Source: Candidatus Aquabacterium excrementipullorum (GTDB taxonomy: Bacteria; Pseudomonadota; Gammaproteobacteria; Burkholderiales; Burkholderiaceae_C). Taken from it: a stretch of 61,155 nt of DNA. The stretch covers positions 1 through 61,155 of the forward strand of contig DXIO01000081.1 in the NCBI GenBank assembly GCA_019112875.1. Direction: 5' to 3'. A program made the translations under genes and the position numbers. The notes beneath the pieces are model-generated. The model saw only the letters and a list, made by a program, of their open reading frames with translations. It ran no database searches and was not told where the DNA came from. Below are positions 1-61,155 of this stretch, piece after piece (positions within the stretch are counted from its first letter, which is position 1; each line of letters starts with the position of its first letter).

Positions 1-1074
1 GGCGGCGGCGCCTGCTGGGGTCAGGACTCGTGCCAGATGAAGGACGGCGTGCTGGGCGCGACCAACTACAACGGCGTGGCCGCCAACTACATGACCGGCG
101 GCGGCCTGGCCCTGTACGGCTGGATCACGCCCTTCACCGCCCGCGTGCACCCGCTGCAGAAGGTGCAGACGCAGAGCTGGAACATCATCTACGTGCCCTA
201 CTGCACGGGCGACGTGCACACCGGCAACAAGGTCAACATCTACGGCGATGCCGACCCCACCAACGCCATCACCTACCACCACAAGGGCTTCAAGAACGGC
301 GAGGCGCTGGCCAACTGGATGGGCCGCTACATGGCCAAGCCCGACCAGTTGCTGGTGACGGGCTTCTCGGCCGGCGGTGCGGGCTCCACGGGCATCTACG
401 GCCTGCTGCGCTTGGCGGTGCAGCCCAAGAAGTCGGCGCTGCTGGCCGATTCGGGCCCGCTGTTCCAGGTCAACCGCAACGACACGCCCGAGCAGTCGCC
501 CTCCGTGCTGCTGCACAACAAGATCCGCACCACCTGGGGCCTGGACGGTGACGAAGGCCTGGTCAGCAAGCTGATCGCCACCTACCCCACCGCCGGCACC
601 GCCGACAACCTGGGCAGCCTGACCACCGGCCTGGCCAAGGTCTTCCCGCAGGACCGCTTCGGCTACGCGACCTTCCAGGCCGATGCGATCTACTCGTCGT
701 TCTCGTACACCAAGTTCTACCCCGAGATCGAGGCGGCACCCGTGGGCAGCAAGCGCGATGCGCTGCTCAATGCGAAGTGGACCAAGGAGGTGACCACCTG
801 GGTCGATGCCATGAAGCCGTACAGCAACATCGGCTACTACGTGCCCTATGGCCGTGACTTCCTGAAGTCGCACACGCTGACCACGGCCACCTTCAGCGGC
901 ACGGCCATCAAGGAAGCGAACATCAAGGATGTCGGCGCCTTCACCGACAACCTGCTGGACAGCGCCAAGCCCGTGATGCGCGCCTACGAGACCCAGCGCA
1001 CGGTGCAGAATTCCAACGGCATCGCGCTGTTCAGCACGATCAGCAACGCGTTCTACGCGCTGCTGGGGCTGTAA
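1..1074 (+). CDS. Pectinacetylesterase-family (Notum-like) serine hydrolase, 5' end missing
   Basis: The reading frame is open from the first base, so the true start lies upstream of the window; the in-frame ATG at 37 is internal. The visible N-terminus GGGACW matches the oxyanion-hole region (GGGxCW) of the pectinacetylesterase/Notum family, and GFSAGG (about bases 361-378) is the nucleophilic serine elbow. Family members remove acetyl or acyl esters and are usually exported; the signal peptide is not visible here. In beta-proteobacteria such proteins are often annotated only as hypothetical or vtpJ-like, so the substrate is unknown. It ends at TAA 1072-1074, followed by a good terminator. 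Confidence 0.75.
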   Translation, partial: GGGACWGQDSCQMKDGVLGATNYNGVAANYMTGGGLALYGWITPFTARVHPLQKVQTQSWNIIYVPYCTGDVHTGNKVNIYGDADPTNAITYHHKGFKNGEALANWMGRYMAKPDQLLVTGFSAGGAGSTGIYGLLRLAVQPKKSALLADSGPLFQVNRNDTPEQSPSVLLHNKIRTTWGLDGDEGLVSKLIATYPTAGTADNLGSLTTGLAKVFPQDRFGYATFQADAIYSSFSYTKFYPEIEAAPVGSKRDALLNAKWTKEVTTWVDAMKPYSNIGYYVPYGRDFLKSHTLTTATFSGTAIKEANIKDVGAFTDNLLDSAKPVMRAYETQRTVQNSNGIALFSTISNAFYALLGL

Positions 1075-1100
1075 GGCCGCAGCGACCGGGGCATCGCCGG

Positions 1101-1123
1101 AGGGCCGTGAACCGGCCCTTTTA
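1101..1123 (+). terminator. Rho-independent terminator of the pectinacetylesterase gene
   Basis: AGGGCCG (1101-1107) pairs with CGGCCCT (1113-1119) over a 5-base loop, followed by a short T run. It sits 27 bp after the stop codon. A -10-like TATAGT at 1152-1157 follows and may belong to the next gene. Confidence 0.7.
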
Positions 1124-1203
1124 GGGGATGGCGAGGGCAGGGGTGCGGGGCTATAGTGCGGCCCGAACACCGCTGCCCTTTCTGTTTTTCCACGGAGTTG
1201 TCC

Positions 1204-1665
1204 ATGTCTGTCACGCCCTTCACCTGCCGCGCCGTGTGGGCCTTTGCCGCGATCGCCATCACCGCCGGTTGCGCGCAGACCGGGCCCCAGTCGTCATCGG
1301 CCAAGCCAGTGCTCTACCCGAACGAGGCCTTCAACCGCATGGGCTCGCAGGCCGCTCAGGCCCATGTGCAGGCCTGCGAAGGCAAGGCCGTTGATGCCGG
1401 CCTCACGCCACGCATCGAAGACAACGCCGTGGGCCGTGGCGCGGCGCAGGGCGCAGCCGTGGGCGGCACGCTGGGGGCCGTGGCCGGCATCTTCAACGGC
1501 GGCATCAGCCGCGTGGCCGAGAACGCGGCCAAGGGCGCGGTGGCCGGCGGGGCCACCGGCGCGGTGCACGGCTCGTTCAACAACGACAAGCCCAACCCGA
1601 TCTACCGCAACTTCGTGTCGCGCTGCGTGCAGGAAAAGGGCCTCGAGGTCATCGGCTGGAACTGA
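1204..1665 (+). CDS. Small glycine-zipper outer-membrane lipoprotein
   Basis: A 153-residue protein starting at the ATG at 1204, chosen because it begins directly with a basic/hydrophobic signal sequence ending in ITAGC (lipobox-like, Cys about residue 22). An upstream in-frame alternative at 1156 would put the signal peptide internally. Residues about 80-125 are a glycine-zipper pair (GxxxG-type runs such as GAAVGGTLGAVAG and GAVAGGATGAVHG), as in SmpA/Rick-17kDa-like envelope lipoproteins that insert in membranes. The exact function is unknown. It converges with the next lipoprotein gene with only 15 bp between the stop codons. Confidence 0.7.
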   Translation: MSVTPFTCRAVWAFAAIAITAGCAQTGPQSSSAKPVLYPNEAFNRMGSQAAQAHVQACEGKAVDAGLTPRIEDNAVGRGAAQGAAVGGTLGAVAGIFNGGISRVAENAAKGAVAGGATGAVHGSFNNDKPNPIYRNFVSRCVQEKGLEVIGWN

Positions 1666-1680
1666 TCGCAGGCCTGGCGC

Positions 1681-2016
1681 TCATTCCGGTTCGGCGATGG
1701 CCACGCAGTTGAAGCGCACTTCGTACTTCGGCGCCTTGTCCTTGTCCTTGCCCGGCGCTGGGCGTTCCTCGCTGGTGTCCTGCACCTTCAGGCCCTTGTT
1801 GAGCGAGGCGCAGTAATGGTCAGCCTCGCGCAGCGCATCGGCCTTGGCCTGTGCGAAGCCGGGCTCGCCAGGGGCCACGGGGCGCGAGACGACGAAGGTC
1901 TCCTGGCTGTCGTTCTTGGTGGTCGGGGGCTGCACCTTGTCGGGGGCGGGCGGGGCACCGGCGGCGCAAGCGCCCAGCAGCGCCGCGCAGGCCAGGGATG
2001 TGGCGAAACACTTCAT
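1681..2016 (-). CDS. Small predicted lipoprotein
   Basis: A 111-residue protein. The ATG at 2016 is chosen because it begins MKCFATSLACAALLGAC, a canonical signal peptide with lipobox LGAC; the frame is open further upstream but without a signal-like start. The mature part is short, charged and proline/lysine-rich, with two later cysteines that could form a disulfide. I recognise no domain. It lies downstream of the bacteriophytochrome gene on the same strand (95 bp gap) but need not be cotranscribed with it. Confidence 0.6.
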   Translation of the reverse strand: MKCFATSLACAALLGACAAGAPPAPDKVQPPTTKNDSQETFVVSRPVAPGEPGFAQAKADALREADHYCASLNKGLKVQDTSEERPAPGKDKDKAPKYEVRFNCVAIAEPE

Positions 2017-2111
2017 GAATGAACGGCCTGCCGAATCGCGGCTGGCAGGCGTGGTGGCGATGCGGCCCATCTTAGCGATGAGCGCCCAGGGCCGCTTAGA
2101 CCCGCCGGCCA

Positions 2112-4361
2112 TCAGGGTCCGGTGGGCGGGGCCGAATCGGCGGGGGCTCCTGTCACGGGCCGCAGCGGCAGCCGAACGTCGAACAACACCATGCCGTCGA
2201 CATGGCCGTAGGCGATGCTGCCCTGGTGGCTCTGAGCGATCTGGGCGGCGATGTACAGCCCCAGCCCCATGCCGGTGCGGTTGCGCGGGTTGCCCAGCGA
2301 TTGCCGCTTGAAGGGATTGAACAGGTTGCCCACGTCTTCGGCCGGGATGGGCGGGGCGGGGTTGCTGACTTGCAGCACGGCATGCTCACCGTCCTGGCGC
2401 AGGTGCACATGCACCGCGCCGTTGCCGTGGTGCCGGGCGTTGCTGAGCAGGTTGGAGACCAGTTGGGACACGCGGCCCGGGTCGGCCTGCAGCCGCAGTT
2501 GCGCGGGCAACTGGTGGGTGGGGCGCATGTCCGGGTGGGCCACGGAGGTTTCCTCGATCAGTTGCATCACCAGGGCCACCAGGTCGATGTCCTCGAGGTG
2601 CATGGCCAGACCCAGGCCGTTCTGCAGGCGGCTGATGTCCAGCACATCGCGCAGCAGGCGCTGCATGCGGCCCGCCGAGTTCTTGATGACGGAGCTCATG
2701 CGGCCGCGCTGGTCGCCCTGGTCCAGCACATTGGCCGCGATGCTCAGGGACTGCAGGGGGTTGCGCAGGTCGTGGCCCAGCACGGCCCACAGCTGCGAGC
2801 GCAGCCGGTCAAGTTCCATCACGCGGTCGGTGTGGCCGCGGCTGATGGCGTCCAGCAACTGGGATGCAATTTCCAGCTGGGTCTCGCTCCAGGGTTCGGC
2901 CGTGTCGCGCACGGTCTCGCGCCATTCGTCGAACGAGCCGCGCGGCGTCAGGCGCGGGCCCAGCGGGCCGTGGGCGATGACCTTGTCCGGCTTGCCGCCC
3001 CAGCGGATGGTCTCGATCTGCTCACGGCGCAACGCGGCGATCCAGCCCTGCTGGGAGGCCGCGAAGCGCAAGGCCAGCACGCCGCAGTAGGGCGGCGCGG
3101 AGCCGTCTTCGTCGTGGGGCAGTTGATCGCCACGGCTCAGGTGCACCACGGCCTTGGCCTGGGCATCGAGCCAGGTGGGCAGCATGGCGGCCCAGGCCTG
3201 GTCGGCCCCGGCGTCGATGCCATGGGTGAGCACCTTGCCATCGAGCGAGATCACCAGCGCGTCGACGCCGAAGGCCCTGCACAGCGGTTCGGCATGCGCG
3301 TGCAGCGCGGCCAGCGGATCCTCGCCCTGCACCATGCGCGCCGTGATCTCGCCGCGCAGCCAGGCGGCCTGTGCCACCTGGGCCGCGCGGGCCTGGGCGG
3401 TGAGCGATTGCACCGACGAGGCCAGCAACTGTGCCAGCACGTCGGCGGCCATGCGGATGGAGTAAGGCACCCGCTTGGGCGCCATGTGGTGGCAGGCGAT
3501 CATGCCCCACAGCTTGCCGGCCACGACGATGGACACGCTCATGGAGGCCCCTACCCCCAGGTTGCTGAGGTACTCCACATGGATGGGCGAGACGCTGCGC
3601 AGCACGCTGTGGCTCAGGTCCAGTGGCGCGGTGCGGGCGGCATCGGCCAGCAGCGGCACCGGCGTGTAGCCGATGTCGGCGATCAGGCGCAGTGTGTTGA
3701 TGGTGTACAGGCGCCGGGCCTGGGCCGGGATGTCGCTGGCGGGGTAGCGGCGGCCCAGATACGGATCCAGGTCTTCGCGCACGGACTCGGCCACCACGTC
3801 GCCGCTGTCGTCGTGACGGAAGCGGTAGGCCATCACGCGGTCGAAACCCGTCATCTCGCGCACCGCCTGCACCGCGCCTTCGAGCAGGCGCTGTTCCGAG
3901 CGCTGGCGCTTGAGCACGTCCAGCGAGCGGTAGGCCTTCTGGGCGAAGCTGGCGATCTCGTCGGCTTCGCGGTCGCGCAGTTCGAATTCGCAGATCACCA
4001 GGCCCTCGTTGGCGTGCACCACGACGTCGAAGGTCTGGCCGTTGAGACGGACCTCCTGTGACGCGGGGACGACCTCATCGCGGTTGATCTCGTCCCGGGC
4101 TTGATGGATCAGGGCGTGGATGGCTTCGTTGCCTTCCAGGTCGGTGGGGGCCAGCGCCTGCCCGAAGACGGGCTGCCAGCCCAGCAGCGCGGTCACGTTG
4201 GCGCTGACGTGCGTCAGTCTGCCCTCGGGATCGAAGGCCAGCAGGGCGCCATGGGGCTGGATGGAGCCGGGGATGTGGATGGGCTCCCTGGCGCAGTTGT
4301 CCAGCGTCAGGGATTCGCCTTCCGGCGACGAGGAACTGCGCATGGAGGCATTGGAGCACAT
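2112..4361 (-). CDS. bphP: Bacteriophytochrome sensor histidine kinase
   Basis: A 749-residue red/far-red light sensor kinase. Cys23, just before EPIHIPGSIQPHG, is the bilin-attachment cysteine of bacteriophytochromes and implies biliverdin as chromophore. Order: PAS (about 18-120), GAF (140-310, with PASDIP), PHY (325-500, with the RxSFxxW tongue-type motif), HisKA with phospho-acceptor His530 in GHDLRNP, and HATPase (N box SNARHHG; GMGLGL). No response regulator is fused or adjacent, and no haem oxygenase gene (bphO) is in the window. The start lies 18 bp after the sodC stop on the same strand, suggesting one operon. Ribosome-binding sites are weak for both ATG 4361 and the internal ATG 4343 (Met7); both retain Cys23. 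Confidence 0.93.
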   Translation of the reverse strand: MCSNASMRSSSSPEGESLTLDNCAREPIHIPGSIQPHGALLAFDPEGRLTHVSANVTALLGWQPVFGQALAPTDLEGNEAIHALIHQARDEINRDEVVPASQEVRLNGQTFDVVVHANEGLVICEFELRDREADEIASFAQKAYRSLDVLKRQRSEQRLLEGAVQAVREMTGFDRVMAYRFRHDDSGDVVAESVREDLDPYLGRRYPASDIPAQARRLYTINTLRLIADIGYTPVPLLADAARTAPLDLSHSVLRSVSPIHVEYLSNLGVGASMSVSIVVAGKLWGMIACHHMAPKRVPYSIRMAADVLAQLLASSVQSLTAQARAAQVAQAAWLRGEITARMVQGEDPLAALHAHAEPLCRAFGVDALVISLDGKVLTHGIDAGADQAWAAMLPTWLDAQAKAVVHLSRGDQLPHDEDGSAPPYCGVLALRFAASQQGWIAALRREQIETIRWGGKPDKVIAHGPLGPRLTPRGSFDEWRETVRDTAEPWSETQLEIASQLLDAISRGHTDRVMELDRLRSQLWAVLGHDLRNPLQSLSIAANVLDQGDQRGRMSSVIKNSAGRMQRLLRDVLDISRLQNGLGLAMHLEDIDLVALVMQLIEETSVAHPDMRPTHQLPAQLRLQADPGRVSQLVSNLLSNARHHGNGAVHVHLRQDGEHAVLQVSNPAPPIPAEDVGNLFNPFKRQSLGNPRNRTGMGLGLYIAAQIAQSHQGSIAYGHVDGMVLFDVRLPLRPVTGAPADSAPPTGP

Positions 4362-4379
4362 TCCGGTGGCAGAACCTGT

Positions 4380-4958
4380 TTACTGGATGGCGACCACCCC
4401 GCAGGCCAGGCGCGCGCCGGCATTGCCGCTCGGCTGGGTCTTGAAGTCGTCCGGATCGGCGTGGACGACCACGCTGCGCGTGTCGATGCTGTGCGGGCCG
4501 GGGCTCAGGCTCACGCCGGTGAGGATGAACTTCTGGTCGGCCACACCGTTGGCGTCGGCCTGAAGGCTGGGCATGTCGCCGGCATGGTGCTCGGTGTGCT
4601 GGGGGCCGTGGGCGGTCTTGCCAGGGTTGAAGTGGCCGCCGGCGCTGCTGCCGTCCGGGCTGGCGCATTGGCCGTTTTCATGAAGGTGAAAGCCGTGCTC
4701 GCCATGGGGCTTGAGCCCGAACACCCGGGCGTGGACCATCACGTGGTCGGCATCCATCTCGCGGAAAAGGACCAGGCCGCGCACGTCCTTGCCCTGCGTG
4801 GGCGTGAGCGAGGCCGCGGCCAGCACCGGGCTGCCCGCGTCCTGGCCGCGGTCGGTGGACAGGGCGATGGGGCGGCTTTCGACCCCAGGGCGGTTGGCGC
4901 ACCCCAAGGTGGCGGCCACGGCGGCCGCGGCGGCCAGCATCACAGGCAGTCGTGACAT
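4380..4958 (-). CDS. sodC: Periplasmic Cu/Zn superoxide dismutase
   Basis: A 192-residue protein that dismutates superoxide to H2O2 and O2 outside the cytoplasm. The N-terminus is a signal sequence ending ATLGC, so it may be a lipoprotein, although Leu at -2 makes the lipobox imperfect. The ligand pattern is clear: GFHLHENGQC gives two copper histidines and the disulfide Cys, then GGHFNP (bridging His), HTEHHAGDMP (zinc His/Asp), VVVHADPDDF (last copper His), and LACGVV near the C-terminus (second Cys). Start ATG 4958 has GGAGG 7 bp upstream. A longer frame open to 6008 is only antisense overlap. It is followed after 18 bp by bphP. Confidence 0.93.
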   Translation of the reverse strand: MSRLPVMLAAAAAVAATLGCANRPGVESRPIALSTDRGQDAGSPVLAAASLTPTQGKDVRGLVLFREMDADHVMVHARVFGLKPHGEHGFHLHENGQCASPDGSSAGGHFNPGKTAHGPQHTEHHAGDMPSLQADANGVADQKFILTGVSLSPGPHSIDTRSVVVHADPDDFKTQPSGNAGARLACGVVAIQ

Positions 4959-5075
4959 GATCGGTCCTCCAGGATGATGGTCGATGCCGCAGGCTAGCCG
5001 GGCCATCACCACGATGCTGCCCGCAGGGTCTTTGCGCCTTGCGCATGCTGGCGGCAGGCCTGCAACGGGAGGACC

Positions 5076-5555
5076 ATGCGACTCGAGGGTGTCAAGGGCG
5101 GCTTGCGGCTGGTGGCCGTGTTCGAGGCGGCCAAGGGGCTGCTGGTGCTGCTGGCCGGCTTCGGCCTGCTGTCGATGCTGCATCGTGATGTGCAGAAGAT
5201 CGCCGAGGACCTGGTGCGCCTGTCCCATCTGAACCCGGCCAGCCATTACCCGCGCATCTTCATCGACGCGGCGGCGCGCGCCACCGACAGGCACCTGGTG
5301 CTGCTGGCCGGACTGGCCTTCGGCTATGCGCTCGTGCGCCTGGTGGAGGGCTATGGCCTGTGGCATGAGCGGCGCTGGGCCGAATGGTTCGCGGCAGTGA
5401 GCAGCGGCATGTACGTGCCGGTGGAGGTGTTCGAACTGGCGGCGCATCCCTCCTGGCCGAAGGCGATGACGCTGGTGGCCAACCTGGGCATCGTCTTCTA
5501 CATGGCCTGGTTGCTGTGGCGGGCGCGCAGGCCGCGCCAGAGTTCCAGCCCATAG
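5076..5555 (+). CDS. DUF2127 integral membrane protein
   Basis: A 159-residue protein with about four hydrophobic segments. It begins with the pattern typical of DUF2127 (GGLRLVAVFEAAKG) and has the YALVRLVEGYGLWHERRWAEW stretch seen in that family, plus VPVEVFEL. The family's function is unknown. ATG 5076 follows GGGAGGACC, a strong ribosome-binding site. Its last 58 bp overlap the end of the convergent membrane-protein gene on the other strand. Confidence 0.8.
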   Translation: MRLEGVKGGLRLVAVFEAAKGLLVLLAGFGLLSMLHRDVQKIAEDLVRLSHLNPASHYPRIFIDAAARATDRHLVLLAGLAFGYALVRLVEGYGLWHERRWAEWFAAVSSGMYVPVEVFELAAHPSWPKAMTLVANLGIVFYMAWLLWRARRPRQSSSP

Positions 5556-6061
5556 GGCAGCAGGCTGAACAGGAAGGCCGCCGAGACCACCGCGGCCAGG
5601 TACTTGCCGGACACGGGCGGATCCTTCAGGCGCAGGCTGAAATCCGGAGGTCCGCCGCTCGCCCCGACCAGGGCGCGGACCTGATCCCAGTGGCTCACCG
5701 CCAGCAGGCCGATGGCCATCAGCGGGATCATCTCCAGGAAGCTGTGCACATGCTGCTCCAGTGGCGTGACCACGCGCTTGCTGACGGCATAGCTCACATC
5801 CCACAGGGCCGTGGCCTCGTGCAGCAGGAAGATCACCACCATCATCACGATGACCAGGGCATTGACCTCGCAGACCAGCGCGGTCATCAGCCCCACGCCG
5901 ATCTGGCCGAACATCAGCAGGTGGATCAGTGATTCCTTGGGGCCGGCGTTGTGCTCGATGCCGGCGCTGCGGTGGCACAGCCAGTCGGCCAGGCCAGCGA
6001 CGATCCACAGCGGGATCAGCGCGTACATCAGCAGCAGGGTGATCGGGTCGTCGGGCAGCAT
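5498..6061 (-). CDS. Conserved membrane protein with buried His/Glu motifs, function unknown
   Basis: A 187-residue protein starting at ATG 6061 (MLPDDPITLL), preceded by TTAAGGTGCC; the frame extends upstream to 6271 but that part is unlike protein. There are about five membrane segments. Polar residues recur beside them: DWLCHR, IEHNAGPKESLIH, LLHEATALWD and PLEQHVHSFLE. Such regularly placed His/Glu/Asp could bind a metal or haem; this is inference, and I cannot assign a family. The 3' end overlaps the convergent DUF2127 gene by 58 bp. Confidence 0.6.
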   Translation of the reverse strand: MLPDDPITLLLMYALIPLWIVAGLADWLCHRSAGIEHNAGPKESLIHLLMFGQIGVGLMTALVCEVNALVIVMMVVIFLLHEATALWDVSYAVSKRVVTPLEQHVHSFLEMIPLMAIGLLAVSHWDQVRALVGASGGPPDFSLRLKDPPVSGKYLAAVVSAAFLFSLLPYGLELWRGLRARHSNQAM

Positions 6062-6233
6062 GAATGGCACCTTAAGCGGGCCCGCCCGAAGGCCGCATCC
6101 GGCTCGCCCGGTGGCCCCGCTGCCCGTGGGGCTGTTCCATGGCGGGGGCGAGGGCTTGCATTGGCGCCTTGTCACCCCATCTGAAGGGGAGGGGCAGACC
6201 ACTGTGGCGCGCACGCGTCCGAGGAGATGGAGC

Positions 6234-6512
6234 ATGTGGAAGAGGCTGTCGATGCTGTGGCTGCTGGTCAAGGGCTATGCGCGCCGGCTGTGGTTCGCGC
6301 TGCGCCACCCGCAGGCGCCGGGCTGGCTGAAGGCGGGTTCGGTCCTGCTGCTGCTCTACCTGCTGTCGCCCATCGACATCGTGCCGGACTGGATCCCGCT
6401 GCTGGGCGTGGTGGACGATCTCGTGGTGATCAGCTTCGTGGTGCGTTGGATGCTCCAGCGGCTGCCGGCCCAGGTGCGCGCCGACGTGGACCAGCGCATG
6501 GCCCGGCCCTGA
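6234..6512 (+). CDS. YkvA-like DUF1232 small membrane protein
   Basis: A 92-residue protein. The DUF1232 core is visible as YLLSPIDIVPDWIPLLGVVDD followed by a second hydrophobic helix (about residues 38-65). The family occurs widely as small membrane-associated proteins of unknown role. ATG 6234 is chosen for the GAGGAG at 6221-6226, 7 bp upstream; longer in-frame starts lie inside the divergent gene's 5' region. Confidence 0.85.
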   Translation: MWKRLSMLWLLVKGYARRLWFALRHPQAPGWLKAGSVLLLLYLLSPIDIVPDWIPLLGVVDDLVVISFVVRWMLQRLPAQVRADVDQRMARP

Positions 6513-6611
6513 ACGCCGCGTTCCGCCCGGGGGCGGCTTGCTGGATGCACCGAGGTGCCTGGAGGGCTAAGATCCGGGGTTTTGCCCCCGATCCCTCCGA
6601 GGAAACCACCC

Positions 6612-7919
6612 ATGACGCCGTCCACCCCGGCCAGCGCCGCGCCCCAGGCGCAGCGCAACAAGCCCGCCACGGTGCTGTTCGCCAGCCTGATCGGCACCAC
6701 CGTCGAGTTCTTCGATTTCTACATCTACGCCACCGCCGCGGTGCTGGTGTTCCCGAAGGCGTTCTTCCCCTCGTCCGACCCGACGGCGGCCACGCTGCAA
6801 TCGCTGATCACCTTCGCGCTGGCCTTCTTCGCGCGGCCCGTGGGCTCGGCGGTGTTCGGCCACTTCGGCGACCGCATCGGGCGCAAGGCCACGCTGGTGG
6901 GCGCGCTGCTGACCATGGGCCTGTCCACCGTGGCCATCGGCCTGCTGCCCACCTACGCGGCCATCGGCACGCTGGCGCCGCTGCTGCTGGCGATCTGCCG
7001 GTTCGGCCAGGGCTTCGGCCTGGGCGGCGAGTGGGGCGGCGCGGTGCTGCTGGCCACGGAGAACGCTCCGCCTGAAAAGCGCGCCTGGTACGGCATGTTC
7101 CCGCAGCTGGGCGCACCCATCGGCTTCTTCCTGTCGGGTGGCATCTTCCTGTGGCTGGGCGAGACGCTCACCGAGGAGCAGTTCTTCAGCTTCGGCTGGC
7201 GCATCCCCTTCATCGCCAGTGCGCTGCTGGTGCTGGTGGGCCTGTACGTGCGCTTCAAGATCACCGAGACGCCCGTGTTCCAGAACGTGCTGACCCACGA
7301 CACCCGCGTGAAGGTGCCGGTGGTGACGGTGTTCAAGCAGCACACGCGCGTGCTGGTGCTGGGCACACTGGCCGCGCTGGCCACCTTCGTGCTCTTCTAC
7401 CTGATGACGGTGTTCGCGCTGAGCTGGGGCACCAGCGCCCTGAAGTACACGCGCCGCGAGTTCCTGGAGATCCAGCTGTTCTCGGTGCTGTTCTTCGCGC
7501 TGTGCATTCCGCTCTCTGCCGTGCTGGCGGACCGTATCGGTCGACGCCTGACCCTGATCATCGTGTCGGCGGCCATCGTGGCTTACGGCTTCCTGATGGC
7601 GCCGATGTTCTCGTCCGGCAATGCGCTGGGCGTGGCGCTCTTCCTGTCGCTGGGCCTGGGCCTGATGGGCATGACCTACGGCCCGCTGGGCACCTACCTG
7701 TCGGAGATGTTCCCGGCCGCCGTGCGCTACACCGGTTCGTCGATGACCTTCAACTTCGCCGGCATCCTGGGCGCCTCGCTGGCACCCTATGCGGCCACGG
7801 CGCTGGCCAGCACCCATGGGCTGGCCTACGTGGGCTATTACCTGTCGATCTCGGCTGGGATCAGCCTGGTGGCGCTGTTGCTGGCCGGGCGCGCCAGCGA
7901 GGGCGACTTCAACGCCTGA
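6612..7919 (+). CDS. MFS transporter, metabolite:H+ symporter (MHS) family
   Basis: A 435-residue, 12-helix major facilitator. The MHS signature is at the N-terminus (GTTVEFFDFYIYATAA), with the loop 2-3 motif GHFGDRIGRKATL, then GEWGGAVLLATENAP, and LADRIGRR in the second half. Relatives carry organic acids, betaine, shikimate or alpha-ketoglutarate with protons; the substrate cannot be told here. Start ATG 6612 follows GAGGAAACCACCC. The last 82 bp overlap the end of the convergent chemotaxis receptor gene. Confidence 0.9.
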   Translation: MTPSTPASAAPQAQRNKPATVLFASLIGTTVEFFDFYIYATAAVLVFPKAFFPSSDPTAATLQSLITFALAFFARPVGSAVFGHFGDRIGRKATLVGALLTMGLSTVAIGLLPTYAAIGTLAPLLLAICRFGQGFGLGGEWGGAVLLATENAPPEKRAWYGMFPQLGAPIGFFLSGGIFLWLGETLTEEQFFSFGWRIPFIASALLVLVGLYVRFKITETPVFQNVLTHDTRVKVPVVTVFKQHTRVLVLGTLAALATFVLFYLMTVFALSWGTSALKYTRREFLEIQLFSVLFFALCIPLSAVLADRIGRRLTLIIVSAAIVAYGFLMAPMFSSGNALGVALFLSLGLGLMGMTYGPLGTYLSEMFPAAVRYTGSSMTFNFAGILGASLAPYAATALASTHGLAYVGYYLSISAGISLVALLLAGRASEGDFNA

Positions 7920-9580
7920 GCCGCGTTCGAGGTCAGCGGGGCACGCGGCGCGGGCTGACGGCCCACGGGGCGGCTGGCGTACAGCGTGGCCGTCGCCACC
8001 GGGGCGTGCGGCGCAGGGCCCGCGTCGCGCAGCTTGAAGGCCGAGATCACGTTCTGCAGCGTGGCGGCTTGCTGGCGCAGGCTTTCGGCGGCGGCGGCGC
8101 TTTCTTCCACCAGCGCGGCGTTCTGCTGCGTGCCGTGGTCCAGCGAGGCCACGGCCTGGTTCACCTCGCCGATGCCCACGCTCTGCTCGGTCGTCGAGGC
8201 GTTGACCTCGGCGATCAGGTCGTTCATGCGGCGCACCTGGGCCACGATGTCGTTCATGGTGACGCCGGCCTCATCGACCAGGCGGCTGCCGGTCTCGACC
8301 TTCTCGTTGCTGTCGGTGATCAGTTGCTTGATCTCCTTGGCGGCCTGGGCGCTGCGCTGGGCCAGCGTGCGCACCTCGCCGGCCACCACGGCGAAGCCGC
8401 GGCCCTGCTCGCCGGCGCGGGCGGCTTCCACCGCGGCATTGAGCGCCAGGATGTTGGTCTGGAAGGCGATGCTGTCGATCACGCCGATGATGTCTGCGAT
8501 CTTGTGGCTGGCGTTGGTGATGTCGCTCATGGTGTGCACCACGCGCTCGACCACCTCGCCGCCGCGCCCGGCCACATCGGCGGCCGAGGCGGCCAGCACG
8601 CTGGCCTGGCGCGAGCTGTCGGCGTTGTGCTGCACGGTGCTGGTCATCTCCTGCATCGACGCGGCGGTCTGCTGCAGGGCGCTGGCCTGGCGTTCGGTGC
8701 GGCTGGACAGGTCCATGTTGCCAGTGGCGATCTGCGTGGAGGCCACGGCGATGCTGTCGGAGGCTAGACGCACCTGGCCCACCATGGCGACCAGGCTTTC
8801 GTTCATGCTCTTGAGGGCGGCCAGCAACTGGCCGGTTTCGTCGCCACGGTCGACGATGATGTCGGTGCGCAGGTCGCCGGCGGCCACGGCCTCGGCCAGC
8901 TTCACGGCCCGGTTGAGCGGACGGGTCACGCCGTTGCTGAGCAGCCAGCCCATCGTGGCGGCGGCCAGCAGGGCGCTCAGGCAGGCGGCGACCATGATGG
9001 CCCGGTCGTTGCCGTAGGCGTCTTCGGCGGACTTGGCGCGCGCCACGGCCTGGTCGTGCTCGTGCTCCACGAAATCATTGGTGGCCTTGAGCAACTGCGC
9101 CAGCAGCGGGCGGCATTCGGCGTTCATCTTGGCGACGGCCGCGTCTCGGTTGCCCTGCAGTTCCAGGCCGACGATGGTGCCGGCCACGGCGCGGTACTTG
9201 TCTTCGATCTGCGCGATGGTGTCGACCATGGCGCGGTCTTCGGGCGTGGCGTCACCTTGCGACACGGCGGCGCGCAGGTTCTTCACGGCATCGTCGACAT
9301 CCTGCTGGGCCTTGACGATGGCGGCTTTCTCGATCTCGCGGTCGCTGGGCTGGGTCACCAGCACCAGGTTGCGTGCGGCGATGGCCCGTCGGGTGGCGGC
9401 GCCGCGCACGGCGGTGGCCAGGCGCTCGCGCTGATTGGCGCCTTCGAGGTAGTCGGAAAAGCGGTCGTTGGCGCGGCTGAGAGAGTTCAGCGCCAGTGCG
9501 GACACCAGCAGCACCACGGCAGACAGGCAGATGAAACCGAGCATCAGCTTGGTCTTGATGCGCATGTGATTGAGTGCCAT
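7838..9580 (-). CDS. Methyl-accepting chemotaxis protein
   Basis: A 580-residue inner-membrane chemoreceptor. TM1 about 10-32, a periplasmic helical sensor about 35-190 (4HB-type), TM2 about 192-212, HAMP about 213-265, then the signalling hairpin whose tip reads LALNAAVEAARAGEQGRGFA (the invariant CheA/CheW contact region). There is no NWETF-type CheR-tethering pentapeptide; the C-terminal 50 residues are proline/alanine-rich and probably a flexible tail. Start ATG 9580 follows AGAGGGG. The tail-coding end overlaps the MFS gene by 82 bp. The ligand is unknown. Confidence 0.93.
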   Translation of the reverse strand: MALNHMRIKTKLMLGFICLSAVVLLVSALALNSLSRANDRFSDYLEGANQRERLATAVRGAATRRAIAARNLVLVTQPSDREIEKAAIVKAQQDVDDAVKNLRAAVSQGDATPEDRAMVDTIAQIEDKYRAVAGTIVGLELQGNRDAAVAKMNAECRPLLAQLLKATNDFVEHEHDQAVARAKSAEDAYGNDRAIMVAACLSALLAAATMGWLLSNGVTRPLNRAVKLAEAVAAGDLRTDIIVDRGDETGQLLAALKSMNESLVAMVGQVRLASDSIAVASTQIATGNMDLSSRTERQASALQQTAASMQEMTSTVQHNADSSRQASVLAASAADVAGRGGEVVERVVHTMSDITNASHKIADIIGVIDSIAFQTNILALNAAVEAARAGEQGRGFAVVAGEVRTLAQRSAQAAKEIKQLITDSNEKVETGSRLVDEAGVTMNDIVAQVRRMNDLIAEVNASTTEQSVGIGEVNQAVASLDHGTQQNAALVEESAAAAESLRQQAATLQNVISAFKLRDAGPAPHAPVATATLYASRPVGRQPAPRAPLTSNAAQALKSPSLARPASNSATRLIPAEIDR

Positions 9581-9937
9581 CGCAGCCCCTCTTGGCGACT
9601 GGCGCCAGATTGCCCGGCGGTGGATCCCTCATCACGGGGCCTCCGGGCGGTGGCCTGCGACGGGTTGCGGCCTGATGGCGTGTACGCCTGTGCAGCAACC
9701 TTTTGGGTATCGGTCGCAGATTAGTCCGATAAACCCTTAAAAAGAACGTTTAAGATTTTCAGGCTGGATTTGTACAGGTTCGGTTAAGGTTTTCGGCCAT
9801 TTTTTTGAGGGTTTGACACCCTTGGATGGCACGCAGGGTCAAGTGTCGCCGGCATGGCAAGCCCTCCAGGCATGCGGCACAGTGTCATTGCAAAGGCGGC
9901 GGCCAGCCTCATCTGATCTGGTCACGCGGATATCCCG
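9581..9937. other. 357-bp divergent intergenic region between the chemoreceptor and lhr
   Basis: No gene is seen here. It contains the most AT-rich stretch of this part of the window (about 9720-9815), including a run of seven T at about 9801-9807, and presumably carries both divergent promoters. TCCGATAA at 9725-9732 (plus) and ACCGATAC at 9707-9714 (minus) resemble sigma-28 -10 boxes, but neither has a fitting -35 element. Confidence 0.4.
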
Positions 9938-12900
9938 ATGCCCCTGTCCACCTTCCACCCTGTCGTGGCCGACTGGTTCGCCAGCGCCTTCCGGGCGCCC
10001 ACCGAGGCGCAGGCCCTGGCGTGGCCGGCGATCGCCGCCGGGCGGCACACGCTGGTGGCCGCGCCCACCGGTTCGGGCAAGACGCTCACGGCCTTCATGG
10101 CCGCCATCGACAGCCTGCTGCGCCAGGGCCTGGACGGTACGCTGCCCGATGAGACGCAGGTGATCTACGTGTCGCCGCTCAAGGCGCTGTCCAACGACAT
10201 CCACGTGAACCTGGAGGCACCGCTGGCCGGCATTCGCGCCTCGCTGGCACGGCAAGGCCTGCCGGACGTGGAGATGCGCGCCGCCGTGCGCACGGGCGAC
10301 ACGCCCCAGGGCGAGCGCGACCGCATGCGCCGCAAGCCGCCGCACATCCTGGTGACCACGCCCGAATCGCTCTACGTGCTGCTGGGCTCGGTGTCCGGCC
10401 GGCGCATGCTGTCCACGGCGCGCACGTTGATCGTCGACGAGATCCACGCCGTGGCGGCCAGCAAGCGCGGCAGCCACCTGGCCTTGTCGATGGCGCGGCT
10501 GGACGCGCTGTGCGGCCGGCCGCTGGTGCGCGTGGGCCTGTCGGCCACGCAAAAGCCCATCGACGAGGTGGCGCGCTTCCTGGTGGGCACGGCCCGCGTC
10601 GCGCCGGATGGCACGCCGCATGGAAAGCCCGATTGCACGCTGATCGACATCGGCCACCACAAGCCGCGCGATCTGGCGCTGGAGTTGCCGCCCGTGCCGC
10701 TGTCGGCCGTGATGAGCAACGACCAGTGGGAGACCGTGTACGACCGCCTGGCCGAGCTGGTGGCGCAGCACCGCACCACGCTGGTCTTCGTCAACACGCG
10801 GCGCATGGCCGAGCGCGCGGCGCGCCACCTGGGCGAGCGCTTGGGCAAGGATGTGGTGGCGGCCCACCATGGCAGCCTGGCGCGCGATTCGCGGCTGAGT
10901 GCCGAGCAGCGCCTGAAGGCGGGCGATTTGAAGGTGCTGGTGGCCACGGCCTCGCTGGAGCTCGGCATCGACATCGGCGATGTGGACCTGGTCTGCCAGA
11001 TCGGCTCGCCCCGCTCCATCGCGGGCTTCCTGCAGCGGGTGGGACGCTCGGGCCACGCGGTGGGCGGCGTGCCCAAGGGGCGCTTGTTCCCCCAATCGCG
11101 CGACGACCTGGTCGAGTGCGCGGCCCTGCTCGACAGCGTGCGCCGTGGCGAGCTCGACCGCCTGCACCTGCCGTCCGCGCCCGTGGACGTGCTGGCCCAG
11201 CAGATCGTGGCCGAGGTGACCTGCCAGGACTGGGACGAGGACGCGCTCTACGCCCTGGTGCGCCAGGCCTGGCCTTACGCCACCTTGCCGCGCGCCAGCT
11301 TTGACGCAGTGGTGCGCATGCTGGCCGAAGGCTTCACCACCCGCAACGGCCAGCGCGGTGCCTATGTGCACCGCGATGCCGTGAACCGCCGCCTGCATGG
11401 CCGTGCGGGCGGGCGCATGACGGCGTTGATGTCCGGCGGCACCATCCCCGACGTGGCCGACTACAGCGTGATCCTGGAGCCGCAGGCGCACAACATCGGC
11501 ACCGTGCACGAGGACTTCGCCGTCGAAAGCATCGCGGGCGACGTGTTCCAGCTGGGCAATGCCAGCTACCGCATCCTGAAGGTCGAGCCAGGCCGCGTGC
11601 GCGTGGCCGATGCCCAGGGCGCGCCACCCAGCATCCCCTTCTGGCTGGGCGAGGCGCCGGGGCGCAGCGATGAACTCTCGCAGGCCGTGTCGCGTCTGCG
11701 GGCCGAAGTGGCCGAGCGCTTCGAGCATGACGTGGACACCACGGCCGCGCCACGTGCCCAGCATTACCTGGCGCACGAGCTGCAACTGGGCGAAGCGGCG
11801 GCCGCGCAGCTCGTCGATTACCTGGTGCGCACGCGGGCCGCCCTGGGCACCGTGCCCACGCAGCAGCACCTGGTCATCGAACGTTTCTTCGATGAATCGG
11901 GCGGTACGCAACTGGTGATCCATTCGCCCTATGGCAGCCGGCTCAACCGTGCCTGGGGCCTGGCACTGCGCAAACGCTTTTGCCGCCAGTTCAACTTCGA
12001 GCTGCAGGCCGCGGCCACCGAAGACGCCATCGTGCTGTCGCTGTCGAGCAGCCACAGCTTCCCGCTGATCGACGTGGCGCGCTACCTGCACAGCAACACC
12101 GCGATGGACGTGCTGATCCAGGCCCTGCTCGATGCGCCGTTGTTCGGCGTGCGCTGGCGCTGGAACGCCACCACCGCGCTGGCCCTGCCGCGCTTCACCG
12201 GCGGGCGCAAGGTGGCACCGCAGCTGCAGCGCATGCGCAGCGAGGATCTGCTGGCCGCCGTCTTCCCGGACCAGGTGGCCTGCGCCGAGAACATCGTCGG
12301 CGAGCGCGAGGTGCCCGAGCACCCGCTGGTGGCGCAGACTCTGTACGACTGCCTGAACGAGGCCATGGACGCCGAAGGCTGGCTGGCGCTGCTGCGCGGG
12401 CTTGAATCCGGCCGCATCGCCATCGAGGCGCGCGAAACCACCGCCCCGTCGCCGCTGGCCGCCGAGGTGCTGACCGCGCGCCCCTATGCCTTCCTGGACG
12501 ACGCGCCGCTGGAAGAACGCCGCACCCAGGCCGTGATGGCCCGCCGCCTGACCGACCCCGACCACCCCGACGACCTGGGCCACCTGGATCCGGCCGCCAT
12601 CGACGACGTGCGCGCTCAGGCCTGGCCTCAGGCGCGCGATGTGGATGAGATGCACGATGCGCTGATGAGCCTGGGTCTGATCACGCCCGAGGATGTGCAG
12701 GCGCAACCGGGTTGGGCGCTTTTGCTGCAGGCCTTGGCTGCTGACCATCGTGCTGCGCAGCTTGGCATCGACGCGCCCTGGGTGGCGGCCGAACGATTGC
12801 CGCAAGCCTTGGCGCTCTTTCCGCAGGCCACATGCCAGCCCCCGATCGAGGCGCCGCCCGAGTTCGCCGAGCGGGCCTGGTCGCCTGACGAAGCCCTGGT

Positions 12901-14326
12901 CGAGATGGTGCGGTCGCGCCTTGGCGCTCTGGGGCCTGCGCCGGTGCTTCAACTCGCCGGTGATCTGCGCCAGCATGCATCGGCCATCACCCTCGCGCTG
13001 GCCAAGCTGGAAGCCGAAGGCGTGGCCATGCGTGGCCGCTTCACGCCACAGGCCTCAAAGCCCGAGGCCCTGGAGGAATGGTGCGAACGCCACCTGCTGG
13101 CCCGCATCCACCGCTACACCATCGCGCGCCTGCGCCGCGAGATCGAGCCCGTCGAGCCGCGCGATTTCATGCGCTTCCTGTTCGAATGGCAGCGCGTGGC
13201 CGACGACACCCGCATGCAGGGTGATGAAGCCCTGTCCGCCATCATCGAGCTGCTCGAAGGCTACGAGGTGCCCGCTGGCGCTTGGGAAGCGGAGCTGCTG
13301 CCCGCGCGTCTGGCCGACTACAGCCCTGCCTGGCTGGACCAGCTGTGCACCGGCGGCAAGGTGGCCTGGACGCGCCTGCGAGGCCACACCGCCAGCGTGT
13401 CGAGCACGGCAGGCGAGGGCGGTGGTGCGGTCGCCACCACCTTGCGCACCACGCCCATCGTGCTGTTGCCCCGCCGCGTGCTGAGCCTGTGGCGCGGCCT
13501 GCCACCCCAGCGTGCCGAAGACGACGAGGCCTTGCTCTCGCCCAAGGCCCGCCGCGTGGCCGCGCAGCTGGAGGCCGATGGCGCCTCCTTCTTCGACGAG
13601 CTGGCCATGCACGCGCACCTGCTGCCCACCGAACTGGAGGATGCGCTCACCGAACTCGTCGCGCGGGGCCGCGCGCATTGCGACAGCTTCACCGGTCTGC
13701 GCGCCTTGCTGCTGCCCTCGTCGAAGCGGCCTTCGGCCCATGGGGGGCGGCGTGGCCGCCGCACCGCTGTCTTCGGCCTGGAGGATGCCGGCCGGTGGGC
13801 CCTGGTCCGCCGGCCAGTGCTGCGTGCCGGCACCACGCCCGCGTCCACCAACAAGAGCACCACCTGGCCGCTGGACCCGGAAGCCGTCGAGCACGTGGCG
13901 CGCGTGCTGCTGCGCCGCTACGGCATGGTCTGCTGGCACCTGCTGGAGCGCGAGCCTGGCTGGCTGCCGCCGTGGCGTGAACTGCTGCGCGTCTACCAGC
14001 GGCTGGAGGCACGTGGCGAGATCCGGGGCGGCCGTTTCGTGGCCGGTCTCAGCGGCGAGCAGTTCGCGCTGCCAGAGGCCGTCGGCCTGATGCGCTCGGT
14101 GCGCCGCCGCCCGCGCGATGGCACGCTGGTGCGCATCTCCGCACTCGACCCGCTGAACCTGGCCGGCACCTTGCTGCCCGGCACCAAGGTGCCGCGCCAG
14201 GCCGGTGCCCGCCTGGTGTTCGAAGATGGCGTGCCGGTGGCCAGCCTGGTGGCGGGCGAGGTGCAGTTGCTGCAGCCGGGCATGGCCATCGAGCACATCT
14301 CGCGCTTGCGTCAAGCCTTGATTTGA
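9938..14326 (+). CDS. lhr: Lhr-type large superfamily 2 DNA helicase
   Basis: A 1462-residue protein, the length of full-size bacterial Lhr (about 1500). Walker A APTGSGKT at residues 42-49, DEIH box at 167-170, motif III GLSAT, and the Lhr-style motif VI region [10 protein letters not shown]. After the helicase core comes a winged-helix/Lhr-core region (to about residue 870), then the long C-terminal part found only in full-length Lhr, which in characterised homologues forms a distinct fold linked to DNA repair. It translocates 3' to 5' on single-stranded DNA in studied relatives. No partner nuclease gene (such as mpe) is adjacent; the gene appears monocistronic. Confidence 0.92.
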
Positions 14327-14360
14327 GGCGCCGATACCTTCGTCGCGCTGTCGCGGCCGA

Positions 14361-14594
14361 TCACGTGCCGGTCTTGCGGGCGCCCCGGATGTTCATCGCC
14401 GCCAACCCGATCTGCAAGGCGATCAGCGCATAGGCCTGCGTGCTCCAGCCCCATATCACCCACAGCACATTGCTCAGCAGGTAGACCCAGAAGCCCCAGT
14501 TGCGCCGCTGCCTGGCGCGAGAGGCCACCAGCCAGGCGGCCATCAAGGTGACGGCCATTGCCGGCCACTGCATCAGATCCAAGGTCTCCTGCAT
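14361..14594 (-). CDS. Small membrane protein, two to three helices
   Basis: A 77-residue protein with hydrophobic segments near residues 9-25, 35-52 and 54-70 separated by short basic turns. The pattern SNVLWVIWGW resembles small SemiSWEET/PnuC-like proteins of unknown role that are common in proteobacteria, but I cannot assign a substrate. ATG 14594 has AAGGAG 8 bp upstream. It lies 70 bp downstream of the hybrid kinase on the same strand. Confidence 0.6.
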   Translation of the reverse strand: MQETLDLMQWPAMAVTLMAAWLVASRARQRRNWGFWVYLLSNVLWVIWGWSTQAYALIALQIGLAAMNIRGARKTGT

Positions 14595-14664
14595 CGAAGG
14601 GCTCCTTCATGTGACGGTGCGGCCCTTCGGCAAGACGTGTTCCCGCCGCGAAGCGGGACGGTGC

Positions 14665-16839
14665 TCAGCTCACGGCCTGGCCGATCGTCTCCAGCACATG
14701 GCTCAGGCGGTCGATGTCCACGGGCTTGACCAGATGCTCCCGGAAGCCGCTCTCTCGTGAGCGCTGGCGGTCCTTGTCCTGCCCATAGCCGGTCAGCGCC
14801 ACCAACGGTGTGTCGCCTTGGTCTGGCAGGCGGTGGATGGCCTGGGCCAGTTCATAGCCGTCCATCACCGGCAGGCCGATGTCCAGCAGGGCCAGGTCCA
14901 CACGGCGTGTGGACAGCAGGTTCAGGGCCGTGGGGCCATCGTGCACCACCAGCGTCGTGTAGCCCCACGTGTGCAGCAGGTCTGACAGCATGTGCGCGGC
15001 GTCTTCATTGTCGTCGACCACCAGCACGGTCTGCCCGACACCGCGCGGAACGCCCGTCGTGCCATGGCCCAGCCCGTTGGTGGTGTGACTGCCGTCGTGC
15101 AGCAAGGGCAGCGTGAGGTCGAAACGGCTGCCGCGGTTCGGCCCTTCGCTGTGCGCCGTCAGCGTGCCGCCGTGCATGGTGGCCATGGTGCGCGCGATGG
15201 TGAGGCCCAGGCCCAGTCCGCCCTTCGAACGGTCCAGGCCCTGGCGGCCTTGCGCGAACATGTCGAACACGCGCTTCAACTCATCCGGGCCGATGCCGAC
15301 GCCATCATCGGACACCGACAGCGTCACCTCGCCTTGCGCCGCTTGCGTCACCGTGACGCGGATGTGGCCATCGGGCGGTGTGTAGCGCGCGGCGTTGATG
15401 AGCAGGTTGGAGATGGCCTGGGCCAGGCGCACGGGGTCGGCCATCAAGGGCAGCCCGGTGGTCGGCACCTCGACCGAGAGCGCATGCCGCTTCTGCTCGA
15501 TCAGCGGGGAGGCTGTCTCGACCGCCTTGGCCACCACGGAGCACAGCTCGGTGTGCTGCGGCTGCAGGGCCACATGGCCCCGGATGATGCGCGCCACATC
15601 GAGCAGGTCATCGACCAGGCGGGCCATGTGTTGCACCTGCCGGCTGATGATGGCGCGTTCGCGTTCAGAGCCGGTCTCGCCGCGCATTTCCATCAGGTGC
15701 AGTGCGATCTGGATGGGCGAGAGCGGGTTGCGCAGCTCGTGGCCCAGCATGGCGATGAACTCGTCCTTGGCGCGGCTGGCGTGGCGGAGCTCGTCAGCGG
15801 TCTGCCGCAGACGGTGCTCGATGCGCGAGCGTTCGATGAACTCCGCCGCCTGGCGCGCGTACAGATCGAGGATGCGCAGCGCGCGCCCCGAGGGCTGCGT
15901 GGGCTGGCGCCAGTGGGTGGACAGCATGCCCATGGGCGTGCCGTTGTGGCCCAGCAGCGGCGTGCTCTGCACGGCTTGGTAGCCGGCAGCGGCGGCTGAC
16001 GCCAGGTGCGGCTGGTAGGCGGCGTCCTTCGTCACATCGGTGACCAGCACGCGGCGGCGCAGGCGCAGCGCACGCGCACAGGCGTCGTCGTCCTGGCTGT
16101 CCACCTTGGCGAACGAGCGCAGGAAGCCTTCGTCGAAGCCCCGTTGCGCGGCGATGCGCAGCGTGTGGTGCTCGGCATCGAACAGCTGCACATGGCCCTT
16201 GTCCGCGTCCATCAGCGAGAGCGAGGCGTCCAGCACCTCGTGCAGTGCGCTGTCCAGGTCCTGGCAATGCACCAGCCGCGACACCAGTTCGTGCAGCTGC
16301 GTCATCGCGCTCAGGTCGTCGGCCAGTGCGGCTTCCGCCTGCATGCGCCGCGTCACGTCCATCAAGGTGACCATCACGCCCAGGATCTCGCCCTGCGGGC
16401 CGCGCACGGGGCCGTAGCAGATGGTCAGGCTGAGTTGGCGCTCGCCGCCTTCGAGCTGCAGCAGGTAAGGCTGGTCTTCCAGGAAGACGCTTTCGCCGGT
16501 GGCCATCACCCGCCGGTAGATCGGTTCGTTGAAGTGCCAGACCTCGGGCCAGCATTCCTGGGTGGGCCGCCCCAGGTAGGTCGGGTGCTTGTCGCGCATC
16601 AGGCACGCGTAGGCATCGTTGTAGATCTGGACCAGGTTGGGGCCCCACAGCAGGATCATTTCGAAGCGGTTGTCCAGCACGTTGGACACCAGCGTGCGCA
16701 GCGTGTCCGACCAGCTGGACAGCGGCCCGAGTTCGGTCGTCGACCAATCCTTCTCGCGGATCAGCCGCGCCACTTCGCCGCGGCCTGGGGGCCAGGCCGT
16801 CGGGTCCTCTCCGCGCGGCGTTGATTGTTGTGGATTCAT
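14665..16839 (-). CDS. Hybrid sensor histidine kinase (PAS-GAF-HisKA-HATPase-REC)
   Basis: A 724-residue soluble kinase with no membrane segment. PAS about 20-165, GAF about 180-340, HisKA with His367 in GHELRNP, HATPase (about 470-590, NLLINAARYT and GGLGLGL), and a C-terminal receiver with Asp653 in LLDIGLP. ATG 16839 (Met3 of the longest frame) is preferred because GAGGGA lies 7 bp before it, whereas the ATG at 16845 is only about 3 bp from that site. The signal is unknown. The PAS N-terminus (TELGPLSSW) is typical of kinases that sense small molecules or redox state in the cytoplasm. Confidence 0.9.
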   Translation of the reverse strand: MNPQQSTPRGEDPTAWPPGRGEVARLIREKDWSTTELGPLSSWSDTLRTLVSNVLDNRFEMILLWGPNLVQIYNDAYACLMRDKHPTYLGRPTQECWPEVWHFNEPIYRRVMATGESVFLEDQPYLLQLEGGERQLSLTICYGPVRGPQGEILGVMVTLMDVTRRMQAEAALADDLSAMTQLHELVSRLVHCQDLDSALHEVLDASLSLMDADKGHVQLFDAEHHTLRIAAQRGFDEGFLRSFAKVDSQDDDACARALRLRRRVLVTDVTKDAAYQPHLASAAAAGYQAVQSTPLLGHNGTPMGMLSTHWRQPTQPSGRALRILDLYARQAAEFIERSRIEHRLRQTADELRHASRAKDEFIAMLGHELRNPLSPIQIALHLMEMRGETGSERERAIISRQVQHMARLVDDLLDVARIIRGHVALQPQHTELCSVVAKAVETASPLIEQKRHALSVEVPTTGLPLMADPVRLAQAISNLLINAARYTPPDGHIRVTVTQAAQGEVTLSVSDDGVGIGPDELKRVFDMFAQGRQGLDRSKGGLGLGLTIARTMATMHGGTLTAHSEGPNRGSRFDLTLPLLHDGSHTTNGLGHGTTGVPRGVGQTVLVVDDNEDAAHMLSDLLHTWGYTTLVVHDGPTALNLLSTRRVDLALLDIGLPVMDGYELAQAIHRLPDQGDTPLVALTGYGQDKDRQRSRESGFREHLVKPVDIDRLSHVLETIGQAVS

Positions 16840-17036
16840 CTGCATGTCCCTCGCGTCTTTTCTTCAAGGCGCAAGCCATCGCTGTGGCCATGGTTCACCC
16901 GGAGGGGCGTCCGGGTCAGGCCAGTCTATCGGGTTGCGCTTTCCTTTGCCGCCGTCGGGCATTCCGTTTGCCCAGAGATGGCGTCTGCCCACACGGGCAC
17001 CGCTTTCCACCTTTCCTTGTTCACAGGAGTCTCACC

Positions 17037-17561
17037 ATGTACCAGACCGATCTCAAGCTTCAGACCGCTTCCGGCGGCTTCAATCCCCTGCTGGCCACGG
17101 AACTGGCCCTGCGCGGCGCCGAACAGCTGTACGACATCAACGTGTCGACGGCGCGCGTGTTCGTGCAGGCTCAGGCCAACACGGCCGCGGCCTTCGGCGT
17201 ACCGGACTGGTCGCCACTTTTCGACCTGGCCACGGACCAGACCCGCCAGATTCTGTCGGCCGGTGCCGGGCAGGTGCTGGACGCCGCCCAGCGCGCCAGC
17301 GAAGTAGCCACCGAACTGCAGCGCAGTGCCGGCCAACTGCTCGAATCGCAGACCGCCCAGGCGGCCGACAATCTTCAGCGCGGCATGGAGGAGTTCAACG
17401 CCCAGGCCAGCGAAAGCCTGTCGCAACTGTCGCGAGCGGTGGGCGATGCCACGCAAGCGGTGCAGGATGGTCAGGAGTGGATGCAGGACGCCGTGCACGA
17501 CGTCGCTCGCCCGGACATGCCGCTGAACCCGATCAGCGAAGCGGCCCACGCGGTGGGCTGA
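17037..17561 (+). CDS. Phasin family protein (PHA granule-associated)
   Basis: A 174-residue, mostly helical amphipathic protein with the Phasin_2 pattern (early segment AAEQLYDINVSTARVFVQAQ-like, then many Ala/Gln heptads). Phasins coat polyhydroxyalkanoate granules, so the organism probably stores PHA. ATG 17037 follows ACAGGAGTCTCACC. No PHA synthase or depolymerase gene is nearby. It is longer at the C-terminus than the shortest phasins and ends in a Pro/Ala-rich tail. Confidence 0.75.
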   Translation: MYQTDLKLQTASGGFNPLLATELALRGAEQLYDINVSTARVFVQAQANTAAAFGVPDWSPLFDLATDQTRQILSAGAGQVLDAAQRASEVATELQRSAGQLLESQTAQAADNLQRGMEEFNAQASESLSQLSRAVGDATQAVQDGQEWMQDAVHDVARPDMPLNPISEAAHAVG

Positions 17562-17580
17562 TCGCACAGCGCTTCTTCAG

Positions 17581-17601
17581 GCCGGCCTTTCACAGGCCGG
17601 C
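17581..17601. terminator. Bidirectional hairpin between convergent genes
   Basis: GCCGGCCT (17581-17588) and AGGCCGGC (17594-17601) form an 8-bp stem with a 5-base loop, 19 bp after the phasin stop and overlapping the stop codon of the opposite gene. There is no strong T run, so termination efficiency is uncertain. Confidence 0.45.
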
Positions 17602-18045
17602 TTGCTGCGCGCGCGCGGCAGGCGAGGCGAGCGGCGGATCTTCCGGCTGCTCTTCTTCTGAATCCTCTTCGTCGGCGACCAGGTTCTCGAGGTCCACGGC
17701 TTCGGGGTCATCCAGAGAGACGAGTTCCGGCGTGCTGTCGAGCGCCTCGCTGGCGGACAACACCACCCGGTCAGGCGCGATATCGCCGCCTTCGTGCCAT
17801 TGCTCGGGTACGGCCGGACCGCGCTCACCGGTGCCGGCCATGTCGCTGTCGGCCTGCCGGTCGGTGTTGCCCGCCCCTGAAATCGATGCCGCCCTGCTGT
17901 CGACATCGTCATCGGTCTCGAGGTGCAGGCGGCCCTGGATGTCGGCGCCGCTGTCCGAACTGTCGCTGGGACCGAGCAGGCCGGCATCCCGACCTGTGGC
18001 GTGAAGGGGCGCAGGTGAACTGCCCAGGATGCTGCTTCTGGCCAT
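17590..18045 (-). CDS. Acidic, low-complexity hypothetical protein
   Basis: A 151-residue, strongly acidic, probably disordered protein. The stretch LGPSDSSDSGADIQG and a following DMAGTGERG are reminiscent of a small Burkholderiales family sometimes labelled chemotaxis protein; that label has no support that I can see. The C-terminal third is rich in Glu/Asp. ATG 18045 follows CGGAGACACAGC. It has no signal peptide or membrane segment. Confidence 0.6.
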   Translation of the reverse strand: MARSSILGSSPAPLHATGRDAGLLGPSDSSDSGADIQGRLHLETDDDVDSRAASISGAGNTDRQADSDMAGTGERGPAVPEQWHEGGDIAPDRVVLSASEALDSTPELVSLDDPEAVDLENLVADEEDSEEEQPEDPPLASPAARAQQAGL

Positions 18046-18146
18046 GCTGTGTCTCCGGTGATGCGGTATGACGCCGTTGCGGGCAATTGGTGTGCCTTAA
18101 ATCACCCCTTGACCTCAATGCCTACCCTTCTTTTTGGGCGCCAGCG

Positions 18147-18154
18147 GCCGATAA
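18147..18154 (+). promoter_or_regulatory. Candidate sigma-28 (FliA) -10 element
   Basis: A perfect GCCGATAA lies about 58 bp upstream of the proposed start of the GGDEF-EAL gene. The -35 position (about 18128-18135, TTCTTTTT) fits the TAAAGTTT consensus only in its 3' half. If real, it would link this gene to flagellar gene expression. Confidence 0.3.
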
Positions 18155-18212
18155 CTTCAGGTGGACGTGGCCCATCCGATGGCAGCGTCCGTTGGCCTAC
18201 AGGGACACAGGC

Positions 18213-20099
18213 GTGAGCGAACAGCAGGTTTCAGGGCAGATCAAGGCAACGCGGCGACGCCTCGCATGGTTGCCGTTCACCCTCGCCGTGATCGTGGCCA
18301 CGCTGCTGCTGGCCTGGCAGCGCCTGTATTTCGAGATGCAGAATGCCCACCGCACCGCGTTGAGCGAGGCCGAATCCATCATGACGGTGGTCGAACTCTC
18401 GAACGCGATGAGCAACACCAATGTGTCTCCGTGGTTGAGCAGCGCCTCCAGCCGCTTCAGCGAGGTGGTGTCATCCAGCTACTGTTCCGGCGGCCGGTGC
18501 ACGGCCGACTACCGGCAGGCGAAAGCGCCGCTGTGTTCCGCCGGAGAGCTCTGGGATTCGGTGTGCGTTCAGTCCTTCCCGCGCGGGTCGGCCTTGTCCT
18601 ATGTACAGGTGCGCCACTCCCTCATGCCCGCCTACCACGCCACCCTGCGTGACCTGCTGGTGGTGAGCGTGGTGGCCCTGCTGGGCCTGGGCACCTGGTT
18701 CAGCGCGGAGCAACGCCTGCGCCAGCAGGTGCTGCGCCGTGAGGATCAGCTGCGCCATGCGGCCCGCCACGATGCGCTGACCGGCCTGCTCAACCGCGCG
18801 GCCTTTGACACCGTGCTGGCCGAGCACCTCGCCCGGCCCAAGGCCGAACGCGGCCCCGCCACCTTGCTCTACATGGACCTGGACGGCTTCAAGCACCTCA
18901 ACGACACGCACGGTCACCACATGGGCGACCTGGTGCTGCGCGAGGTCACCCGCCGCTTCGGCCAGGCCCTGCAGGATGCCCGCACCAGCCTGGGCCGCCT
19001 GGGCGGCGACGAATTCGCCGTGATCCTGCCGGACGTGAGCGAGCCCCTGGCCGTGGCCGCCGCTGTCGATGCCTTGACGGAAAGCCTGGTCGCCCCCTTC
19101 GAGGCCGAGCAGATGTCGGCCCAGCTGGGCGTGAGCATCGGCGCCGTGGTGCTCGATGCCGAGGTGCACACCGCCGAGGAAGCCCTGCGCCGCGCCGACG
19201 TGGCCATGGACGAGGCCAAGCGCCTGGGCCATGGCAAGCTGGTGCTGTTCGATGACCTGCTGGGCTCGCGCGCGCGCCGGCGCCAGTTCATCCAGTCCGA
19301 ACTGCGCCCGGCGATCATGCAGGGCCAGCTCTTCCTGGAATACCAGCCCCAGGTGGGCATGGACGGCGGCGTGCGGGGCGTTGAGGCCCTGGTGCGCTGG
19401 CGGCATCCGCGCTTCGGCGTGATCCGGCCCGACGAGTTCATCTCCGTGGCCGAAGAAACCGGCCTGATCCTGCCCCTGGGCATGGCCGTGATCGAGATCG
19501 CCTGCCGCGACCTGGTCGCCTTGCGCGCGCAAGGCGTGGCCTTGCCCTATGTGAGCGTGAACGTCTCGCCCCGCCAACTGGCCGATCCGCAACTCGTCGC
19601 CGGCCTCACTGGTGCTTTGCGCCAGAACGGCCTGGGCCCCGCCGACATGGAGCTGGAAGTGACCGAAGGCGCGGTGATGGAAGTCAATGGCGCCGAGAGC
19701 TCGGTGCTGGACCACTTGTCCGCCCGGGGCTTTCGCATCGCCATCGACGACTTCGGCACCGGCTATTCATCGCTCAGCCGCCTGCAGCGCATGAAGGTCG
19801 ACAAGCTCAAGATCGACCGCTCCTTCATGGACGGCCTGGGCGAGCCGGGGCATGACCCCGTGCTCGTCGACATGATGCTGTCGCTGGCCAAGCGACTGGG
19901 CGTCAAGAGCGTGGCCGAGGGCGTGGAAACGCAGCAGCAGGCCGACTGGCTGCGCCGCGCCGGCTGCCAGATGATCCAGGGCTACCTGTACGCCAGGCCC
20001 ATGCCGCTGGAACAACTGGCCAACTGGATGGCCACGCACTCGGGCGATCACGATGGCGACGAAGATGTCTGGTCGCCCACCGTGTCGGCCGAACTGTGA
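18213..20099 (+). CDS. Membrane GGDEF-EAL protein (c-di-GMP synthase/phosphodiesterase)
   Basis: A 628-residue protein, taking the GTG at 18213 as start because AGGGA lies 7 bp upstream and the product then opens with a basic stretch and a membrane helix; the frame is open back to 18087. TM1 about 20-38, a short periplasmic region with four Cys, TM2 about 148-168, GGDEF motif at residues 264-268 and EAL motif at 391-393. The EAL half keeps DDFGTGYSSL, KIDRSF and EGVET, so it looks catalytically competent; the GGDEF half also looks intact but lacks an RxxD inhibitory site at the usual place. Confidence 0.88.
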   Translation: MSEQQVSGQIKATRRRLAWLPFTLAVIVATLLLAWQRLYFEMQNAHRTALSEAESIMTVVELSNAMSNTNVSPWLSSASSRFSEVVSSSYCSGGRCTADYRQAKAPLCSAGELWDSVCVQSFPRGSALSYVQVRHSLMPAYHATLRDLLVVSVVALLGLGTWFSAEQRLRQQVLRREDQLRHAARHDALTGLLNRAAFDTVLAEHLARPKAERGPATLLYMDLDGFKHLNDTHGHHMGDLVLREVTRRFGQALQDARTSLGRLGGDEFAVILPDVSEPLAVAAAVDALTESLVAPFEAEQMSAQLGVSIGAVVLDAEVHTAEEALRRADVAMDEAKRLGHGKLVLFDDLLGSRARRRQFIQSELRPAIMQGQLFLEYQPQVGMDGGVRGVEALVRWRHPRFGVIRPDEFISVAEETGLILPLGMAVIEIACRDLVALRAQGVALPYVSVNVSPRQLADPQLVAGLTGALRQNGLGPADMELEVTEGAVMEVNGAESSVLDHLSARGFRIAIDDFGTGYSSLSRLQRMKVDKLKIDRSFMDGLGEPGHDPVLVDMMLSLAKRLGVKSVAEGVETQQQADWLRRAGCQMIQGYLYARPMPLEQLANWMATHSGDHDGDEDVWSPTVSAEL

Positions 20100-20117
20100 T
20101 CCCAGAGGCCACGGCGC

Positions 20118-21188
<1,071 letters not shown>

Positions 21189-21227
21189 TCAAGCGCAGCT
21201 TGCCAATGCACCACGGCCCGGGCCATG

Positions 21228-21252
21228 AAAAAAACCCGCCCGGTGGGCGGGT
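21228..21252 (-). terminator. Rho-independent terminator of TonB receptor 1
   Basis: An 8-bp GC stem (21234-21241 with 21245-21252, 3-base loop) followed on the minus strand by seven U (A run at 21228-21234). It lies 25 bp after the receptor stop codon. Confidence 0.85.
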
Positions 21253-21276
21253 CGTGCCTGTGGCGCGGACGCTTGC

Positions 21277-23517
21277 TCAGAAGGCCGCGCGCAGCGTCAG
21301 CAGCACATTGCGCGGGTCGCCATAGTAGTTGCCGATGCCGGTGGGAGCGTACTTCTTGTAGTACACCTTGTCGAACACGTTGTTGGCATTGAACTGCACC
21401 GAGTAGGTCTTGTTGAGGCGGTAGTTCAGCATGGCGTTGTAGACGCCGTAGCCGCCCTGGCGGGCCGTCAGGCCGGTGGTGGTCACGTACGAGCCGCTCT
21501 GGATCTGGGCGCCGCCGCCCACGGTGAGGCCTTGCAGCGCGCCATTCAGGCGGTAGCTGCTGAACAGCTTGACCACATGGCGCGGGTCGTTGCTGCGCAA
21601 AGGTTGGCCCACGTTGCTTGCGGACGAATCCTTGACATATTGGGTGCGCGTGTTCGTGTAGCCCCCCATCACCTGCCAGCCCGGCAGCACCTCTCCGCTC
21701 AACTCGGCCTCGAAACCCTGGCTGCGTGTCTTGCCGTCAGCCATGTAGCAATAGCTGGCGGGATAGATGGGCTTGCCTTCGCTGTCCACGCAGGGGTTCG
21801 TCGTGCTGGTGTCGGCCGTGGCCTTGCCGATGTTTTCGATGCGGAACAAGGCCAAGGATGCATTGAGCTTGCCATCAAAGAACGCGCCCTTTAAACCGGC
21901 GGCCACGTCATTGCCGCGGATCGGCGCGATGACTTCCCGGTTCGCGTTCATGTAGTTTTGCGGTGTGAAGATCTTGGTGAAGCTGGCGTAGGCACTGATC
22001 TCCTTGGTGACGTCGTAGGTCACGCCCACGTACGGCGTGATCTCACGGTCCACGCTGTAGTTGCTCAAAGGGGAGCGCGGCAACTCGGTTTCCCACCAGC
22101 TCATGCGCGCGCCGAACAGCAGGTTCAGCGGGTCGGTGATCGACAGGCGCGTGGTGGCATAGGCCCCCTGCTGACGGATGTAGGTGGGCGCGCCGGTGGT
22201 GGTGGGCAGGGTCAGGCTCACCTCGGGGTAGCTGGTGTAGGGGTTCCAGTTGCGGATGTCGATGGTCTGCGCGTTTTGGCTGCCCACACCCACCGTGCCC
22301 ACGTTCTTGGAGATCACGCTCTCGGCGCCGACCACCAGTTCGTGCTTGCGGCCGAACAGCCTGAAGGGGCCGTTGGCGGTCAGGTTGGTGGCACGCTGGT
22401 CGATGGCATCGCCCGCGTAGCTCGCCGTGGTCACGCTGAACAGGTAGGGATTGGTGGTGCTGGCGCGCGTGAAGTAGCTCTGCGTGAAGTCCTTCATGCG
22501 CATCTTGGTGTACGCCGAGCTGAGCTTGACGTTCCACTCATTGCCCAGACGCTGCTCCAGCTCGACGAAGGCCTGCTGGTTGTAGCGGTTCCACTTGTTC
22601 CAATCCGAGCCCAGGTAGGTGTCGCGCGGGAGGTTCAGTGTCGAGCCATCGAAGTTGGCGGGCAGGTTGCCCCATGCGCCGGTGGCATTCAGGTCGGTGT
22701 GCTGCAGGCTGGCCGTGAGCTTGGTCTGCGCGGTGAGATCGGCCTCCAGCACGCCGTAGAACACCTGGCGGTTTTCCTGGCGCGCCTTCTGGAAGAACGC
22801 CTTCTTGTCGGACACGGCCACGAGGCGGCCACGCACGGTGCCCGCCTGGTTCAGCGCGCCCGAGATGTCGCCCACGGCGCGGTAGCGGTCCCAGGAACCC
22901 CGCGTCAGTTCGGCGGAGGCCTGGAACTCGGCGGTGGGGCGCTTGCGCACCATGTTCACCGTGGCCGACGGGTTGCCCGAGCCGCGCAGCATGCCGGTGG
23001 CACCGCGCAGCACTTCGACACGGTCCAGCACGGCGGTGTCGGGCTGCACGAAGATCGAGCCGAACTGGTTGATCGTCAGGCCGTCGATCTGCATCGCGTC
23101 GATCTGGTAGCCACGCGACCAGTACGTCACGCGCTCGCTGTCGGTGTAGTCCACGGTGACCCCCGTGGTGTTCTGCAGCACGTCGGTCAGGTCGAGCAGC
23201 AGCCTTTGGTCGAGCAGCTCACGCGTCACCACCGTGACGGCTTGGGGGATGTCGCGCAACTCCTGGGCGGCCTTGCCGACCGTGACCTTCTTCGCCGCGA
23301 AAGAGCGGCTCTGCTCGGTGGTGGCGCTTTCGTTGCGTTCGGCCTTCACCGTGATGTTGGGCAGCGCGCTGTCATCGGTGCTGGCGGCAGTCTGAGCGTG
23401 GGCGTTCAAAGTGGCGAACAGCACGGGTGCACTGCACAGCAGTGCGGCGTGGACCAGAGGGCGAACGCGGAACGCGGAGCGGGAAACAGGGCCTCGGGGG
23501 GCACGGTGGGACAACAT
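21277..23517 (-). CDS. TonB-dependent siderophore receptor 1
   Basis: A 746-residue outer-membrane receptor with a signal peptide of about 42 residues (ending NAHAQ). A TonB-box-like LPNITVKA follows directly, so there is no N-terminal STN signalling domain and no sigma-factor control through this protein. The plug contains QAVTVVTRELLDQ and LRGATGMLRGSGNPSATVN; the barrel ends in Phe. The plug style matches ferric-hydroxamate/pyoverdine-type receptors (FhuE/FpvA/FoxA). No siderophore synthesis genes are in the window, so it probably takes up xenosiderophores. A Fur box lies about 120 bp upstream. Confidence 0.92.
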   Translation of the reverse strand: MLSHRAPRGPVSRSAFRVRPLVHAALLCSAPVLFATLNAHAQTAASTDDSALPNITVKAERNESATTEQSRSFAAKKVTVGKAAQELRDIPQAVTVVTRELLDQRLLLDLTDVLQNTTGVTVDYTDSERVTYWSRGYQIDAMQIDGLTINQFGSIFVQPDTAVLDRVEVLRGATGMLRGSGNPSATVNMVRKRPTAEFQASAELTRGSWDRYRAVGDISGALNQAGTVRGRLVAVSDKKAFFQKARQENRQVFYGVLEADLTAQTKLTASLQHTDLNATGAWGNLPANFDGSTLNLPRDTYLGSDWNKWNRYNQQAFVELEQRLGNEWNVKLSSAYTKMRMKDFTQSYFTRASTTNPYLFSVTTASYAGDAIDQRATNLTANGPFRLFGRKHELVVGAESVISKNVGTVGVGSQNAQTIDIRNWNPYTSYPEVSLTLPTTTGAPTYIRQQGAYATTRLSITDPLNLLFGARMSWWETELPRSPLSNYSVDREITPYVGVTYDVTKEISAYASFTKIFTPQNYMNANREVIAPIRGNDVAAGLKGAFFDGKLNASLALFRIENIGKATADTSTTNPCVDSEGKPIYPASYCYMADGKTRSQGFEAELSGEVLPGWQVMGGYTNTRTQYVKDSSASNVGQPLRSNDPRHVVKLFSSYRLNGALQGLTVGGGAQIQSGSYVTTTGLTARQGGYGVYNAMLNYRLNKTYSVQFNANNVFDKVYYKKYAPTGIGNYYGDPRNVLLTLRAAF

Positions 23518-23634
23518 GGATGAGGTACTGGTGGTGTGTGATGGCGGCGCGAGGCCGGCAGTGGCCGGCTTTGCCCGAGGTCAACGACTCCACCTGTGAT
23601 CAGGTGCCCCCACTCAGAGACGATGTCCGCAAAA

Positions 23635-23653
23635 GATAATGATATTGATTCTC
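23635..23653 (-). promoter_or_regulatory. Fur box upstream of TonB receptor 1
   Basis: It matches the 19-bp Fur consensus GATAATGATAATCATTATC at 16 of 19 positions. It lies in an AT-rich stretch (23630-23670) that stands out from its GC-rich surroundings and probably also holds the promoter. Iron repression of the receptor is therefore expected. Confidence 0.8.
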
Positions 23654-23687
23654 AATTATATATTGTGTGCAAAGGGATGTGAAGATG

Positions 23688-23721
23688 AAAAAGGCCACCC
23701 ACCTGGCGGGTGAGTGGCCTT
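23688..23721 (-). terminator. Rho-independent terminator of TonB receptor 2
   Basis: A long hairpin: AAGGCCAC...CACC (from 23691) pairs with GGGTG...GTGGCCTT (to 23721), with small bulges and a TGGC loop. The A run at 23688-23692 gives U residues on the minus-strand transcript. It lies 39 bp after the stop codon at 23760. Confidence 0.8.
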
Positions 23722-23759
23722 GTGTCCACATCGGGCAACGAGGCCCGATGGGGAAGGGG

Positions 23760-25952
23760 TCAGAACTTGTAGTTCAGTGTCAGCACGGCGTTGCGGGGCG
23801 CACCGTAGGTGATCTGGCCAAAGGCGTCGAACACCGTGAAGTAGGTCTTGTCGAACACGTTGTTGACGTTGAGCTGCGCCGTCAGCTGCTTGGTGATCTC
23901 GTACTTCGCCATCAGGTTGACCAGCGCGTACGAGCCTTGTTCGATCTTCTCGGTCGTGCCCGCAAGGCTGGTGGGACTGGCTGCATAGGTGTAGAGCGCG
24001 CCCTGCCAGTTCACGCCGCCGCCCAGGGTCAGGCCCTGCAGCGGGCCGGCCAGCTTGTAGCTGCTGAACAGGCGCAGCACCTTGCGGGGGTAGATGCTGT
24101 TCACGTCCTTGCCGTCGGCATCCGTGAGCTTGAACTGGGTGTAGCCCACGCTGGCGTTCCAGCCACGGGCCAGTTCGCCGTTCACCTCGAACTCGAAGCC
24201 ACGGCTGGTGGCATCGGTCGCGCGGTAGGCGGTCTCGAACGTGTCCGTGTCAGCGTATTGATCAGTCGCTTGCGCCAGGTTGTTCTCCTTGGTGCGGAAC
24301 ACGGCGAAGGAGGCGCTCAGGCGGCCATCAAGGAAGTCGCCCTTGGCGCCGATTTCGGTGCTCTTGCCCACCACGGGATCAATGAACTTCTTGTCGATAC
24401 TGCGCTTGGTCTGCGGCTCGAAGATGTCCGTGTAGCTGGCGTACACCGAGTAGTTCTTGTTGATGTCGTAGATCAGGCCGGCGTAGGGTGTGACCTTGCC
24501 TTCGACATTCAGCTTCAGGCCGCCGGGGGCGTCGCTGGCCGTCTGCTCGAAGTTGGTCAGGCGGGCGCCCACGATCAGCTTGAGCGGGTCGGCCAGGCTG
24601 AAGCGCGCCGCGCCGTACACCGCTTCCTGCGTGTTGGACAGGGTCGAGTTGGGGGCGAAGGCGCCCCACGTCGGCTCGGCGTAGGAACCGTCCCAGATGT
24701 TGAAGTTGCCCGGGGTAGCCACGTTCGAATACGAGCGGGCTTCGGTGTCGCGGTCCTTCGTGGACTTGGTGTAGCCCAAGGCCAGTTCGTGGGTGCGGCC
24801 CAGCAGCTGGAAGGGGCCATTGGCCTGCACGGCGATGTCTTCCTGCTTGGTCTTGACCTTGAAGGCGCCAGGCCAGGGCTTGAGGCCCGTGCCGGTGGTG
24901 CGGTCCGGGCTGTCGTAGATGTAGATCAGCTTGGAGTTGGCGTACCGGTCACCGTGGTTGTACGAACCCTTCACTTTCCAGCCATTGGCGAAGGTGTGCT
25001 CCAGCGAAGCGAAGTGGTTTTCGTAGATGTTGTCCGAGCGCGTCCAGTCGGCGGCGGTGGTCTTGGAGCGATCCCAGTTGGTGCGGCCGCCATCGGTGAA
25101 CCACACGGGCAGGCCGCCCCACATGGCGCCTTTGGACTTGTTGTCCTGGTAGCTGATGCCGGCCGACAGCAGGGTCTCCGGGCTCAGGTCGGCTTCCAGC
25201 GCGGCGAAGACGGTCTGGTTCTTGTAGCTCAGGCCATCGACCCAGCTGCCGTGATCGTCGTACTCGGCAGCGACACGTGCGCGCAAGGTCTTGGCTTCAT
25301 TCAAGGCGGTACCCACATCGGCCATGGCACGGCGCTGGTTCCAGCTGCCGATGCTCACTTCGGCGGAGCCCGACAGCTCCGTGGCGTTGGCACGCTTGCG
25401 AATCATGTTGATCGCGGCGCCGGGGCTGCCTGCGCCCGTGGTCAGGCCGGTGGCACCATGCACCACCTCCACGCGGTCGTAGATGGCCATGCTGGTGAAT
25501 GTCTCGCCCGAACTCCAGGATTGATCCCAGGTGGTGGGCACGCCATCGATCATCAGCGTGTTGATGTCAAAGCCGCGCGCGGTGAACTGACCGCGGTTGG
25601 TCTCGTACTGCTGAACCGTGATGCCGGGCGTGTTGTTGAGCACGTCGGTGATGCTTCGCAGGCCCTGATCCTCGATGCGCTGGCGGGTGATCACGGTGAC
25701 GGTCTGCGGGGTCTCGCGCACCGTCAGGCCAAGCGGGGTGGCCGTGGTGCTCTTGCCCGTCGTCTTGTACGAACCGGTGCCTTCCGTGGTCTCGCGTTGC
25801 GCCTGGGCGCGCACCTTGATTTCGGGCAGGCCTTCGCTGGCGGTGTCTTGCTGTGCCTGCGCCATGGCCAGGCCGTGCATGGCAAGGGCCACGCACAGGC
25901 TGAGTTGCTTGATCGGGAAGTGCCCTTGGAAGGACACATTGTTCTTGTTCAT
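23760..25952 (-). CDS. TonB-dependent siderophore receptor 2
   Basis: A 730-residue outer-membrane receptor. ATG 25952 (MNKNNVSFQGHFPIKQ) is chosen for the signal peptide, cleaved near AMAQA, and the AGAGG upstream; a longer frame to 26144 runs through the Fur box. The TonB-box-like LPEIKVRA is followed by the plug (PQTVTVITRQRIEDQGL; VHGATGLTTGAGSPGAAIN) and a barrel ending YKF. There is no STN domain. It is similar in architecture to receptor 1 but clearly not a recent duplicate. It has its own Fur box and terminator, so the two are separate iron-regulated units. Confidence 0.92.
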   Translation of the reverse strand: MNKNNVSFQGHFPIKQLSLCVALAMHGLAMAQAQQDTASEGLPEIKVRAQAQRETTEGTGSYKTTGKSTTATPLGLTVRETPQTVTVITRQRIEDQGLRSITDVLNNTPGITVQQYETNRGQFTARGFDINTLMIDGVPTTWDQSWSSGETFTSMAIYDRVEVVHGATGLTTGAGSPGAAINMIRKRANATELSGSAEVSIGSWNQRRAMADVGTALNEAKTLRARVAAEYDDHGSWVDGLSYKNQTVFAALEADLSPETLLSAGISYQDNKSKGAMWGGLPVWFTDGGRTNWDRSKTTAADWTRSDNIYENHFASLEHTFANGWKVKGSYNHGDRYANSKLIYIYDSPDRTTGTGLKPWPGAFKVKTKQEDIAVQANGPFQLLGRTHELALGYTKSTKDRDTEARSYSNVATPGNFNIWDGSYAEPTWGAFAPNSTLSNTQEAVYGAARFSLADPLKLIVGARLTNFEQTASDAPGGLKLNVEGKVTPYAGLIYDINKNYSVYASYTDIFEPQTKRSIDKKFIDPVVGKSTEIGAKGDFLDGRLSASFAVFRTKENNLAQATDQYADTDTFETAYRATDATSRGFEFEVNGELARGWNASVGYTQFKLTDADGKDVNSIYPRKVLRLFSSYKLAGPLQGLTLGGGVNWQGALYTYAASPTSLAGTTEKIEQGSYALVNLMAKYEITKQLTAQLNVNNVFDKTYFTVFDAFGQITYGAPRNAVLTLNYKF

Positions 25953-26038
25953 CAGTACCTCTGAAGATGAAAGCCTGGCCACCGCTTCCATGGCCACGGC
26001 GAGACAGCAGCGCACGGGATCCGCACACGAAAGGAAGC

Positions 26039-26057
26039 GAAAATAAGAATCATTATC
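26039..26057 (-). promoter_or_regulatory. Fur box upstream of TonB receptor 2
   Basis: 16 of 19 matches to the Fur consensus, ending in a perfect AATCATTATC half. It is centred about 95 bp before the receptor start, in a locally AT-rich patch. Confidence 0.8.
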
Positions 26058-26124
26058 ACATATGACGGTGGGAAATCGGACTTGCGCGGCCTGGGAGGAG
26101 CGTGTAAAGAAACATGCTGGAATG

Positions 26125-26155
26125 AAAAACGCCAAGTGAATCAATCACTTGGCGT
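26125..26155 (-). terminator. Rho-independent terminator after the PEP-CTERM remnant
   Basis: An 11-bp perfect stem (26129-26139 with 26145-26155) with a 5-base loop; the A run at 26125-26129 gives U residues on the minus strand. Its 17-base core (26134-26150) is the exact reverse complement of the core of the ssrA terminator at 27914-27930. Confidence 0.8.
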
Positions 26156-26192
26156 CATTTCAGCGCTGGCCCCGGCAGGCCAGGCGTGTCGA

Positions 26193-26309
26193 CTACGGGG
26201 CCTTGCGCTTGCGGGGCATCAGGGTCATGCCGGTTAGCCCCGCCAGCATCGGGGCCAGCGTGCTGGGCTCCGGCACGGCCGTCACGGCCGTCACGGACAG
26301 CGAGATGCG
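26193..26309 (-). pseudogene. C-terminal remnant of a PEP-CTERM exosortase substrate
   Basis: Thirty-eight codons plus TAG with no start codon. The residues show the complete PEP-CTERM sorting signal: VPEPST, a hydrophobic helix (LAPMLAGLTGMTLM) and a basic end (PRKRKAP). Intact PEP-CTERM proteins are exported and processed by exosortase; only the tail survives here. Its 5' side runs straight into a truncated sigma-factor gene in another frame, so it is the downstream half of a deletion or recombination scar. The original terminator is still in place. Confidence 0.8.
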
Positions 26310-26506
26310 GCCTTGACCATGACGCGCTGCGCCACCGTGGTCAGGAAGGCGCGCGGCTCGCGGATGTCTGCCAGTGCCGTGCGCGACTCGATCACGCGAA
26401 GGTAGGTGTCGTGCGCGAAGTCCGCTGCATCACCCGCATGCCCCAGCCGCCGCTGCAGCCAGCCATGGTGCTGCTGGTAGATGTGGATCAGGGACTGCGA
26501 ATCCAT
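26291..26506 (-). pseudogene. Truncated FecI-like ECF sigma factor
   Basis: An open frame of 71 codons. Residues 1-63 look like region 2 of an iron-type ECF sigma factor (HHGWLQRRLG, DAADFAHDTYLRV, EPRAFLTTVAQRV). After about base 26315 the frame enters the PEP-CTERM remnant and stops after eight foreign residues. Region 4 is gone, so promoter -35 recognition is impossible. No FecR gene is present. The start (ATG 26506) lies 27 bp after the deaminase gene on the same strand. Whether the fragment is translated is unknown. Confidence 0.8.
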
Positions 26507-26533
26507 GGTGGGCTCGACGAATGGAGTCTGCCA

Positions 26534-27418
26534 TCACTTGCCCGGCGGCCGCAGTGGCTTGTCCAGTGGTGGCGCAGGCGCCTTGGGGGCAGGCTCTTCG
26601 ACACGGCCCCCGACAGAGGCAATGATGCCTTGGCAGCCCTTGCAGACGTAGGAACTGCCGCCTGGCTTGGTCTCGCCGACGACGGCTTTGCTCCAGCGCT
26701 CTCCACGCGCGCCGATCTTCTGCAGGAACGCGCCCATGTTTTCTTCGGCATGAAGGGCGCCGCCATCGGCCTTGTTCAGCTGCGCCTTCGGAATCGAATC
26801 GGGCGCGATGTTGACACCCCACGCCGCGAGCTGGGCTCGTTGCGCTTTGGTCCACCCCCGAGAACCCGAGTTGATGCCTGCCACCAGGATCTGGCGGCCG
26901 TTCGGCAGCTTTGCCAGAACGATCTCCACCGTCGCGCCGCGCTGTTGCCCCAGCGCCTTGACCTCGTTGGCCATCTGTGTGAGTGAGCCCTCCGGGCGCA
27001 CGCGCTCGATGATCTCAGGCGTCGGCGTGGCGATCGCCGGGGGCGCCTCATCGTGGCTTGCGGCGTTGATGCACTGCCCATTGGCGGCCTTGAAGCCTGG
27101 ATCACACTGGCATTGACTGGCCCCTGCCTCCCTGGCGTTGAGCGGGCAGCCCTTTTCGACCAGGCCGGAGTGCTGCTCGCTGTCATCGTCAGGCTTGCCA
27201 TCGCCGATGCGGCACAGCACCGAGCCGCCATCCGGCCGCGCCGAGACCACGTTCGGGCGAACCTCATTGGTCAGTGACTTGCAGACTGCCTGGGCTGTCG
27301 AAGGGCGGCCATCGTTGTCTTTGACGATGTCGGTCTTGCTGACCAGCTCCGCGCCGTAGGCGGTGGCCGAAGCGGCTGCCCAGGCCAGACAGAGGAAAAG
27401 ATGTGCGCTGCGGGTCAT
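26534..27418 (-). CDS. Secreted protein with EGF-like region and deaminase-type HAE/CxxC motif
   Basis: A 294-residue protein. ATG 27418 opens a Sec signal peptide (cleavage near AYGA) and follows TGAGGGATCC. A Cys-rich stretch (CQCDPGF...GQC) resembles an EGF-like module. Near the C-terminus LHAEEN (His223, Glu225) and CKGC (Cys259, Cys262) have the order and spacing of the zinc-binding HxE...CxxC of the cytidine-deaminase fold, as in bacterial toxin deaminases of the SCP1.201/BURPS668_1122/YwqJ type. The likely role is a secreted nucleic-acid or nucleotide deaminase, perhaps a toxin; this is inference. The tail is proline-rich. Its start is coupled to the upstream 112-residue gene (11 bp gap). 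Confidence 0.6.
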   Translation of the reverse strand: MTRSAHLFLCLAWAAASATAYGAELVSKTDIVKDNDGRPSTAQAVCKSLTNEVRPNVVSARPDGGSVLCRIGDGKPDDDSEQHSGLVEKGCPLNAREAGASQCQCDPGFKAANGQCINAASHDEAPPAIATPTPEIIERVRPEGSLTQMANEVKALGQQRGATVEIVLAKLPNGRQILVAGINSGSRGWTKAQRAQLAAWGVNIAPDSIPKAQLNKADGGALHAEENMGAFLQKIGARGERWSKAVVGETKPGGSSYVCKGCQGIIASVGGRVEEPAPKAPAPPLDKPLRPPGK

Positions 27419-27429
27419 GGACGGATCCC

Positions 27430-27768
27430 TCAGTGAATGGCCCGTGCGCCGCCAGAGCTGACATGCGCCAGCCACCGCTCCAGCATCACCTTCCGTCCGG
27501 TCGGCACATCCCTGGCCTCGACGATGCGGCCGATCTTGATCACCAGCGGCTCGTCGTCAGGGCCGCGCCTGACCAGGATCAGGCGCTCCAGCGGCATGAG
27601 CTCCAGGACATCGACCGTGGCCCGCTGGAGTTCGCCGTCGCGGTCGACATGCATGAGCTCCCATCGGGCCAGCGGTTCGAATTGCCGTTGGCCCAGGCGT
27701 GTCCAGGCTTGGCTCAGGGCGCTGGAGAGCGCATCCAGCATCGGAACGGCGTAGAGGGTGTTGGCCAT
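27430..27768 (-). CDS. Small protein coupled to the deaminase gene, possible partner
   Basis: A 112-residue protein with no signal peptide, so cytoplasmic. ATG 27768 has CAGGAG 7 bp upstream. Its TGA lies next to the ribosome-binding site of the deaminase gene, so the two are surely cotranscribed. The middle (HVDRDGELQRATVDVLELMP ... LVIKIGRIVEARDV) looks like a small beta-barrel of WYL-like character, but I cannot assign a family. Being upstream of and coupled to a putative toxin suggests an immunity or regulatory role; that is inference only. Confidence 0.6.
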   Translation of the reverse strand: MANTLYAVPMLDALSSALSQAWTRLGQRQFEPLARWELMHVDRDGELQRATVDVLELMPLERLILVRRGPDDEPLVIKIGRIVEARDVPTGRKVMLERWLAHVSSGGARAIH

Positions 27769-27901
27769 GATCAGCTCCTGGGGGTAGAACTGAATCGTAG
27801 GTGGGCGGCCTTGTCTTGTAACTCCCGCGGAGGTGGCCCCCGAATTGGGTAGGGGTGCCCTGACTGGCGGGGCGCTGCAGCGAATGTGGCGTGCGTGAAC
27901 G

Positions 27902-27938
27902 AAAAAAAGCCCTAAGTGATTGATTCACTTAGGGCTTT
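27902..27938 (-). terminator. Rho-independent terminator of ssrA
   Basis: A 14-bp perfect stem (27906-27919 with 27925-27938), 5-base loop, and a seven-U tail on the minus strand (A run 27902-27908). It begins 32 bp after the tmRNA 3' end. Confidence 0.88.
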
Positions 27939-27970
27939 TGTCGCTTTGGGTGTTGCCCAAAGCTTGTGTA

Positions 27971-28342
27971 TGGTGGAGCCGGGGGGAATTGAACCCCCGT
28001 CCGCAAGCCATCAACAGGTAGATCTACATGTTTAGCTGGCTGATTTGGATCTCGTGGTCACCGTCGCGCAGCAGCACGCTACGGAGCCCACCAGTCACTT
28101 GATCTCGACCTGAGCGGAGTGACCCCGCTCAAGCCCAGCCTATGTGAATAACCTCGCGGCCCTTGTCTTGCGACTCAAGCCCAGCCCATAGGCCAGCTGT
28201 TGCGAGGCTCACCGGTATTAAGCGGCGAGTGCGAACGATTCGTCGTTGGCAGTTAGTTTGTTTCCAGATGGATTTACGAGCTCACTGGCGCTCGACATGC
28301 ACTATCCCGCATCCGCACCCACGTCGAAACCAAGTCGGCCCC
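27971..28342 (-). ncRNA. ssrA: tmRNA
   Basis: About 372 nt. The 5' end GGGGCCGACTTGGTTTCGAC (near 28342) and the 3' end, with a T-arm-like GGTTCAATTCCCCCCGGCTC (at 27976-27995) and encoded CCA at 27971-27973, form the tRNA-like domain. The tag reading frame at 28218-28250 encodes ANDESFALAA and TAA, of the type found in beta-proteobacteria. It rescues stalled ribosomes and marks the nascent chain for proteolysis with SmpB. A -10-like TACAAT (complement of 28359-28364) lies upstream; no convincing -35 is seen. The 3' end borders an accessory gene pocket, and ssrA 3' ends are common integration sites. Confidence 0.96.
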
Positions 28343-28467
28343 GGGAAAAAGTAGGTCCATTGTAGGACGGATCGCCGCCCCGCGCTGGCCTTCATGGATC
28401 CATGTCGGGCCGGCAGGGCGGGTTTCAAGTGAGCCGGGGGAACTCGACCCCCCCCGACCCGCGCGGC

Positions 28468-29697
28468 TCAGCTGCGGTAGTCGGCGTTGATCGTCACGTA
28501 GTCGTGCGACAGATCACAGGTCCACAGCGTGGTGGTGGCTGTGCCGCGCGACAGGCCGACGCGGATGGTGATCTCGCTTTGCTTCATCACGCGCTGGCCG
28601 TCTTCCTCGCGGTACTCGGGGCGGCGGCCGCCCTTGGTCACCACGTGCACGTCGTCCAGGTGCAGGTCGATCAGGCCTTGATCGAGGTCGTCGATGCCGG
28701 CGTAGCCCACGGCGGCCAGGATGCGGCCCAAGTTAGGGTCGCTGGCGAAGAAGGCGGTCTTGACCAGCGGCGAGTGGGCGATGGCGTAGGCGGCCAGGCG
28801 GCATTCGGCCTCGTCGCGGCCACCTTCGACGGTGATGGTGATGAACTTGGTGGCGCCTTCGCCGTCACGCACGATGGCTTGGGCCAGCTGCACGGACACG
28901 GCCAGCACGGCCTCGCGCACGGCGCGGCCTTCGGGGCTGTCCCAGCTGGTGATCTCGGCGTGGTCGGCCTGGCGGGTGGCGATCACCACGAACGAGTCGT
29001 TGGTGGAGGTGTCGCCATCGATGGTGATGCGGTTGAAGGAGGCGTCGGCCGCGTCCTTGGCCAGGCCCTGCAGCAGCGCCGGCGCGATCCTGGCGTCGGT
29101 GGCGACGTAGCCCAGCATCGTCGCCATATTCGGCTTGATCATGCCGGCGCCCTTGCTGATGCCGGTGACGGTGACGGTGGCGTTGCCCACCTTGACCTGG
29201 CGCGAAGCGGCCTTGGGCAGGGTGTCGGTCGTCATGATGCCTTCGGCGGCCAGGGCCCAGTTGTCGGCCTTCAGGTCGGCCAGGGCGGCGGGCAGGCCGG
29301 CCTGGATGCGGTCGATGGGCAGGGTCTCCATGATCACGCCGGTGGAGAAGGGCAGCACCTGCTCGGGCGCGATATCAAGGTGGCGGGCCAGGGCGATGCA
29401 GGTGGTCTGCGCGCGGATCAGGCCGTCTTCGCCGGTGCCGGCGTTGGCGTTGCCGGTGTTGACGAGCAGGGCGCGGATGTCGGTGCCGCCGGCCAGGTGC
29501 TTCTGGCAGATCTGCACGGGGGCGGCGCAGAAGCGGTTCTTGGTGAACACGCCAGCCACGGCCGAGCCTTCGGCCAGGGTCACCACGGTCAGGTCACGGC
29601 GGTTGGCCTTGCGCACGCCAGCCATGGCGACGCCGATTTGCACGCCGGGCACAGGGTGCAGGTCTTGGGGATGGGGGGCAGACAGGTTGACTGGCAT
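28468..29697 (-). CDS. argJ: Bifunctional ornithine acetyltransferase / N-acetylglutamate synthase
   Basis: A 409-residue enzyme of the arginine acetyl cycle. It moves the acetyl group from N-acetylornithine to glutamate and may also use acetyl-CoA. The autocleavage site is visible: [16 protein letters not shown], with Thr193 as the new N-terminal nucleophile. Other family marks are [21 protein letters not shown] and the C-terminal [16 protein letters not shown] 29697 gives the family length. In Burkholderiales argJ usually lies close to secA; here the TRAP permease and two-component genes stand between them. It starts 99 bp after the response-regulator gene. Confidence 0.97.
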
Positions 29698-29796
29698 GGG
29701 GTGGCTTTCTGGCGTCTCGGCGCGGCGTGAAACACCGCTTTGAAGCACCGGATTGTGCCGCACGCGGATGACCGCTGCGTGGCCCCTGGCCAATGT

Positions 29797-30606
29797 CTAC
29801 ATGGCCTTGAACAGGTGGGCGTACATGCGGCTGACCTCCAGCGTTTCCGGGCGGCCGCGCAGGTGCACGCGCAGGCGGTTATTGGCGCGGGCATCGCGGC
29901 TCACGCGCTCGATGGCGCGCACGTTGACCACGGCGCTGCGGTGCACCTGCCAGAAACGGTCGGTGTCCAGGCGGGGCATCAGCTCGCGCAGCGGGGTGCG
30001 AATCAGCAGCTCGGGGCCCTGGCCGCTGGTGGGCGTGATCAGGCGCACGTACTTGTCGGCGGCTTCGAAGTACAGCACGTCGTCGACCGGCACCATGACC
30101 AGGCCCTGCGTGGTGGAGACCTGGATGATGCTGAGCGGCGGCTGGTTGGCCGCGGTCGGTGGCGGCGCGTGGCGCAGGGTCTGCAGCGGGGGCTGGGCTG
30201 GATCCTCCTGGTGGGAGGCGCGCAGGCGCAGCTGCTGTTGCAGGCGCTCGCAGGTGCCGGCCAGGCGGGTGGCCTGCACGGGCTTGAGCACGTAGTCCAC
30301 GGCGGCCTGCTCGAAGGCGGCCAGGGCGTATTCGTCGTAGGCGGTCACGAACACGGTGAGCGGCAGGGGGCGCTGCTCGGGCCAGGCATCGGCGATGGCC
30401 TCGGCGGCGTCCAGGCCGTCGCGGCCGGGCATCTTGATGTCCAGGAAGAGCACGTCGGGCTGCTCGGCCACGGCGATGGCCACGGCCTGGTCGCCATCCT
30501 GGGCGAGAGGCAGCAGGCGCAGTTCGGGCCACAGGCGGCCGAGCTGGGTGCTCAGGGCGTGCGCGAGCACGGGTTCGTCTTCCGCGATCAGGGCGGTGGC
30601 GTTCAT
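29797..30606 (-). CDS. LytTR-family response regulator
   Basis: A 269-residue regulator of the AlgR/LytR type. The receiver domain spans 1-125, with phospho-acceptor Asp56 in LFLDIKMPG and KP near the end (YVLKPV). A linker leads to the LytTR DNA-binding domain (about 165-265: DVLYFEAADKYVRL, FWQVHRSAVVNV). Its ATG overlaps the kinase stop by 4 bp (ATGA), so the pair is translationally coupled. LytTR regulators bind direct repeats near -35; a likely target is the TRAP gene upstream, but no repeat was identified with confidence. Confidence 0.93.
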   Translation of the reverse strand: MNATALIAEDEPVLAHALSTQLGRLWPELRLLPLAQDGDQAVAIAVAEQPDVLFLDIKMPGRDGLDAAEAIADAWPEQRPLPLTVFVTAYDEYALAAFEQAAVDYVLKPVQATRLAGTCERLQQQLRLRASHQEDPAQPPLQTLRHAPPPTAANQPPLSIIQVSTTQGLVMVPVDDVLYFEAADKYVRLITPTSGQGPELLIRTPLRELMPRLDTDRFWQVHRSAVVNVRAIERVSRDARANNRLRVHLRGRPETLEVSRMYAHLFKAM

Positions 30607-31910
30607 GGGTGCAGGGCGGTGGCGATGGGAGGGGAGGCGGCCACCAGGTGCGCTGAGGCGGTGGGCGCATCAGGCGTGCTGGCCTCGTCCTGGGGCAGCC
30701 CGTTGGGGCCGAAGGGCGAGGCGGCACCGGTGATCGAGGGCGCTGTGGCCGCCATGGCGACGGGGCTGGCATGAGCCGTGAGCGGCAGGCGCAGCGTGAC
30801 GACGGTGCCGGTGTGCCCGGCGCTGTCCTGCATGCTGAGGCTGGCGGCCTCGCCATAAGCCGAGAGCACGCGGTCGCGCACGCAGGCCAGGCCGAAGCCG
30901 GCGGGGCCCTGGCGCGCGGCCTCGGCGGCCCGCAGGCCACGGCCGGTGTCGATCACGCGCAGCACCAGCGCGTCGTCTTCGATGCGGGCGCGCAGGCTGA
31001 GGTGGCCGCCGGGCGGGTTGGGCTCCAGCCCGTGCTTGACGGCGTTTTCCACCAGCGGCTGCAGCAGCAGCGTGGGCACGGGGTGGCTGGCCAGTTCGGG
31101 CGGCAGGTCGAGCGTGACCTGCAGGCGCGGGCCCATGCGCACCTGCATCAGCGCCAGGTAGTCGTCGACGCGGGCGAACTCGGTGCTGAGCGGGTGAGTG
31201 GTGGCGCGGCTGCCGCTGAGCGTGGCGCGCAAAAAAGTGATCAGGCGCGCCAGCATGTCCTGCGCGCGGGCCGGGTCGGATTCGATCAGCGCGTGCAGGT
31301 TGGCCAGCGTGTTGAACATCATGTGCGGCTCCAGCTGGGCCTGCAGCAGGCGCAACTGGGTTTGCAGGGCCTGGCGCTGGGCGGCTTCGGCGCGCACCTC
31401 GTTGGCGGCCAGGCGCACGCGCAGGTAGTCGATGGTGAAGGTGAGGATGGTGATGCTGTAGCTCAGCACCAGCGACACGGCAAACGGCGGGCGCTCGGCC
31501 GCGATCTTCATGGGCCACCACGGAAACGCCAGGATGGCCTGGGCCAGGAACACGCCGAACACGCAGGCGATGGGGATGCCGAACAGCGCGCAGAAGGCGA
31601 TGGCCGGCCAGCCCACCAGGCCGTAGACGCCGCTGCGCTCGAAGCGGGCGCGGGCATCGGGCAGCTGCGGCCAGCGGCGGCGGGCCTCGGCCAGCCACAC
31701 CATGCCGACGATGGTCCAGCACCAGTAGCCCAGGCACATGGCATAGGCCAGGTTCACCATCAGGCCGTAGCGCTGGTCTTCGTCGCGGCCGGCCCATTCG
31801 ATGGCCCACAGGAACAGCGCGATCGACAGGCTCCACAGCAGGTTGAACCGACCCGTGCGGGGGATGGAGCCCAGCAGGGTCAGGTCCTTGGGGTGGTCGG
31901 CGGCCGACAT
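30603..31910 (-). CDS. LytS-type sensor histidine kinase
   Basis: A 435-residue membrane kinase. About five hydrophobic segments lie between residues 25 and 160, then the His_kinase (PF06580) domain with His196 in LEPHMMFNTL and an HATPase with VENAVKHG and a GFGLACVRDR-type lid. It pairs with the LytTR regulator immediately downstream (4-bp overlap). It starts 38 bp after the TRAP permease stop on the same strand, so permease, kinase and regulator may form one unit. The stimulus is unknown. Confidence 0.92.
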   Translation of the reverse strand: MSAADHPKDLTLLGSIPRTGRFNLLWSLSIALFLWAIEWAGRDEDQRYGLMVNLAYAMCLGYWCWTIVGMVWLAEARRRWPQLPDARARFERSGVYGLVGWPAIAFCALFGIPIACVFGVFLAQAILAFPWWPMKIAAERPPFAVSLVLSYSITILTFTIDYLRVRLAANEVRAEAAQRQALQTQLRLLQAQLEPHMMFNTLANLHALIESDPARAQDMLARLITFLRATLSGSRATTHPLSTEFARVDDYLALMQVRMGPRLQVTLDLPPELASHPVPTLLLQPLVENAVKHGLEPNPPGGHLSLRARIEDDALVLRVIDTGRGLRAAEAARQGPAGFGLACVRDRVLSAYGEAASLSMQDSAGHTGTVVTLRLPLTAHASPVAMAATAPSITGAASPFGPNGLPQDEASTPDAPTASAHLVAASPPIATALHP

Positions 31911-31948
31911 GGTGCGTGCGGATCGTGGGGCGGGGCGGTATCAGTCAA

Positions 31949-34120
31949 TCATCGAGGCGGCGGGGCCGTCCAGCCTTGCAGCCAGGTGTTCAGCGCCGGG
32001 AACTCCTTGATCGCCAGCGGCGCGAAGGACACCAGTATCAGGCCCAGCGTCATCACCGCGCAAGGCAGGATCCAGCGCTCGTAGCGGCGGTAGAAGGACT
32101 GGTTGGCCACCTCGCGGTCTGCTTGATCGATCAGGTCCTCGCCCACCACCTGGCGCGCCAGCAACTGGTTCAGCGCCACGGGCGGCATCAGGTAACCCAG
32201 CTCGAAGGCCACCAGCACCATCACCCAGAAGTGCACCGGGTCGATGCCGCTCTTGTAGGCCAGCGGGGCCAGCGTGCCCGACACCAGGAAGATGGCGCCC
32301 AGCGGCTCCATGAACATGCCCAGCACCACCAGCGCGGTGGCCATGAAGGCCATGGCCGTCCAGGCGCTGCTGAACACGTCGGGCGCCAGGTGGATGATGC
32401 CTGAGCGCTCGACCACGCCACCCGCCGCCTGCGACAGCAGGATCAGGAACAGGTAGCCGCCCAGATGGCCCACCGTCTCGACCGTGGCCGCGCGGATGGA
32501 CGATTCGATGCCGCGCTCGCGGTGCATGGCGAAGCTCAGCTGCTGCGAATCGGGGCCGATGCCGCGCGCCAGCAGCAGCTTGTCGAACACCACGATCATG
32601 ATCATGATGACCGGCATGATGATGGGCGCCGAGATCTCGTTGAGCGGCGTGTCCAGCACCGTGTCGTAGAAGGCCACGACCACCAGCACCACGGCGATGT
32701 AGGGCAGCAGCGCGGGCACCTGGCGCAGCATGGCGGGCAGGGCCACGCGCGGCGAGGCGACGTCGATGGTGTGCTTCTCGCGGCGCAGTTGCGAGGCCGC
32801 GAAGAACAGCGTGGACGTCATGAAGAAAACGTACAGGCCCCAGTGGAAGAGCTCGTCACTCGTCACCTCCTTGTTGACGGCCACGATGGCGACCACCAGC
32901 AGGCTGGGCCGCAGCACCACGCCGAGCGAGCCGGACATGGCCGTGGCCGCCAGCGCGAACTGGCTGGATCCCCCAACCGCCCGAACCTCGTGGTAGATGA
33001 TGGCGCCGGCCGCCATCACGAAGGCCCCGGAGCCGCCCGTGTACGCGGTGGGAATGGCGGCGGCCAGCAGGATCAGGTAGGTCAGGGCCTCGGGCGAGAG
33101 CTTCCAGGGCCGCAGCAGGTTCATGAACAGGTCGGTCATGCGGCTCTGCTTGAACAGCATGCCGCCCCAGATGAACAGCGCCAGTTGCAGCGGCAGATTG
33201 GGGAACTCCATCAGCGCGTTGATGTAGATCGCCAGGCCGGAGGGGTGGCCCTGTTCCCAGAAGTAGTGGCCCGAGCTGATCGTCATCAAACCGGCCAGGG
33301 GGATCGTCTTGAGCGCATGGCCCCAGGTGCCGTTGCCGATGCCTGCCTCAGGCTTGTGAGGGCGCACGCACTGCCAGGCGCTGGCGATCAGCAGCGAGCC
33401 GAAGAGCACCATCCACGCGAAGTGGATCATCGGTTCTTCCACGGGCACGCCGGCATCCAGCGAGATCTGGTAGTAGCGGATGGCGGAGTACAGCGCGATG
33501 GCCGAGGCCAGCAGCATGGTCCACGCCTGCACCTTGTAGTCGCGGCCGTAGCGTGGCGGCACCAGGCTGATGTGGTGGTAGCCCACGGTGGTGGCCAGGA
33601 TGGTGAAGCCCATCAGCAGCAGCAGGATCATCGGCCGGTTCTCGCTGCCGAAGCGGAACAGGCCGAAGAAGCTGGTCTCCACGGTGCGGTAGGCCTTCAC
33701 GGCCCAGGTGTTGTGCGAGGCGGCGCGTTCGTACCAGGCGTGCTTCTCCTGGCACTGCGCCAAGGTGTCGTTCAAGGATTGGCGCAGCTTGTTGGCATCG
33801 AGCGCTTCGTCGGCGAACAGGTTGTCGATGGCATCGCCACCGCCCGCGGGTTGCGCGGCCATGCGCCGGTTCACCTCGGCGTCGATGTTCATGTGGGCAT
33901 CGCACGTGGGCTTGACGGGTTCGGCGCGCAGCATGAAGTACTGCACCTGCTGGCTCTTGTCGCCGAAGAAGGTCTCGCCGAAGCGCAGCAGCTGGCCGTG
34001 GATCATCTCGCCGGTGCCGATCACCAGTACCAGCAAGAGCATGGCGATGGTGGGTAAGCCGATGCACCAGTCTGAGAGCGTGCGGCGACCCGAGGTGGGC
34101 AGAACGGTGGCCTGGCTCAT
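31949..34120 (-). CDS. TRAP transporter large permease with long N-terminal extension
   Basis: A 723-residue membrane protein, far longer than a typical DctM (about 430). The C-terminal two thirds match DctM: repeated helices with GGMLFKQSRMTDLF, AIPTAYTGGSGAF, MSGSLGVVLRPSLL, FMEPLGAIFL and LGYLMPPVAL. The first 250 residues hold a periplasmic domain with two Cys and several helices that could replace DctQ. No DctP binding protein or separate DctQ is adjacent, so the receptor must be elsewhere. Start ATG 34120 has AGGAGA 7 bp upstream. TRAP systems use the ion gradient to take up organic acids and similar anions. Confidence 0.88.
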   Translation of the reverse strand: MSQATVLPTSGRRTLSDWCIGLPTIAMLLLVLVIGTGEMIHGQLLRFGETFFGDKSQQVQYFMLRAEPVKPTCDAHMNIDAEVNRRMAAQPAGGGDAIDNLFADEALDANKLRQSLNDTLAQCQEKHAWYERAASHNTWAVKAYRTVETSFFGLFRFGSENRPMILLLLMGFTILATTVGYHHISLVPPRYGRDYKVQAWTMLLASAIALYSAIRYYQISLDAGVPVEEPMIHFAWMVLFGSLLIASAWQCVRPHKPEAGIGNGTWGHALKTIPLAGLMTISSGHYFWEQGHPSGLAIYINALMEFPNLPLQLALFIWGGMLFKQSRMTDLFMNLLRPWKLSPEALTYLILLAAAIPTAYTGGSGAFVMAAGAIIYHEVRAVGGSSQFALAATAMSGSLGVVLRPSLLVVAIVAVNKEVTSDELFHWGLYVFFMTSTLFFAASQLRREKHTIDVASPRVALPAMLRQVPALLPYIAVVLVVVAFYDTVLDTPLNEISAPIIMPVIMIMIVVFDKLLLARGIGPDSQQLSFAMHRERGIESSIRAATVETVGHLGGYLFLILLSQAAGGVVERSGIIHLAPDVFSSAWTAMAFMATALVVLGMFMEPLGAIFLVSGTLAPLAYKSGIDPVHFWVMVLVAFELGYLMPPVALNQLLARQVVGEDLIDQADREVANQSFYRRYERWILPCAVMTLGLILVSFAPLAIKEFPALNTWLQGWTAPPPR

Positions 34121-34286
34121 TCTTGTCTCCTGTCTCGCGGCGCCTTGGGGTGCCGTCTCGTGTTGGCGTTGCCCCGAATCTAAGGGCGCGGCGCGGGGCG
34201 TGAAATCCCCGTGCGATGGATGACACGGTTGTAGCGCCAAGTGACGTGCGCATGTCGCCAGTCAGACAGGGCAGGATGGCTCGGCC

Positions 34287-34313
34287 AAAAAAAGAGAGCC
34301 CCGAAGGGCTCTC
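34287..34313 (-). terminator. Rho-independent terminator of secA
   Basis: An 8-bp stem (34294-34301 with 34306-34313), CGAA loop, and a seven-A run (34287-34293) that gives the U tail on the minus strand. It lies 47 bp after the secA stop codon. Confidence 0.88.
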
Positions 34314-34360
34314 GCTTGGTGGCATGGCTTGAGGGTTTACGCGAGGAGCGCGCCAGACGC

Positions 34361-37108
<2,748 letters not shown>

Positions 37109-37360
37109 GGAGCGGTCTATCCAATCGGTCAACAGGCGGTCTGCGGTCGGCAGTCGGTGAGGACTGGACGACCAGGATGCTGAGGGGGCCCGGGAGGCCA
37201 TTGCCCCATCGAACCAAAGCTAAAAAGTGTAGCACCCGGGGGTGACGCCCCATGAACAGAGCACGGAGCGGCCTGCGGGTTCCCCCTGCCCTCGATCAGG
37301 TGGGGCACCTCGGCCTGTTTTTCCAGGTGCCGACGATGAAATCAGGCGCGTGGACTCGGT

Positions 37361-38149
37361 TTACCGGACAGCAGTGGGATGCTCGCTCCGACCGATCAGC
37401 GCCGCGACCACGCAGGCCACCACCGCCATCGTCAGCACCACCACGGCGCCAGAGGGCCAATCCAGCATGGCCGACAGGGCCAGGCCCAGTGCGTAGGCGA
37501 TGGCGCCCAGCCCCCAGGCCAGGGGCAACTGCCATCGTGGCGATGCGCGGCGCACGGCCAGCGCCGGCATGATCAGGCTGCTGAACACCAGGTAGACGCC
37601 CACCAGTTGCACGGAGGCCGTCACGGCCAGCGCGAACAGCACGTAGAAGCCGGCGCGGCCCAGACGCCCGGCGCCCAGGCCGAACCACAGGGCCAGCACC
37701 AGGGCCGACAGCCCCGCCATGGCGCCCAACTGGCTTGGCGTCACCCACAGGATCTGGCCCACGAGCAGATCCTTGAGGTGCTCGCCGCCATGCGGGTTGC
37801 CCGCCAGCAGCAGGATGCCGCCGCAGGAGGCGAGCACGAACAGGGTGCCGATCAGCGCTTCCTGGATGTCGGGCCAGCGGCGCTCCGTCCAGGTCAGCAG
37901 GGCCGCGCCCAGCAGCGCGGCCGCCACCGCGGCCCCCTGCACCCCCCAGCCTTGCGGCTCCCAGCCCAGGTTGTCGGCCGCGATCACCCCCAGGCCGGCG
38001 ATCTGCGCGATGGCCAGGTCGATGAAGACGATGCCCTTGCGCAGCACCTGCAGGCCGAGCGGCACGTGCGTGGCGAGCACCAGCAGGCCGGCGATCAGGG
38101 CCGGGCCGACGATGGACCAGTCCACGGGATGGAGGGTGAGGGAACTCAT
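37361..38149 (-). CDS. znuB: Zinc/manganese ABC transporter permease (ABC-3 family)
   Basis: A 262-residue inner-membrane permease with seven to eight helices. It shows the ABC-3 pattern: GLQVLRKGIVFIDLAIAQ (the usual FxGxAlaHxaLpG region, here in the Gln variant), the coupling-helix neighbourhood with DLLVGQILW, and VYLVFSSLIMPALAVRR. It forms the membrane channel of a metal importer with the binding protein encoded 30 bp upstream. No ATPase gene (znuC) is present on either side; the next gene downstream is secA. The metal, zinc versus manganese, is inferred from context. Confidence 0.85.
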   Translation of the reverse strand: MSSLTLHPVDWSIVGPALIAGLLVLATHVPLGLQVLRKGIVFIDLAIAQIAGLGVIAADNLGWEPQGWGVQGAAVAAALLGAALLTWTERRWPDIQEALIGTLFVLASCGGILLLAGNPHGGEHLKDLLVGQILWVTPSQLGAMAGLSALVLALWFGLGAGRLGRAGFYVLFALAVTASVQLVGVYLVFSSLIMPALAVRRASPRWQLPLAWGLGAIAYALGLALSAMLDWPSGAVVVLTMAVVACVVAALIGRSEHPTAVR

Positions 38150-38179
38150 GGCGGAACGACTTTCTTCTTCGCAGCAGGC

Positions 38180-39085
38180 TTACTTGGCGGCCTTGAGCAG
38201 CTTGTCGACGGTGTCGTCGAACAGGCCGAACAGGTCCTTGGCGCGGTCGCTGCCACCCACGGTGAAGGGCAGCACGGCCACGGGCAGCTTGGCGCGTTCG
38301 GACAGCCATTCCGAGCTGCGGCCGTCGTTGTAGGCGGCGCGCACGATCAGCTTGGCCGGGCGCTGCTGCAGCTGCTGCAGCACGGTCGACAGGTAGGTGC
38401 TGCTGGGCTCGACGCCGGGCTTGGGCTCGAGCGTGGTCACCTCGTCCAGGCCCAGCCACTGTTCCAGGTACGGGAAGCCCTTGTGCTGCACGACGATGCG
38501 CGTGCCCTTGAGCGGCGCGGCGGCCTGGGCCCAGCGCTGGCTCGCTTGTGTCCAGCGGGTCTGGAAGTCGGCCAGGCGCTGCTGGTAGTGGGCGGCGTTG
38601 GCGCTGTCCAGCTCGGCCAGGCGCTTGGCCAGGGCCGGGGCCACGGCGGCGAAGGTGCTGGGCGCGGTGTTGATGTGCGGGTTGCCCTGCGCGTGCACAT
38701 CGCCATCGGCGCGGTCCAGGCGGGTGGGCACTTCGAGCATGCGCACGAAGCCGGCGGCCTCGAAGTTGCCGGCCTGGCCGGGCTGCACCTTGGCGTTGCC
38801 GGATTGGCGCAGCAGCACGGGCAGCCAGCCCACCTCCAGCTCGGCGCCGGTGCACACCAGCAGGTCGGCGTTGCGCACGGCCGAGATCAGGCTGGGCTTG
38901 GCCTGGATCTGGTGCGGGTCCTGCAGGGCGTTGGTGGCCGTGTAGAGGGTGGCCTGGTCGCCGGCCAGCTCCTTGGTCAGCGCGGCCCATTCGGGCTCGC
39001 AGGCGAACACCTTGAGCGCGGCGTGGGCGGGCAGGGTGGCGGCCAGCGCGAGGCCGGCCAGGATCGTGGTGAATCGGGTCTTCAT
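38180..39085 (-). CDS. znuA: Periplasmic zinc-binding protein of the ABC importer
   Basis: A 301-residue cluster A-I binding protein with a signal peptide cleaved after PAHA. Metal-site candidates are His in ALQDPHQIQAKPS, His in GNPHINTAPS, and a late acidic or His residue; QHKGFPYLEQWLGL is the conserved central stretch. It lacks the long His/Asp-rich loop of gamma-proteobacterial ZnuA. It is the second gene of a likely three-gene unit: porin-like protein, binding protein, permease (33 and 30 bp gaps). Regulation by Zur is expected, but no clear Zur palindrome was found. Confidence 0.85.
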   Translation of the reverse strand: MKTRFTTILAGLALAATLPAHAALKVFACEPEWAALTKELAGDQATLYTATNALQDPHQIQAKPSLISAVRNADLLVCTGAELEVGWLPVLLRQSGNAKVQPGQAGNFEAAGFVRMLEVPTRLDRADGDVHAQGNPHINTAPSTFAAVAPALAKRLAELDSANAAHYQQRLADFQTRWTQASQRWAQAAAPLKGTRIVVQHKGFPYLEQWLGLDEVTTLEPKPGVEPSSTYLSTVLQQLQQRPAKLIVRAAYNDGRSSEWLSERAKLPVAVLPFTVGGSDRAKDLFGLFDDTVDKLLKAAK

Positions 39086-39118
39086 GGTGATTCCTTGTTT
39101 GGACGTGCAGGCCAGCGA

Positions 39119-40543
39119 TCAGTAGCTGTGCGCGCCGTGGGCGCCCAGGCTCATCTGGTACTGCAGGAAGATCTGCGGGTCGCTCTGGCCGTCGCGGGTG
39201 CGGTCGTCGTTGAGCTGCAGGCGCCAGCGGCTGAACTCGCTGAGCGACCAATCCAGCATCACGCTGGTGCGGCGCGGGTTGTAGTCGGGCGCCAGGTTCA
39301 CGCCGTCGAACTTCACGCTGCCGGTGTCGAGTTGGTCGTAGCGCAGGCCCACGCGCCAAGTCGGCATGAACTGGTAGACGCCCTGCAGGTACCAGCCCGA
39401 CTGGGCAGAGCGGTAGGCGGCGGAGGTGCCGGTCACGCTGCTGTCGTCCGGATCGAGTCCATAGACGGCATCGCCCTTCTCGGCGCGGCGGAAGTACTCG
39501 CCCTGCAGCTTGAAGTTGGTGACCTTGCCGTTGCCGTTGGGTGCCCATTTCCACACGCCATCGACCACCCACAGGCGGCTGTTGCCGGTGAAGCTGCCCG
39601 CGCCGACGGTGTCGTCGTCCCAGGCGCGGTCGGTGGCCTTGGTCCACAGGTGCGACAGGCCGGCGCGCCAGCTGTTGCTGTCGCCCACGTCACCACCGAT
39701 GTGCGCGAACACGGCCGAGGCACCCGCGCCGTTGCGGCCCGTGTCGGTGCCGGGGTAGTTGGCGCCGCGGCCCAGCTCGGCGCCCACCTCGATGAACTGG
39801 TCGGTGGGCAGCAGCCACTTGGCCTGCACGCCGTCCTGCCCCAACTGGCCGCCCAGGAAGGCCTGGTAGGCCAGCGGCGCATCGACGAAGTCCCAGGTGT
39901 GGGCGTGCTGCTCGTTGAGGTAGCCGATGGCCGAGAAGAAGCGGCCGGCCTTGATCTTCACGCCATCGGACAGGGCTGTGGTCTGGATGAAGGCCTCTTC
40001 GACCTCGACCTCGTTCTCGGCGTTGAAGGACGCGGTGAGCGCGCCGTACCACCAGGGGTCGATGTTGGCGGCCAGGGTGATCTCGGATTCGCCCAGGTTG
40101 AAGCCCTTCTCGCCGGGGCCGATCTCGCCGTCGCCGGTGGCGAAGCCGTTGAGCTTCCAAGTGGCCGGGTCGCGCTTGATGTTGGCGTAGGTGCCCGACA
40201 GGATCACGGCCACGGAGGGGTTGAAGCCGCCACCGGCGCTGCTGGCGGGCGCGCTGGGGGTGTTGTTGGCGTAGGCGTCCGGTTGAGAGGCCGGCGCGGC
40301 GGTGGCCGCAGCCTGTGCCTGCTGATCACGCGCCTGGCGGGCCTGCTGTTCGGCGTCGCCCAGGCGTTTTTCGAGATCACGCAGGCGGCTCTCGTACTGC
40401 TGGCGCATCTCGTCGATCTGTTGGCGAAGCTGCTTCAGCGAGGCATCGTCGGCGGCATGGGCGGGGGTGGTGAAGGCGGCGGAAGCGGCCAGGAACAGGC
40501 CGCACGCAGCGGCCACGGGTGTGCTTACAAACAAGCGGGACAT
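39119..40543 (-). CDS. Porin-like outer-membrane protein of the zinc-uptake cluster
   Basis: A 474-residue exported protein. ATG 40543 begins a signal peptide (cleaved near AHAAD) and is followed by a coiled-coil (about residues 32-75, heptads of Leu/Gln/Arg), an Ala/Pro/Gln linker, and a beta-rich barrel of alternating aromatic strands from about residue 110. The coiled-coil plus barrel arrangement is that of trimeric porins such as OprP or SprA-type channels. The C-terminus is His/Tyr-containing (GAHGAHSY) rather than a single Phe. As first gene before znuA-znuB it may let zinc or a zinc chelate across the outer membrane; this is inference. Confidence 0.7.
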   Translation of the reverse strand: MSRLFVSTPVAAACGLFLAASAAFTTPAHAADDASLKQLRQQIDEMRQQYESRLRDLEKRLGDAEQQARQARDQQAQAAATAAPASQPDAYANNTPSAPASSAGGGFNPSVAVILSGTYANIKRDPATWKLNGFATGDGEIGPGEKGFNLGESEITLAANIDPWWYGALTASFNAENEVEVEEAFIQTTALSDGVKIKAGRFFSAIGYLNEQHAHTWDFVDAPLAYQAFLGGQLGQDGVQAKWLLPTDQFIEVGAELGRGANYPGTDTGRNGAGASAVFAHIGGDVGDSNSWRAGLSHLWTKATDRAWDDDTVGAGSFTGNSRLWVVDGVWKWAPNGNGKVTNFKLQGEYFRRAEKGDAVYGLDPDDSSVTGTSAAYRSAQSGWYLQGVYQFMPTWRVGLRYDQLDTGSVKFDGVNLAPDYNPRRTSVMLDWSLSEFSRWRLQLNDDRTRDGQSDPQIFLQYQMSLGAHGAHSY

Positions 40544-40652
40544 GGATGAAGTCGCCTTGAAAAGGGGTCGCGCGGCACGAACGGCCACGCCAGCGCCCAC
40601 ACGGTGTGCGTGCGGCGCCTGGCGGGTCTGGCCAGTGTTCGTGCGTGTGATG

Positions 40653-40674
40653 AAAAAACGCGGCGCGACGCCGC
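40653..40674 (-). terminator. Rho-independent terminator of the small Cys/His protein gene
   Basis: GCGGCG (40660-40665) pairs with CGCCGC (40669-40674) across a 3-base loop; the six-A run at 40653-40658 becomes the U tail on the minus strand. It separates the small gene from the porin-like gene. Confidence 0.75.
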
Positions 40675-40683
40675 CAGGCCTGT

Positions 40684-41025
40684 TCAGGCCTGGGCGCGCT
40701 GCCGGACAGCCGTGGTCACGGGCGGGGCCCGGGGGCTGTAGGCGACTTCAAGGGGCACCACGCGCGAGATTGGCGTGATGCTGTCGAACTGTTCGGTCTG
40801 GTGCGCGGGCGGCTGCCAGGTGGGCGCGCTGTGCGGCACCGCGTTGGCCGCGGCGTAGAGCAGGCAGTCCTTGCACAGCGTGGTGTGGACGAGCTGCTTG
40901 TCTTCGCCACCCAGCGCGTGTTCGAGGCTGTGGCGCAGTCCGGCCTGCTGCATCAGCAGCATGGACAGTGCCAGGCCCAAACCCAGCCAGAAGGACGTCA
41001 GATGACGGCGAGCGACGCGCAACAT
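40684..41025 (-). CDS. DUF2946-like small protein
   Basis: A 113-residue protein with one N-terminal hydrophobic segment (about 11-28). A His/Cys patch follows (LRHSLEHAL ... HTTLCKDCLLYAAANA), which resembles DUF2946-type proteins often found beside metal-transport genes and could bind metal. It lies directly upstream of the zinc-uptake genes, but a terminator in between suggests it is transcribed separately. The function is unknown. Confidence 0.6.
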   Translation of the reverse strand: MLRVARRHLTSFWLGLGLALSMLLMQQAGLRHSLEHALGGEDKQLVHTTLCKDCLLYAAANAVPHSAPTWQPPAHQTEQFDSITPISRVVPLEVAYSPRAPPVTTAVRQRAQA

Positions 41026-41090
41026 GGCCTGCGTATGCTAACCGCTGCCCGTGTCAGCTTCGGGTCAGCATCGAAACAGCGGTGCTTGGC

Positions 41091-42071
41091 TCAGCGGCGG
41101 ACCTGCGCCACGTTGGCCATGGGCGCCTGGCCCTTGCCGGCCAGGAACTTGGCCGGATCCTGCTGCACGCCTTCGACCAGCACCTCGAAGTGCAGGTGCG
41201 GGCCGGTGGAGCGTCCGGTGGTGCCGACCTCGGCGATCTTCTGGCCGCGGCGGACCAGGTCGCCCTGCTTCACCAGCATCTTGGAGGTGTGCGCATAGCG
41301 GGTGATCAGGCCGTTGCCGTGGTCCAGCTCGACCAGCAGGCCATACTGCGGGTGCGGGCCAGCCGAGGCCACGACGCCACCAGCGGCGGCCAGGATGGAC
41401 GTGCCCACATCGGTCGGGAAGTCCAGGCCCGTGTGCAGCGTGGGCCGGCCCGTGAAGGGGTCCGAGCGGAAGCCGAAGCCCGAGCCCACGGCCACGTTGG
41501 CCACCGGCGCGCTGCTGGGGATCATCAGCGCCTCCAGGCGCTTCTCGAACAGGCGCGATTCGATCAGCGTGAAGACGTCGGCGTTGCGGTCGCTGAGGTT
41601 CTGCATGCGCTCCATCAATTGGTTCATGTCGTCGAAGCCGCTGACGTGCGTGGGTTCGCGCAGGGCGGGCAGGGCGCCGCCACGGCCGCTGCCGGCGGCG
41701 CCGGGCGGGGTGGGCTCGACCTTCTTGAGCTCATCCGCCTTCATGCCGGCCATGCCGGCCACGCGCTCGCCCACGGCCTCCAGGCGCATCAGGCGGGCCT
41801 GCAGATCGCCCACCTTCACGGCCATGGCGTCCAGGTTCTCGCGCACGAAGTGGTCGCGCTGGGCCTGCTCCTGCCGCTCGACGAAGCGCACGGCGTCCGA
41901 AATGATGGGCCACTGCTCCTGCGCGGCCTTGAGCACCACGGCGTGGTACAGCGCCACCGACAAGCCCATCAGCGGTACGATCAGGGTCACGGCCGCCAGC
42001 ATCAGCGACAGCGGGGTGAACTGGTACACCCGCGTGGGTGACGAGGGGCCGGCGGTGATCAGTATCTGCAT
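41091..42071 (-). CDS. M23-family (LytM) metallopeptidase, envelope-bound
   Basis: A 326-residue protein with one N-terminal membrane helix (about 20-42), a coiled-coil region (about 50-100), and a C-terminal LytM domain. Zinc-site motifs HTGLDFP (His/Asp) and GPHLHFEV (HxH) are both present, so the enzyme looks active on peptidoglycan cross-links or as an amidase activator. ATG 42071 is chosen over the open frame up to 42344, which is antisense to dciA. It is divergent from dciA with 31 bp between starts; this pair commonly neighbours secA. Confidence 0.92.
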   Translation of the reverse strand: MQILITAGPSSPTRVYQFTPLSLMLAAVTLIVPLMGLSVALYHAVVLKAAQEQWPIISDAVRFVERQEQAQRDHFVRENLDAMAVKVGDLQARLMRLEAVGERVAGMAGMKADELKKVEPTPPGAAGSGRGGALPALREPTHVSGFDDMNQLMERMQNLSDRNADVFTLIESRLFEKRLEALMIPSSAPVANVAVGSGFGFRSDPFTGRPTLHTGLDFPTDVGTSILAAAGGVVASAGPHPQYGLLVELDHGNGLITRYAHTSKMLVKQGDLVRRGQKIAEVGTTGRSTGPHLHFEVLVEGVQQDPAKFLAGKGQAPMANVAQVRR

Positions 42072-42102
42072 GTTGTCCAAACCTTTCGCGCAAACCTTCC
42101 CG

Positions 42103-42435
42103 ATGCGACAGCCCAACCGCCTTGGCACCTTCCGGCCCGCCGTGGCCGACGTGCCGGCGGTCACGACCGCCCTGGACCGCTCGGCGTCGCTGGCCAGCCT
42201 GATGCAGCGCCTGCGCGCATCACAGCAATGCCTGGAGGCGATCCGACCGGTGCTGCCGGCGGGCCTGGCGATGCATGTGCAGGCCGGCCCGCTGGACGAC
42301 GAGGGCTGGACCTTGCTGGCCGCCAACGCCGCCGTGTCCTCCAAGTTGCGCCAGCTTCAGCCGCGCCTGATGGAGGCCCTGCTCAAAAAGGGGCTCAAGG
42401 TTAACGCAATCAGGCTCAGGGTACAAACACCCTGA
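42103..42435 (+). CDS. dciA: DciA-like (DUF721) helicase-loader protein
   Basis: A 110-residue protein. The DUF721 pattern is visible: an N-terminal basic segment, LRASQQCLEAIRPVLPAGLA, and a C-terminal part ending LKVNAIRLRV. In bacteria lacking DnaC/DnaI, DciA loads the replicative helicase DnaB, and the gene typically sits near secA, as here. ATG 42103 is used; an in-frame ATG at 42070 would overlap the divergent peptidase start and cannot be excluded. Its last codons lie inside a 16-bp inverted repeat. Confidence 0.75.
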   Translation: MRQPNRLGTFRPAVADVPAVTTALDRSASLASLMQRLRASQQCLEAIRPVLPAGLAMHVQAGPLDDEGWTLLAANAAVSSKLRQLQPRLMEALLKKGLKVNAIRLRVQTP

Positions 42436-42444
42436 GCCTGATTG
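42407..42444. terminator. Strong bidirectional hairpin between dciA and the rubredoxin reductase gene
   Basis: Bases 42407-42422 and 42429-42444 form a perfect 16-bp stem with a 6-base loop. The stem spans the dciA stop codon (42433-42435), so part of the protein end is dictated by the hairpin. There is no long T run on either side. Confidence 0.7.
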
Positions 42445-42492
42445 GCAACGGACGGCCGCCAAGCCGTTCGTTTTGACGAATCCCGACGGAGA

Positions 42493-43683
42493 TCAGCCCA
42501 GCAGCGAGGGCACCAGCCCGGCCAGGGCCTGGCGCTGGCTCACGGCCTTGCCCTGCAGCACGAAGCCCAGCAGTTGCTCGGGGTTGGCCGTGGACAAGAA
42601 CCTGGCCTCGATGGCTTCGTCGCTGCTGACCACCTGCCATTGGCCTTCGGCGCGGGCCGGGGGCGGGCACACCACGGTGGGCCAGGCGGGCGTCTTGACG
42701 ACCACGGGCATGGCCGGGTAGGCCACGGGGGTGGGCTTGCCGGACAGCGTGGCCGCCAGCGCGCGGGCCTGCTGCATCAGCGGCATCACGTAGGGCAGGC
42801 AGTGGCCATCGACCTCGGCGCAATCGCCCAGGGCGTACACGTGGGCGCGGTTGGTGGCCAACTGGCGATCGACCATGATGCCCTGGCCGGTGAGGATGCC
42901 GGCCTCGGCGGCCAGGTGCGTGCGCGGGCGCAGGCCCACGGCCGACAGCACCAGATCGGCTTCGACGGTGCTGCCGTCGGTGAGCGTGAGCACCAGGCCC
43001 CCTTGTCCTTGAGCACCACGGTTCACGGCCGACACGCCCACGCCGAAGCGGAACGTGGCGCCACCGGCTTCCAGCTTGGCCTGCAGGCGGGCGCTGGCTT
43101 CGGGCGGCAGCAGGCGGGGCAGGGCGCGGTCGGCCAGGTCGAACACCGTGGGCTGGATCTCGCGGGCCAGCAGGTCGTTGGCGAACTCGCAACCGATCAA
43201 GCCGGCGCCCAGGATGGCCACGCGCTTGGCGGGCTGACCGCCAGCGGCCGTGTCCAGGGCTTCGGCGAAGCGGGCGAAATCGTCCAGGTCGTTGACGGAC
43301 AGCACGGTGTCGGCCGCATCGCCCTGGATGGGCAGGCGCAGCGGATCAGCGCCCAGGGCCAGCACCAGGTCACGGTAGGGCAGCACCTCGCCATCGGCCA
43401 GGGTGATGGTCTGCGCGGCGGTGTCGATGGCCTGCACGCCGGTGTTGGAGACGATGCGGGCGTTGATCTCGGCGGCCATCTTGGCGGCGTCCTTCATCAC
43501 CAGCGTGGCGGGCGTCTTCTTGCTGGCCAGGGCGTTGGAGAGCATGGGCTTGGAGTAGAAGCCGGCCGCATCACGGCTGACCACCACCAGGGGCACCTCG
43601 GCGTCGAGCTTTCGCAACTCGCGCGCCACGTTGTAGCCGGCCAGGCCGGAGCCGACCACCACCACTGCATTGCCAGAAGACAT
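42493..43683 (-). CDS. rubB: Rubredoxin:NAD(P)+ reductase (FAD-dependent)
   Basis: A 396-residue flavoprotein. FAD-binding VVVVGSGLAGYNVARELRK at the N-terminus, NAD(P)-binding AILGAGLIGCEFAND about residue 150, and the second FAD contact YALGDCAEV near 280. The C-terminal domain lacks redox cysteines, as in rubredoxin reductases. It passes electrons from NAD(P)H to rubredoxin, encoded 14 bp upstream. No alkane hydroxylase (alkB) or rubrerythrin gene is in the window, so the final acceptor is unknown; oxygen-stress reductases and hydroxylases are the usual choices. Confidence 0.93.
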   Translation of the reverse strand: MSSGNAVVVVGSGLAGYNVARELRKLDAEVPLVVVSRDAAGFYSKPMLSNALASKKTPATLVMKDAAKMAAEINARIVSNTGVQAIDTAAQTITLADGEVLPYRDLVLALGADPLRLPIQGDAADTVLSVNDLDDFARFAEALDTAAGGQPAKRVAILGAGLIGCEFANDLLAREIQPTVFDLADRALPRLLPPEASARLQAKLEAGGATFRFGVGVSAVNRGAQGQGGLVLTLTDGSTVEADLVLSAVGLRPRTHLAAEAGILTGQGIMVDRQLATNRAHVYALGDCAEVDGHCLPYVMPLMQQARALAATLSGKPTPVAYPAMPVVVKTPAWPTVVCPPPARAEGQWQVVSSDEAIEARFLSTANPEQLLGFVLQGKAVSQRQALAGLVPSLLG

Positions 43684-43697
43684 CGTGCTTGCCTCGC

Positions 43698-43862
43698 TCA
43701 GATCTCGATCATTTCGAAGTCGCTCTTGCCGACGCCGCAGTCAGGGCACTCCCAGGTGTCGGGCACGTCGGCCCACAGGGTGCCGGGGGCGATGCCGTCT
43801 TCGGGACGGCCCTGGGCTTCGTCATACACAAAACCGCAAACAACGCACTGGAAGGTCTTCAT
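43698..43862 (-). CDS. rubA: Rubredoxin
   Basis: A 54-residue one-iron electron carrier. Both CxxC knuckles are present: [10 protein letters not shown] near the N-terminus and [11 protein letters not shown] near the C-terminus, with the conserved [11 protein letters not shown]. The start is at 43862 and the stop at 43698-43700. There is no clear Shine-Dalgarno sequence before the ATG. It is followed after 14 bp by the reductase gene on the same strand, forming a rubAB unit. Confidence 0.95.
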
Positions 43863-44396
43863 GGGGGAAATCGGATCAAAAGTGGGGCTGAATTCTGAAG
43901 TATCGCAGCTTGCATGACGAGCTTTCGCGGCGTCACGAGGGGCGAAAGCGCGTCAACAAGGCATCCTGGGGTTAAGTGTTTTCCCTAGGCGACACCGGGG
44001 GGCGTCCTCTCTATCGTTGCTGAACAAACAAGGGGTCAATCCCCTTTCTCAGGGGTGAAGTTCCTCATCAGGAGGCGATCGGGTATGAATCCGCTTTGTT
44101 GCACGCCGTGCCGCAGCAGTACCCCCCTTCTGGCGGTTGTTCAGCCAGCCTGCGCGTTCGTAACCGTCGAGCAACACGGCCCGCCCCGAGGGCGACCGTG
44201 CGCAGCGGCCTAGCGCGCTGAAACCGCCCACGCCTTGCCGGCGTGGTGCCTTCCCTTCCCTTCTCTTTCTTTTCTCCGTCCCCAGCAGTCAGCGTGGCGA
44301 GCGTCCGCCGGTGCGTGCCTGCGCGCGCCCGGCGCACGGCCTCCGGCATGGCGGCGTGGAGTGCTTTCCCCCAAACACGAAGATCAAGGCCACCCC
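43863..44396. other. 534-bp divergent regulatory region upstream of the autotransporter
   Basis: No convincing gene is seen here; short frames on both strands lack ribosome-binding sites. It should carry the rubA promoter and the promoter and leader of the surface-protein block. Visible structure: a stem AAGGGG (44030-44035) with CCCCTT (44041-44046), and an imperfect dyad around TTTTCCCTAGGC near 43979-43990 that could be a regulator site. No riboswitch consensus was recognised. Confidence 0.4.
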
Positions 44397-47300
44397 ATGA
44401 ACCAGAACATCTACCGTCTTGTATGGAGCCGCCATGCCGGCTGCCTTGTCGCCGTGGCCGAGACAGCCTCTGGGCACGGCAGGCCCGGGGTGGCGGTCAC
44501 GCGGCTGACCGCGGCCATTGCGGGCGCGATGCTGACACTCGCAGCCGAACAGGCGGGCGCGGTGGGCGCGTGTGGGGTGGTGTCGAGCAACACGACCCAG
44601 TCGAGTTCCGTGGCGGGCCCGTGCGAGATCACGACAGGGGCGAATCTCACCGTGACGGGCACCGTGAATGGCAGCACGGGGCATGCCGTGATCGTGAACA
44701 CCGGCTCGGCGGCGGGGACGCTGTCCAACAGCGGCACGCTGACCTCGGCCATGAACTCGGGCTCCACCGTCCAGATCAACGGCACGCTCAGCGGTGGCCT
44801 GCTCAACCAGGGGGTGATCAGCGAAACAGGTGGTGGCAATCACCAGGCTGTCCAGTTCAACCATGGCGTGCTGCTGGGGGGCATCAACAATGGCAGCACT
44901 GGCACCATATCCAGCGGGCAGACGGCCATCCGCATCCTGTCGACCTCGTTCACGGGCGACATCAGCAACAGCGGGCTGATCACGGGCACCTACTTCGGGA
45001 TCACTTTCAACACCTCGGACATCCAGGGCAACCTGATCAACACGGGTACGTTGCACGGGGCCAGCAGCCTGCTCTCGTCGACCATCATCGGGTCGGTGGT
45101 CAACAGCGGCACCATGGTGTCCGAGTACTCCACGCTGAGCCTGGGCGGTGGCGGCATCACCGGCGGGCTGACCAACACGGGCACCATCATCAGCAACAAC
45201 GCCAGCTCCAGCAGCCATCCGGCGGCGCTGCTGGTGGGGGGCTCGTCCACGCTCAGCGGCGGCGTCACCAACTCGGGGGTGATCTCGGGCACGGCCGGGT
45301 CCTTGGGCCTCTCGGTCTCTGATGGTGCACTGGTCGGGGGGGTGAAGAACCTGACGGGCGGCACGATCAGTGGCGCCTCGGGCCTGTACGTGGGCGGTGC
45401 CGCCACCGACTACGCCTACAGCAGCAGCTCGCCGGCGACGCCGGTTGCAGGCATCGGCACGCTCACGGGGGGCATCACCAACAGCGGCCACATCATCGGC
45501 ACGGCGGGCTCCGGCATCGTGCTCGACGGGGGGCTGGTGGAGGGCGGTGTGCACAACCTGGCCGGCGCGACGATCTCCGGGTCGCAGCACGGCATCGAGC
45601 TGCGCTCACGCACCTTGACGCTGTACGCCTATGGATCGAGCACCGGCTCGTCGTCCACGATCACGCTCACGAGCAACCCCGTGCACAGCACACTGACCGG
45701 TGGCATCACCAACAGCGGGCTGATCCAGGGGGGCGCCAGCTATTCGGGCATCTACGGTGATGCGGCCACGATCACCGAGGGCATCGACAACAGCGGCACG
45801 ATCATCGGTGGCACGGGCCTCATGCTCAAGAACGGGTCGACGCTGAGTGGCGGGCTCATGAACCGGGCCAGTGGCACGATCATCGGCACCAACGGGCCGG
45901 CGGTGTACCTGCTGTCGGGCGTTTCCGTGTCGGGCGGGCTGACCAACCAGGGCCTCATCGACGGCGGCGTGGAGCTCGACGACACCCTCATCGACACCAT
46001 CACCAATGACACCACGGGGGTGATCGTGGGCGGTGATGGGCTGGACCTGGGCGACACCCGCGTGAGCGGCAATGTGAGCAACCTGGGCAGGATCCTGAGC
46101 AGTGGCGACGGGGTCAGCCTGTCCAATGTCACCATCGGTGGCAATTTCCTCAATGCGGCTGGCGCCACGATCACGGGCCTGAACGGTCATGGCCTGGACC
46201 TGGACAGCGCGACGATCACCGGGGGGCTGACCAATGCCGGCACCATCTCGGGCACCGACAACGGCATCTTCTTCGATGGCGACGCGGCATTCAACCTGGT
46301 CAACACGGGGCGCATCGAGGGCGGCAGCACCGCAGGCATCGAGTTCTCCTACGGCGAATGGGCCGGCAGCCTGACCAACTCCGGCACGATCAGCGGCCCC
46401 ACGGCCGGCCTGTACATCTGGGAGTACTACACGCTGTCGGGCGACATCACCAACAGCGGTCTGATCGAGGGCACTGGCGGGTCCTACGGCGACGGCATCT
46501 TCCTGGAATCGAGCGCCACCGTCACCGGCAGGATCCTCAACCAGGCGGGCGGACGCATCGCGGGCGTCAGGAGCGGCATTGACGTGACCGATGGCTCCAC
46601 GATCGCGGGCGGCATCAGCAACAGCGGCACGATCAGCGGCACGGCAGGAGCGGGCATCGCCATCGACGATGCGCTGGTGGGCGGTGTGAGCCTGAGTGGC
46701 GCCGCGCTGGTCAACGACGCGACGGGGGTGATCTCGGGCAACACCGGCATCTCCATCAGCAGCGACGGCACCGTGACAGGGGGCATCGTCAACAGTGGCC
46801 GCATCGCAGGCACCACGGCCTCGGTGCGCCTGCTTAACAGCAGCGATCCCTTCACGGTGACCAATACAGGCACCCTGGATGGCGCGGCCGACATCGGCAT
46901 CAACACGCTGAACCTCGATGGCGCGAACAGCCGTGTGATCGGGGCCATCACCGGCACGGGCGGCACGGTCAATGTCAATGGCACCTTCACCAGCGAAGGG
47001 GCGATCGACGTGGGCACGGTCAACGTGGTCGGTGGCGGGGTGCTCAATCTGGGCCATGACGTGGGGGCCAGCGTGGGCGGCTTCAACAACGCGGGCACCG
47101 TGGCCGTGGGTGCCTTGGCCACGCCGCTGAACGTGAGCGGCAACTACACGCAGGCCGCCGGGGGCGTGTACCGGCTGGGCCTGAACGATGCCACGACCAA
47201 CTACGGCAAGCTGGCGGTCAGCGGCAATGTGAACCTGGCCAGCGGCACCACGGTCGATGTGCGCGTGGCCGGCAGCGCGACCATCACCAGCGGTGCCGTG

Positions 47301-48560
47301 GTGCAGGGCGTGATCACGGCGGGCGGCACGCTCACGGCCACGCCATCGGCGATCACGGTGACGGACAACAGCGCGTTCTACTCGTTCACGGCCTCCAATG
47401 CGCGCAACGCGAACCAGCTGGACCTGATCACCGCGGTGGACCCGTCCGGGGTGGTCAACTCGGTTGCCGCAAACAACAACCCGGCGGGCCTGGGGGCTGC
47501 CGGCACGCTGCAGGCCATGTTCAACGAAGGCGTGCCGCCTGCGATGCAGCCGGTGTTCGACCGGTTGACCCTGCTGACACCGGAGCAGCTGTCGGATGCC
47601 GTGTCGCAGATGCTGCCCACCCTGGTGGGGGCGGCGTCGCAGGCAGGCATCAATGCGCTGCACAGCATGAACAAGATCATCCAGGCGCGCATCGAGAGCA
47701 ACCAGGGCCTCTCGTCGGGCGATGGCGGGCGTGACCAGTACCTGTGGCTGCGCACCTTCGGAAGCTGGGCCGACCAGGATGACCACAAGGGCGTGAGCGG
47801 CTTCAAATCGCGCACGGGCGGTGTGGTGGTCGGGGTCGATGCGCCGGTCAACAACCAGGTGCGCGCTGGCGGCGCCTTCACGTATGCGCGCAGCAACGTG
47901 ACGGGCAACTCGACTGTGGCGCCCAACCACGTGGGCGTGGACACCTACGAGCTGGTGGGCTATGCCAGCTACAACCTGGATCCGCGCACGGACATCAACG
48001 TCCAGTTCGACATCGGCAAGAACCAGGCCGACAGCACGCGCCGCATCGGCCTGACGGGCGCCACGGCCGAAGCCAGCTTCGACAGCCTGGCCGTGCATGG
48101 CAGCGTGGGCATCGGGCGGGTGTACCCGCTGTCGGATCACAGCAATGTGACACCCTCGGTGCGGCTGGATTACACCCATGTGCGCACCGATGGCTACACC
48201 GAATCGGGCGCCGGGCCGCTGAACCTGCAGGTCGATGCGCAGACCTACCGCGAGTTCCTGATCACCGGGGATCTCAAGGGCTCGCACCAGTTGGAGAACG
48301 GCTTGAAGCTTGTGGGCAATGTCAGCGTGAGCTATGACACCCTCAACAAGCAGGCGCAGACCACATCGACCTTCGTGGGCGGGGGCGCGGCCTTCGTGAC
48401 CAACGGGCTGGACGTGTCGCCATGGCTTTACCGCGCGGGTGTGGGGTTGATCCAGGACACCTCGTCAGGGATCGAGTACTCTGCCCGCTACGACATCGAG
48501 GGGCGCAGTTCCGGCTACCTCAACCAGACACTGTCCGTGCGCCTGCGCTGGGCATTCTGA
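44397..48560 (+). CDS. Type Va autotransporter with long repeat passenger
   Basis: A 1387-residue secreted adhesin-type protein. The N-terminus (MNQNIYRLVW ... AVAETASGHGR) is an extended signal peptide region (ESPR), typical of large autotransporters, followed by a hydrophobic signal core to about residue 55. Residues about 95-870 are many imperfect repeats around GGITNSGTISGT, rich in Gly, Ser, Thr and Asn, expected to fold as a beta-helix. A conserved helical linker (about 1010-1100) and the autotransporter barrel (from DQYLWLRTFGSW, residue 1112, to the terminal RWAF) complete it. ATG 44397 is preferred to the upstream frame because it gives the ESPR. APS kinase and a sulfotransferase/glycosyltransferase fusion follow directly. 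Confidence 0.93.
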   Translation: MNQNIYRLVWSRHAGCLVAVAETASGHGRPGVAVTRLTAAIAGAMLTLAAEQAGAVGACGVVSSNTTQSSSVAGPCEITTGANLTVTGTVNGSTGHAVIVNTGSAAGTLSNSGTLTSAMNSGSTVQINGTLSGGLLNQGVISETGGGNHQAVQFNHGVLLGGINNGSTGTISSGQTAIRILSTSFTGDISNSGLITGTYFGITFNTSDIQGNLINTGTLHGASSLLSSTIIGSVVNSGTMVSEYSTLSLGGGGITGGLTNTGTIISNNASSSSHPAALLVGGSSTLSGGVTNSGVISGTAGSLGLSVSDGALVGGVKNLTGGTISGASGLYVGGAATDYAYSSSSPATPVAGIGTLTGGITNSGHIIGTAGSGIVLDGGLVEGGVHNLAGATISGSQHGIELRSRTLTLYAYGSSTGSSSTITLTSNPVHSTLTGGITNSGLIQGGASYSGIYGDAATITEGIDNSGTIIGGTGLMLKNGSTLSGGLMNRASGTIIGTNGPAVYLLSGVSVSGGLTNQGLIDGGVELDDTLIDTITNDTTGVIVGGDGLDLGDTRVSGNVSNLGRILSSGDGVSLSNVTIGGNFLNAAGATITGLNGHGLDLDSATITGGLTNAGTISGTDNGIFFDGDAAFNLVNTGRIEGGSTAGIEFSYGEWAGSLTNSGTISGPTAGLYIWEYYTLSGDITNSGLIEGTGGSYGDGIFLESSATVTGRILNQAGGRIAGVRSGIDVTDGSTIAGGISNSGTISGTAGAGIAIDDALVGGVSLSGAALVNDATGVISGNTGISISSDGTVTGGIVNSGRIAGTTASVRLLNSSDPFTVTNTGTLDGAADIGINTLNLDGANSRVIGAITGTGGTVNVNGTFTSEGAIDVGTVNVVGGGVLNLGHDVGASVGGFNNAGTVAVGALATPLNVSGNYTQAAGGVYRLGLNDATTNYGKLAVSGNVNLASGTTVDVRVAGSATITSGAVVQGVITAGGTLTATPSAITVTDNSAFYSFTASNARNANQLDLITAVDPSGVVNSVAANNNPAGLGAAGTLQAMFNEGVPPAMQPVFDRLTLLTPEQLSDAVSQMLPTLVGAASQAGINALHSMNKIIQARIESNQGLSSGDGGRDQYLWLRTFGSWADQDDHKGVSGFKSRTGGVVVGVDAPVNNQVRAGGAFTYARSNVTGNSTVAPNHVGVDTYELVGYASYNLDPRTDINVQFDIGKNQADSTRRIGLTGATAEASFDSLAVHGSVGIGRVYPLSDHSNVTPSVRLDYTHVRTDGYTESGAGPLNLQVDAQTYREFLITGDLKGSHQLENGLKLVGNVSVSYDTLNKQAQTTSTFVGGGAAFVTNGLDVSPWLYRAGVGLIQDTSSGIEYSARYDIEGRSSGYLNQTLSVRLRWAF
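44690..47010 (+). repeat. Degenerate coding repeats of the autotransporter passenger
   Basis: Imperfect tandem units of roughly 50-130 bp carrying variants of GGCATCACCAACAGCGG and GGCACGATCAGCGGC, encoding GGITNSG and GTISG. They vary in length and sequence, so this is an old protein repeat rather than a simple satellite. It is a likely place for recombination and length variation between strains. Confidence 0.75.
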
Positions 48561-48572
48561 AAGGGAACAGGC

Positions 48573-49208
48573 ATGAAGCACACCCCCTCATGGATCCCGC
48601 CGCGCGGTGCGGCGCACCTCACCGCCGTGTCGCACCGTGTCGATGCCGGCCAGCGCGCGCAGCGCCATGGCCATGGCGGCGGCGTGATCTGGCTGACAGG
48701 GTTGTCGGGCGCGGGCAAGTCGACCCTGGCGATGGCGCTGGAGGCGCAGTTGCTGCAGCAAGGTTATGCCTGCTACACGCTGGACGGCGACAACGTGCGC
48801 CGGGGCCTCAATGCCAACCTGGGTTTCTCGCCGGCGGACCGGTCCGAGAACATCCGGCGCATCGGCGAGGTGGCCGCCCTGTTCGCCGATGCCGGGCTGG
48901 TCTGCATCACGGCCTTCATCTCGCCTTACAAGGCTGATCGGGCCACGGCGCGGGCCGCGGCGCAGGCCATTGGCACGCACTTCGCCGAGGTGCATGTGGC
49001 GGCCGATCTGCCCACCTGCGAAGCCCGCGATCCCAAGGGCCTGTACCGCCAGGCGCGGGCCGGCCAACTGCGCGAGTTCACCGGCATCGACGCGCCTTAC
49101 GAACCGCCTGAATCGGCGGACCTAGTGCTGGGGGCCGACCACGAAAGCGAGGCAGACAGCCTGGCGCGCCTGGTGGCCTTCGTGACCAGCCGGCATCCGA
49201 TGTGTTGA
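48573..49208 (+). CDS. cysC: Adenylylsulfate (APS) kinase
   Basis: A 211-residue enzyme that phosphorylates APS to PAPS, the universal sulfate donor. Walker [10 protein letters not shown] at residues 43-51, [16 protein letters not shown], the serine motif FISPYKADR, and [19 protein letters not shown] with PYEPP are all intact. It starts 12 bp after the autotransporter stop and overlaps the next gene's GTG start. No ATP sulfurylase (cysDN/sat) or PAPS reductase (cysH) gene is adjacent, so this copy looks devoted to sulfation rather than cysteine synthesis. The N-terminal 35 residues are His/Arg-rich. Confidence 0.95.
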
Positions 49209-52200
49209 GCAGCGCCCTCGTCACAGAACCCTCCCTGGTCACCTTGGCCCAGGCCCAGGCCCATGAACGGGCCGGCCAATGGGTGCAGGCCGAATCCGCC
49301 TACCGTGCGTTGGTGGCGGCGAATCCCCGCTGCCACGAGGCCTGGCACGCGCTGGGCCTGCTGGCCTTCAATGCCGGCCGTGTGCCACAGGCGATCCAAT
49401 GCATCGAAGAGGCCATTGCCGCCAATCCGGGCGTGGCGCTGTACCACCGCAACGTGGGCGAGATGTACCGGCGTCTGGGCCAACTGGACAAGGCCACCAC
49501 CGCCGGGCTGCGGGCCACGCGCCTGGCCCCTTGCGACCTGGACGCCCACTACAACCTGGCGCTGGCCTACTCGGATGCACGAGACCACGAGCGCGCGGTG
49601 CAGGGCTACCGCCAGGCGCTGACCATTCGGCCTGACCACGGCCTGTCATGGAACAACCTGGGATCCGCCCTGGGGCAGCAAGGGGCCGAGCACGAGGCGC
49701 TCCAGGCCTACCTGCGCGCCATCGAACTCAACCCGCGGCATGCAGAGGCCCAGTGCAATGCGGGGGCTGTCTACGTGGAGCAAGGCCAGCTGGCGCTGGC
49801 CCGGGCGTGTTTCGAGGCCGCCATCGCGGTGCGTCCGGAGTTCATCGAGGCGCACTACAACCTCAGTTCGCTCAAGACCTACACGCCTGCCGATTCGCAG
49901 CTGGCCATGATGGAAGCCCTGTACATCCGCCGCGAACAGCTCAGCCCGCACCTGCGCATCCGGCTGGGCTTCGCGCTGGGCAAGGCGCTTGAAGACATCG
50001 GCCAGCACGACCGGGCCTTCGCCGCATACGAAGAAGGCAACCGGTTGCAGCATGCGCAGATGCCGGTGGACGAGCAGGCCGCCGACGCACTGCTGGACCG
50101 CCTGCTGGCGGTGTTCGATGCCGATTTCTTCGAGGCCCGGCGCGCGTGGCGCGGTGCGCAGGCGCCGGGGCGCACACCGATCTTCATCGTCGGCATGCCC
50201 CGCTCGGGCACCACCTTGCTCGAGCAGATCCTGAGCAGCCATCCGGGTGTGCACGGTGCTGGCGAACTCAAGGACCTGAACGAGAGCATCGACCAGGCCA
50301 CCGGTGCCGGGCCCGGCCGCTCGTTCGTGGACGGCGTGGCGGCCCTGGCCGAGGCCGACATGCGGCGCTTGGGCCTGGCCTACCTCGACCGCCTGTGGGC
50401 ACGCTCGCCAGGCAGCTGCTGCATCACCGACAAGATGCCTGGCAACTTCTTCTACCTGGGCCTCATCCACCTGGCCTTGCCTGGCGCACGCATCATCCAC
50501 GCCATGCGCGATCCCATGGATTCGTGCTTCTCCTGCTATGGCCGCCTGTTCAATGACACGATGGCCTTCACCTACGACCAGCGCTCGCTGGGGCGCTACC
50601 ACGCGCGCTACCAGCGCCTGATGGCGCACTGGCACCGCGTGCTGCCACCCGGCATGATCCTGGACCTGCCTTACGAAGCCATGGTCGCCGACACGGAGGC
50701 GCAGACGAGGCGGGTGCTCGCGCACCTTGGCCTGCCGTGGGATCCGGCCTGCCTGGATTTCCACCTGAACGGACGCGTGGTCAAGACCGCCAGCGTCGCG
50801 CAGGTGCGCAAGCCCATCTACCAGACCTCGGTGGCGCGTTGGCGTCCGTTCGCGCGCCACCTGCAGCCCTTGTACGAGCTGGTCAAGGATTTCCGCCCGC
50901 AGGATGAGGCCACCGCTTTCATGGCCAGCCTGCCGCCGGTGTCGCCGGAACCTCCCAGGCCATCCATCTCCCATCCGCCGGCAGTGCGCACGCCCGCGGA
51001 GGCCCTGCACCTGGAAGGCATCGCCCACTACAAGGCCGATCGCTTCGAAGCGGCCCTCGACTGCTACAACCGCACGCTGGCCTTGCAGTCGGACTTGGCG
51101 GCGGCGCTCAACAGCCGTGGCTTCGTGCTGCAGGATATGGGCCGCCTGGAGGAGGCCCTGGCCGACTTCGAGCAGGCCGTTTCGCTGGCGCCCCAGATGG
51201 CCATGGCCCGGCTCAATCTGGGCATGGCGCAGCTCAAGCTCGGGCAGTTCGAGCAAGGCTGGGAGAACTACGAGGCCCGCTGGACAGGCGCGGCCGAATC
51301 CCAGTCCGGCCAGTTCACGCGGCCGGTCTGTGCCCTGCCGATGTGGCACGGGCTGGACGAGGCCGTGCTGCCCGATGCCGAGCGGCCCGGTGCCCGGCGC
51401 CTGCTGGTGATCACGGAACAGGGCTTCGGCGACACCTTCCAGTTCGCGCGCTATCTGCCGATGCTGGCCGAGCGGTTCGGCAAGGTGGGCTTTGCCTGTG
51501 CCGAGCCTACGCGGCGCCTGATGGACTGGTCATTCGGAGACCGGATCGTGTCGTTCACGCGCATGCCTCCCGAGTCATCCGGGTGGGACCTGCAATGTGC
51601 GCTGATGTCGCTGCCGCGCCTGTTGCGCACGCGCCTGGACACCATCCCGGCGACCATCCCCTACCTGCACGTGCCGCCGGCCGCCAGTGCCCACTGGCGC
51701 GAGCGCCTGGCACACGCCGCGCCTGGCCGTCTGCGCGTGGGCATCGCGTGGGCGGGCCGCGCCCAGCACCACCGCGATGCGCGCCGCAGCCTGCGCTTGG
51801 AGCAACTGCATCCGCTGTTCGATGACCCGCGCATCACCTGGGTCAGCCTGCAGAAATGGGCCGCCAACGACACCCGGCCCGAGGTGCCTGCCGGCATCCA
51901 ATGGCTCGACTGGACCGATGAGCTCGGTGATTTCGCCGACACGGCCGCGTTGCTGTCCGGGCTCGACCTGGTCATCTCCGTCGACTCTGCCCTGGTGCAC
52001 CTTGCTGGCGCACTGGGCCGGCCCGTGTGGATGCTCGACCGCTTCGACAACGAATGGCGCTGGTTGACTGGCCGCGAGGACAGCCCCTGGTACCCGAGCC
52101 TGCGCATTCATCGCCAGCCGCGTTTCGGCGATTGGGCGCCGGTGATCGGGCAGGTGCGCGATGCGCTGCGAGCGCTGCCCACGCCGTCTGCGCCGCATAC

Positions 52201-54349
52201 CTCCGGCCAGAGCGCCTCGCAGCGGCCAGCGCAGAAGCCGGCCCCGACCCCGGCCGTGAGCCCGGCCCTGAGCATCGACCAGGCCATGCAGCGCGCCGCC
52301 CAGCACCATGGCGCGGGGCAACTCGATCAGGCCGAGACCCTGCTGCGTGCCATCGTGCAGGCCCGGCCTGCGCATGCACAGGCCTTGCACCTGCTGGGCG
52401 TCATCGCCTACCAGACCGGTCGCCAGGCGCAAGCGCTGGAGACCATCCGCCGCGCCATCGCCATCGCCCCTGACGACGCCCTGTTCCACAGCAACCTGGC
52501 GGAAATGAACCGCCAGCTCGGACGGGCTGCCGAGGCCATCGCGCATGGCGAGCGGGCAGTGGCCCTGGCGCCTTCCATGGCCACCGCGCATTCCAACCTG
52601 GGGGTGGCCTATTTCGATGCGGGGGATGACGCCCGCGCCACGGCCTGCCATGAACGCGCGCTGGCCCTCGAGCCCAAGCTGGCCAACTCGATGAACAACC
52701 TGGGCAGCGTGGCCCGCCGCGCGCAGGACCGGGAAGGCGCCGTCACCTGGTACCGGCGGGCACTGGACGCCAATGCCGACTACCTGGAAGCGCAGTCCAA
52801 CCTGGGGGCGGTGCTGGTGGAGCTCGACCGCGCGGACGAGGCCGTGCCCGTGCTGGAGCAGGTGCTGCGGCGCCATCCCCAATACCCCGAAGCCCTGTGC
52901 AACCTGGGGCTGGCCCGCCTCAAGCAGGACCGCACCGAAGAGGGCGAAGGCCTGTTGCGGCGGGCGCTGCAACTGCGCCCCGGTTACCCCGAGGCCATGA
53001 TCGGCCTGGCGCGGGCGGTGCAGGAGCGCGACGTCCCGGAAGAGGCCGTGGCGCTGTTGCGCGAAGTGCTTCGTGAATGTCCCGACAAGGTGGAGGCCTG
53101 GTTCCTGCTCGGCATGCTGCACACCGAAATGGAAGAGCCCTCCGAGGCTGAGGCCGCCTACGACCACGCCTTGACGCTCGACCCGGATGCGGTGGATGCC
53201 TTGCTCGGCCTGGGCAACCTGCGCATGGAGCAAGGCAGGATGGACGAGGCCGAGGCCTTGCTGCACAGGGCGCTGGTGATCGACCCGGACAATGTGGGCG
53301 GACGTTTCCACCTGGCGCAGGTCCGCAAGGTCAAGGCCGACGACGAGAACCTCGTCGCGCTGGAGGCCCTGTTGGCCGGTGTCGATGCGATGAAGCCCGA
53401 GCGGCGCATCTCGCTGCACTACGCACTGGGCAAGTCCTATGACGACCTGAAGGTGTGGGACAAGGCCTTCCCGCACTACATGGAAGGCGCCCGGCTCAAG
53501 CGGGCGCGCATCGATTTCAATGCCGACGAGGATGCCGCCCGCACGCGGCGCATCGAAGACACGGTCACGGCCGACTTCATCCGGCGACTGCATGGTGCGG
53601 GCGATCCGTCCGAACTGCCGATTTTCGTGCTGGGCATGCCGCGCTCGGGCACCACGCTCACCGAGCAGATCATCGCCAGCCACCCCGAGGTGCATGGCGC
53701 GGGCGAGCTGCGCGATCTGATGGTGACCTTGCACCATGCGCCCGGCGCTTTGCAGGATGGCCCTTACCCGGAGCGCGTGGCGGGCATCGACCAGGCCACG
53801 CTCACGGCCTGGGGTGGTGAATACGTGCGGCGCCTGCAGGCCCGGGCGCCCGGCGCGCGCCGCATCACCGACAAGATGCCCGCGAACTACTTCGCCCTGG
53901 GCATGATCCCGCTGATGTTGCCTCGGGCCCGCATCATCCATGTGCGGCGCAACGCGGCCGACACCTGTGTGTCCTGCTTCACGCGGCTGTTCAACCGCCA
54001 TCAGGAATCCACGTACGAGCTGACCGAACTGGGCCGCCACTACGCCAACTACGCGCGCCTGATGGAGCATTGGCGACGCGCGCTGCCGCCCGGCAGCTTC
54101 CTGGAGGTGCAGTACGAGGACATCGTGGCCGACATGGAAGGCCAGGCACGCCGCCTGATCGACTGGTGCGGGCTGGACTGGCATGACGACTGCCTGGCTT
54201 TCCACAAGAACCAGCGCAGCATCCGCACGGCCAGCGTGGCCCAGGTGCGCCAGCCCATCTATGGCAGCTCGGTCGAGCGTTGGCGCCACTACGAGGCCTA
54301 CCTGCAGCCCCTGCTGGCCGCGCTGGGCGAGTGGGCGCCACCACGGTGA
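49202..54349 (+). CDS. Three-enzyme fusion: TPR-sulfotransferase-TPR-glycosyltransferase-TPR-sulfotransferase
   Basis: A 1715-residue cytoplasmic protein. TPR repeats (about 12-260); sulfotransferase 1 (about 325-570) with PAPS 5'-phosphosulfate loop GMPRSGTT at 331-338 and 3'-phosphate site [10 protein letters not shown] (Arg436, Ser444); TPR (596-700); a GT9/heptosyltransferase-like domain of the TPR-linked type (about 700-1000: [42 protein letters not shown]); TPR (1022-1440); sulfotransferase 2 (about 1470-1710) with GMPRSGTT at 1478-1485 and [11 protein letters not shown]. All three catalytic modules look intact. GTG 49202 overlaps the cysC stop, so translation is probably coupled. Likely substrates are the upstream autotransporter or surface glycans; this is inference. 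Confidence 0.9.
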
Positions 54350-55248
54350 GCCGGCGTGCACCATGGATGCTGCTGCTCATGGCGCTGTCGGCTTGCGCGG
54401 TGTTGCCATCTCCCGCCGAGCGGCGCGCCCATGCCGATGCCTTGGCCTCGGCGCGGGGATGGCAGGCTTCCCTGTGGTCCGCCGGCACGTTCGAGCTGCT
54501 GGCCTACACACCGCCGCTGCCTGCCGCAGGCTCTGAATCGCGCGACACGCTCACCGTCTACATCGAAGGCGATGGCCTGGCCTGGGTGACGTCATCACAG
54601 CCGTCGGGCGATCCGACGCCCCGCGCGCCGTTGGCCTTGCAGCTGGCCCTGGCCCATCCCGCAGGGCCCGCGGCCTATCTGGCCCGTCCCTGCCAGTACA
54701 CGATGCCGCACCCCGGCTCAGGCCGTGGTTGCGACGTGGCGTACTGGACGCAGCGGCGCTTCGCCCCCGAGGTCGTGCAGGCCGAATCCCTGGCTCTCGA
54801 TGCGCTCAAGCACCGGTGGTCGGCCCGCCGGCTCGTGCTGGTGGGCTACTCGGGGGGCGGCGCCGTGGCCGCCCTGCTGGCGGCCCGGCGCGATGACGTG
54901 GCCGCCCTGGTCACCGTGGCAGGCAACCTCGACCATGCCGCCTGGACACGCCTGCATGGCGTGCCACCGCTGACCGGCTCGCTCAACCCGGCCGACGAGC
55001 GGGCGGCCCTGGCCCGCATTCCCCAATGGCATCTGGTGGGCGCCGATGACCGCGTCGTGCCGCCCGCTGTCGCACAGGCCTACGCCGCCGGCTTTCCGCC
55101 AGGCCAGTCGCCGCGGGTGATGGTGCTGCCGGGCCAGGACCATGGCTGCTGCTGGGCCGCGCGATGGCCGACGCTGTGGCGTGACTTTGTTGGCATCCAG
55201 CCCAACCCCGCAGACCTTAAGATAGACGGTTCCCCATCGCGCCGCTGA
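54346..55248 (+). CDS. Lipoprotein alpha/beta-hydrolase
   Basis: A 300-residue protein. GTG 54346 overlaps the previous stop (GTGA) and opens a signal peptide with lipobox LSAC (Cys about residue 17). Catalytic triad candidates are Ser in GYSGGG, Asp in VGADDRVV and His in GQDHGCCW; the order and spacing fit an alpha/beta-hydrolase. Four Cys in the mature part may form disulfides. It is probably anchored in the periplasm or outer membrane as an esterase/acylhydrolase of unknown substrate. Being coupled to the sulfotransferase fusion gene suggests it acts on the same surface product. Confidence 0.75.
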   Translation: MSRRAPWMLLLMALSACAVLPSPAERRAHADALASARGWQASLWSAGTFELLAYTPPLPAAGSESRDTLTVYIEGDGLAWVTSSQPSGDPTPRAPLALQLALAHPAGPAAYLARPCQYTMPHPGSGRGCDVAYWTQRRFAPEVVQAESLALDALKHRWSARRLVLVGYSGGGAVAALLAARRDDVAALVTVAGNLDHAAWTRLHGVPPLTGSLNPADERAALARIPQWHLVGADDRVVPPAVAQAYAAGFPPGQSPRVMVLPGQDHGCCWAARWPTLWRDFVGIQPNPADLKIDGSPSRR

Positions 55249-55250
55249 TC

Positions 55251-57002
55251 TTGTCTGTGCTGCTTCTTCGCCTCGGCTGCCTGCCGATGTGGCTCATCCT
55301 GTGCTGGCTGGGCCTGCCCGGCGCACGCGCGTCCGCCCAGGTGGTGCCCCCCGTGTCCCTGGCGCCCGGCCAGCAGGTCGTGGCGTTGTGGCCCGCCCTG
55401 CGCTTGCTGCCCGATCCTGCGCACACGCTGACCATCGACCAGGCCCTGGCCCGGCGCGCTCAGTTCACCGCCCCGACCGGGCCCTATGCCAACCTCGGCG
55501 TGCGCCCCGACACCGTCTGGTTGCGTGCCGACATCCGTGTGCCCGCCGGCGCGCCGGCCGACTGGTGGCTCGGCATCGACTTCTTCCCGCTCGACGAGGT
55601 CGAGGTGTTCCTGGTGCGGCAGGGCAGGGTGGTGCAGCGCGCCTACCTGAGCCAGTTGCTGCCCTTCAAGGCCAAAGCCGCCCCGACGCACCAGCATGCC
55701 GCCCGGCTGGTGCTGCAGCCCGCACAGGACTACGAACTCGTGATGCGGGTGCGCAAGTACGCGCCGCTGGCCATGCTGATGCCGGCCTTCTTGCTGCGCA
55801 CCGATGCGCTGCTCGCCCGCGAGGCCTCCTTCCAGTTCTGGCAGAGCCTCATGTTCGGACTGGGACTGTGCCTCACCGTGTACGCGCTGGTGGCCGCGGT
55901 GCTCAACCGGGAGCGCTTGTACCTGTGGTTCGCGCTCTTCGCCTCCAGCCACACCATGTCATGGTTCGCCTATTTCGGCCTGGCATCGCAGCATTTCTGG
56001 CCGACCCAGGGCGGGCTCAACTCCAACGTGTCCCTGCTGTTCGCGCTGTTGATGCCGCTCAGCGGCTTCCTGTTCGTGGACCGCGCCCTGGACCTGCGCC
56101 ACAGCCACCCCCGCCTCAGCAAGAGCCTGCGCGGCATCAGCGTGCTGCTGGCGGTGCTGGGGCTGCTCTTCACCGCAGGCCTGATCGGCGAGGGCGTCAT
56201 CGGCCCCGTGATCGGGCTGCTCGGCCCCTGGCCCTTCCTGCTCATCCTGCCCCTGGCCTTGCGCCGCGGGCTCAGGCGTGACCGGCTGGCCCTGTGGGTG
56301 CTGATCGGCTGGGTGCCCCATGCCGTGGTGCTGGCCATCGGCGCCGGCCTGCACCGGGGGCACGTTCCCTGGAGCGAGTGGGACAACATCGTGCCGCAGT
56401 TGGGGGCGGCCATCGACCTGCTGGCCTGGGCCATGGTGGGCAGCCTGCGCACCAAGGATCTGCGGCGTGACGCCGCCAGGCACCGGGAGGAGCGTGACCG
56501 CCTGCTGGTGGCCGTGCAGACCGATGCGCTCACCGGCCTGGCCAACCGGCGCGGGCTGGAGCATGGCCTGCGAAGCCTGCTGGCCGAAGCGAGCCGCACG
56601 CGGATGCTGGCGCTCTATGTGATCGACCTGGACGGCTTCAAGCCCGTCAACGATCTCCATGGACACGACGTGGGGGACGAGGCCCTGGTGATGGTGGCGC
56701 AGCGCCTCAAGCAGGCCGTCCGGGCGGGTGACCTCGTGTGCCGCATCGGAGGCGACGAGTTCGTCGTGGTGGCGGCGGGCCTGCCCGATGAGCAGCAGGC
56801 CCGGCTGGTGGCCGACAAGCTGTTGGCCTGCAGCGTGAGACCCTTCGTGCTCAGCCAGGCCAGCTGCCGCGTGGGCATGACCATCGGCTATGCCATGGCC
56901 CCCTTGCATGCCACCGATGCCGACAGCCTGCTCAAGCAGGCCGATGCGGCCATGTACAAGGGCAAGCAGGCGGGCAAACAACAGGTGCGCAGAGCCGAGT
57001 AA
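55251..57002 (+). CDS. 7TMR-DISM diguanylate cyclase
   Basis: A 583-residue membrane protein. Signal sequence, a periplasmic 7TMR-DISMED2 sensor (about 30-185), seven helices (about 190-390), a short coiled coil and a GGDEF domain with the motif at residues 500-504 and an RxxD inhibitory site (RAGD, 491-494) exactly five residues before it. It should make c-di-GMP with product inhibition in response to an extracellular ligand, perhaps a carbohydrate. The start is uncertain: TTG 55251 is 2 bp after the hydrolase stop; GTG 55257 and ATG 55287 are alternatives. It links adhesin genes and exopolysaccharide genes. Confidence 0.9.
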   Translation: MSVLLLRLGCLPMWLILCWLGLPGARASAQVVPPVSLAPGQQVVALWPALRLLPDPAHTLTIDQALARRAQFTAPTGPYANLGVRPDTVWLRADIRVPAGAPADWWLGIDFFPLDEVEVFLVRQGRVVQRAYLSQLLPFKAKAAPTHQHAARLVLQPAQDYELVMRVRKYAPLAMLMPAFLLRTDALLAREASFQFWQSLMFGLGLCLTVYALVAAVLNRERLYLWFALFASSHTMSWFAYFGLASQHFWPTQGGLNSNVSLLFALLMPLSGFLFVDRALDLRHSHPRLSKSLRGISVLLAVLGLLFTAGLIGEGVIGPVIGLLGPWPFLLILPLALRRGLRRDRLALWVLIGWVPHAVVLAIGAGLHRGHVPWSEWDNIVPQLGAAIDLLAWAMVGSLRTKDLRRDAARHREERDRLLVAVQTDALTGLANRRGLEHGLRSLLAEASRTRMLALYVIDLDGFKPVNDLHGHDVGDEALVMVAQRLKQAVRAGDLVCRIGGDEFVVVAAGLPDEQQARLVADKLLACSVRPFVLSQASCRVGMTIGYAMAPLHATDADSLLKQADAAMYKGKQAGKQQVRRAE

Positions 57003-57057
57003 AGCGGCCCGCCCGCCCTACAATCTGCCCAGCTTTTTCACATGGAAGACTGGGCCC

Positions 57058-59670
57058 ATGACGCACCCGCGCCGCTCGCAAGCCTTTCGCCAGGCCCTGA
57101 CCCTGGCCTTGTCGCTCACACTGGTCGCGCCGCCCGGGGCGTTTGCGCAAAGCCTGCGCAACCTGCAAGGTGGTGGCAGCCAAGGCTACGGAGCGCCGGA
57201 TGACAGCGCCGACCAGGGCAGCCTGGGCGTGTTTTCCGGTCAAGGCTACGGCACCAGTCTGGGCCGCATGGATTCCAGCCTGTCGACCGTGCCCAACATT
57301 CGCCAGGGCCTCACGACGGACGCACTGGGCGATCGCTGGAACAACCCGGCGCAGCGCACGGGCACCAATGGCCAGGCGTATGCCTTCCCGCCCAAGCCGC
57401 TGCCTCCCAACGACTTCCAGAAGTTCGTGCTCGAAAGCACGGGCCAGGCCTTGCCGCTGTTCGGTGCCGGCTTCTTCGATGTGGCGCCCGACAGCTTCGC
57501 CCCGCAGGCCAATGCGCCCGTGTCGGGCGACTACCGCCTGGGCCCTGGCGACGAACTGCAGATCCGCGGCTGGGGATCGGTCGACATCGACGTGCGCACC
57601 GTGGTCGATCGCAACGGCCAGATCCACATCCCCCGCGTGGGCAGCATCGCCCTGAGCGGTGTCCGTGCCGCAGAGGCCGAGAGCGCCATCCGCAACGCGG
57701 TGGGCCGCTACTACAAGGACTTCCAGCTCAGCGTGACACTGGGGCAGTTGCGTGGCATCACCGTCTACGTGGTCGGCCAGGCGCGCAAGCCTGGGGCCTA
57801 CAACCTGAGCGGCGCCTCCACCCTGGTGTCGGCCCTGTTCGCCAGCGGTGGGCCCAGCGCCACGGGCAGCATGCGCCATGTGCAGGTCAAGCGCGCCGGC
57901 CGCACCGTGACCGAGCTGGATCTGTACGACTTCCTGGCCAAGGGCGACAAGTCGGCCGATATGCGCCTGCAGGATGGCGACACCATCACCATCCCGCCCG
58001 CACGCGGCTACATCGCGCTGACCGGCAAGGTGGCCACGCCGGCCGTGTACGAACTCGATGGCGACAAGGACACCATCGGCGGCGCGCTGGCGCTGGCGGG
58101 CGGGTTGCCCGTTGTGGCCGATCCGAAGCGTGCCTACCTGGAGCGCGTGGACCCGAGCAAGAAGCCCGCGCGGTCGGTCGAAAGCTTCGCGCTGGACGCG
58201 GCTGGCCTGGGCCGCCCGCTGCGCAACGGCGACCTGCTGACCGTGCTGAGCCTGAGCCCCGAGTTCGGCAACGCCGTCACCTTGCGCGGCAACGTGGACC
58301 AACCCGTGCGCGCGCCCTGGCGCGAAGGCATGAAGGTGCGTGACCTGATCCCCAGCAAGGCCTACCTGATGTCGCGGGCCTCGGTGCAGCGGCAGAACAG
58401 CGTGCTGCTGACGGAAGAAGAAAAGCAGCGCGTGGATGCCGGCTTCCAGCAGGCCCGTCGTGCGCAGGAGAACCCGGGGTTCGAGTTCGCGCCCCAGGGC
58501 GCGGCGGGTGGGATCGGCGGCAACGGCGGCAATGCCGGCGTGCCCGCCTATGGCACCGGCAAGACCCCCGTCACACGCGAGGGCGCCTCGCAGGCCGGCG
58601 ACGGGCAGGGTGCCCGTGGCGACGGGGCCGTGCGTGAAGTGCGTGACAACGCTGACACCCTGGCGCAGCGCATCGGCAACCTGGTCGATGAGATCAACCT
58701 CGAGTACGCCGTCGTCGAACGCGTGGACAGCCAAAACGTGACCGTGCAGCTGGTGCCTTTCAACCTGGGCCACGCGCTGGAGGATGCCGGCAGCGCCGAC
58801 AACCTGCCCCTGCAGCCGGGCGACATCGTCACCGTGTTCTCCGTCAACGACGTGCGCGTGCCGCAGGCGAAACGCCAGGTGTTCGTGCGGGTGGAGGGCG
58901 AAGTGCGCCGCCCCGGCATCTACCAGATGAGCCCAGGTGACGGGCTGCAGCAGTTGCTGGAGAAGGCCGGTGGCCTGACCCCCGATGCGTACCTGTTCGG
59001 CTCGGCCTTCTACCGTGAAGAGGTTCGCCAGACGCAGCAGAAGAACCTGGATCAGCTGGTGCGGCGCCTTGAAGCGCAGACGCAGACACAGCTCAGTTCG
59101 TCGGCTGCCAGCGTGTCCGCCGTCAGCGGGGATGCCTCGGGCACGGCGCGGCTTCGGCTGGAGGCCGAGGCCAAGGCGCAGCAGCAGGCCCTGCAGCGTT
59201 TGAGGAACCTCAATCCCACTGGCCGAATCATGCTGGGGCTGACACCCGACAACACTTCCCTGAACGCCTTGCCCGATGTGCGCCTGGCCAACCAGGATCG
59301 CCTGGTCATCCCATCACGCCCCGACTTCGTCTATGTGCTGGGCTCGGTCAACACGGAGGCGTCCATGCTCTGGCGGCGAGGCAATACGGTGCAGGACTAC
59401 CTCAATCAGGCGGGCTTGACGAGCGGTGCCGACAAGGACGAGTTGTTCATCATCCGGGCTGATGGCAGCGTGGCGTCGGGCAACAATGGCCGGTGGTTCA
59501 ATCGTGGCATCGCCAGCACGGCGGTCCAGCCAGGCGATCTGATCGTGCTACCCGAGAAGACGGATCATGAAAGCGCCTGGAGCGTGTTCACGCGCAATGC
59601 CAAGGACATCACGCAGATCATCTACCAGTTCAGTCTGGGTGCTGCGGCGATCAAGACGCTGAGGGATTGA
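57058..59670 (+). CDS. SLBB-domain polysaccharide export protein (Wza-like, large form)
   Basis: An 870-residue exported protein: signal peptide cleaved after GAFAQ, a Gly/Ser-rich stretch, a Poly_export domain from about residue 155 (GDYRLGPGDELQIRGWG), and several SLBB domains (GITVYVVGQARKPGAY; GYIALTGKVATPAVYEL; QVFVRVEGEVRRPGIYQM). Wza is about 380 residues, so this is the long type with extra SLBB units and a Gly-rich linker (about 480-525). It forms the periplasmic/outer-membrane channel for exopolysaccharide. It has no lipobox. A Wzz-like protein and a flippase follow at 4-bp spacings, forming an operon. Confidence 0.93.
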   Translation: MTHPRRSQAFRQALTLALSLTLVAPPGAFAQSLRNLQGGGSQGYGAPDDSADQGSLGVFSGQGYGTSLGRMDSSLSTVPNIRQGLTTDALGDRWNNPAQRTGTNGQAYAFPPKPLPPNDFQKFVLESTGQALPLFGAGFFDVAPDSFAPQANAPVSGDYRLGPGDELQIRGWGSVDIDVRTVVDRNGQIHIPRVGSIALSGVRAAEAESAIRNAVGRYYKDFQLSVTLGQLRGITVYVVGQARKPGAYNLSGASTLVSALFASGGPSATGSMRHVQVKRAGRTVTELDLYDFLAKGDKSADMRLQDGDTITIPPARGYIALTGKVATPAVYELDGDKDTIGGALALAGGLPVVADPKRAYLERVDPSKKPARSVESFALDAAGLGRPLRNGDLLTVLSLSPEFGNAVTLRGNVDQPVRAPWREGMKVRDLIPSKAYLMSRASVQRQNSVLLTEEEKQRVDAGFQQARRAQENPGFEFAPQGAAGGIGGNGGNAGVPAYGTGKTPVTREGASQAGDGQGARGDGAVREVRDNADTLAQRIGNLVDEINLEYAVVERVDSQNVTVQLVPFNLGHALEDAGSADNLPLQPGDIVTVFSVNDVRVPQAKRQVFVRVEGEVRRPGIYQMSPGDGLQQLLEKAGGLTPDAYLFGSAFYREEVRQTQQKNLDQLVRRLEAQTQTQLSSSAASVSAVSGDASGTARLRLEAEAKAQQQALQRLRNLNPTGRIMLGLTPDNTSLNALPDVRLANQDRLVIPSRPDFVYVLGSVNTEASMLWRRGNTVQDYLNQAGLTSGADKDELFIIRADGSVASGNNGRWFNRGIASTAVQPGDLIVLPEKTDHESAWSVFTRNAKDITQIIYQFSLGAAAIKTLRD

Positions 59671-59674
59671 TGCG

Positions 59675-60853
59675 ATGAATAATGTTCAGGCGAAAGTGCC
59701 AGACTCCACCGCGAATGCTCTCGACGAAGCCGACTCTCCCACTTGGCTGGAGGTTCTGGCTGCCGTGGGACAACATCGCTTGTTGGCCCTGTTGGTCTTC
59801 CTGCTGATCGTGGGTCTCGGCGGTTTCTACACTTTTTCTCTTCCGAGGCTCTATACATCGTCGACCTTGCTCTTGCCGCCGCAGCAGCAACAGGGTTCCG
59901 CTTCGGCCGTGCTGGCTCAGCTTGGTGCACTGGCGGGGGCATCCCCGGCCGTCAAGAGTTCGGAAGAGATGTACGCCGCATTTCTTCGAACGCAAACGCT
60001 CCAAAATGTCCTGATCGACCGATTCAAGCTGGTTGAGCGTTACGGAGAAGAGAACAAGGCAGATGCCCGCCTGACATTTCAGAAGCTCACGCGCGTGAGC
60101 GCAGACAAGAAGACGGGCCTGGTCACCATCGAGGTTGATGACCGTGATCCTGCCGTGGCCGCTGAGTTGGCCAATGCGCACGTTCAAGAATTGGCGAAGC
60201 TCTTGTCACGCTTGGCCGTCACCGAAGCACAGCAGCGAGCGCTTTTCCTAGAAGACCAGATCAGCAAGGGGAAGGATGCGCTGGCAAAGGCTGAAGCGGC
60301 CTTTCGAAAAGCCCAGGCAGAAACCGGCTTTGTGGCGAGCCAGGCCTTGGCGGAAACCGGTGTCAAAGCCGGAATCGAACTCCGCACCCAGATCGCCGCC
60401 AAGGAAGTGGCGCTCAAGTCGCTCAGCAGCTTTGCCACGCCCCAGAACGCCGACGTGCAGCGCCTGGCGTCGGAACTGGGGGCGCTTCGAGAGCAGTTGG
60501 TGAAGATCGAGCAGGGCAGCGGCCCGGGCAAACACAGCTACACGGAAGGCAGCGGTGCACTGTCCGCCTACCGTGAAGTCAAGGCGCGAGAAGCCGGCCT
60601 GGAGTTCCTGGTGAAGCAATACGAAATTGCCAAGGTGGACCAAGCCAAGGAGGGGCCGGCACTGCAGCAGGTTGAACGTGCCGTGCCGGCCGAGAAGCCT
60701 TCTCGTCCCCAGCGTCTGCCCATGGCCTTGGTGTTCGTGCTCGTGGGCGCGGTCGCTGCGGTTCTGCTGGCCTTTGTGAAATACCGTCTGCGGCGTTCAT
60801 ACACCGAGCAGCCCGAAGTCTGGCTCAGGCTGTCTGCAGCGTGGCGTAGCTGA
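59675..60853 (+). CDS. Wzz-family chain-length determinant / polysaccharide co-polymerase
   Basis: A 392-residue inner-membrane protein. TM1 about 34-54, a large periplasmic part with coiled coil (about 170-240), a proline-rich segment (AEKPSRPQRLP) and TM2 about 352-372: the Wzz layout. There is no C-terminal tyrosine-kinase domain or Tyr cluster, so it is the kinase-less type. It starts 4 bp after the SLBB gene stop and is followed 4 bp later by a flippase. Codon use and GC are slightly lower than in the preceding genes, as is common in polysaccharide loci. Confidence 0.9.
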   Translation: MNNVQAKVPDSTANALDEADSPTWLEVLAAVGQHRLLALLVFLLIVGLGGFYTFSLPRLYTSSTLLLPPQQQQGSASAVLAQLGALAGASPAVKSSEEMYAAFLRTQTLQNVLIDRFKLVERYGEENKADARLTFQKLTRVSADKKTGLVTIEVDDRDPAVAAELANAHVQELAKLLSRLAVTEAQQRALFLEDQISKGKDALAKAEAAFRKAQAETGFVASQALAETGVKAGIELRTQIAAKEVALKSLSSFATPQNADVQRLASELGALREQLVKIEQGSGPGKHSYTEGSGALSAYREVKAREAGLEFLVKQYEIAKVDQAKEGPALQQVERAVPAEKPSRPQRLPMALVFVLVGAVAAVLLAFVKYRLRRSYTEQPEVWLRLSAAWRS

Positions 60854-60857
60854 ATCC

Positions 60858-61155
60858 ATGGGCTTGTCCCGGCAGCTCCTTGCTTCATATGCGGCAATGG
60901 CTGTGTCGACGGCCATGCCTCTTGTGGCCATGCCGGTGTATGCCAAGGCCCTGGGTGCTCAGGGCTGGGGGCTGGCCAGCTACGCCTTCCTGCTGCAGCT
61001 GATGATCACATTGCTGGACCAGGGCTTCTCTCAATCGCTCGTCAAGGAAATGGCGGGCGCGCGCTTGGCAGGTGCGAACACGTTTCGCGCCCTGTGGCGC
61101 GGGCTGGAGCGGTTCTATGGGCTTGCGGCCTGCGCCGTCGCGTTGATCCTGGCCC
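60858..61155 (+). CDS. Polysaccharide flippase (Wzx-like), 3' end outside the window
   Basis: The first 99 codons of a membrane protein cut by the window end. N-terminal residues MGLSRQLLASYAAMAVSTA and the following VYAKALGAQGWGLASYAFLL match the start of Wzx/RfbX-type lipid-linked oligosaccharide flippases (PF01943). The second helix ends with DQGFSQSLVKEMA, the usual acidic/polar turn. ATG 60858 lies 4 bp after the Wzz stop. It would move undecaprenyl-linked repeat units across the inner membrane. Confidence 0.8.
   Translation, partial: MGLSRQLLASYAAMAVSTAMPLVAMPVYAKALGAQGWGLASYAFLLQLMITLLDQGFSQSLVKEMAGARLAGANTFRALWRGLERFYGLAACAVALILA

Follow-up and report, generated by a model that had tools for sequence, protein, structure and literature searches.

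A compact group of genes in Candidatus Aquabacterium excrementipullorum probably encodes a dedicated system that modifies the passenger of an autotransporter (AT), its putative substrate, in the cytoplasm before export. The group lies in the window, a 61,155-nucleotide stretch of contig DXIO01000081.1, and the observations behind this proposal are its gene content, recurrent adjacency of the same gene types elsewhere, enzyme folds, intact motifs, and a shared passenger repeat.

An AT with an ESPR signal, cysC, and a fusion of TPR, sulfotransferase (ST), and GT9-like glycosyltransferase (GT) domains follow one another on the + strand at 44397-54349. The AT stop and the cysC start are 12 bp apart and the fusion start overlaps the cysC end by 7 nt, which bears out the gene order and tight spacing given in a preliminary description of this DNA. 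Its three named genes stand, but its end at 54349 does not, since the lipobox alpha/beta-hydrolase that comes next is also a conserved member of the unit. Among the TPR-sulfotransferase loci described below, an AT was found in 11 of 17 with the hydrolase versus 14 of 149 without it (Fisher, p=7e-7; L100, L164, and L177 are scored as having no AT, here and in the tree count). PF03797 occurs in a single gene of the window's genome, and the first ST domain, queried against its own genome at E<=1e-20, matched only the two copies in the fusion; these two genes are near neighbors, a pairing that is more than chance.

Table 1. Coordinates of the unit and its domains within the window
Feature	Position	Strand	Remarks
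Autotransporter, type Va	44397..48560	+	ATG, 1387 aa; ESPR and barrel Pfam matches
AT beta-barrel	aa 1116-1366; 47742-48494	+	PF03797
cysC, APS kinase	48573..49208	+	ATG, 211 aa; predicted PAPS supply
Fusion TPR-ST1-TPR-GT9-like-TPR-ST2	49202..54349	+	GTG, 1715 aa
Sulfotransferase domain 1 (Sulfotransfer_3, aa 326-515)	50177..50746	+	Model nearest tyrosylprotein sulfotransferases
GT-B/GT9-like domain	51308..52204	+	Model nearest WaaF, GT9, WaaC, TibC
Sulfotransferase domain 2	53600..54346	+	51% identity to domain 1, motifs intact
Alpha/beta-hydrolase, lipoprotein	54367-55248	+	Lipobox Cys, GYSGG nucleophile motif

The first gene product has the hallmarks of a type Va autotransporter: an ESPR/Sec signal (PF13018, aa 1-50, 48.7 bits), a repeat passenger, and a C-terminal barrel (PF03797, 157.5 bits) with an aromatic end (RLRWAF). 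CysC matched APS_kinase at 220 bits. In the fusion, which contains many TPRs, ST domains at aa 319-560 and 1466-1707 enclose a GT domain at aa 703-1001, and Sulfotransfer_3 matched across two stretches (325 bits). Active-site motifs are complete in both ST copies, as described earlier, and PRSG, E37, and DKM, which mark the PAPS-binding loop and active site, are invariant across 20 aligned ST rows. Tyrosylprotein sulfotransferases made up 7 of 10 matches in a PDB sequence search with the first ST domain (ST1) and all of ranks 1-13 when its model was compared with the PDB by Foldseek (best E 3.9e-11); the first sulfotransferase of another kind followed at 1.3e-8 and heparan sulfotransferases at 5.8e-6. 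The ST1 PRSGTT loop, Glu37, and Lys93 (A1 numbering) correspond in the alignment to catalytic residues of TPSTs. The GT9-like domain of the earlier account was upheld by fold but weakly by sequence. Because its GT9 Pfam match is weak (26.4 bits, cut-off 22), the assignment of a GT-B fold with a GT9 C-terminal motif relies chiefly on the model, for which Foldseek returned WaaF (2.8e-6), GT9 structure 3tov, WaaC, and TibC, the first TibC at rank 5; TibC was absent from the PDB sequence matches at E<=1. The modeled ST and GT folds suggest protein substrates.

We compared 166 TPR-sulfotransferase loci, drawn from the best 80 of 418 GTDB loci, 8 plasmid regions hand-picked from 108 matching records (5 with an AT, 1 with a type 1 adhesin, 2 with neither), and 80 further regions hand-picked down the class and phylum search rankings, one per genome; 3 duplicate loci were dropped, and a GT8 seed (168 loci) was discarded because it was contaminated by TPRs. 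A barrel model grown from ATs near the enzymes themselves detected 25 ATs within 3.5 kb and 0 at 3.5-12 kb (p=2.3e-9), with a density of 86 per Mb at 0-500 bp and 0 beyond 3.5 kb; barrels outside the fetched stretch are invisible to it, a bias that falls on large ATs starting far off. On 36 ATs identified elsewhere by Pfam, the model gave a usable match to 29 and none to 7 (4 of 40 regions were excluded: L244, L267, and L277 are linked ATs, and the L282 contig bears a sulfotransferase match). Including five ATs that it missed, three of them near (L177, by Pfam; one each in L098 and L100, by record annotation) and two far (a second AT of L100 at 5.6 kb and a giant AT of L164 at 4.1 kb), the split was 28 versus 2 (p=4e-8). 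For a generic ABC ATPase control the same split gave 14 versus 16, with no decay.

No AT was detected within 3.5 kb in 141 of the 166 loci, some of which contig ends truncate, and the 11 loci that, besides the window, come from its own family have none either. Taken as a whole, the enzyme family is therefore not an AT partner, and AT-linked TPR-sulfotransferases are a specialized subset, not a general rule. By HMM, 6 of 11 ST-GT-ST fusion loci (one cut) have an AT barrel next to the fusion, and a giant AT lies ~4 kb downstream in a seventh; none was detected in L018, a fused relative whose flanks extend for 6 kb on each side, or in L097, a shorter GT-ST fusion. On the sulfotransferase tree the AT label was clustered (15 changes versus 23.5 expected; 0 of 500 shuffles). 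Conserved adjacency of AT, cysC, and TPR-sulfotransferase genes had been put forward earlier as a check; recurrence of the AT was confirmed, but the association of cysC with ATs across the 166 loci was not significant (p=0.18).

These genes might cluster merely as surface-structure genes in variable islands, with no common substrate. TPR-sulfotransferases do form a large, patchy family (at E<=1e-40, the class search found them in 82 of 369 genomes and the phylum search in 163 of 398) that usually has no AT detected nearby, and AT and sulfotransferase are on opposite strands in 5 of the 25 AT-linked loci. Such clustering is nevertheless improbable given the sharp distance decay beside a flat control, the operon-type spacing, the ATs at 7 of 11 fused loci, and the occurrence of the pairing in Beta-, Gamma-, and Alphaproteobacteria, one Pelagibacteraceae contig, and plasmids; the passenger repeats described below also argue against it.

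The enzymes could instead sulfate an exopolysaccharide (or LPS) made by genes starting at ~57 kb, the AT being an unrelated neighbor. A GGDEF gene, a Wza/SLBB exporter, and Wzz follow the unit at 55251-60853 with short gaps, in the fused relative L020 the hydrolase is followed by a GT2-type gene, and bacterial sulfotransferases acting on Nod factors and LPS are known (from the available part of PMC4216712). The preliminary description had named the occurrence of the fusion and cysC mostly beside polysaccharide genes without an AT as evidence against passenger modification. For the fusion this is not what was observed: most fused loci have an AT, and Wza/Wzz, which alone served as polysaccharide markers and were sought with models built from the copies in the window, matched in 1 of 165 other loci (L182) versus an AT in 24. 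With ST1 also closer in fold to protein-tyrosine than to heparan sulfotransferases, we regard a polysaccharide substrate as unlikely.

The window passenger is rich in Gly, Ser, Thr, and Asn and contains 16 [IVL]-x-N-[S/T]-G repeats. This pattern was picked after inspecting that passenger, six patterns having been tried, and linked ATs are mutually non-independent; with those qualifications, it was denser in linked than in unlinked ATs (median 1.36 versus 0.0 per 100 aa, p=5e-7; without the window passenger, p=8.6e-7) and in the linked AT of all 9 genomes having both kinds. Two unlinked ATs almost match their linked neighbors (1.61 versus 1.66 in L268; 1.08 versus 1.14 in L252), and common ancestry may account for repeats shared among linked ATs. 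The repeats exist at the protein level; a tandem-repeat finder run on the DNA found nothing. A search of 369 genomes with the passenger matched in one genome beyond the window's own, G281, where the sulfotransferases are present as well; a single genome is too small a sample for a test.

Two compositional candidates were set aside. Tyrosine as the acceptor was unsupported, with no enrichment in linked passengers (1.72 versus 2.33% in unlinked, p=0.054, in the opposite direction); at least three acidic residues within five positions accompany 0 of 19 tyrosines in the window passenger, 12 of 61 in L031, and 11 of 50 in L060. Ser+Thr content was higher in linked passengers (23.9 versus 21.4%, p=0.019; 21 linked, 29 unlinked) but was dropped as evidence because the difference vanishes within genomes (5 of 9, p=0.82).

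We infer the following order of events, with the passenger as substrate. CysC would turn APS into PAPS. It is an optional part, found in 10 of 166 loci, and the window's genome has a second APS kinase on another contig (C49). CysH of this genome carries CC and CxxC motifs, as in the APS-reductase type, which should make an APS kinase dispensable for sulfate assimilation. The TPR arrays may hold the unfolded repeat passenger while sulfate is added by the two tyrosylprotein-sulfotransferase-like domains and a sugar, which may be heptose, by the GT9-like domain; the likeliest sites would lie around the [I/V/L]-x-N-[S/T]-G turns. Once modified, the passenger would leave via Sec and its own barrel, and outside the cytoplasm the lipoprotein hydrolase may act on the protein or on the groups attached to it. 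Decoration of the passenger with sugar and sulfate, as first proposed, remains the best inference from recurrent AT adjacency and enzyme folds.

Within this scheme, the sulfate might be placed on the sugar added by the GT9-like domain, giving a sulfated O-glycan, a version we hold only tentatively. One chain carries the GT and both sulfotransferases, 17 of 25 AT-linked loci have a GT homologue, and passengers of this sort are known to undergo heptosylation of the TibC type (PMC4358343, in the part available). Against it, the ST fold is nearest protein sulfotransferases, and 8 of the 25 have no GT match in the sequence examined (L022, L031, L037, L051, L166, L167, L173, and L221, some cut by contig ends). 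Conceivably, TPR-guided TPST-like enzymes instead directly O-sulfate adhesin repeats and so make the proteins polyanionic; cysC would have been recruited to supply PAPS, and the GT and lipoprotein hydrolase would be tailoring partners. Type V adhesins would be the substrates here and type 1 adhesins in a parallel lineage; in Comamonas (L104) the same enzyme type, together with cysC, is flanked by a giant adhesin on one side and that adhesin's type 1 exporter on the other. Direct O-sulfation could, on the same tentative footing, be a previously unrecognized kind of bacterial protein sulfation, which to our knowledge is known essentially from RaxST and one small peptide.

In the literature searched, no sulfated surface protein of the AT kind is described, and no function is given for the "Tetratricopeptide repeat-containing sulfotransferase family protein", as the plasmid homologues are annotated. 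If correct, our proposal would extend the known modified surface proteins by a new class, spread over several proteobacterial classes and plasmids, and would give a function to part of that large family. The adhesins would then bear a heparin-like charge, which could govern attachment, biofilm formation, and phage or metal binding.

Among known systems, TPST1 and TPST2 are the nearest solved relatives of ST1 by sequence and fold, but ST1 has ~20% identity to them, is TPR-fused, and has no signal of secretion-pathway location; the 19 tyrosines of the window passenger lack acidic context. As in RaxST/RaxX-RaxABC, a bacterial sulfotransferase shares one operon with secretion genes, and in Xanthomonas Rax the ATP sulfurylase and APS kinase RaxP and RaxQ provide PAPS (PMC4216712, available part). 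Rax, however, pairs a type 1 exporter with a small secreted peptide, RaxX (PMC12448352, available part), where the window unit has a type V passenger, TPR scaffolds, a GT, and a hydrolase. Compared with BAHT (TibC/AAH with TibA/AIDA-I), this unit adds two sulfotransferases and an APS kinase, has TPRs before the GT domain in place of an N-terminal beta-barrel, and lacks conserved cysteines of the four-cysteine iron finger that the available part of PMC4358343 describes (no alignment column had Cys in 90% of 20 GT-domain rows). Like BAHT, it has a transferase gene beside the presumed AT substrate and, like TibC, a GT domain modeled with a GT-B heptosyltransferase fold; its passenger repeats resemble the I-x-N-S-G context in which TibC modifies a TibA serine, as given in that part of PMC4358343.

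ORF listing and Pfam searches confirmed the gene order claimed in the preliminary description, in which an autotransporter is followed, after a 12-bp gap and then with an overlap (7 nt by the listing), by cysC and by a TPR fusion joining two sulfotransferases and one GT9-like glycosyltransferase (GT). These three genes stand; the operon end placed at 54349 does not, because homologues of the downstream α/β-hydrolase recur near sulfotransferase genes (18 of 166 loci; within 500 bp in 14 and within 3.5 kb in all 18), which makes the hydrolase a fourth member of the unit. A GYSGG motif and an invariant Cys with lipobox-like surroundings are common to all 16 full-length hydrolases. Scans of positions 43600 to 60000 returned 0 promoter-like sites and 10 terminator-like sites versus 5.8 expected. 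The GGDEF gene beyond the hydrolase makes a c-di-GMP link possible.

Features of the window and of related loci
Feature	Position	Content	Source
Window, autotransporter	44397-48560	ESPR PF13018; barrel PF03797, 157.5 bits, aa 1116-1366	ORF listing, Pfam
Window, cysC	48573-49208	APS_kinase, 220 bits	ORF listing, Pfam
Window, 1715-aa fusion	49202-54349	TPR arrays; Sulfotransfer_3 at two places; GT9, 26.4 bits (cut-off 22)	Pfam
Window, α/β-hydrolase	ATG at 54367	Fourth gene, 17 bp past fusion stop	
Window, 7TMR-DISM GGDEF gene	55251-57002	Directly after hydrolase, ahead of Wza/Wzz genes	
Window, tmRNA gene	27971-28342	Tag ANDESFALAA	
L042 (Zetaproteobacterium)	8957-14935	TPR-sulfotransferase gene, then 1385-aa protein combining a GT41 (OGT-like) and an FkbM methyltransferase domain	
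L098 (Kluyvera ascorbata plasmid)	2869-15159	Autotransporter, TPR-sulfotransferase, GT, second autotransporter, amid several IS1-family transposase genes	
L104 (Comamonas endophytica plasmid)	1-16165	Giant cadherin-domain protein, TPR-sulfotransferase, TolC, ABC, HlyD, cysC	
L177	11703-17876	2058-aa autotransporter, OmpA domain after barrel	
Complete sulfotransferase-GT-sulfotransferase chain		Window, L017, L018, L020, L021, L023, L025, L026, L038, L164 (both sulfotransferase domains)	
Chain cut by contig end		L019	

Conserved adjacency was evaluated in loci around TPR-sulfotransferase homologues: 80 GTDB loci (best 80 of 418), 8 regions chosen by hand among 108 plasmid records and 80 regions hand-picked down the rankings of class- and phylum-level genome searches, giving 169 loci with the window and 166 after removal of 3 duplicates. 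With a barrel profile grown from autotransporters near the enzymes, an autotransporter was detected within 3.5 kb of the sulfotransferase gene in 25 loci (the window, 15/80 GTDB loci, 4/8 plasmids and 5/77 class- and phylum-search regions); in 20 of these, the two genes share a strand. Sixteen lay at 0 to 500 bp, 4 at 0.5 to 1.5 kb, 5 at 1.5 to 3.5 kb and none at 3.5 to 12 kb, a range comprising 55% of the flanking sequence (P = 2.3e-9). The hydrolase was likewise concentrated near rather than far (18 versus 0; P = 6e-7), whereas ABC ATPases, the negative control, were not (14 versus 16; P = 0.86). The barrel model is imperfect: adding missed autotransporters from Pfam, annotation or whole-genome search (near in L177, L098, and L100; far in L100 and L164) gave 28 versus 2 (P = 4e-8). 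Type V-like neighbors lacking a barrel call occur in L165 (ESPR, 48.5 bits) and L171 (24.8 bits, just below the cut-off of 25). On a FastTree phylogeny of 166 sulfotransferase domains, the autotransporter label changed 15 times versus 23.5 in shuffles (0/500 as low), although 59/163 inner branches are open and near-copies increase clustering. The autotransporter-sulfotransferase unit is real, recurrent, and specialized. Adjacency of cysC, also part of the check proposed in the preliminary description, held less well (8 near versus 2 far; P = 0.05): it was present in only 10/166 loci, including L017, L050, and L164 (with autotransporters) and L104.

Gene layout varies. The sulfotransferase-GT-sulfotransferase chain occurs in 11 loci, 6 with an adjacent autotransporter by HMM, plus L164. 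A truncated ESPR-like gene (L020) and a passenger-like fragment (L025) lie at contig ends, L026 is cut on one side, and no autotransporter was detected in L018 or beside the shorter, 1283-aa GT-sulfotransferase chain of L097. A GT homologue accompanies 17 of the 25 autotransporter-linked loci. The genes are separate in two Enterobacteriaceae plasmids (TPR-sulfotransferase, GT, autotransporter; L098 and L099) and in alphaproteobacterial L031 and L037 (sulfotransferase, IalB, sulfotransferase, giant autotransporter). IalB (PF06776) lies between or beside sulfotransferase genes in alphaproteobacterial L031, L033, L035, L037, and L061, with a giant autotransporter in L031, L037, and L061. The several IS1-family transposase genes in L098 suggest a mobile cassette.

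Only one PF03797 gene is present in the window's 4.75-Mb genome, and a search of that genome with sulfotransferase domain 1 (E ≤ 1e-20) matched solely the two copies in the fusion. The enzyme is absent from two other members of the genus, although each has one autotransporter. More distant homologues (35 to 54% identity) were found in 10 of 199 other family genomes; their 11 loci showed no autotransporter or hydrolase in the stretches covered, one (L293) contained an APS kinase, and 9 of these genomes had no PF03797 match at all. Among the matches listed (best 80 of 418), the closest relatives lie outside the family and include Paludibacterium purpuratum (72% identity), an uncultured member of the Nitrosomonadales (71%), and Gallionella (65%), suggesting that the unit may have spread by horizontal transfer.

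Passengers were compared between 21 linked autotransporters and 29 unlinked ones from nine genomes that each have a linked one. The density of [IVL]-x-N-[S/T]-G was higher in linked passengers (median 1.36 versus 0.0 per 100 aa; P = 5e-7), and the linked protein exceeded each usable unlinked one in 9/9 genomes, two only just (Wilcoxon on differences, P = 0.004). The window passenger has 16 such repeats; over 384 repeats, the middle position is Ser in 49%, Thr in 14%, and Ala in 13%. According to PMC4358343, TibA heptosylation was mapped by mass spectrometry to Ser-313, in an I-x-N-S-G context, and to Ser-322, outside it. By analogy with Ser-313, the acceptor region would most plausibly be the repeat turn, but it is just as likely that the motif is there because a β-helix turn requires it.

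By sequence, sulfotransferase domain 1 matched tyrosylprotein sulfotransferases (TPSTs) first in the PDB (7/10 matches; best, 8w5z, 5.9e-11). Its AlphaFold2 model (20-row alignment; mean pLDDT, 81) retrieved TPSTs at Foldseek ranks 1 to 13 (best, 3.9e-11; TM-scores to query, 0.62 to 0.70), followed by bacterial STF9 (1.3e-8) and heparan 3-O-sulfotransferase (5.8e-6). Both window copies and every one of the 20 rows carry PRSG in the PAPS loop, Glu37, and Lys93. The GT model (pLDDT, 88) retrieved WaaF, a GT9 protein, WaaC, and TibC (TM-scores, 0.46 to 0.58), ranks 1 to 23 all being heptosyltransferases or GT9. No conserved cysteines fit for a TibC-type iron finger were found in the GT domain, which is thus not a TibC/AAH-type autotransporter heptosyltransferase.

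CysH of this genome carries the CC and CxxC motifs of the APS-reductase type, and next to it on contig C140 lies another PF01507 gene, which has the length of a CysD; sulfate assimilation should then be able to proceed without an APS kinase. Another APS kinase lies on contig C49, with no sulfur genes among nine other reading frames scanned or their Pfam matches, so the operon's cysC may not be the sole source of PAPS.

L104 is a type 1 secretion counterpart of the autotransporter unit, with a giant adhesin, as is L230, which shares the arrangement with no cysC in the stretch covered; the two are sisters on a separate, well-supported branch of the sulfotransferase tree. The L042 gene pair is possibly another protein-modification pair. 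Enzyme relatives without an autotransporter lie near proteins with a pro-kumamolisin domain and PKD domains in Rhodanobacter L024 and L029; the distance in L029 is 130 bp, with the genes on opposite strands. In the SAR11 HTCC1062 gene table of PMC2217521, sulfotransferase SAR11_1215 is listed beside a pilin precursor within a hypervariable region. Pilins are a possible further class of substrate.

The statement that no sulfated autotransporter is known agrees with the open-licence literature on sulfotransferases and autotransporters, type V secretion, bacterial TPR proteins or adhesins, and on tyrosine sulfation and autotransporters, where we found none, nor a TPR-sulfotransferase-autotransporter combination or a sulfotransferase-modified adhesin. 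An autotransporter paired with a sulfotransferase is undescribed in the portions searched, including those of PMC3838355, PMC10932419, PMC2217521, and PMC12448352 (PMC11292268 was a further match for type V secretion), and a term search of autotransporter review PMC9289746 returned no word starting with "sulf". The comparison of loci supports well the reading that the unit probably modifies the autotransporter passenger; that sulfate is placed directly on the protein is a more doubtful proposition. The unit lacks defining features of both TibC-TibA and Rax, the Xanthomonas sulfotransferase/type 1 secretion operon; by analogy it would resemble each in its working, as if the two systems were combined.
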